A stretch of 31,131 nucleotides of DNA from a virus, in IMG/VR virus record IMGVR_UViG_3300010299_000038, positions 1 through 31,131 of that record. One strand, given 5' to 3'. Position 1 is the first letter of the stretch; each line of letters starts with the position of its first letter. A program made the translations under genes and the position numbers. Positions 1 through 31,131 of the stretch are shown here, one piece after another. Below the pieces are notes generated by a model that made no database searches, was not told the DNA's origin, and was given only the letters and a program-made list of their open reading frames with translations.

Positions 1-1
1 C

Positions 2-232
2 AAGGAAAACGATGACATTTCTATCATCCACACTGCTGTGCTGAGTGATAGCGAATGGGTCGATCAATTTGTTGTCTGCCAATACCAAATCACAGAATAT
101 CACGAGAGTGGTAATGTTCTCTCCTCTGAGAGTAAAGTTATCGAGACCTTTGATAACTGGTTGGATGCATACTACTGTGGTGTAGTTTGTGTCAACAATC
201 TGAACATGGAAATGGATCTGGTTGCTATGTAA
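2..232 (+). CDS. Small acidic protein of unknown function, 5' end outside window
   Basis: The frame is open from the first bases of the window to a TAA at 230-232, so this is the C-terminal part (76 residues) of a gene that begins upstream. A GTG at 38 lies in frame, but the reading continues without a stop to the left edge, so I treat the gene as truncated rather than starting there. The visible part is acidic, has scattered Cys, Tyr and Trp, and has no transmembrane segment or motif I recognise. It is followed after 2 nt by the next ATG, which suggests co-transcription with the small-gene train. Function unknown. Confidence 0.7.
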   Translation, partial: KENDDISIIHTAVLSDSEWVDQFVVCQYQITEYHESGNVLSSESKVIETFDNWLDAYYCGVVCVNNLNMEMDLVAM

Positions 233-234
233 TC

Positions 235-597
235 ATGTCCCTGATTAAGCAACACCTTTACAACCTTTCACGCAATTCTGAACCCATGCGCTACATTGAT
301 CCCGAGCGTCGTATTGATCTCATGACTGCATATTGCAATGAGATGCTAGAACAAATGTCTGTAAATGATATTATGGAGTATGCATTTAACATGATGTATG
401 ACGGAGTTAGCAATATCAGCGATGATGAATGTTTGGAGGAAATTGTAGATCTCCTGCACTGTGGTGATAAGAAAGAGGCAGCAGAGTTTGCTCGCCAGTA
501 TATCACTGACGATGAGGCAATGAATTACTTCAAACCAAATGTTACTGATGCCACTGATGCTGACTGGCAAGATTTCTGGGAGAGTGAAGAGAAATAA
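235..597 (+). CDS. Small acidic helical protein, cyanophage-type hypothetical
   Basis: 120 residues. The frame is open further upstream (GTG/ATG-like start at 187), but ATG 235 is preferred because it falls 2 nt after the preceding stop (TAATCATG), the same junction used by several genes downstream. The protein is strongly acidic and predicted mostly helical by eye. It contains a segment (about residues 35-75: NEMLEQMSVNDIMEYAF, then DDECLEEIVDLL) resembling the many small acidic hypotheticals of cyanomyoviruses in which a Leu/Ile-rich helix pair follows a 'sv.di..y' stretch. No catalytic motif is visible. It ends with WQDFWESEEK. Function unknown; the coding call is good. Confidence 0.8.
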   Translation: MSLIKQHLYNLSRNSEPMRYIDPERRIDLMTAYCNEMLEQMSVNDIMEYAFNMMYDGVSNISDDECLEEIVDLLHCGDKKEAAEFARQYITDDEAMNYFKPNVTDATDADWQDFWESEEK

Positions 598-604
598 GGT
601 CAGG

Positions 605-631
605 GGTGGACAGTTGCCCAAAGTGTCCACC
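605..631 (+). other. Perfect 8-bp hairpin after the 120-residue gene
   Basis: GGTGGACA at 605-612 is the exact reverse complement of TGTCCACC at 624-631, with an 11-nt loop. It starts 7 nt after the stop of the preceding gene. It is followed by a C-run, not a T-run, so it is not a classical intrinsic terminator. It could stabilise an mRNA 3' end or be a protein site. Confidence 0.6.
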
Positions 632-656
632 AAACCCCCCACAGACCCCCTAGAGG

Positions 657-665
657 TGCCATACT
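657..665 (+). promoter_or_regulatory. Candidate extended -10 promoter element
   Basis: TG-C-CATACT: a TGn extension (657-658) followed by a 4/6 match to TATAAT at 660-665. No good -35 hexamer is visible at the expected distance. A start near 671-674 would put the transcript 5' end at the beginning of the AGGGG-led hairpin described next, which is the main reason to take it seriously. Confidence 0.35.
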
Positions 666-674
666 ATGTTCATC

Positions 675-738
675 AGGGGAGACGCGAGGGCAGCAATGCC
701 TCAGACCCCTTCCACACTGTAGGGGGGATCGGTGCCCC
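675..738 (+). other. G/C-block structured leader upstream of the 115-residue gene
   Basis: The 169-nt gap 598-766 contains alternating G and C blocks. AGGGG (675-679) can pair with CCCCT (706-710), enclosing an inner hairpin in which GA-G-GGC (686-691, one bulged G) pairs with GCCTC (698-702) around loop AGCAAT. A second hairpin can form between GGGG (722-725) and CCCC (735-738). C-runs at about 636-641 and 646-650 could compete for the same G blocks, so alternative folds are possible. It lies directly before the ATG at 767, which has no Shine-Dalgarno sequence. Confidence 0.4.
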
Positions 739-766
739 ACTCACTAACCCTCTCAAACTGCCTCTC

Positions 767-1114
767 ATGCGTAAGATCGAACAACAAATGTGTGCCGCTG
801 TTCAGTCTAACATTGACTGGAAATCTGGTAACACTTCTGTTCACTTCAACCCTGAAACTGGTGTCTCTATTGTTCGCCTTCACGGCAACAAAATTGCAGA
901 GATTGATGATACCAGCATGACAATCTTCGATGGTGGTTGGCAGTCTGTCACCACAAAGTCTCGTCTCAATGCACTTTGCGATGAGTTTTGTGTCGCTGGT
1001 GAAGGTGTCTTTCAGAAAGACTTTGCCTGGTATGTTCGTAAGTTTGTTGGCGCAATCAACGGACAATCTAAGTTCATCACCGAAACTTTCGACAACGGTT
1101 ACATCTTCGCCTGA
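767..1114 (+). CDS. Conserved small phage protein, MRKIEQQMCAAV type
   Basis: 115 residues from ATG 767. The frame is open upstream to 539, but that extension runs through the G/C-block leader and gives a low-complexity, Pro-rich sequence, so the ATG before RKIEQQM is the better start. The protein reads as an alpha/beta domain: an N-terminal helix, then NTSVHFNPETGVSIVRLHGN and IAEIDDTSMTIFDGGWQS (beta hairpins), then a helical part with two Cys and a final GYIFA. Proteins with this pattern (EQQM start, HGN-IA strand, FDGGW turn) are common in cyanophages, including unrelated tailed groups, but have no known function as far as I know. It is the first gene after a possible promoter and structured leader, so may head its own transcript. 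Confidence 0.85.
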   Translation: MRKIEQQMCAAVQSNIDWKSGNTSVHFNPETGVSIVRLHGNKIAEIDDTSMTIFDGGWQSVTTKSRLNALCDEFCVAGEGVFQKDFAWYVRKFVGAINGQSKFITETFDNGYIFA

Positions 1115-1116
1115 TT

Positions 1117-1284
1117 ATGTTAAAGACTAATGTTGTTCGTGTCATCGGTCAAACTGTGAACGATAATGACACCAAACTCACAAGACTAGAGAAGTTTGAA
1201 GTATTCTGTCGCGTCTGTGATGGATTACTTCGAGACGGTAAAATCTCTAAAGCACAACATCACTCCTGGACCAACATTTTCTGA
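1117..1284 (+). CDS. Small protein of unknown function (55 residues)
   Basis: ATG 1117 to TGA 1282-1284, beginning 2 nt after the previous stop (TGATTATG). The sequence begins MLKTNVVRVIGQTVNDND and ends HHSWTNIF. It contains CRVCDGLLRDGKIS (about residues 31-44), a single C-x-x-C pair: too little for a zinc site alone. A repeated junction format and normal codon use support it as a real gene that is shorter than usual cut-offs. Function unknown. Confidence 0.65.
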   Translation: MLKTNVVRVIGQTVNDNDTKLTRLEKFEVFCRVCDGLLRDGKISKAQHHSWTNIF

Positions 1285-1286
1285 TC

Positions 1287-1475
1287 ATGACTAACAAAAT
1301 GTATCAGCGCAACATTGACATCATTGCCGATCATTACATGAGTCGAGTTATGCATTTCTGTGACAATGATGATGTCGCTACCTGTAATGCATTGTATTCT
1401 GAGTTTATCGTTGATGGGCAAGATCCCGAAGACGGTGAATACGAATGGACCTTTCTTCCTGCTCTGTTTAACTAA
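1287..1475 (+). CDS. Small acidic protein of unknown function (62 residues)
   Basis: ATG 1287, 2 nt after the previous stop (TGATCATG), to TAA 1473-1475. Acidic, with a helical first half (YQRNIDIIADHYMSRVMHFC) and an Asp/Glu-rich second half (DGQDPEDGEYEW). No motif recognised. The position within the evenly spaced small-gene train supports the call. Confidence 0.7.
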   Translation: MTNKMYQRNIDIIADHYMSRVMHFCDNDDVATCNALYSEFIVDGQDPEDGEYEWTFLPALFN

Positions 1476-1487
1476 TTCATTTTGATC

Positions 1488-1763
1488 ATGTCTCGTCTTT
1501 CCATTGACAAACTTGCCGAAGGTATTGTGTTCTACGCGGGCACATGTGCTGAGATTTATGTAGAGATCCCCGATCGTCGGGTGTCATCATTCATCGCTAA
1601 ATATGAGCAGGATGTGAATATCATTATCGAGCGCCAAGTTCATGATGGTTTCATCTTCAAGATTTATGGTTCAGGTGAGAAGGAAGTTCGCCTAGTTTGT
1701 GATATAATGTCTGAGGACATCGATGTTATCGATCTGCGTATTCTCTCACTGGAGGACAACTAG
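1488..1763 (+). CDS. Small alpha/beta protein of unknown function (91 residues)
   Basis: ATG 1488 is preferred to the in-frame TTG at 1482 because it reproduces the local TGATCATG context, although here TGA is not the upstream stop. The protein has alternating short strands and helices (GIVFYAGTCAEIYVEI; VSSFIAKYEQDVNIIIERQ; DGFIFKIYGSGEKEVRLVC; IDVIDLRILSLEDN), consistent with a small compact domain. I do not recognise a family. It is 12 nt downstream of the previous gene and 2 nt upstream of the next. Confidence 0.75.
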   Translation: MSRLSIDKLAEGIVFYAGTCAEIYVEIPDRRVSSFIAKYEQDVNIIIERQVHDGFIFKIYGSGEKEVRLVCDIMSEDIDVIDLRILSLEDN

Positions 1764-1765
1764 TC

Positions 1766-1918
1766 ATGGCAAAAGTAGACTGGATTTTTGATGATCAAGT
1801 CGATGCTATTATGGATGCCATTCCTGATAGGTATTGGATGGTACAGCATCGGAATGATCACATCGAAGACGATGCCCCCGAGTATTCCAATGCACCGCTA
1901 ATTCTGTCTACATGGTGA
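1766..1918 (+). CDS. Small acidic protein of unknown function (50 residues)
   Basis: ATG 1766 to TGA 1916-1918, 2 nt after the previous stop (TAGTCATG). The sequence begins MAKVDWIFDDQVDAIMDAI and ends LILSTW, and is rich in Asp and Trp. Short enough to be missed by usual cut-offs, but it fits the spacing of the small-gene train. Function unknown. Confidence 0.6.
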   Translation: MAKVDWIFDDQVDAIMDAIPDRYWMVQHRNDHIEDDAPEYSNAPLILSTW

Positions 1919-1927
1919 CACAAATGA

Positions 1928-1956
1928 TTGTCTATCATGACAAAAACATGTATAAT
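1928..1956 (+). promoter_or_regulatory. Sigma70-type promoter
   Basis: TTGTCT (1928-1933, 4/6 to TTGACA), 17-nt spacer, then a perfect TATAAT (1951-1956). It lies in the 58-nt gap before the gene at 1977, giving a short untranslated leader of about 13 nt. Host-type sigma recognition suggests expression early in infection. Confidence 0.65.
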
Positions 1957-1976
1957 GAAGTGGTGAAGTTTTTCTC

Positions 1977-2285
1977 ATGGCAGGAACAACAAGAAAAAGA
2001 GATCTCCTCAGTCTGGTTACATTCAAAGCACCAAAGGGGTACAACTATTCCATTGAAGATCACAACGCACAGTATTACTCTGTCTGGTTAAATCATCATG
2101 CCGTTTATTCTTACACTACAGAGAAAGTAAGAACAATCTGGGGGTTTATTCGTAAGAAAGATCATAAGATCGTCCGCCCAGTTAATGCAACAAAACCAGG
2201 AAAAGTTGTTGATGATCTTTCTACCTGCACTGCTTACTCTGCAATGGAAAAACCTACCTATCCCCTACAGCAATTCTTTATCTAA
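1977..2285 (+). CDS. Basic protein of unknown function (102 residues)
   Basis: ATG 1977, just downstream of a sigma70-type promoter. The product is basic, with a Lys/Arg-rich start (MAGTTRKRDLLSL) and aromatic-rich middle (YNYSIEDHNAQYYSVWLNHH; IWGFIRKKDHKIVRP). No transmembrane helix and no domain I recognise. The basic, aromatic character is compatible with nucleic-acid binding, but this is only composition. It overlaps the next gene by one base (TAATG). Confidence 0.7.
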   Translation: MAGTTRKRDLLSLVTFKAPKGYNYSIEDHNAQYYSVWLNHHAVYSYTTEKVRTIWGFIRKKDHKIVRPVNATKPGKVVDDLSTCTAYSAMEKPTYPLQQFFI

Positions 2286-2461
2286 TGCCAACAGAATCGA
2301 TCTACAAAGTAGAACTATCTCATGCACAGTTAAGTCTACTCCAAGGGGTGCTGCTACAGTATCAAAAAGCATGGGACAGTAAGGGTGAACTCCCCCCACA
2401 TGTTAACGACTTAATCTCATCCACTCGCCACCAGTTGTTATGTTGTTCAAAGAAGGAATGA
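2285..2461 (+). CDS. Small protein of unknown function (58 residues)
   Basis: ATG 2285 overlaps the previous stop by one base (TAATG) and the frame ends at TGA 2459-2461. It begins MPTESIYKVELSHAQLSLLQ and has a helical appearance: a Leu/Gln-rich helix, ELPPHVNDLIS, and a C-terminal LLCCSKKE. The 'el...ql..l...l..y' pattern resembles short helical hypotheticals seen in cyanophages. Its 3' end overlaps the start of the next gene. Confidence 0.65.
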   Translation: MPTESIYKVELSHAQLSLLQGVLLQYQKAWDSKGELPPHVNDLISSTRHQLLCCSKKE

Positions 2462-2640
2462 CCGTCCAATGGGATAAGATCTCAGGAACAGTTGATTTCA
2501 TCTCCGAGCAGTACATTACCATCTGTGTATCAGTTAAGGAGCAACCTGATAGTGAACATGCGCGGCACAAGTCTAATCGCTGTTGTGTACTGTGTTTTCC
2601 ACAAGATTGGGACAATGTTATCATCTTAGGTAACAAGTGA
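2440..2640 (+). CDS. Small conserved beta-rich protein, cyanophage-type
   Basis: 66 residues from ATG 2440; a second ATG at 2458 (ATGA overlap with the previous stop) would give 60. I prefer 2440 because proteins of this type usually start with a short 'LFKxG' stretch before the first strand. The sequence LFKEGMTVQWDKISGTVDFI, then EQYITICVS and RHKSNRCCVLCFPQDWDNV, reads as an SH3-like small beta barrel followed by a Cys pair and a Trp. This layout recurs in small cyanophage hypotheticals. Function unknown. The coding sequence contains one perfect TTTTCCACA at 2595-2603. Confidence 0.7.
   Translation: MLFKEGMTVQWDKISGTVDFISEQYITICVSVKEQPDSEHARHKSNRCCVLCFPQDWDNVIILGNK
2595..2603 (+). promoter_or_regulatory. 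DnaA-box-like site TTTTCCACA
   Basis: Perfect match to the cyanobacterial DnaA box sequence TTTTCCACA, here inside the 3' part of the 66-residue gene, 60 nt before the second perfect site. Confidence 0.4.
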
Positions 2641-2662
2641 TTGTTATAGTCTTATGAGTGAG

Positions 2663-2694
2663 TTTTCCACAGAATATAACAAACCTGTGGAAAT
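2663..2694. promoter_or_regulatory. Inverted pair of DnaA-box-like sites in a 9-bp hairpin
   Basis: TTTTCCACA (2663-2671) is a perfect match to the cyanobacterial DnaA box. TGTGGAAAT (2686-2694) is the reverse complement of ATTTCCACA, an 8/9 match on the other strand. Together TTTCCACAG (2664-2672) and CTGTGGAAA (2685-2693) form a perfect 9-bp inverted repeat around a 12-nt A-rich loop. Confidence 0.45.
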
Positions 2695-3040
2695 TGCGGA
2701 AAACAATTAAATACCTAAAAAAACATATATGCGTGTTCGTTAATGCTTACTGTAAGTGCTCTGTAAGGGTCTCTGAGTGGTCTGAATGTGTCTCTGAGTA
2801 TGATGTACGGAAGTCTTATAAATGTGCTCTCACGATGTTGACTAAGCGAGCGTACCATAAGACTCTGAGTTTGTCAAGATTACCCATCGCACAGTACACA
2901 AAACCACACAGAATCACTTCGAGTCTTATAAGATCTCACACACAGTTGACACCATCGGCAGTCCCATGCTATACTGTGAGGGTAACACACAGGACAGCAA
3001 TCTTATGCCAGCAGTCTTATAAGAACTCACCGCAGTCTTA

Positions 3041-3130
3041 TGCACTCTGAGTAACACTGAGGGGGACCTACATGCAGTGCTCTGAGTATCACTGAGACAC
3101 ACTGATTCTTATGCTCTGAGTATCACTGAG
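3041..3130. repeat. Three iteron-like direct repeats
   Basis: TGCTCTGAGTATCACTGAG occurs exactly at 3078-3096 and 3112-3130. A third copy at 3041-3061 reads TGCACTCTGAG then TAACACTGAG, with a 2-nt insertion and one substitution. Start-to-start distances are 37 and 34 nt. Two of the copies (3041, 3112) are immediately preceded by a CTTA of the CTTATG word. Shorter CTCTGAGT words occur at about 2771, 2792 and 2863. Confidence 0.75.
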
Positions 3131-3158
3131 CGACAGTGTATTTGGGGTCTTATGTTAT

Positions 3159-3174
3159 ATCGTCTGCGGGCGAT
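3159..3174. other. Small hairpin followed by a short T-run
   Basis: ATCGTC (3159-3164) pairs with GGCGAT (3169-3174), one G-T wobble, loop TGCG. A TTTT follows after four bases (3179-3182). It could be a weak intrinsic terminator closing the repeat region, but the T-run is short and displaced. Confidence 0.35.
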
Positions 3175-3190
3175 GCGGTTTTAAATTCAA

Positions 3191-3218
3191 TGGGTCCTTA
3201 TAAGCTATAAACGACCCA
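3191..3218. other. Two-part inverted repeat upstream of the AbrB-like gene
   Basis: TGGGTC (3191-3196) pairs with GACCCA (3213-3218), and inside it TTATA (3198-3202) pairs with TATAA (3206-3210) around a 3-nt loop. The dyad lies 70 nt before the AbrB-like gene and could be an operator or a cruciform. Confidence 0.45.
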
Positions 3219-3286
3219 GATCGACTTCGTTATATCTCTCTCATAAAAAAAATTCTGAATATATAAAAGCGGTTGCAAAGATCGCT

Positions 3287-3295
3287 TGTGGAAAA
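3287..3295 (-). promoter_or_regulatory. DnaA-box-like site overlapping a start codon
   Basis: TGTGGAAAA is the exact reverse complement of TTTTCCACA. It overlaps the proposed GTG start (3288-3290) of the AbrB-like gene, at the right edge of the repeat region. Confidence 0.35.
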
Positions 3296-3464
3296 AAAAT
3301 TCGGAAAAGTAAAAATCCCTCTGAGGATCGACCCTATAACAGATGAGTATATTCTGAGTGTCCCTGAGTCCTTCTGCAACCATCTAGACTGGTATGAGGG
3401 CACAGAGATCATCGTGTCATTAGATGTTGATGGAATTTACTTAGAGGAGGAACGAGATGACTGA
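3288..3464 (+). CDS. AbrB/MazE-like swapped-hairpin small protein
   Basis: 58 residues from GTG 3288; an in-frame TTG at 3273 would add five residues. Neither start has a clear Shine-Dalgarno sequence. Residues 8-53 follow the pattern of AbrB/MazE/SpoVT swapped-hairpin DNA-binding domains: basic first strand (KVKIPLRID), YILSVPESF (the family's 'y.l.IP..'), HLDWYEGTEIIVSL ('lgw..Gd.i.v.l') and DGIYLEEE. Such proteins are usually dimeric transcription regulators or antitoxin-type DNA binders. No toxin partner is recognisable next to it. Its place beside a repeat-rich dyad-containing region suggests it may bind there. The family call is by pattern only and the N-terminal strand is acidic at its end, so DNA binding is not certain. 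Confidence 0.5.
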   Translation: MEKKFGKVKIPLRIDPITDEYILSVPESFCNHLDWYEGTEIIVSLDVDGIYLEEERDD

Positions 3465-3621
3465 TACAATCTATCATGTATATGATAAGAATAACAAAGT
3501 CCTCGCTCATACACTCAGCAGGGTCTCCCTTGCGGAGAAACTTCTGAATGATGAGATTGATCTTGTGAACCAGGAAGTCATTGCATGTGAATATAACAAA
3601 AAAGAGGAGGCATCGTATTGA
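3457..3621 (+). CDS. Small protein of unknown function (54 residues)
   Basis: ATG 3457 overlaps the end of the previous gene by 8 nt and follows a strong Shine-Dalgarno sequence (AGAGGAGG, 3442-3449). It ends at TGA 3619-3621. The sequence starts MTDTIYHVYDKNNKVLAHTL, which resembles a short beta hairpin (as in small 'y.vydk.n.vl' phage hypotheticals), then a helix (SLAEKLLNDEIDLVNQEV) and an acidic-basic tail. Function unknown. Confidence 0.7.
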   Translation: MTDTIYHVYDKNNKVLAHTLSRVSLAEKLLNDEIDLVNQEVIACEYNKKEEASY

Positions 3622-4283
3622 AATACCCTGCAATATGTGACGAGAATTTTTATCCAAATCCCTTGGAGATTACTCATTGGGCAATGAACCTCCATATGGA
3701 ACCATGTCCTCAGGGGAACTGGCCAGGTGTTAGAAGTCTGAGCACTGACTCGTTAGACGAGCAGTTTCATCACTGGTTCTGTAACAGGGTGTTCTCGTAT
3801 TTCTACGACCTTGAGAAGGTTCAGGTAGAGGCAGATGTAAAGTCTTATTTTCAGATTATTCAGCCATACTCTGAGACCTCTGAGTATAAGAATCGTGGTT
3901 GGATTCATACAGACGGCGGTCCACTCGGAGGTAAGGATGGATGTCAGTATGCAGGTATTATATACTTGAGTCCTGATCCCGATCCTAGCGCGGGCACTTC
4001 GATCTACCGCCAAAGCTCGGAAAGTCTACACTTAGATATCTCTGAGAAAAATCGTCTTTATCTCGGTGAAGATATAAGTGACGAAGAGTATGATAATGCT
4101 ATGAAGAGACATCTGTCACAATTTACCGAAGTGACTCGGTATTATAATGTGTACAATCGACTCATAGGATTTGACTCTACACAATATCATGCTGCTACAG
4201 GTTTTAACCCTGGCGGCACAGGACCTCGATTAACTCAGGTCTTTTTCATGTCGAATATCAAGGTGCTTGACTCGACTACATAG
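3618..4283 (+). CDS. 2-oxoglutarate/Fe(II)-dependent oxygenase-like protein
   Basis: 221 residues. The start is TTG 3618, overlapping the previous TGA by 4 nt; a GAGGAGG at 3603-3610 sets this start, and no ATG lies nearby. The fold signature is that of the double-stranded beta-helix oxygenases: H97-T-D99 (in GWIHTDGG) as the first iron ligands, the strand YAGIIYLSPDPDPSAGTSIY (111-130), distal H191 (in STQYHAATGF) and R204 (in GPRLTQVFF) in the place that binds 2-oxoglutarate. Small oxygenases of this type (DUF6445-like) are frequent in cyanomyoviruses. The substrate is unknown; hydroxylation of a protein or small molecule is the family activity. It precedes a glycosyltransferase-like gene, and its last codons contain that gene's -35 element. 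Confidence 0.75.
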   Translation: MKYPAICDENFYPNPLEITHWAMNLHMEPCPQGNWPGVRSLSTDSLDEQFHHWFCNRVFSYFYDLEKVQVEADVKSYFQIIQPYSETSEYKNRGWIHTDGGPLGGKDGCQYAGIIYLSPDPDPSAGTSIYRQSSESLHLDISEKNRLYLGEDISDEEYDNAMKRHLSQFTEVTRYYNVYNRLIGFDSTQYHAATGFNPGGTGPRLTQVFFMSNIKVLDSTT

Positions 4284-4295
4284 TACTGTTAGAAT
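4267..4295 (+). promoter_or_regulatory. Strong sigma70-type promoter with extended -10
   Basis: TTGACT (4267-4272, 5/6), 17-nt spacer, TAGAAT (4290-4295, 5/6), with TG at 4287-4288 giving an extended -10 (TG-T-TAGAAT). The -35 lies inside the end of the oxygenase gene. The predicted start, near 4302, is about 15 nt before the ATG at 4317. Best host-type promoter in the window. Confidence 0.75.
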
Positions 4296-4316
4296 GATGA
4301 AGCGTAACTAATCATT

Positions 4317-5069
4317 ATGGCTAAAGGATTTACTGTTAAAGCAAAACAACCTGTTAAACAGGAACAAGAATGGGATTACGATAAAGCACGGGAGATGCTT
4401 CGTGGCAAGGCAATTGTCTTCTGTATGCCAGGTCGCGGATGCTCCTTTACCTTTCTGAAGAATTTCGTACAACTCTGTTTCGATCTGGTACAAATGGGTG
4501 CCTCGATTCAGATCTCTCAAGACTACAGCAGCATGGTGAACTTTGCTCGTTGTAAGTGTCTTGGTGCAAATGTACTCCGTGGACCTGACCAGATTCCCTG
4601 GGATGGCAAACTGAAGTATGACTACCAGTTGTGGATTGACTCGGATATTGTCTTCAACACCGAGAAGCTCCTGCAGCTGGTTCTGATGGAAAAGGATATC
4701 GCTGCTGGTTGGTACATGACTGAAGACGGTCGTACTACCTCTGTAGCACACTGGTTGGATGAAGGAGACTTCCGTAACAACGGTGGTGTCATGAACCATG
4801 AGACTGGTGAAACCATGACGAAGCGTAATAAGCCCTTCACGGTCGATTACACTGGTTTCGGATGGGTTCTGATTAAGCATGGCGTCTTCGAGAACGAGGG
4901 TATGAAGTATCCCTGGTTTGCTCCTAAGATGCAAGTCTTCGAGTCTGGCGAAGTTCAGGATATGTGTGGAGAGGATGTAAGTTTCTGCCTCGACGCTATC
5001 GAAGCTGGCTTTGACATCTGGTGCGATCCTCGTATTAGAGTCGGTCACGAGAAGACAAGGGTTATCTGA
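4317..5069 (+). CDS. Glycosyltransferase-like protein (GT-A fold)
   Basis: 250 residues from ATG 4317. A Lys-rich start leads into a nucleotide-sugar-binding type domain: strand AIVFCMPGRG (about 32-41), helix FLKNFVQLCFDLVQMG, then YQLWIDSDIVF with D108-S-D110 as the DxD metal/nucleotide-sugar motif typical of GT-A enzymes. The acceptor-side pattern DYTGFGWVLIKHGVF, the GEDVSFCLDAIEAG segment and a late H244 (VGHEK) match what family-2-like enzymes show after the DxD. It likely transfers a sugar from a nucleotide-sugar donor in the infected cell; the acceptor could be a virion protein, DNA or a host glycan. It has its own sigma70-type promoter and overlaps the next gene by one base. Confidence 0.75.
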   Translation: MAKGFTVKAKQPVKQEQEWDYDKAREMLRGKAIVFCMPGRGCSFTFLKNFVQLCFDLVQMGASIQISQDYSSMVNFARCKCLGANVLRGPDQIPWDGKLKYDYQLWIDSDIVFNTEKLLQLVLMEKDIAAGWYMTEDGRTTSVAHWLDEGDFRNNGGVMNHETGETMTKRNKPFTVDYTGFGWVLIKHGVFENEGMKYPWFAPKMQVFESGEVQDMCGEDVSFCLDAIEAGFDIWCDPRIRVGHEKTRVI

Positions 5070-5242
5070 TGACTCAGGCAGTATATACAATCCTTATCGA
5101 TGGTAAGGAAGCATTTACTGACCTCACAGAAGACGAATTCTGTGATAAAATGATGGACCTCGCTCAAGAGTTTTACGAGAGCGGGGTTCCTCACCCAGAC
5201 ACTGTATCTCATAAAGTATTGAAGTCTTATGGCAAAGATTAA
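5069..5242 (+). CDS. Small acidic protein of unknown function (57 residues)
   Basis: ATG 5069 overlaps the preceding TGA by one base (TGATG); stop TAA 5240-5242. The protein begins MTQAVYTILIDGKEAFTDLT, then EDEFCDKMMDLAQEFYESG, and ends HKVLKSYGKD. The 'l..eef.d.m.dla..fye.G.p.p..v' pattern is typical of small cyanophage proteins found near structural genes. Function unknown. It overlaps the next gene by 14 nt. Confidence 0.7.
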   Translation: MTQAVYTILIDGKEAFTDLTEDEFCDKMMDLAQEFYESGVPHPDTVSHKVLKSYGKD

Positions 5243-5378
5243 GCAATCTCTTCTTGGTAAGAAACTCATTGAGTCCAAACCGAAAAAAACTCGGCAGGGA
5301 CAAGGACAGCATACAAAATACGCTGCTACCAGTCGTAACTCGGCTCGTAAGCGTTATCGCGGACAAGGAAACGGATGA
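5229..5378 (+). CDS. Small highly basic conserved cyanophage protein (49 residues)
   Basis: ATG 5229 to TGA 5376-5378, overlapping both neighbours. The product is strongly basic: MAKIKQSLLGKKLIESKPKK, then TRQGQGQHTKYAATSRNSAR and a final KRYRGQGNG. I recall near-identical short basic proteins (MAKI.QSL start, TRQG.G.HTKY, SRNSARK.YRGQG end) as a recurrent small gene of cyanomyoviruses near the baseplate block. The Arg/Gln/Gly-rich sequence suggests nucleic-acid or nucleoprotein binding and little folded structure. Function not known. Confidence 0.8.
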   Translation: MAKIKQSLLGKKLIESKPKKTRQGQGQHTKYAATSRNSARKRYRGQGNG

Positions 5379-5797
5379 TTGAAGGAGATCTTCGGCAGTG
5401 GATTAAAGAAATCTCTACAAAGAGACCCGAACTTAGCGGTTTTGCAATCTGTCCTTTTGCTGAAGGTGCTTCTTACAAGATAATTAAGTCAAAAATCGGC
5501 GGCGTTGCTCCCATTGAGGGATGCGATGTCGCTATTTTTGTTGTAGAGGACCATCTTACATCCCAAGAATTACGATCCTGGCGCGAAAAACTCGATAAAA
5601 CCTACCCAGAATACGAATTTTTGGAAGATGGAATGGATGAACCCACTTTTTTACTCGGGTTTCAGACAAATTTTGGCGGCGCAAACCTCATGTTAGTCCA
5701 AAAAAGAGACCATCTTCAGAAAATGAGGGCAATTTTAGAGAAAACTGACTACTATTCTATGTGGGATCCAGAGGTTCTAAATAAAATTAAGGGATAG
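5375..5797 (+). CDS. Conserved protein of unknown function with CPFA motif
   Basis: 140 residues from ATG 5375, overlapping the previous stop (ATGA). It reads as an alpha/beta domain: N-terminal helix (DLRQWIKEIS), ELSGFAICPFAEGASYKI with C26-P-F-A, then CDVAIFVVED (strand), a helix with SQELRSWREKLD, PTFLLGFQTNFGGANLMLVQ and a C-terminal KTDYYSMWDPEV. Homologs with the 'ICPFA' and 'TDYY..W' segments occur in marine phages and bacteria to my recollection, without assigned role. The conserved Cys is a possible functional residue. It is the last gene before a hairpin and the late block. Confidence 0.8.
   Translation: MIEGDLRQWIKEISTKRPELSGFAICPFAEGASYKIIKSKIGGVAPIEGCDVAIFVVEDHLTSQELRSWREKLDKTYPEYEFLEDGMDEPTFLLGFQTNFGGANLMLVQKRDHLQKMRAILEKTDYYSMWDPEVLNKIKG
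5776..5783 (+). promoter_or_regulatory. Late-promoter-like element TCTAAATA
   Basis: One mismatch to the T4 late -10 element TATAAATA, inside the last codons of the 140-residue gene, 57 nt before the ATG at 5840. Confidence 0.35.
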
Positions 5798-5807
5798 CAA
5801 CCCCTTT

Positions 5808-5829
5808 AAAAGTTCTCAAACGAACTTTT
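5808..5829 (+). other. Hairpin before the 76-residue gene
   Basis: AAAAGTTC (5808-5815) and GAACTTTT (5822-5829) form a perfect 8-bp stem with a 6-nt loop. The Shine-Dalgarno GGAGGG (5830-5835) follows at once. It may end transcripts from upstream weakly (the T-run is in the stem) or influence ribosome access to the next gene. Confidence 0.5.
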
Positions 5830-5839
5830 GGAGGGCAAA

Positions 5840-6070
5840 ATGTCTAATCATCCTGTTCCCGACCATAATCGCGATATGATGCGGGAAGATTTTGGTACAG
5901 AATATCTGATCAGCGACCCCAACTCGGATAAAATCTTAAGAGAAGTTGTTGGGGATCATAAGCACGACCTAAAAAGACAGACTTTACTCCATGAAGAGAT
6001 TCGTAACGATGCGGATTACGACGATTGGGAGTATGGTACTGAACCAAGTTACGGAAAAGACTATAAATAA
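5840..6070 (+). CDS. Small acidic protein upstream of gp25 (76 residues)
   Basis: ATG 5840 has a good Shine-Dalgarno (GGAGGG, 5830-5835), so I prefer it to the in-frame TTG at 5828. The product is hydrophilic and charged: MSNHPVPDHNRDMMREDFGT, then SDKILREVVGDHKHDLKRQ, then an acidic Tyr-rich end (YDDWEYGTEPSYGKDYK). Probably little more than two helices. The final codons contain the TATAAATA late promoter of gp25. Its position in the baseplate block suggests a virion or assembly role, but no family is recognised. Confidence 0.75.
   Translation: MSNHPVPDHNRDMMREDFGTEYLISDPNSDKILREVVGDHKHDLKRQTLLHEEIRNDADYDDWEYGTEPSYGKDYK
6062..6069 (+). promoter_or_regulatory. T4-type late promoter TATAAATA before gp25
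   Basis: Perfect match to the T4 late -10 element. It overlaps the stop codon of the preceding gene and lies 26 nt before the gp25 ATG (6095). Known T4 biology: such elements are read by RNA polymerase carrying the phage late sigma (gp55), with the gp33 coactivator and sliding clamp. Confidence 0.75.
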
Positions 6071-6094
6071 TGGCGTTATGTACTGCCAATTTTG

Positions 6095-6490
6095 ATGGCG
6101 AAGAGATCTAAGCGAGATTTTAAGGACATCTCCCTCTCATTTAAGCCTCATCCCGTCACAGGTGATGTAATGGCGATCAAAAATGAGAAGGCGATTCAGC
6201 GTTCTGTGCGAAATCTTGTGCAAACGGGTCTCACTGAGCGATTTTATAGCAATTTGGGCACTGATATTTTTGGAAGTCTGTTCGGATTTGTCGATTATGC
6301 CACTGGAGGCGTAATTGCACAACAAGTTCTTGATGTGTTAAACACTGCTGAACCCAGAATAGACAAAGTAAATGTAAATGTGGACCCCAGACCTGATGAT
6401 AATGAGTTTGAGGTCCGTGTTTCTTACACAATTTCGGGAGAAAGTCCAGTAGCTCAAAATTATTCGTTCATCGTAGAGGCAACAAGGTAA
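6095..6490 (+). CDS. gp25: Baseplate wedge protein gp25
   Basis: 131 residues, matching T4 gp25 (132). ATG 6095 is preferred to the TTG one codon earlier. Family features: basic N-terminus followed by FKDISLSFKPHPVTGDV, then NEKAIQRSVRNLVQTGLTERFYSNLGTDI in two halves (the conserved 'n..ai..svrnll.t...er...p..G..i' segment), LLF-like SLFGFVDY, and a beta-rich end (RIDKVNVNVDPRPDDNEFEV). gp25 is lysozyme-like in fold without being an enzyme and belongs to the inner baseplate, where it nucleates sheath assembly with gp6 and gp53. It is followed by gp6 after 4 nt, as in T4 phages. Confidence 0.9.
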   Translation: MAKRSKRDFKDISLSFKPHPVTGDVMAIKNEKAIQRSVRNLVQTGLTERFYSNLGTDIFGSLFGFVDYATGGVIAQQVLDVLNTAEPRIDKVNVNVDPRPDDNEFEVRVSYTISGESPVAQNYSFIVEATR

Positions 6491-6494
6491 AAAA

Positions 6495-8420
6495 ATGCCC
6501 GTAAGTAACTTTACAAACCTAGATTTTAACCAAATTAGAGAGCAGATTAAGTCTTACTTAAGAGCTAACTCTGATTTTGAGTCTTTTGACTATGAAGGTT
6601 CTAACATGTCGATTCTTATCGACATTTTGGCGTATAATACTTACATTTCGGCATTCAATGCCAACATGGTCGCCAACGAAACCTTCCTGGATTCGGCAGC
6701 ACTAAGAGAAAATGTTGTTTCTCTCGCAAGAAACATTGGTTATGTACCAAGATCGCGTAAATCTGCAAAAGCGATCATTGATTTTGACTTTAAATTCGAT
6801 GGAAACAGTAATAGTGTTACTCTGAAGAAGGGATTACTCGTTGTAGGTAAGCAAGCTAACACTTCTTACACATTTTCTATCCCAGATGACATCACTGTAA
6901 CCAGTCCTATCGATGGTGGATCCTCTACATTAGCAAATCCACCACGAACTGCAAAGTTTAGAAATATTTCCGTCTACCAAGGCACCCTTTTAAAGAAGAC
7001 TTATACTGTTAATGGCAGTTTAGACCAAAGATTTATCCTCGACAACTCATTTGTTGACTCTGAGAGCATTAGAGTCTTTGTCAGGAAGTCTGGATCATCG
7101 TCTGGACTGGAATATTCTCGTGTAGACAATATTGCATCTGTCACAGGTGGGTCAAATATCTACCTCATCCAAGAAGTTAAGGATGAGAGATACGAATTAC
7201 TCTTCGGTGATGGTCTTTTTGGTAAAAAGTTAGATAATGGTGATACCATCGAAGTCAGTTACATTGTAACTGATGGAAAGGATGGAAATGATGGCAAATT
7301 CTTCTCGTTCTCTGGAACGCCCGTCAGTGACGCTGGAACGCCTCTTGCCTCTTCAGTGACTCCTACCATCACAACGATCCAAACTGCCCGTGGAGGGGCA
7401 GATATCGAGCCCGTAGAGTCAATTAAGTACATCGCTCCAAGAATTTACTCATCTCAGTACAGAGCAGTTACTTCTAGAGACTATGAAGGCATTATTGCAA
7501 GCATTTTCCCAGAAGCAGAGTCAGTATCTGTTGTTGGTGGTGAAGAATTAGATCCTCCAGAGTTCGGAACAGTTGTAATTAGCGTAAAACCCAGAAATGG
7601 TACATTTTTGTCCGACTTTTCCAAAGAACAGATTTTAGCGGGTCTTAAAAAGTACTCGATTGCGGGAATTAACCAAAGAATCGTTGACCTGAAGGTCCTC
7701 TACCTAGAATTGGATGTTTATGCGTACTATAACTCTACATTGAGCAGTGATGTTGAGGGATTGAAGTCTCAAATCACAAATGTTTTATCAGAATACGGAA
7801 AATCTACTAATTTGAACGCATTTGGAGGAAGATTCCGCTATTCAGAAGCACAATGTATCGTAGATCGCGCAAATAAGGCTATTATGTCTAATATTATGCG
7901 CGTAACGATGCGGAGAGACTTAAAACCCATCTACAATGCGTTCTCTCAGTATGAATTATGCTTTGGAAACGCTTTCCATGTTAATCCTAAAGGAAAAAAT
8001 ATTAAGAGCACAGGATTCCGCGTCAAAGATAACAATGATCTATTGTATTTCACAGATATTCCAAATGATGACTTAGAAACTGGAAATCTTGCCGTAATTA
8101 GACCATCTTCTGTTGATGGTACAGAACCAACAGTTATTATCTCTAGTGCAGGAACTATCGATTATAAAAAAGGTGAAATTTTAATCAATACAATCTATTT
8201 TACAGAATCTGAATTATCTTCAGGTATTATTGAAATTCAAGCGTATCCAGAATCCAATGATATCATCGGATTGAAGGATTTGTACTTACAATTAGATATG
8301 TCAAATAGCAAGATAAATATCGTAAGAGACACTATTTCCTCTGGCGAACAAATCTCTGGAATTGGATATAATGTCACCTCTAGCTACTCTAATGGTTCTA
8401 TTATTAGACAGAAAGGATGA
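6495..8420 (+). CDS. gp6: Baseplate wedge protein gp6 (baseplate J-like)
   Basis: 641 residues against 660 in T4 gp6. The N-terminus (LDFNQIREQIKSYLRA, then NMSILIDILAYNTYISAF and ANETFLDSAALRENVVSLAR) is the classic gp6/baseplate J opening; VARNIGYVPRSRKSAKA follows in slightly altered form. The central YELLFGDGLFGKKLDNGD (about 230-247) is the signature 'fGdG..G..l..G..i.v.Y' strand pair, and AVTSRDYEGIIASIFPEAES (about 325-345) the 'av...Dye.ia...p' pattern. gp6 forms the ring-like dimers that tie baseplate wedges together. It starts 4 nt after gp25 and its stop overlaps the next ATG (ATGA). Confidence 0.93.
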   Translation: MPVSNFTNLDFNQIREQIKSYLRANSDFESFDYEGSNMSILIDILAYNTYISAFNANMVANETFLDSAALRENVVSLARNIGYVPRSRKSAKAIIDFDFKFDGNSNSVTLKKGLLVVGKQANTSYTFSIPDDITVTSPIDGGSSTLANPPRTAKFRNISVYQGTLLKKTYTVNGSLDQRFILDNSFVDSESIRVFVRKSGSSSGLEYSRVDNIASVTGGSNIYLIQEVKDERYELLFGDGLFGKKLDNGDTIEVSYIVTDGKDGNDGKFFSFSGTPVSDAGTPLASSVTPTITTIQTARGGADIEPVESIKYIAPRIYSSQYRAVTSRDYEGIIASIFPEAESVSVVGGEELDPPEFGTVVISVKPRNGTFLSDFSKEQILAGLKKYSIAGINQRIVDLKVLYLELDVYAYYNSTLSSDVEGLKSQITNVLSEYGKSTNLNAFGGRFRYSEAQCIVDRANKAIMSNIMRVTMRRDLKPIYNAFSQYELCFGNAFHVNPKGKNIKSTGFRVKDNNDLLYFTDIPNDDLETGNLAVIRPSSVDGTEPTVIISSAGTIDYKKGEILINTIYFTESELSSGIIEIQAYPESNDIIGLKDLYLQLDMSNSKINIVRDTISSGEQISGIGYNVTSSYSNGSIIRQKG

Positions 8421-11400
8421 TCGAAACATATAGCCCACTTTCAGCAAGAGTAAAAACATACCAGGTAGTAGGTGATCAACCTCCAGAGTTTGCTGTTACT
8501 GAAAATCCGCTTTTGGCGGATTTTTTGAAGCAATATTACATCTCTCAGGAATACCAAGGTGGTCCTGTAGATATTGCTGAAAATATTGATCAATATATCC
8601 GAATTGATAACTTAACTCAAGAAGTTATTGGCGGAAATGTTTCGCTGGCGTCTAGTATTAGTGCTTCTGACGATACTATCAATATTACTCCCAATACAAA
8701 GGGATATCCTCAAAGATGGGGTCTTTTAAAGATCGGTAATGAGATTATTACATATACCGACAAGACTGAGACATCTTTTACGGGATGCGTAAGAGGATTT
8801 ACTGGAATTACCTCTTATGATAACAAACAACCAACAGTAGAGAGCACTGTTGCAGGATCTCATGAATCTGGAACTTCTGTACAAAATTTAAGCGTACTTT
8901 TCCTTCAGAAGTTCTATGACAAGTTAAAGGGGATGTATGCGCCTGGTTTGGAAGGCGTAGACCTCTCTCCCACTCTGGATGTTAATAATTTCATCAAAGA
9001 AGCTAGAAGTTTATACGAATCAAAGGGTACTGACCAATCCTTCAAAATTCTATTCAAAGCACTTTTTGGATTAGAACCAAAAATCAATGATCTGGAGCAA
9101 TTCCTGATCAAACCCTCATATGCAAATTATTTGCGTAGAGAAGAGTTTTCAGTAGAGTTAATTTCTGGAGATCCATTCAAAGCAGTTGGTAGAACTCTCT
9201 TCCAAGACGCTGATCCCAATAATCCACTAATCCAAGCAGCTAGTGGTCCTATTTCAGAAGTTTCTAGCATTAGAGACAATTTTTATAAAATTTCAGTATT
9301 TGTTGGTTACGACGAAAACGACTTAATTACTGGTCAATTTAGAATTCCTGGAACAACCAAGAATATCGGTCAAATTGGACTAGGAGCTTCTGTTGTCACA
9401 GTAGATTCTACAATCGGATTCCCTCAAGAGGGCGCGATTGAGATTGGGAGAGCAACTGATACATTCTATCAGCAACTGAATTATACTAGCAAAACGGTTA
9501 ATCAATTTATCGGAGTAACTACTACAACGATTGACATTCCATCAGCATCTGATGTCTTTGCTCCAAACACTGTTTATAGTTTTGAAGATAATGCTGGTAA
9601 AAATAAGGTTGTAATGCGTATTACGGGAGTTTTATCTAACTTCCGTACTAATGATGCTTTGTTTGGTCTGAAGAATGATTCCCAGATCAAAGTAAAGCAA
9701 TTGGGGAGATATATTATTAATCCTCAAGTTTCAAAGTCTTACAGACAAATCTTCTTTAATTCCTGGATCTATAATACTAGCACGAGATTCCAAATTGAAA
9801 CTCTTAGTGGATCCACATTTACTCTTGCTGGTTCTATCGATAAATCCAGTCTAAAAGTTGGTGACGAAATTGAATTGTTACTTAGAAATACGAATACGGT
9901 TGTAGCACCCTCGCTGAAAGTTCAGACGGTCAATACGACACAGAATTCTATTACGGTAACTGGAACCTTTACGACATCAGGAACACTTTCTTACGATATT
10001 AGAAGAAAATTAAAAAGGGCACAAAGTACATCCGCGCCTATTACTGGTGGACAACTTCAGATCACATCTGATATCACAAATGCTTACATCGTAGAAGCTG
10101 AAGACTCTGCTAGCGAAAAAGAAGAGGCATTTATTGCGTCTAACTCTTTACCATCGTACCCTATTGCCACTAATAAAATTCGCGCTACTCTTACGAATGC
10201 AAGTGCAAGTGCGTTCCAAGGATATAATAGTTTAACCAATAAATTTACAATTCTGTCCTTCCCCTCCCCAGTTCCATTTGTTACTGGAGATGAAATTGTA
10301 TATCTTCCAACACCAGGAACGCAAGTTATAAATGAACTGACTAGAGCAACTTATTTTGTTGAAGTACAGGCATTAAAAAACCAGATTAAATTATACCCAT
10401 CTAGATCCTTTATCGCAACCTCAGATGCGATTGAGTTTACAAAACCAAGCAATCTAACTGGCACACATGATTTTGTAAGAGCAGATCAGGGTTCTAGAAG
10501 CATCTTCCCATCAAGAACTCTGAAAAGGTTTATTCTTGAGCAAGATTTAAAGAGTGGAAAAGAGCAGCAGACTACCTCAGAAAGAACTCGTGATGGTCAA
10601 ACTGGTATTCTTATCAATGGTGTAGAAATTGTAAACTACAAATCGGATAAGGTCGTTTACTATGGACCATTAACTGATTTGCAGGTTGTCAATAATGGTA
10701 CAGGTTATGATGTATTAAATGCTCCTGTAATTGAAATTGAGGGTGACTTAGTAGGTGCTAGAGCAAAAGCAAATGTGATTATTGAAGGTAATCTTGTCGA
10801 TATTCTGGTAGATCCCGATGACTCCGACATTAAGAAGATTTCTTCAATTATCGTTAGTGGAGGAAATGGTTCTGGCGCTATTGTAGAGGCAGACACAAAT
10901 CTTCAATTTAATGAACTTCTTTTTAATGCCGCCACTACTGCAAGTGGTGGAAATATTTCTCCAGGAATTAGTCAATTTGTTTTAACTACATCGCATGGAT
11001 ATAAAGATGGTGATCGTATCGTTTATGACAACAATGGTAGTTCAAACATCGGCATTGCTACTACTGGATCTGCTAGTGATGATTTAACGCTGGTTAATGG
11101 CGAGTCATATTATATTCGTACACAGACTGATAAGATTTTCTATCTACACAGAAATAAAGCAGATGCTATTAGTGGTATCAATACAGTAGGTATCTCGACA
11201 GCTGCTTCTGGTTCCAACTCAGGCATTCATATCTTTAGGGATTATGAACCAAAGAGAAAATTATCCAGAATTGTTATTGTAGATCCTGGAACTAAGTATT
11301 CTAACAGAATGGTTACCGTTGGACCATCTGGAATTAGTACTATTAGAGATTATGTCGAATTTAAAGATCATGGATTCTCTGATGGAGAGGTTGTTCATTA

Positions 11401-14400
11401 TGGTATTACTTCTACTGGTGCCACGATCAGCGGTTTAAGTACATCTAAGCAATATCAGATTTTAACTCTTAATAAAGATCAGTTTAGGGTCTGTGAATCT
11501 GGGTTTAGTACAGAAAGAACACCAGATACTACAAATTTTGATAATGGTGAATATGTTCGCTTCGATAGTAGTGGAACCGATTACCAGACATTCTTCTATC
11601 CTCCCGTAACTGTCGATGTCAATGTAATTACTGACTCTGATGTTCAGAAACAATTTACCGCCACTCCAATTGTTCGTGGAGAAATTGTTGACACGATGAT
11701 GTATGATCCAGGACAAAGTTATGGATCTACAATTATTAATTTTGAAAATAATCCGAAAGTTTCCCTTAAAAAAGGCGATTTTGCACAAATTGGTCTTGTA
11801 ATTTCTAACGGAAGAATTATTGATGCCTTTGTTCAGTCTAAAGGTAGTAATTATGCTGGACCACCAGAATTGGAGGTAACTACTTCAAAGACAAATGCTT
11901 CTGGAGCTAAATTGAGAGCAATTGTTGAAAATGGTCAAGTTGTCGATGTAGTAATTGTTTCTAAAGGAATTGGATATACACAAGAAACTACTGGTGTTAT
12001 TGTAAGAGTCCCTGGCGAAGCTGCAACTTTTGAAACAAAGATTAGACCTTTAGTTGCAAACAAATATGTTACGAGTAACACAACAAACGGAGATTTCTTA
12101 GGACCCGTAGAGGACGGTCTTGCTATTCAATCTGTGGCATATGGCGCAACAGTCAGAAATGCTTTCGGTGATGATGGATCTAGCCATTCTCCCATCATCG
12201 GATGGGCATATGATGGAAATCCGATATATGGTCCTTATGGATTTGACAATCCAGACGACATTCAGTCGTCCTCTAGGAGACTTAGAACCTCTTATGTACT
12301 AGATACATCACGAGTTCAAAATAGACCATCTACAAGCGATTTCCCAGCAGGATTCTTTGTTGACGATTATCACTTTGATGGTAGTGGAGATCTGGATATT
12401 CATAATGGTAGATTCTGCAAAACTCCTGATTTTGAAGAGGGAGTCTATGCTTACTTTGCCACTGTCAATAATATTTTGACACCAGAGTTTCCTTATTACA
12501 TTGGGGATACCTATAGAAGTTTTGCTTTGAGCGACAACATTCTTGCTGGAGCAAGAATTCGTCAAAACAGATTTGACTTTGAGAACTCTAACCTGATTAG
12601 AAATACCTTCCCATACAATATGTTTGGGGATGGAAAGACTTATGATTTTGTTTACGAACCATATAAGAGACTGCCCCAAATTGCATACCCAGACACAATT
12701 GGTAGTGGTGCAATTGAAAATATCAGAGTGTCTTCTCCTGGAACTGGTTATTCCATGAATTCCAAGGTTTATTTTAATGAAGATGGAACAGGTGGATTTG
12801 GTGCTATTGCAAAAGTAAATCTTTTAGAGGGACAGGAATTAAACTTTATTGAGACCGAATATCAAAGATATGATAATGTAGTGTTTGAATGGCGTAATGG
12901 CAAAGTTCTTGGGCATACTGATGGTACTCATGACATAAGAACTGATGACTTTATTCAGATTTCTGGATTATCTACAACAGTAACTGGTCTCGGTGGATCT
13001 AAGAAAGTAAGTTCTCCATTTTATCAGACTCAGTTAGTCAGTGGAGAATTTGTTGGATTTGTCACTGACATTCAAGTTCAATTCGTTCCTGATAATATCA
13101 GTGCAGGATCTTCTATTGGTGTTGGAACTGAGTCTGCAAGAATTTTGAATGTTTATAGAAATGATGCTACTCTAAGGATTAGAAGAAGTATCGGTGTTTC
13201 TACAAATACATCTGGAGTAGGCGTAACATATTTCTCTGATGATTTCATTGTTCCAGTAAATACACCATATTTTGATTCCGAAGTAAGTGAAAAGTTATAC
13301 TTTAATCCTACAGAGTCTGTTGGATTTGGCACGACAGTTGGTGGAACAATTCAGAGAGACTATGAGTATCTTGCAAATACTAAAACGAGATCTCTGTTAG
13401 TTGGAACAATTTATCTGCAAGATCATAATATTCATACAAATGATGTTCTGTCCTTTAGTTTACCTGCAGGTGGAGCTAACATTTCGTGTGCCACATCCTC
13501 TACTTCAGCATCTTACTTCAACTTACCAGCATCTGTATATGCTGTCAGAAAAACCAAGGATACTATTGGTCTGAAGACTACAACAGACTCTGATGAAATT
13601 CTATTCATCTCTGGCGGAACTGATCAGTATGACTATCTCTTTGAAACTCAACCTGCAAATCAGGTAACTGGTAGAGTTGAAAAAATTGTCAGTACACTAC
13701 AAACTGCAGAGGATCACAATTTAGAGACTGGAGACAAAATCACTCTTGAGGTAAGACCTGGAGTTGTTACTGGAATTGGAAGCACAAGTTTTGTTACTGT
13801 TAAGAAGATTGACGATTATCTGGTAATTGATCCCATTGATGTGTCTACTTCGGGAATCAATACAACTAATAATACGATCACGGTTTCCAACCATGGTCTT
13901 GTGACGGGAGACAAGGTTCTTTACTATGGTGGCAGCAACATTGCAGGTGGATTGACGCAAAGAGAATACTATGTTTATAGGGTAGATGATAATGTAATTT
14001 CCCTTACTGAAACTTTATCGCAGACAGTTGGTGTTCCTAGAGTTGTAGGAATTACCAGTATTGGTGGATCTGGTCAGTCTCTGAACAGAATTAACCCAGA
14101 ACTGCGTGTCGTAAAAAATAATGATCTTAAGTTTGACTTATCTGATCCTTCTCTGGTAGGTCATAAACTTCAGTTCTTCTATGATCAAAACTTCTTTAAT
14201 GATTTTGTAGGAAGTGGAAAATCTGAAACTTTTGAAGTTATTGGTCTTACAACAACTGCTACTGTCGGTGTTGCATCCACTGTTCCAGAAGATCATCCGA
14301 TTGTAACATTAACATTCTCTGGCGAGAATGATAGTTTATACTACAACTTGTTTAGTGCAGGTGGTATTACTACAGCAGATACTGGAGTTAGAAATTACAA

Positions 14401-17400
14401 CACCATTAGATATGTTGATAGCAAATACAATGGCACATATAATGTTATTGGCATTGGAAGCACCACATTTGCTGTTAATCTGACAGAAAAACCACAGTCA
14501 CTTAGATATGATTCTGATGATTGGGATGTATGCAAATACACGACAAATTCTCCAACTGCGACTGGGGGAATTGCAAATGTTCTTTTACAAGATGGCGGAT
14601 ATCAGTATAATGTTCTTCCTGGAATTTCTAGTGTTCAGGGAGAGGGAATCAATGCTATTTTGGTCCCAGAATCTAATAATGTAAACAGGTTAGAGAGAGT
14701 TACTGCGCCAAATGATGTTTTTGGATATCCTTCCGATAATACACTTAAACCAGACGCTTTCATTCCAAGAATTCTTGAGGTTGAAAACTTTGGAACTATT
14801 GTTAATGCTAGAGTATCAAATGGAGGCAAATTCTACATTAACGCTCCTGCACTTGTCCTCTATGATAAGAGCACTGGAGAAATTGTAGATAGCGGATTGT
14901 TTACCTGCGAATTAAGTGATTCTGCAGTAAATACAGTTTCTATTCCTGTTCCTCCTGTAGGACTAACACAAAATGATTATGGTCTTGCACCAATTAGAAA
15001 TAGCAATGGAATTAGCATTCTTAGTGTTGAGTCTGACGCTGGATTCTTAACCTGCCGTATTGTTACCCCAATTCTCGGATATACTGATGAACCAATTAGT
15101 GTTGGTGATAAAGTATTTGTAGAAGGAATTGAGTTCAATAATGATGGTAGTGGTTTTAACTCGGGAGACTATAAATTTGAACCATTCACTGTCTCAGACT
15201 ATAATGATGCGACAAACCCAAGACAGGTTACATTCAATCTCAATGGTATCACTACAAATACTGGAACGGGTGCAACTGTCTCCCTTGGGTATGGTCAGAT
15301 TGTCGCTGCTGGATCTCTTGCCGAGTTTGAAGTAACTAAAGGAAATTCGATATTCATCGATAATGAACCATTTAAGAAAAATAATAATCCAAATGCTGAC
15401 ATATTCTTAGATTTCTCTGATACAAATACTGCAAAGATTATCGTAAGTGGCGCAGAACCAATTAATGTTGGTGATGAGTTAACTGGTAAACTGAGTGGTT
15501 CTAAAGCAAAGGTTGTCGGTATTACCGAATTTGATGGTAGATTTGATATTTCTGCATCCGTAAGAACTCTTGTTGGATGGAGAGACAACATTGGATTTAT
15601 CAATGATACTAATCAGGTTATTCCCGATAACGATTATTATCAAAATCTGTCATACGCTATCGAGAGCACTAAGACTTTTGAAGAGTTAATTACCTATGTA
15701 AACGACATCGTTCACCCATCTGGTCTGAAGAACTTTGCAAATACTCAGATTATTTCTGAAGGAAAACCTGGTGATACACTTATCCCAGCAGAAGATGCTG
15801 GTGGTTTGGTTCTGGACTTCCTCTCAGATCCGCTTAGAGTAGATGCTATCTACAACTTTGACCTTGGTAGAGATTTTGCTGCTGTTGGTAATGTTTCTAA
15901 GTTCATCGAACTCAGAAACACAAGACTTTCTGACTATGTTCTGAATAAGAACAACAGGGTATTGAATATTGATGACATCTCTCCCGAATTTGTAAGTAAC
16001 GAATCTAATGATTTGAGTGATTATAGAATTGTTGCGACATATCCTTCAGGAAGATTTTTCCAGAGATTCTTAACTCAATCTGTGTATAGAGATGAGAATC
16101 CACTTAAAGATCATTACCAACTTAATGAGTTTATCTCGGTAACCTTGGGAGAGGATACTTACTTCTTACAGAAGTTTGAGATCTACAATAATAACCAGAT
16201 TGGGTTGTCTACTGGATATGTCGTCTTCGATACCGAATATAATCAGGCTACTTCTAAAACAGAACTGTTTGCAAGACCAAATGAACCATTTGATACTGAC
16301 TATGAGATTAAGTCACTTCAATTTAATTTCTCAGACAGTCTTGGCATTGGATCGACATCTATCGGACATACTGAGTTAATTAGTACCGTTACTAGAGTCG
16401 CCGCGGCCAGTTCTCTTGGCGTAACAACTAGTGTATCTGTTCTGGACATGGATGTTGCCACTACTGATGCAGCATTTGTTCAAATGATCGGTATTGGATC
16501 TGATCAAATTGACTTCTATGAATATGCAGTAATGCATAATGGAACTGATACTTACCTCACCGAATTAGCAGCATTTAATACTAGACAAAACCTATCTGGT
16601 TTGTCTAACCCAAGGTTTATCGGAACCGTTACATCTGGTATTTCTAGTGGTGTATTGAGTCTTAACTTTGAAAATGGTTCTCAGGCAGATGTTGACATTA
16701 AGTGTAAGGTTACTGCATACCAAAATAATGATGTAGGTGTTGCGACAGATCTTTACAGATATAAGATTCCATTTACTCCTGACGGAACAGAAAGAAGTGG
16801 TAGATTACAAGTTACTCATTCTTCGACAGTTGGTATTCAGACTATGGTCGGAATTACTAGCTTCACTGATCTCTCTGCTAAGTCTACTGTTTGGATTAGT
16901 GCTGGATCCACGCAATCTATTCATCAGGTTTACTTATTGACTGATCCTGCAAAACAGGAAAACTTTGTCGGTGAGTTTGCATTGGCAGCGATTGGTAGCA
17001 CTAATGGTATTGGTACATTTGGTGCAGATTATAAAGCAGATGGATCTATTACTATTGAATTCTATCCAGATGCCGAATATAGCACTGGTATTGTTAGCCT
17101 TACATCTTATAATGAACTTCTTTATAAGATCCTTGATCCCAATGGATCTATTGAAGGTATTGGCGATCTAACATACGGTTCTGTTATTGAGAATGTCTCG
17201 CAGAACCTGTATCTTGGTATTAATAACAGAGATAAGAAATCTTTTGAACTTAAGTATAAGGGAACTCCAATCTATGCTCGTGAGACTAATATCGCTAACC
17301 CATCTGAACTTGACAGAGAATTAGGTCAATTTAACTTTAAGCACTTCTTCTCTCCTGGAGAGCAGTTGTCTTATAACCCAGATTCTAACCTTGTTGGTAT

Positions 17401-20400
17401 TGCTGGTTCTGCTCTTGTATATTATACGGGTGTTGGTACAGCATATCTTCCAGAGACTGTCTATGCTATTAAGAATAATAACAATCAATTCCAAATTGCT
17501 CTTAATGAGTCTGATGCTCTTCAAGGTATTGCGGTAACATTTGTTGATGGCTCTGGTCAGGGTAACAAGCATAGATTCACGATGAGAAAGCGTGATTCTA
17601 AGTCTATTATCGCTATTAGTGGTCTTGTACAAAAACCAATATCTTACACATCCATTAACTACACTCTGGATGTTCCTGTTGCTGGTTTTGCTACTGCCTT
17701 TGTTCTCAGTGGTATTTCATCTATTCAGTCTGGAGACCTTCTAAAAATTGAAGATGAGTACTCGATTGTTAGAACTGTTGGTTTTGGTACAACATCCCTT
17801 GGACCTATTGTTGGCATTGGCACATGGACTCTGGTAGAGGTTGAGAGAGGTGCTGTTGGTACTGCTAAGACAGATCATGCTTCTGGAGAGACTGCTAGAT
17901 TATTCAGAGGATCTTTCCAAATTCTCGATAGCAACATTCACTTTACTCAAGCACCTTTAGGTGGTGACATTGGTCTAATCAATGACGAGAATTTACCATT
18001 TGCTAGAGCTACTTTCTCTGGAAGAACATTCCTTAGAAATGACTACACAACTAACCAGTTGTTCGACGACTTCTCGGAAAGTTTTGATGGACTGGAAACC
18101 ACATATCCATTAACATCTATCGGCGTTGCAGTAACTGGTATTGGTTCCACTGGTGGTAATGGTGTTCTGTTTATTAACAATATCTTCCAAGCACCATTTA
18201 GCGAAAACAATACTAATTCTAACTTCAAGATCACTGAAGCAGCTGGAATTAGTAGTGTACAATTCACTGGTATTAGTTCCTTTGGATTTACTGATCCGAT
18301 TATTGACACAGGAGATATTAACGAAAACCAGTTGCCTAGAGGCGGTATCATTGTTTCTCTGGCATCCACTCCAGGTAGAGGTTATGCTCCATTTGTGGGT
18401 GCAAAAGTTAGAGCAGAGGTTGATGCCTTTGGCGCTATTCAGAATGTTATCGGTATTCCTACAACAGGAACTGCTCTTGGCATTGTAACTGCAACTTATA
18501 ATAACATTACTGGTATCTTATCTGTTAGAACAAGTCCTGCACATGGTCTTACTATTAGTGACCAGATAAAACTGGTTGGTCTTGAATTCACCTGTCCTGG
18601 AGGATCAGGTATTACTACTACTATCTTCCCAGATTATGACCAGTCTACTGATATAACAAGAATTGTTTCTTCAACAGAGTTCTGGACAAATGTAGGACCT
18701 AGCACGATTGTCCATGAATATGTCGGACAAGGTAGTGCATTCCCATGGTATGACCTGACATTTGGATCTGGTTATAAGACCACTCTAGGAACGATTTCTA
18801 TCGGTGTCACAGACACTGTTGGTAGTGGTGCTACTGTTACTGCTACAGTAGGTGCTGGAGGGTCTCTAGTCTTCTCTGTAGACCATGCTGGTAGTCTTTA
18901 TACCTCTGATACTATTCTTACCGCTCCAGACGCAAATGGAAAGGATCTTTCTATTGTGGGTAATTATAGAGAGGGTATTGGCAGCACAACAATAAGTGGT
19001 GTGGGATGCTCCATCACCGTGAATTTATTAGGGATTAGTACAAACTATGTTGGACTTTCTTCTGGACCAGAATTTCAACTATTTGAAGTACAAGACTTTA
19101 CACTCACTAAACCTGGTTATGGATTTAAAATTGGTGATAAGTTCAATTTAGTAGGACTTTCTACTGATCCTAACGCAGGAAGTTTGTTTATTCCCTTTGA
19201 AGTTGAAGTCATCGATATCTTTAATGATGAAATTGCTGCATGGCAGTTTGGTAATATTGACTATATCGATAATATTAAACCACTTCAAGATGGATTTAGA
19301 ACTAGATATCCTCTGTACTATCAAGGTCAACTAGTAAGTTTTGAAATTGATAACAATGATGCTGATTCTAGAGAGATTGATCTTGGTCCAGTTCTCCTGG
19401 TATTCGTCAATGGTGTTATTCAAGATCCAGATGTACACTATGTCTTTAAGGGCGGTACATCTATTCAATTCACCACAGCACCCACTACTGGAGACGATGT
19501 ATTCATCTTCTTCTATAGAGGAACAATTGGAGATGATAGCTTCTTGTTTGATATCAATGAGGTTATTAAAGAAGGCGATACTTTAGAACTCTTTAAGAGT
19601 CCTGAAGTAGAAGCAAATATACTCAGCAAAGACACCTCAAATTATGATCAAAGTGAAAAGAGAATTGTACAGACAATCACAACCGCATCTGTTGTAGAAA
19701 CTCCATTCTATCAAGGTGCAGGTGTCAATAATGACGATTACAAACCTCTGCGTTGGGAAAAACAAAAGGCAGATAAGGTATTTGGTGGTCTGCTAGTATC
19801 TAAAGCAAGAGATTCTCTGGAACCACAAATCAATCCTGTTGCTAACATTATTGGTGTTGTAACTACAGGGGACGGATCTATTAATGTTGATAGCACCGCT
19901 TTGTTCAGAGACATCGATGGTTTACTTACTGACGACTTCAACTTATTCGCAATTGCCCCTGTTGGATTTGGAACTACCGCTGCTAGAGGTGTAAACTTTG
20001 AATTGCTGAATGATGTTCCTCCATTGAACACTGCAATTCAAGGATACATTGGTCTTGTTACTGGTATCACAACATCTGCTGGCATTGGCACAGATCTTGG
20101 ACTTGTTCTTCAGTTAGATACTAACGAACTTGTCAATGACTTTAATGCTTCGTATGTACAAAACTTGGCAGACGGTCAACCCATTAAACTGTATGCTTCT
20201 GGCATCAATACCGCTGGTGTTATCACCAGTATTGACACTCATGACAGTGATGTAGTCGCCATTAGTACATACAATGTTGACAATATTTACTATGCACACT
20301 CCGTCTCTTGGGACGGAAGTTCTAGAACTGGTGTTATTACATGTAACATTCATTCTGGACAAGATGTTTCTGGTCTAGTTGGTGTTGGATCAACATTACA

Positions 20401-20575
20401 TCCCGCCGCTCTTATTACCTGGGGCAAATTCTCTTCATTTGCTAGAGATCCTGTAAACCCAGTCTCTCTCAATGTTAAGGGTATTAATTTTGATCCCGAA
20501 TTGAATAACTATCCTTTAGTTCAGAGAAGAAATGTTGGTCTCAGAAACACTGGAGCACTTGATAAAACATTATAA
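8417..20575 (+). CDS. Giant baseplate structural protein at the gp7 position
   Basis: 4052 residues, four times T4 gp7 (1032), which occupies the same place between gp6 and gp8; I assign it by position, not by demonstrable similarity. ATG 8417 overlaps the gp6 stop. The N-terminal 250 residues (PLLADFLKQYYISQEYQGG; ESKGTDQSFKILFKALFGL; FLIKPSYANYLRREE) are the usual opening of such cyanomyovirus proteins. The rest is beta-rich and repetitive: G-x-G-Y modules (about residues 752, 1138, 1179, 1437, 2056, 2132, 3314, 3564), H-G-x-x-x-G-D modules (about 857, 978, 1669, 1765, 1822, 3372), GFP.G.I.IG/NEII.Y modules (about 80-156, 325-370, 3083-3171) and a YHYH-like domain at about 1255-1350. No transmembrane segment or enzyme motif seen. 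Probably a large wedge or peripheral baseplate component. Confidence 0.85.
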   Translation: MIETYSPLSARVKTYQVVGDQPPEFAVTENPLLADFLKQYYISQEYQGGPVDIAENIDQYIRIDNLTQEVIGGNVSLASSISASDDTINITPNTKGYPQRWGLLKIGNEIITYTDKTETSFTGCVRGFTGITSYDNKQPTVESTVAGSHESGTSVQNLSVLFLQKFYDKLKGMYAPGLEGVDLSPTLDVNNFIKEARSLYESKGTDQSFKILFKALFGLEPKINDLEQFLIKPSYANYLRREEFSVELISGDPFKAVGRTLFQDADPNNPLIQAASGPISEVSSIRDNFYKISVFVGYDENDLITGQFRIPGTTKNIGQIGLGASVVTVDSTIGFPQEGAIEIGRATDTFYQQLNYTSKTVNQFIGVTTTTIDIPSASDVFAPNTVYSFEDNAGKNKVVMRITGVLSNFRTNDALFGLKNDSQIKVKQLGRYIINPQVSKSYRQIFFNSWIYNTSTRFQIETLSGSTFTLAGSIDKSSLKVGDEIELLLRNTNTVVAPSLKVQTVNTTQNSITVTGTFTTSGTLSYDIRRKLKRAQSTSAPITGGQLQITSDITNAYIVEAEDSASEKEEAFIASNSLPSYPIATNKIRATLTNASASAFQGYNSLTNKFTILSFPSPVPFVTGDEIVYLPTPGTQVINELTRATYFVEVQALKNQIKLYPSRSFIATSDAIEFTKPSNLTGTHDFVRADQGSRSIFPSRTLKRFILEQDLKSGKEQQTTSERTRDGQTGILINGVEIVNYKSDKVVYYGPLTDLQVVNNGTGYDVLNAPVIEIEGDLVGARAKANVIIEGNLVDILVDPDDSDIKKISSIIVSGGNGSGAIVEADTNLQFNELLFNAATTASGGNISPGISQFVLTTSHGYKDGDRIVYDNNGSSNIGIATTGSASDDLTLVNGESYYIRTQTDKIFYLHRNKADAISGINTVGISTAASGSNSGIHIFRDYEPKRKLSRIVIVDPGTKYSNRMVTVGPSGISTIRDYVEFKDHGFSDGEVVHYGITSTGATISGLSTSKQYQILTLNKDQFRVCESGFSTERTPDTTNFDNGEYVRFDSSGTDYQTFFYPPVTVDVNVITDSDVQKQFTATPIVRGEIVDTMMYDPGQSYGSTIINFENNPKVSLKKGDFAQIGLVISNGRIIDAFVQSKGSNYAGPPELEVTTSKTNASGAKLRAIVENGQVVDVVIVSKGIGYTQETTGVIVRVPGEAATFETKIRPLVANKYVTSNTTNGDFLGPVEDGLAIQSVAYGATVRNAFGDDGSSHSPIIGWAYDGNPIYGPYGFDNPDDIQSSSRRLRTSYVLDTSRVQNRPSTSDFPAGFFVDDYHFDGSGDLDIHNGRFCKTPDFEEGVYAYFATVNNILTPEFPYYIGDTYRSFALSDNILAGARIRQNRFDFENSNLIRNTFPYNMFGDGKTYDFVYEPYKRLPQIAYPDTIGSGAIENIRVSSPGTGYSMNSKVYFNEDGTGGFGAIAKVNLLEGQELNFIETEYQRYDNVVFEWRNGKVLGHTDGTHDIRTDDFIQISGLSTTVTGLGGSKKVSSPFYQTQLVSGEFVGFVTDIQVQFVPDNISAGSSIGVGTESARILNVYRNDATLRIRRSIGVSTNTSGVGVTYFSDDFIVPVNTPYFDSEVSEKLYFNPTESVGFGTTVGGTIQRDYEYLANTKTRSLLVGTIYLQDHNIHTNDVLSFSLPAGGANISCATSSTSASYFNLPASVYAVRKTKDTIGLKTTTDSDEILFISGGTDQYDYLFETQPANQVTGRVEKIVSTLQTAEDHNLETGDKITLEVRPGVVTGIGSTSFVTVKKIDDYLVIDPIDVSTSGINTTNNTITVSNHGLVTGDKVLYYGGSNIAGGLTQREYYVYRVDDNVISLTETLSQTVGVPRVVGITSIGGSGQSLNRINPELRVVKNNDLKFDLSDPSLVGHKLQFFYDQNFFNDFVGSGKSETFEVIGLTTTATVGVASTVPEDHPIVTLTFSGENDSLYYNLFSAGGITTADTGVRNYNTIRYVDSKYNGTYNVIGIGSTTFAVNLTEKPQSLRYDSDDWDVCKYTTNSPTATGGIANVLLQDGGYQYNVLPGISSVQGEGINAILVPESNNVNRLERVTAPNDVFGYPSDNTLKPDAFIPRILEVENFGTIVNARVSNGGKFYINAPALVLYDKSTGEIVDSGLFTCELSDSAVNTVSIPVPPVGLTQNDYGLAPIRNSNGISILSVESDAGFLTCRIVTPILGYTDEPISVGDKVFVEGIEFNNDGSGFNSGDYKFEPFTVSDYNDATNPRQVTFNLNGITTNTGTGATVSLGYGQIVAAGSLAEFEVTKGNSIFIDNEPFKKNNNPNADIFLDFSDTNTAKIIVSGAEPINVGDELTGKLSGSKAKVVGITEFDGRFDISASVRTLVGWRDNIGFINDTNQVIPDNDYYQNLSYAIESTKTFEELITYVNDIVHPSGLKNFANTQIISEGKPGDTLIPAEDAGGLVLDFLSDPLRVDAIYNFDLGRDFAAVGNVSKFIELRNTRLSDYVLNKNNRVLNIDDISPEFVSNESNDLSDYRIVATYPSGRFFQRFLTQSVYRDENPLKDHYQLNEFISVTLGEDTYFLQKFEIYNNNQIGLSTGYVVFDTEYNQATSKTELFARPNEPFDTDYEIKSLQFNFSDSLGIGSTSIGHTELISTVTRVAAASSLGVTTSVSVLDMDVATTDAAFVQMIGIGSDQIDFYEYAVMHNGTDTYLTELAAFNTRQNLSGLSNPRFIGTVTSGISSGVLSLNFENGSQADVDIKCKVTAYQNNDVGVATDLYRYKIPFTPDGTERSGRLQVTHSSTVGIQTMVGITSFTDLSAKSTVWISAGSTQSIHQVYLLTDPAKQENFVGEFALAAIGSTNGIGTFGADYKADGSITIEFYPDAEYSTGIVSLTSYNELLYKILDPNGSIEGIGDLTYGSVIENVSQNLYLGINNRDKKSFELKYKGTPIYARETNIANPSELDRELGQFNFKHFFSPGEQLSYNPDSNLVGIAGSALVYYTGVGTAYLPETVYAIKNNNNQFQIALNESDALQGIAVTFVDGSGQGNKHRFTMRKRDSKSIIAISGLVQKPISYTSINYTLDVPVAGFATAFVLSGISSIQSGDLLKIEDEYSIVRTVGFGTTSLGPIVGIGTWTLVEVERGAVGTAKTDHASGETARLFRGSFQILDSNIHFTQAPLGGDIGLINDENLPFARATFSGRTFLRNDYTTNQLFDDFSESFDGLETTYPLTSIGVAVTGIGSTGGNGVLFINNIFQAPFSENNTNSNFKITEAAGISSVQFTGISSFGFTDPIIDTGDINENQLPRGGIIVSLASTPGRGYAPFVGAKVRAEVDAFGAIQNVIGIPTTGTALGIVTATYNNITGILSVRTSPAHGLTISDQIKLVGLEFTCPGGSGITTTIFPDYDQSTDITRIVSSTEFWTNVGPSTIVHEYVGQGSAFPWYDLTFGSGYKTTLGTISIGVTDTVGSGATVTATVGAGGSLVFSVDHAGSLYTSDTILTAPDANGKDLSIVGNYREGIGSTTISGVGCSITVNLLGISTNYVGLSSGPEFQLFEVQDFTLTKPGYGFKIGDKFNLVGLSTDPNAGSLFIPFEVEVIDIFNDEIAAWQFGNIDYIDNIKPLQDGFRTRYPLYYQGQLVSFEIDNNDADSREIDLGPVLLVFVNGVIQDPDVHYVFKGGTSIQFTTAPTTGDDVFIFFYRGTIGDDSFLFDINEVIKEGDTLELFKSPEVEANILSKDTSNYDQSEKRIVQTITTASVVETPFYQGAGVNNDDYKPLRWEKQKADKVFGGLLVSKARDSLEPQINPVANIIGVVTTGDGSINVDSTALFRDIDGLLTDDFNLFAIAPVGFGTTAARGVNFELLNDVPPLNTAIQGYIGLVTGITTSAGIGTDLGLVLQLDTNELVNDFNASYVQNLADGQPIKLYASGINTAGVITSIDTHDSDVVAISTYNVDNIYYAHSVSWDGSSRTGVITCNIHSGQDVSGLVGVGSTLHPAALITWGKFSSFARDPVNPVSLNVKGINFDPELNNYPLVQRRNVGLRNTGALDKTL
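12180..12470 (+). other. YHYH-like domain inside the giant protein
   Basis: Codons for about residues 1255-1350. SPIIGWAYDGNPIYGPYGF (W1263 to F1276 core) matches the YHYH domain signature 'G.a.DG.PIYGp.Gf', and the downstream DYHFDGSGDLDIHNGRFC with GVYAYFATV matches its 'lDe.nGr....p..p.G.YaYf.T' second half. The domain is of unknown function, found in bacterial secreted proteins and annotated in some cyanophage structural proteins. Confidence 0.7.
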
Positions 20576-20578
20576 ATA
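20571..20578 (+). promoter_or_regulatory. T4-type late promoter TATAAATA before gp8
   Basis: Perfect TATAAATA overlapping the stop codon (20573-20575) of the giant gene, 31 nt before the gp8 ATG at 20609. It gives gp8 and the genes after it a fresh start of late transcription after a 12-kb gene. Confidence 0.75.
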
Positions 20579-20608
20579 CAAAAAAACCGCCCTCTTAAAG
20601 TTGTAATA

Positions 20609-22180
20609 ATGCCTGCTATTATAACAGATCAATTTAGAATTATTAACGCGAATAATTTTGTAGAGGATGTAACCGCTGGTACAAACTCGTACTACACTTT
20701 TTTGAGTCTAGCGAATCCTACTGCCGCTGGGTTTGGGCGGACAGACACTTGGAACAGTACGACTGTTCAACCACCATCGCCAGAAGATAGCATTAATTAT
20801 ACAAACCACTTGTATGATACGATGCTATTTGGCAGAAAAGTCTTTCCTGGCGATGTTAGGAGACTGATCAGAAAAAATGCATGGACTAAGGGTACATCAT
20901 ATGATATGTACCGACATGACTATAGTGTATTAAACAGATCTTTAGTATCAAACTCAAGTAGATTATATTCGGCAAACTACTATGTAATTAACTCTGATTT
21001 CAGAGTTTATGTTTGTATTGATAATGGATCTGCGGGAATTTCTTCTTCAGCAAATGCATCTCTGGATGAACCAACATTCACTGACTTAGAACCAGCAGCG
21101 GCAGGCGTTTCTGGTGATGGATATCTGTGGAAATATTTGTTTACGGTTCCTCCTGCTGATATTGTAAAGTTTGACTCCACTGAATATATCGCGGTTCCTA
21201 ACAACTGGGCAACTAGTGTTTCTAATGACATTAAAGTTGTCAGAGATAATGGAGACTCTGAAGTTAATGATAACCAGATTAAAGTGGTATCTATTGATGA
21301 GGCAGGTGAGGGATACAGTTTCCTATCGAGTCCAATTGAGGTAGATATTGTTGGTGATGGAACTGGAGCTAAAGTTAGAATTCTAACAAATACAAATGGT
21401 CAGATTATTTCTGCCCAGGTAACCAATGGTGGTAAGGGATATAGTTTTGCTAGAGTTGATCTTTCCTCCATCAATGCCTCTGCATCTAAGTTTGCAAAAC
21501 TAACTCCTATTATTCCACCATCTAGAGGTCATGGTTATGATCTGTATAAAGAACTAGGAACTGATAAGGTTCTGATCTATACAAGATTTGACTCATCTTC
21601 TTATGACTTTGCTGATGATACCGTATTCTCGCAGGTTGGGGTGATTAAGAACCCAAGTCCTGTTGGAGCTTCTTCTACAATTTTCTTACAGACATCTGAA
21701 TTTTCTGCCCTTAAGGGTATTAAGTTCACTGGAAACACATCACAGACTCTTGAGATTGGAACAAAGATTGAGCAAAATATTTCTGGTGTTGGTACGGCTA
21801 GAGGTTATGTTGCTTCTTATGACATCAACACTAGAGTAATTAAATACTATCAAGACAGAAGTTTGTTCTTTAATCAATCTGTCTATGATCAAACTGATAG
21901 CACTAATGTCGCTCTTCAGTCACCAGTTCTTGCTTTCCAGTCAACTGGTGATGCGATTACTGGTCCTGGATTCAGTGTCAATGTTGACCAGACATTTAGT
22001 GGCATCTCGACCACGACTCCTGCTGGAAAGGTTGTAGACCTTGGTGTACAATTCACAAATGGTCTTGCAGATATGGAGATAAATAAGAGGAGCGGTGAAA
22101 TTATCTACATTGACAACAGACCCTCAATTACGAGGAATGAGAGACAAAAGGAAGACATCAAAATCGTATTAGAGTTCTAA
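20609..22180 (+). CDS. gp8: Baseplate wedge protein gp8
   Basis: 523 residues, against 334 in T4 gp8. The N-terminal domain has the gp8 pattern: TDQFRIINANNFVEDV, SYYTFLSLANPT, PPSPEDSINY with YDTMLFGRKV, DVRRLIRKNAWTKGTSYDMY with RHDYS, then YYVINSDFRVYVCIDNG and LDEPTFTDLEP with DGYLWKYLFTVPPADIVKF. gp8 is a dimer in each baseplate wedge, joined to gp7 and gp10. The extra length comes partly from an inserted beta module at about residues 230-283 (EAGEGYSFLSSPIEV ... GAKVRI ... NGGKGYSFARV) that resembles the G-x-G-Y repeats of the giant protein. It has its own late promoter and ends 4 nt before the next gene. Confidence 0.92.
   Translation: MPAIITDQFRIINANNFVEDVTAGTNSYYTFLSLANPTAAGFGRTDTWNSTTVQPPSPEDSINYTNHLYDTMLFGRKVFPGDVRRLIRKNAWTKGTSYDMYRHDYSVLNRSLVSNSSRLYSANYYVINSDFRVYVCIDNGSAGISSSANASLDEPTFTDLEPAAAGVSGDGYLWKYLFTVPPADIVKFDSTEYIAVPNNWATSVSNDIKVVRDNGDSEVNDNQIKVVSIDEAGEGYSFLSSPIEVDIVGDGTGAKVRILTNTNGQIISAQVTNGGKGYSFARVDLSSINASASKFAKLTPIIPPSRGHGYDLYKELGTDKVLIYTRFDSSSYDFADDTVFSQVGVIKNPSPVGASSTIFLQTSEFSALKGIKFTGNTSQTLEIGTKIEQNISGVGTARGYVASYDINTRVIKYYQDRSLFFNQSVYDQTDSTNVALQSPVLAFQSTGDAITGPGFSVNVDQTFSGISTTTPAGKVVDLGVQFTNGLADMEINKRSGEIIYIDNRPSITRNERQKEDIKIVLEF
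22078..22085 (+). promoter_or_regulatory. Late-promoter-like element GATAAATA
   Basis: One mismatch to TATAAATA, inside the end of gp8 and 100 nt before the ATG at 22185. May help transcription of the next large structural gene. Confidence 0.3.
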
Positions 22181-22184
22181 GAAG

Positions 22185-25100
22185 ATGCCACAACAGACTA
22201 ACCTGAACATCAGTCCTTATTATGACGATTATGATAGGGACAGTAATTACTACAGAGTCTTATTTAAACCTGGTTTCCCAGTTCAGGCTAGAGAACTGAC
22301 TACTTTGCAGTCTATGCTGCAAAACCAGGTAGAGCAATTTGGTAGTCATATTTTTAAAGAAGGGTCTGTAGTTATTCCTGGCGGAGTTACTTATGATGGA
22401 GATTACTTTGCCGTTAGATTAGACTCTACTCATCTCGGCATTGACATCGAACTCTATCTTAAGCAGTTAGTTGGTAAAAGAATTAAAGGTCAAAATTCTG
22501 GAATAACTGCTAAAGTAATTAACTACATCACTGGATCAAAATCGATTAGTTCTGATCCTACGATTTATGTAAAATATTTGGTTCCTGGACCAAGTAACGA
22601 GTTTTCATTCTTCCAAGATAATGAACTTCTTGTTCTTCAGGACTCCATTACATATGGAAACACAACAATTAACTCTGGTTCTACTTTCGCATCCACTTTA
22701 GTTAGTGATGCGTGTTTTGCTGGTTCTGCGATTTCTATCTCCTCTGGTGTATATTTTGTTCGTGGAACATTTGCAAATGTAAACAAACAGACCCTGATTC
22801 TCGATCAGTATAATAACAAACCATTTTACAGAGTTGGTTTGAAGGTTGTAGAGACTCTTGTAAATGCAAAGGACGATCCTAGTCTCTATGATAATGCTAA
22901 GGGTTTCTCTAATTTCGCTGCTCCTGGTGCAGATAGATTAAAGATTGACCTCGTTCTGACAAAGAAAGAACTGGGGGATTATGATGATACTGACTTTGTA
23001 GAACTTGTAAGAATTAGAGCTGGTGTTATTGAGAAAGAGATCAAGTCTTCTCAGTACAATTTAATTAGAGACTATCTTGCAAAGAGAACTTATGATGAAT
23101 CTGGTAACTATACTGTAAAACCATTCAGATTGAATGTTTCGGAAAGTCTGAATGATAGAGCAGGAAATAACGGAATCTTCTTCGATACTGCCAATACATA
23201 TCAGGGTAATGTTCCTTCGGACGATCTTGCATGTATTAAAGTATCTTCTGGTAGTGCATATATTAAAGGTTATGAGTATGACCTTCCTGGTGCTATCTTA
23301 GATGTCGAAAAACCAAGAACAACCTCCGACTTAATTACTGAGAATCTCCCATATACAATGGGAAATAGAATTAGAGTTAATGCGGTTTCTGGTATCAGCA
23401 CATTTAGAAACTCTATTGACCTATTAGCAGGTAATCAGGTTGGTGTTGCTAGTGAAAAAATTGGCGATGCGAAGGTATATAACTTTGGTCTGGTAGATGC
23501 AAGGTATCAAAATAATAGCACAGAATGGGATTTGTTCCTCTATGATGTGCAAACTTATACTAAGTTAGATATTAATGAGTATGTCTCTTCGTCAGAGGTT
23601 ATTGAGTCTACCTATGTTGTCGGGAAAGACAGCGGTGCGAGTGGGTATACTATTGCTGCTGGTGCGGGTAGCAGCACCCTTACTCTTACTCAGACATCTG
23701 GCAGGTTCTTACCAGGAGAACAACTCATCTTCGACGGTAGAGAAGCAAATCTCTCAAGAACAGTAGAAAGAATTACTGCTTTTGGTTTTGATGACATTGA
23801 CGCTTTCCAGCAAAGCAATACATTCTATGCTAAGAAAGCACTGACTGATAGAATTCCTTTTGGATTTACTGCATCTGACAATATCACTATTACAACTGCT
23901 GGTGCCGTATCATGTGCTGGCAGAACCTTTGAAAGATTCAAACCTGGTGATGTCATTCGCTATAATGATCCCACAAAGAATCTTATCACCCAGAATGTAG
24001 TTCAATCAGTCGCCGCAGACGGTGTGACAATGACTGTTGTCGGCATGAACACCATCACTAACCTCTTTGAGGGTGGTCGTCCTGTTGGATCTGCATATAC
24101 TGGAACTTTCAGAGTTGGTAGTCAAATTACCGACGATTCCAATCCTGGTCTTTACCTGGATCTTCCCACAAAACATGTATCTAATGTTGACTTCACTGAC
24201 TCAACATTACTTTTAACAGAACAGATCACTAACGAAACTACAGACAGTGATGGAGTCCTTGTAGTAAATACAAGTTCCCTCAGTCTGACTGATGTATCTT
24301 TCGTAGCATTTGATCAGGAAAGATATCAAGTTCAATACTCTGACGGAACCATTGCTCCCATCGATGGTTCGCAGGTTACTACGACTGCTAATACCGTTAC
24401 TATTAACAACCTCACTGCAAGTCAGTCTGGAATCAAAGTTAATGTAACAGTACAGAAGACAAATGTAAAGAACAAAGTAAAAGAATTTAAGAGATCTGAG
24501 ATCGTAAAGATCCTATATTCTAGTGACACTGGATCTGGTCTTACCGAGAATGACACCAAAAATGATGGTCTTCTTCACACTCCTTACTATGGTCTTAGAG
24601 TTCAAGATCAACAGGTCTGCCTAAACTATCCAGATGTTGTAAACATTGTAGCGGTTTATGAGTCTTTAGATAATAATGATCCAATTTTCGATAAATTGGT
24701 ATTTACATCTACAGATAGTATTTTTACCGACGCTATTATCGGTGAAGAGATTGTTGGAGAAAATTCCAACGCTGTAGCAAGAATTGTATCGATCGATCCA
24801 ATTGGATTTACTATTAGCGTTGTCTACAAGACATCCACTAAGTTCCAAATTCTCGAAACATTGAGATTTAAGGAGTCCAATGCTACTGCTACACTACAAA
24901 ATGTAAGTCCTGGTAAGTATAAGAATCTTACTAATTCATTCATTCTTGGTCAGGGTCAGAAAGAGCAGTATGCTGATTACTCTAGACTAAAGAGAATTAA
25001 TCGTGGGTATGTGCCATCTAAGAGACTTCTCGTTGTATTAGATCGTTATGCGGTTCCTTCTACTGATACTGGTGATGTATTCACCGTAAACAGTTACAAT

Positions 25101-28100
25101 CAAGAACTCTATAAGAACAGAATTCCTAAAATTGGACCCAGATCTAAGAGAGCAGTTGATGTACTAGATTTTAGACCTAGAGTTTCGCAATTTGTACCCT
25201 CTGCTGCAACATACTCCCCATTCTATTATAAGAATAGAACATTTACTGGTCTTCCAAGCAGACTTGTCTCTCCTGACGAATCCATGCAATTTGGATATCA
25301 GCGTTACTATGGTAGGGTAGATAAGATCGTTATTCGCCAAGATGGTGTAATCCAAGTCAACAAAGGAACTCCATCTAGACTGCCAAAAGCTCCTAGTGAT
25401 GATCCCGAAACCATGACCCTCGCTGTCATGGCGTTCCCACCATATCTCTATGATACTGATGATGTCGGTATCTTTATGATTGATAATAAGAGATACACGA
25501 TGCGAGACATCGGTAGAATTGAGGATAGGGTAGAAAATCTGGAGCAGGTAACTAACCTGTCGTTCTTAGAGCAAAGGGCAGAGACGATCCAAGTTAGAGA
25601 TGCTGATGGATTAGATAGATTTAAGACAGGATTCTTTGCAGATCCTCTTAAGAACAGAAACTTTATTCAGGTATCATCTCCAGTAGATGTTAATACTGAT
25701 GCAGGTCAAATTACACCTCTTTCCAATTTAGAGTCCGTTGATCTCCAGGTTGTTCCTGCTACGAATCTGACTCCATCCCAATTAGACTATAGTCAGGACT
25801 TTGCTCTTTTAGATTCCAATACCAGAAAGACTGGTAGAATGGTAACCCTTGATTATGAAGAAGAGTCTTATGCTGAACAACTTTTTGCTACAAGAGTTGA
25901 AAACTTAAATCCATACTTAGTGTGGAATTATGAAGGCAATGTCAGACTGACTCCCACCAGCGATAATTGGATTAATACTGAAACAACTGAGACTATCAGT
26001 ACACAAGAAATTCCAATTACTATTTTTGATACTAGAGTAACTACAAATACTATTGATGGTGGATTTGGTCAGGATGAACTAAACTCTACCACAACTGAAA
26101 CTTCTAGCACTAGAAGAGACGATATTGAGTCTAGAAATACTTACATTAGAGAAGAAACATTTGATCCATTCATCAGATCTAGAAACATTCAGTTTAATGT
26201 AAGTAATCTGAGACCAAGATCCGAATATTTTGTCTTCTTTGACAATGTAGGATCTGTTGATGTGATTCCTAAAATAATGCCCATCGCTAATGTTACTGGT
26301 GCTTTCCAAGTCGGTGAGACAATCAGAACCTCTAACACTAGTGTTGTAATGAGATTTAGATTGTGTAGACCTGATCATAAGGAAGGTCCATTTGATGCAC
26401 CTACAAAAACTTTTGAAATTAACCCTATCACTAACGCAGACACTGCTCCTCCACAAGCATACAGTCAGGGTTCTACTCTTCTGAACATCGATACTGAGGC
26501 ACTCAGTCAACAGGCACAAGGTGATTTCTTCGGATTCTTAGAACCAGGAACAGTCGTATTTGGTGAAACTAGTGGCGCTCAAGCTACTATTGGATCCTAC
26601 AGTCTGTTCTCCGATAATTATGGTGATTTGATTGGTTCTATCTGGGTTAGAAATCCAAATGAAACTCCAACACCTCTTGCAAGATTTAGATCTGGTGAGA
26701 GAGAAGTTAAAGTAACTTCGAGTTCTACGAATTCCTCTGGTCTGTTAGGAAGCACTTCAATTAGTTCTGGCACCGCGACATACACTGCGACAGGAACTAC
26801 CAGACAAATTCAAACTGATATTAGTATTACAACACTTGCTACAACTACAGTAGTAAGAGATGTCAATATTACATTGACTAATAGGAGACCACCACCACCT
26901 CCACCACCACCACCACCAGTTATCATCAATAATACAGTTGTTATTGATAGAACTCAGACTGTTGTTCAACAGGTTCCTGCTCCTCAACCTCGTGGTTTTG
27001 GGGGCGGTAGAGGGGGCGGTGGAGACCCACTGGCACAAACATTTAAGACTGATGTATATGGTGCTTATGTAACATCCATTGATATCTTCTTTGCTAGTGT
27101 CGATGTCAATGCCACTGACACTGCATTTATCGAACTTAGACCAGTTGAGCTTGGAACTCCTACTGGATACATGGTTTCGCCAGATGCTAGAGTTGATCTT
27201 AGAGCAAGAGACATCACAGTTTCTGATGATGCATCTGTTGCTACTAGATTTACATTTAGATCTCCAATCTATCTGGAACCAGAGAAAGAATATTGCTTTG
27301 TTCTCGGTTCTGCCGTAGATACTTATGAGGCATGGATAGCACGAATGGGCGATGCCACCGTTAATACACAGAGTCTACCCAATGCTGTTGGTACGGTTTA
27401 TAATCAACAATTTGCTGTTGGATCTCTGTTTAAGTCTCAAAATGCGACAACATGGACACCATGTCAGTTTGAAGACCTTACATTCAGAGTTAACAGAGCA
27501 AAATTTGTTACGACTCCTGGTGTAATTACTCTACAAAATCCACCACTCAATGCTACCAACAATTTGTTACCTGCATTGAATAACAATCCTATCGAAGTTC
27601 TTCCTAAGAAAGCATCGATTGGTTTCACTACTACACAAAATGCTGGTTTGATCGGAACAGTATTTGTTCCTGGTAGAAAGGTTGGTGATGCTACAGAGAC
27701 ATTTAGATATGCAACTATCGAAGATAAGGGTGGTCCCGCAACTGGAGTACCTGGCATCAATACAGGTGGTCTTAACTATGGTAATCCAACTGGTGCTGTT
27801 CAGACATTTAACATCACTGGTAGAGGAAGCGGTCTTACTCTGAATGTAACTGTTGGTAGTGGTATTTCTGCAATTTCGGCAGTATCTATTGCATCTTCTG
27901 GTAGCGGTTACAAAGTTGGTGATGTTGTTGGTCTTGTTACTGCTGATATGGGTGGTAGTGGACTTGGTGCCAGAATTGGTATTAATACTATTGCTGGTGT
28001 AGATACTCTGTATCTGACTGACATCCAAGCAGAAGAATTCACCACTGGTGGTGACCTTACTTATACCCATACCTCTGGTTCTGTTATTGATACCACTCTG

Positions 28101-29468
28101 GATCTTCTTAGTTACAATGCAACTGGATCTTTTTACACTGGCGAATATGCGAGAGTCTCGTCTTACAACCACGGCATGTATGGTCTTGGTAACAAGGTAG
28201 AGATTGCTAATGTTTCTCCAGATGGACTGCCTACAGAGGTCTCAACAGAGATTACTGCGAATACGACTACAATCGCTGTTGCTAGCACCGCTGGGTTCTC
28301 TCAGTTTGAAGGTGTAACAGTTAGTGCTGCTAACACTGCATTTGCTATCATTAACAATGAGATTATTTCTTATACCAGCGTTGGAGTTAATACTCTTGGT
28401 GGTATTGTAAGAGGCACAAACAACACTGCTGCGATTAACCACGCTAATGGATCCACAATTCAAAAGTATGAAATTAGCGGAGTATCCCTGACCAAGATCA
28501 ACACTACTCACAATGTTGAGAGCTTGGGTAAACAGATGGATAGTTACCTCATTAAGATTGATAGAGAAGGTAGAGCGACTGATAACACATCACTGAACTA
28601 TCCTCAACTTTCATTCTCTTCAAATGCTCATGTTGGTGCGACTGGCGTTGTAGCGTCTAAGAACCTCCAATATAATGCTCTAAGACCTTTGATTGATATT
28701 ACTGCTAACGGACTGACTGATAGCGTTACCTTTGCTGTCAGAACTGTTTCTGGAACCAGTGTCGATGGATCTGAGACATCATTCGTTGATCTTGGATATG
28801 AGAACTTTACTCTCAATGAGCAAACCGCTCTCGAAAATACAAGAATGGTTTGCTCTGAAGTAAATGAAACTGAAAATCTTGGAAGTCTCTTCAGAAACAA
28901 GTCTATTTCTGCAAGACTGACTTTAGACAACGGTGGAGATTTCTACAACTCTCCAATGCTCTGCCTAGATACTATGTCGATGCAACTGTATTCCTACAGA
29001 CTGAACGATCCCATCGATAACTATGCTACCGACGCTAGAGCGAAGGCAGTTGTTAGAGATCCTCATGCATCGTACTATCTGTCTAAACTGATCAATCTGA
29101 AGCAACCTGCAACCTCCCTGAGAGTTGTATTCGATGCATTCAGACCTCCCAGTGCAGACTTCCGTGTTCTATACAGTGTCGTCAGACCAGACTCTAGTGA
29201 AGAAGAACCCACATTTGAACTCTTCCCTGGTTACAATAATATGATTGATACTGATGGCGATGGATTTGGCGACATTCCCATCGATTCTAAGAACAATGAT
29301 GGTCTTCCCGACAAGTTCGTTCAATCTGATGCATCGTTTAGAGAGTATCAGTATACAATCAACGATATTGAACCATTCACTTCTTTCTTAATTAAGATTG
29401 TTTTGAGTGGTACAAACCAGGCAAGACCTCCTGTAATTAAAAACATCAGAGCAGTAGCACTCGCATAA
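22185..29468 (+). CDS. DUF4815-type large virion structural protein
   Basis: 2427 residues. The N-terminus (MPQQTNLNISPYYDDYD, then PGFPVQARELTTLQSMLQNQ and HIFKEGSVVIPGG) is the signature opening of DUF4815 proteins, large baseplate or tail structural proteins of T4-type cyanophages; DUF4815-like sequence seems to extend over roughly the first 1150 residues (RAVDVLDFRPRVSQF near 985). Later parts: a PPPPPPPPPP linker at residues 1569-1578, a Gly-rich hinge at about 1604-1613 followed by GDPLAQTFKTDVYGAYVTSI, a NEIISYT...RG...H.nG module at about 2020-2110 shared with the giant protein, and a C-terminal domain with D2355-x-D-x-D2359 (DTDGDGFGDIP), a calcium-loop-like site. It sits where T4 has gp9/gp10. 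Probably a peripheral baseplate or fibre-connecting protein. Confidence 0.88.
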   Translation: MPQQTNLNISPYYDDYDRDSNYYRVLFKPGFPVQARELTTLQSMLQNQVEQFGSHIFKEGSVVIPGGVTYDGDYFAVRLDSTHLGIDIELYLKQLVGKRIKGQNSGITAKVINYITGSKSISSDPTIYVKYLVPGPSNEFSFFQDNELLVLQDSITYGNTTINSGSTFASTLVSDACFAGSAISISSGVYFVRGTFANVNKQTLILDQYNNKPFYRVGLKVVETLVNAKDDPSLYDNAKGFSNFAAPGADRLKIDLVLTKKELGDYDDTDFVELVRIRAGVIEKEIKSSQYNLIRDYLAKRTYDESGNYTVKPFRLNVSESLNDRAGNNGIFFDTANTYQGNVPSDDLACIKVSSGSAYIKGYEYDLPGAILDVEKPRTTSDLITENLPYTMGNRIRVNAVSGISTFRNSIDLLAGNQVGVASEKIGDAKVYNFGLVDARYQNNSTEWDLFLYDVQTYTKLDINEYVSSSEVIESTYVVGKDSGASGYTIAAGAGSSTLTLTQTSGRFLPGEQLIFDGREANLSRTVERITAFGFDDIDAFQQSNTFYAKKALTDRIPFGFTASDNITITTAGAVSCAGRTFERFKPGDVIRYNDPTKNLITQNVVQSVAADGVTMTVVGMNTITNLFEGGRPVGSAYTGTFRVGSQITDDSNPGLYLDLPTKHVSNVDFTDSTLLLTEQITNETTDSDGVLVVNTSSLSLTDVSFVAFDQERYQVQYSDGTIAPIDGSQVTTTANTVTINNLTASQSGIKVNVTVQKTNVKNKVKEFKRSEIVKILYSSDTGSGLTENDTKNDGLLHTPYYGLRVQDQQVCLNYPDVVNIVAVYESLDNNDPIFDKLVFTSTDSIFTDAIIGEEIVGENSNAVARIVSIDPIGFTISVVYKTSTKFQILETLRFKESNATATLQNVSPGKYKNLTNSFILGQGQKEQYADYSRLKRINRGYVPSKRLLVVLDRYAVPSTDTGDVFTVNSYNQELYKNRIPKIGPRSKRAVDVLDFRPRVSQFVPSAATYSPFYYKNRTFTGLPSRLVSPDESMQFGYQRYYGRVDKIVIRQDGVIQVNKGTPSRLPKAPSDDPETMTLAVMAFPPYLYDTDDVGIFMIDNKRYTMRDIGRIEDRVENLEQVTNLSFLEQRAETIQVRDADGLDRFKTGFFADPLKNRNFIQVSSPVDVNTDAGQITPLSNLESVDLQVVPATNLTPSQLDYSQDFALLDSNTRKTGRMVTLDYEEESYAEQLFATRVENLNPYLVWNYEGNVRLTPTSDNWINTETTETISTQEIPITIFDTRVTTNTIDGGFGQDELNSTTTETSSTRRDDIESRNTYIREETFDPFIRSRNIQFNVSNLRPRSEYFVFFDNVGSVDVIPKIMPIANVTGAFQVGETIRTSNTSVVMRFRLCRPDHKEGPFDAPTKTFEINPITNADTAPPQAYSQGSTLLNIDTEALSQQAQGDFFGFLEPGTVVFGETSGAQATIGSYSLFSDNYGDLIGSIWVRNPNETPTPLARFRSGEREVKVTSSSTNSSGLLGSTSISSGTATYTATGTTRQIQTDISITTLATTTVVRDVNITLTNRRPPPPPPPPPPVIINNTVVIDRTQTVVQQVPAPQPRGFGGGRGGGGDPLAQTFKTDVYGAYVTSIDIFFASVDVNATDTAFIELRPVELGTPTGYMVSPDARVDLRARDITVSDDASVATRFTFRSPIYLEPEKEYCFVLGSAVDTYEAWIARMGDATVNTQSLPNAVGTVYNQQFAVGSLFKSQNATTWTPCQFEDLTFRVNRAKFVTTPGVITLQNPPLNATNNLLPALNNNPIEVLPKKASIGFTTTQNAGLIGTVFVPGRKVGDATETFRYATIEDKGGPATGVPGINTGGLNYGNPTGAVQTFNITGRGSGLTLNVTVGSGISAISAVSIASSGSGYKVGDVVGLVTADMGGSGLGARIGINTIAGVDTLYLTDIQAEEFTTGGDLTYTHTSGSVIDTTLDLLSYNATGSFYTGEYARVSSYNHGMYGLGNKVEIANVSPDGLPTEVSTEITANTTTIAVASTAGFSQFEGVTVSAANTAFAIINNEIISYTSVGVNTLGGIVRGTNNTAAINHANGSTIQKYEISGVSLTKINTTHNVESLGKQMDSYLIKIDREGRATDNTSLNYPQLSFSSNAHVGATGVVASKNLQYNALRPLIDITANGLTDSVTFAVRTVSGTSVDGSETSFVDLGYENFTLNEQTALENTRMVCSEVNETENLGSLFRNKSISARLTLDNGGDFYNSPMLCLDTMSMQLYSYRLNDPIDNYATDARAKAVVRDPHASYYLSKLINLKQPATSLRVVFDAFRPPSADFRVLYSVVRPDSSEEEPTFELFPGYNNMIDTDGDGFGDIPIDSKNNDGLPDKFVQSDASFREYQYTINDIEPFTSFLIKIVLSGTNQARPPVIKNIRAVALA
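26889..27024 (+). repeat. Polyproline and glycine-rich hinge coding segment
   Basis: Ten Pro codons, nine of them CCA (26889-26918), then a 25-residue linker with NN, QQ and PQP, then a GFGGGRGGGGDP stretch. The run joins the DUF4815-type N-terminal half to the C-terminal half of the same protein. Confidence 0.75.
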
Positions 29469-29677
29469 TGGACAACAATTTAATTAAGGTAGCAGAACAT
29501 GAAGGACTCTACCGTGATCCACAAACAGGAGCTATCGTTAACTGCGATAGCTCCGCTTATCATGCTTACATAGCAGCAAGAAATAAAAAGAGATCCGAGA
29601 GAGCAGAAATAGATGAGATGAAGAAAGACATCTCGGATATCAAAAGTTTACTATCACAAATTGCGAATAAATTATGA
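29468..29677 (+). CDS. Small coiled-coil protein, cyanophage virion region (69 residues)
   Basis: ATG 29468 overlaps the previous stop by one base (TAATG). The N-terminal half (DNNLIKVAEHEGLYRDPQTG then AIVNCDSSAYHAYIAAR) is a conserved cyanomyovirus motif ('l.kv..h.gLyRD..tgaI.n.d...Y..Y...r'); the C-terminal half, about residues 36-69, has heptad-like spacing (IDEMKKDISDIKSLLSQI) and should form a coiled coil. Its position among tail genes suggests an assembly or virion role. It overlaps the next gene by 4 nt. Confidence 0.8.
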   Translation: MDNNLIKVAEHEGLYRDPQTGAIVNCDSSAYHAYIAARNKKRSERAEIDEMKKDISDIKSLLSQIANKL

Positions 29678-29862
29678 CTAGGAATCCCCACAGCGAATTT
29701 CTAAGATATCACTATGGCGACGAAATAGCTGATGCTACTCTTCAAGATAATGATACCGAAAAATTAAAATTAATGATTGAAGATTTGAATGGAAAGGTAG
29801 ATAATCTTACTAATCTTACCCTTGCACTGCTACAGGAAATAAGGCGACTAAATACCTTATAG
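29674..29862 (+). CDS. Small coiled-coil protein (62 residues)
   Basis: ATG 29674 in an ATGA overlap with the previous stop. The first 20 residues (TRNPHSEFLRYHYGDEIADA) are followed by a heptad-like helix from about 28 to 60 (EKLKLMIEDLNGKVDNLTNL and LALLQEIRRLNTL). The overlap and the similar C-terminal coiled coils suggest the product works together with the 69-residue protein upstream. Function unknown. Confidence 0.75.
   Translation: MTRNPHSEFLRYHYGDEIADATLQDNDTEKLKLMIEDLNGKVDNLTNLTLALLQEIRRLNTL
29847..29854 (+). promoter_or_regulatory. Weak late-promoter-like element ACTAAATA
   Basis: Six of eight matches to TATAAATA, within the last codons of the 62-residue gene, 27 nt before the ATG at 29881. 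The spacing resembles the two perfect elements but the match is weaker. Confidence 0.25.
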
Positions 29863-29880
29863 GATAATCGACTGTAAAAG

Positions 29881-30219
29881 ATGGCAGTTTATGTTGCTAA
29901 CTTGCAGATTGAGACGGGTGTAGATTTTCAACATTTATTTTCCCTAGGTGACAACGATAACAACACTGTTCTGAATCTTTCAAATTTTAGTGTAGACTCT
30001 CAGTTTAGAAAGTGGGCTGGCAGCAGTACCGCTGTGTCTTTTGCATCTACAGTATCAAGTCCATTGGACGGGGAGATTACTATTTCTCTTGGTTCAACCG
30101 TCACAACTGACATTAAACCAGGTCGCTATGTATATGATGTTGTTTTGACAGACAACACTGGAACAAAATACAAAGTTGTTGAAGGAATGGTTCTAGTCAG
30201 AGCAGGAGTCACAAGGTAA
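29881..30219 (+). CDS. Ig-like/BppU-like small structural protein (112 residues)
   Basis: ATG 29881, 18 nt after the previous gene. The sequence follows the pattern of small beta-sandwich domains placed at fibre attachment points in many phages (BppU N-terminal-like): GVDFQHLFSLGDNDNNTVLN, then NFSVDSQFRKWAGSSTAVSF, then DGEITISLG, and PGRYVYDVVLTDNTGTKYKV with the closing EGMVLVRAGVTR. The 'pGrYvYDv...d..g....v.eG...v...vTR' end is especially typical. Likely a virion protein at the base of a fibre. Its stop overlaps the next ATG (TAATG). Confidence 0.75.
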   Translation: MAVYVANLQIETGVDFQHLFSLGDNDNNTVLNLSNFSVDSQFRKWAGSSTAVSFASTVSSPLDGEITISLGSTVTTDIKPGRYVYDVVLTDNTGTKYKVVEGMVLVRAGVTR

Positions 30220-30431
30220 TGCCATCTTTAAGAGTAGGTACTGGTAGCCAGGTCAAGGTTATTGCCAGTGGAGCACTTGGTGGAGGCGGTGGTGGAAAGT
30301 TAGTTCTACTTTCCGATGTAGACACATCCGCCTTAACTAACGGTAGTTTCCTGGTCTATAACTCTGCGACCGCCAAATTCGTAGCCCAAACTCAATTACC
30401 CGCCGCCTTAATCGATGGAGGTGAATTCTAA
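30219..30431 (+). CDS. Small Gly-rich fibre-region protein (70 residues)
   Basis: ATG 30219 overlaps the previous stop and its own stop overlaps the next ATG (TAATG at both ends). It starts MPSLRVGTGSQVKVIASGAL, has a GGGGGGK loop at about residues 21-27, then LVLLSDVDTSALTNGSFLVY with SATAKFVAQTQL. The 'l.DVDts.ltnGs.LvYn..t.kFv' segment is a known element of phage fibre proteins. Possibly a linker or capping piece for the long fibre protein downstream. Confidence 0.7.
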   Translation: MPSLRVGTGSQVKVIASGALGGGGGGKLVLLSDVDTSALTNGSFLVYNSATAKFVAQTQLPAALIDGGEF

Positions 30432-31131
30432 TGGCCGCTATTATTCTTTTAAAAAGGACTAGAGGCACTTCACCTCCTAATGTCGCGCCAGTAGGAACAG
30501 GCGTAAGTTTTGGTGAGTTAATTTACACCTACGATGAGACTAATGTAGGTGCTGGTAAGTCATATAAAAAACTGTATATTGGTCATCCTGGTGGACCAAC
30601 TTTCTCCCCAATCCCCATTGGTGGCGAATACTATACAAGTCTATTCCCAGAAAATCCTTCGACCTTTGGCACTCCAGAGGCATCTAAGGTTCTTGTTTTA
30701 GACTCTCAGGCAAGAGCGACTAAACTGAATGTTGCTCAGGATTTTACTGTCGGTGCTGGAGCGACTGTTGCAGGTAGCTTAAATGTTGGCGGAAACCTCA
30801 ACATTACTGGCGACCTTGTTTATGATGAGGCAAATGCTCGTAACTGGAATATCAGTGGCATTGCTACTGCTTATGATCTTAATGTTACGAATGAAGCAGA
30901 CATCAACCTGTCTCGTACACAAGTTGGTGTTGTTACCAACTTCTTTGGTGTTAATGTCACTCTAGATAATGACATTACCAGTGCTAGAGGTAACTTTGTT
31001 GAAGTCAATGTAAGTCATGCCACTACGACTAAGAACCTTACGGTTACTGGCATTGCTACGATTGAAGACAATATTGACTTCAGAACCCAGTTAATCAAAA
31101 TTGGTCGCGAAGCAGGTGAACCTGAAACTGA
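30431..31131 (+). CDS. N-terminus of a long repetitive fibre-like protein, cut by window edge
   Basis: ATG 30431 opens a frame that runs without a stop to the window end (233 codons visible). The start MAAIILLKRTRGTSPPNVAP leads to VSFGELIYTYDETNVGAGKS with KKLYIGHPGG, the 'GEl.y.y......LyiG' opening of many phage fibre and adhesin-type proteins. From about residue 95 a short repeat begins: NVAQDFTVGAGATV, SLNVGGNLNITGDL, ISGIATAYDLNVTNEADI, KNLTVTGIATIEDNIDF. Such 'l.VtGiat...d..v' repeats usually continue for hundreds of residues in cyanophage fibre-like proteins. Probably a tail fibre or baseplate-attached host-contact protein. Confidence 0.8.
   Translation, partial: MAAIILLKRTRGTSPPNVAPVGTGVSFGELIYTYDETNVGAGKSYKKLYIGHPGGPTFSPIPIGGEYYTSLFPENPSTFGTPEASKVLVLDSQARATKLNVAQDFTVGAGATVAGSLNVGGNLNITGDLVYDEANARNWNISGIATAYDLNVTNEADINLSRTQVGVVTNFFGVNVTLDNDITSARGNFVEVNVSHATTTKNLTVTGIATIEDNIDFRTQLIKIGREAGEPET

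Follow-up and report, generated by a model that had tools for sequence, protein, structure and literature searches.

The T4 baseplate protein gp7 has a mass of 119 kDa, and it is bound by the N-terminal domain of gp9, while the long tail fibre attaches to the gp9 C-terminal domain (PMC3004832). Docking is also known from gp7-type proteins of other systems: XM1 gp17 docks via residues 80-106 and 201-242 (PMC10457771), A-1(L) gp32 docks via its C-terminal loop (PMC10966104), and in eCIS various tail fibres bind to the gp7-like parts, which are called a hotspot (PMC8894135). The literature on cyanophage gp7 is inconsistent. Gp7 was found only in the non-cyanophage core by Sullivan 2010 (PMC3037559) and was described as absent in pelagimyophages and cyanomyophages, with VrlC in its place, by Zaragoza-Solas 2020 (PMC7029224), whereas several database records, including that of P-SSM2, already name a family member gp7. 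An orthologue of S-CREM2, taken as such from its position between gp6 and gp8 and a 4-nt overlap with gp6, was detected in virions by 91 unique peptides, with 27% coverage (PMC10665884). The data presented here, obtained from a 31,131-nt stretch of viral DNA (the window), side with the presence of gp7.

Locus and gene order

The window shows a T4-like gene order, in which gp25, gp6, a giant ORF and gp8 are followed by a VrlC/DUF4815 protein:

6092..6490, + strand: gp25 (Pfam GPW_gp25, PF04965, 1.8e-9)
6495..8420, + strand: gp6 (phrog_219 E=1.7e-188; Pfam Gp6-like_1st 1.1e-13)
8417..20575, + strand: giant gp7 gene, 4052 aa, 439 kDa (ORF; phrog_2885 E=0)
20609..22180, + strand: gp8 (Pfam Phage-Gp8 3.9e-16)
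22185..29468, + strand: VrlC-type protein (DUF4815), 2427 aa, proposed in the literature to stand in for gp7 (PF16075 3e-58)

The giant ORF is assigned to the gp7 slot because gp25 and gp6 lie upstream and gp8 downstream. It is a single intact frame with an ATG start that shares four nucleotides (ATGA) with the gp6 stop, and its phrog_2885 match is to a baseplate wedge subunit. It occupies 12159 of the 31131 nucleotides (39.1%) and is 3.9 times as long as T4 gp7 (4052/1032), so the first-pass annotation, which placed a 4052-residue protein of four times the T4 size in the gp7 slot on about 39 percent of the window, holds on each of these points. Length (4052 open codons have a probability of ~1e-121 by chance at the window base composition), codon-position GC (0.47/0.41/0.26, typical of coding sequence) and conservation mark the giant ORF as a real gene. 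Six copies of the protein would amount to a computed 2.64 MDa.

The named relatives closest to the window are cyanophages of the family Kyanoviridae, and the neighbour gene at 539-1114 matches PF23790, a Pfam family named for Kyanoviridae (1.9e-50). A 221-aa ORF at 3618-4283 matches DUF6445 (2.8e-10). The T4 late promoter consensus, TATAAATA, occurs at only two sites in the window, 6062-6069 and 20571-20578, both on the + strand, 22-30 nt upstream of gp25 and gp8, the second overlapping the giant gene's stop codon; the count is at chance level (2 vs 2.07 expected) and the placement is suggestive.

Cyanophage relatives of the giant gp7 range from 1942 to 6376 aa, so that giant size is typical of the family; the gene belongs to a known family and is not unusual in its group. 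The PHROG names "head and packaging virion structural protein" and "head closure Hc2" were set aside as naming noise because the same profiles cover proteins of the gp7 slot. The HTVC008M gp7 orthologue (L088 33435-36485) is recorded as "head closure Hc2", as is PHROG 3465, which looks like a misannotation, and other downstream genes of HTVC008M are called "baseplate wedge initiator".

Homology to T4 gp7

The profile of alignment A1, which draws on cyanophages and pelagiphages alone, with T4 left out, was searched against 177,635 PDB sequences. T4 gp7 (5hx2) was the first match (5.5e-5) and another gp7 (9f4a) the second (3e-4), and the third came only at 0.5. A larger iterated profile without T4 reached gp7 of the T4 group at 2e-8 (661 ORFs), and its best reversed decoy scored 0.003. 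In the reverse search, a T4-only profile of the C-terminal third of gp7 matched relatives of the giant ORF to 5e-8, aligning over gp7 731-811 and then weakly over 863-912 in the same chains; its sole match outside the slot was at 0.49, and no reversed decoy scored better than 0.23. Core matches to T4 gp7 are also seen for the PHROG of the giant family and for sister profiles (1.7e-5 to 3.6e-4). For the T4 gp7 core 731-811 the homology is accordingly reciprocal, and the ORF has the position between gp6 and gp8 in the 25-6-7-8 order. The second core stretch (T4 863-903) scored E 0.015 vs 0.087 for the decoy, with collinear secondary matches in relatives that are individually weak.

Because of the two-way sequence homology, the two collinear core stretches and the synteny, the identification of the giant ORF as the gp7 of this phage, a homologue of T4 gp7, is supported. 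For the first core half this homology is well supported at the sequence level, and for the second it is proposed from collinearity and weak scores. No counterpart of the N-terminal ~700 residues of T4 gp7 was found in the giant ORF; the full T4 gp7 profile aligns motif A alone, so the giant ORF is a gp7 homologue and not the T4 long form. Searches of the PDB by phmmer with the whole protein or residues 1-325, and with the core B profile, gave no relevant match. Model residues 236-408 resemble KP1 gp7 763-846 at the noise limit of VIA-align (Z 8.2), and the match lies where expected, directly after motif A in both proteins.

Split core and internal insertion

The conserved gp7 core contains ~380 residues in two parts, separated by a long insertion and followed by a long extension:

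8453..9310, + strand: gp7 core, first half (core A), residues 13-298 (blastp to L118 E=3e-8; hhalign 98% vs the HTVC008M family)
9005..9085, + strand: motif A, residues 197-223, equivalent to T4 gp7 ~732-759 (profile searches)
9314..15484, + strand: internal insertion, residues 300-2356, beta-rich, of near-constant length in the clade
15485..15757, + strand: core second half (core B), residues 2357-2447, ~T4 gp7 863-903 (profile searches)
15758..20572, + strand: C-terminal extension, residues 2448-4052

The first half is collinear with the N-terminus of the ~1000-aa pelagiphage orthologues, and core B ends with a "vHPsG.k.F" motif. The comparison with T4 gp7 proposed in the first-pass annotation was well aimed for residues 1-300 and misplaced for the last 300, since the second core stretch is found mid-chain and not at the C-terminus. 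The distance between the core halves is 2059-2231 aa in the clade of the window, ~1,550 in S-H34 and S-PM2, and 2,654 in Syn33; the pelagiphage slot proteins (HTVC008M and relatives, 997-1032 aa) have both halves ~450 residues apart, and T4 shows ~52 residues between the aligned parts. Conservation among 26 complete relatives peaks at residues 1-300, 1301-1400 (YHYH domain), 2401-2500 (core B), 3101-3400 and 3601-3700. Sixty complete ORFs carry both core halves; among these, L091 is 5'-truncated because its frame is split. Since no solved structure of the giant gp7 family was found and core B alone models poorly (AlphaFold2 pLDDT ~30-40), we infer that the halves should meet in the fold. Residues 66-162 of the model mark a small beta insert, with matches at Z 10.2 to residues 479-559 of a JBD30 baseplate chain and at Z 10.8 to a VP1 phage chain.

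The slot protein of Syn33 (L004 18192-37322) reaches 6376 aa and includes ~500 additional residues within the first core half. The gene after it, where the others have gp8, encodes a protein whose N-terminus is gp9-like (4e-5 to T4 gp9 by blastp). No relatives of the S-H34 N-terminus were found in viral_contigs.

Beta repeats and YHYH domain

The first-pass annotation described several short beta-rich repeats with a YHYH-like domain inside, and both were recovered:

10649..10810, + strand: GGY beta repeat, residues 745-798
11756..11980, + strand: GGY beta repeat, residues 1114-1188
12176..12472, + strand: YHYH domain, residues 1254-1352 (PF14240 E=9.2e-25)
12695..12835, + strand: GGY beta repeat, residues 1427-1473
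14540..14728, + strand: GGY beta repeat, residues 2042-2104
14780..14947, + strand: GGY beta repeat, residues 2122-2177
18683..18904, + strand: GGY beta repeat, residues 3423-3496

AlphaFold2 models of the giant protein are almost all strand outside the core. No DNA-level tandem repeats were found inside the giant gene, so the protein repeats have diverged at the DNA level. An "HGL" repeat class was not counted, as its seed caught just a single domain. Residues 219-302 of gp8 (20609-22180) show GGY beta repeats like those of the giant protein, which suggests repeat units common to neighbouring wedge genes. The YHYH domain scores 88.2 bits against PF14240, for which the gathering cut-off is 25.

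C-terminal extension

The C-terminal extension shows a gp9-like domain and a site of variable length:

16364..16738, + strand: gp9-like domain, residues 2650-2774 (VIA-align of AlphaFold2 model)
18482..18727, + strand: single copy of a tail-fibre-type module, residues 3356-3437 (module HMM)
18599..18601, + strand: insertion hotspot, residue 3395 (95 to >1000 extra residues in relatives)

The model of residues 2331-3385 was obtained with AlphaFold2 from a 60-sequence alignment and is confident over ~2514-3190 of the window protein. The domain at 2650-2774 resembles the C-terminal domain of T4 gp9 (1qex_A 169-288; Z 13.7, rmsd 2.1, 114 residues), KP1 phage 9f4a_LA (Z 11.5), a 303-aa protein judged to be a gp9 by length and match, and an Acinetobacter phage tailspike (6e1r; Z 10.3), and these three score above the other rows of that comparison. 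A sequence comparison with T4 gp9 gave E=0.022 and 2% probability (hhalign), in the same register as the fold match. A gp9-like fold need not mean fibre docking, because the same fold is present in tailspikes (6e1r). VIA-align rows with Z below ~8 (antibodies, EF-Tu, Uba1, adhesins) were discarded as noise, as were the top Foldseek E-value matches for two long models, which had very low TM-scores and fell on unrelated beta proteins; VIA-align was relied on in their place.

The extra residues at 3395 in relatives are 1-15 copies of a module of ~90 residues. Among 35 complete proteins of more than 4000 aa, length equals 4023 + 89 x copies (r=0.965), copy counts including partial HMM hits, and the standard deviation is 101 for the rest of the protein vs 371 for total length. 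The window has one copy, L149, which is 82-89% identical to the window, shows five hits, and L173 shows fifteen. The module matches PHROGs named tail fiber protein (6.5e-103 and 2.8e-15). Copies inside one protein have a mean identity of only 32-38%, so the arrays are in general not freshly duplicated. In a paper library with few subscription journals, no description of these arrays, of the split core or of the gp9-like domain was found, and the core split, the gp9-like domain and the module hotspot appear to be undescribed.

Proposed role of the giant gp7

The explanation that we consider probable as a whole is that of a giant gp7 with a split core, whose beta arms dock fibres or partly act as fibres. 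The giant ORF is gp7, its phage being marine, T4-like and most similar to the cyanophages. The protein would be present as one chain per wedge, presumably bound to a pair of gp6 chains as T4 gp7 is. The insertion of near-fixed size and the C-terminal extension would emerge from the core as arms of beta domains lying at the baseplate rim. Of these, the C-terminal arm may dock fibres via the gp9-like domain and reach outward by the module array, the number of modules setting its reach. Fibre docking was among the roles that the first-pass annotation suggested for the extra residues, and docking or acting as fibres appears the best supported of these, because of the gp9-like domain, the tail-fibre modules and the solved fibre-docking gp7 homologues; it stands as a likely role, with host sensing and shielding as less likely ones.

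No annotated gp9, gp10, gp11 or gp12 is found between gp8 and gp13 in P-SSM2 and S-PM2, which fits a movement of rim functions onto gp7, although unannotated equivalents are possible. A tentative extension, which we hold to be less likely than the docking role, is that gp7 absorbed the work of the rim proteins, so that a built-in gp9-type socket and a variable module array would give each virion six covalent arms serving as fibres or for host contact, with their length tuned by module gain and loss at one site. The build-up of insertion, extension and modules suggests that gp7 itself became a fibre or host-contact platform. By these data gp7 is present in cyanophages but masked by its split core and massive growth, and its finding closes an apparent gap in the T4-like core. 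Gp7 is a likely place where abundant ocean phages built the baseplate rim, and the module array at residue 3395 offers a concrete variable region for differences in host range or adsorption.

Alternative explanations

An unlikely reading that nevertheless keeps some weight accepts the protein as gp7 and takes the extra mass as a passive scaffold or skirt, which replaces the T4 gp10/gp11 rim and shields the baseplate with neither fibre docking nor host contact. With no annotated gp9-gp12 in P-SSM2 and S-PM2, something must fill the rim, and the insertion, near-constant in length and with 0.33-0.61 identity across relatives, behaves as a scaffold would. However, relatives have C-terminal arms of 356 to 2965 aa, a range that comes largely from module copy number at one site and is needless for a scaffold, and a gp9-like domain is present.

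It is highly unlikely that the YHYH domain is an enzyme opening the host envelope or slime, although Iyer and co-workers 2021 predict a metal-dependent hydrolase for YHYH domains (PMC7824862) and no other part of the insertion is as conserved as this domain (0.61). Its signature reads Y1344-A-Y-F, in which the name-giving histidines are absent; the signature tyrosines (Y-x-Y) are invariant in 27 aligned proteins, and five reference phages show YAYF or YCYF. Of the histidines of the domain, H1329 is variable (20/27) and only H1257 is near-invariant. The domain may at most be called an aberrant member of its family, and since the signature histidines are gone its function is probably structural or in binding, not catalytic.

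The published statement that VrlC stands in for an absent T4 gp7 (PMC7029224), which would make the giant ORF another structural protein, is already disfavoured and seems very improbable here. The best match of the T4 gp7 profile in the window is the giant ORF (weak, 0.046; relatives to 5e-8), while VrlC (22185-29468) is not matched and contains no gp7 motif detectable with this profile. Two Bacillus phages of the Herelleviridae have a VrlC-type protein that is tail-fibre-like, alongside separate wedge proteins, one of which has a T4 gp6/gp7-like structure (PMC11406892). The VrlC-type protein of the window matches PDB 9euf_0 ("ORF65", a DUF4815 chain of 1152 aa; 1.3e-34), which gives a solved relative for part of it.

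Equally improbable is a chain cut after assembly into a much smaller mature gp7: two contigs have the giant gene in two frames near the N-terminus (L171 965-13412, 304 + 3890 aa; L194 567-13619, 581 + 3769 aa) and in S-PM2 the gp7 gene is followed by a small additional one, but the splits may be sequencing or assembly errors, the 60 complete ORFs keep both core halves, and the S-CREM2 orthologue shows the peptide coverage given above, the positions along the chain not being given (PMC10665884).

Comparison with known systems

T4 gp7 (1032 aa; PDB 5hx2, 5iv5) shares with the giant gp7 the slot, the 4-nt overlap with gp6 (gp6 3082-5064, gp7 5061-8159 in L087), motif A (732-759) and the stretch 731-811, and its stretch 863-903 aligns weakly, in the same order. 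They differ in that T4 gp7 has ~700 residues before motif A and ~52 between the aligned parts, whereas the giant gp7 has ~190 before motif A, ~2,100 between the parts and ~1,600 after the core. The HTVC008M slot protein (1016 aa) occupies the same slot and shows both core halves, with a spacer of 447 aa and a C-tail of ~204 aa. The gp7 of P-SSM2, S-SM2 and P-HM2 and the S-SRM01 orthologue ("baseplate wedge initiator"), all PHROG 2885, belong to the same slot and the same family; by the module HMM, P-SSM2 gp7 (5195 aa) has 11 modules, S-SRM01 (3895 aa) has none and the window has one, and the records give the name only, with no architecture. T4 gp9, the socket of the long tail fibre, has a C-terminal domain of similar fold (model-based, Z 13.7), but it is a separate protein that works as a trimer, whereas in the window the domain lies inside gp7, is without significant sequence similarity to gp9 and is expected as a single chain per wedge. 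XM1 gp17 (242 aa) and A-1(L) gp32 are minimal gp7-type wedge proteins, minute beside the giant gp7 and likened to it by description. They hold spikes or fibres by the core loop (XM1 gp17) and by the C-terminus (XM1 gp17 and A-1(L) gp32), and these two growth points of small gp7-type proteins, the core loop and the C-terminus, would be those enlarged into arms in the giant gp7.
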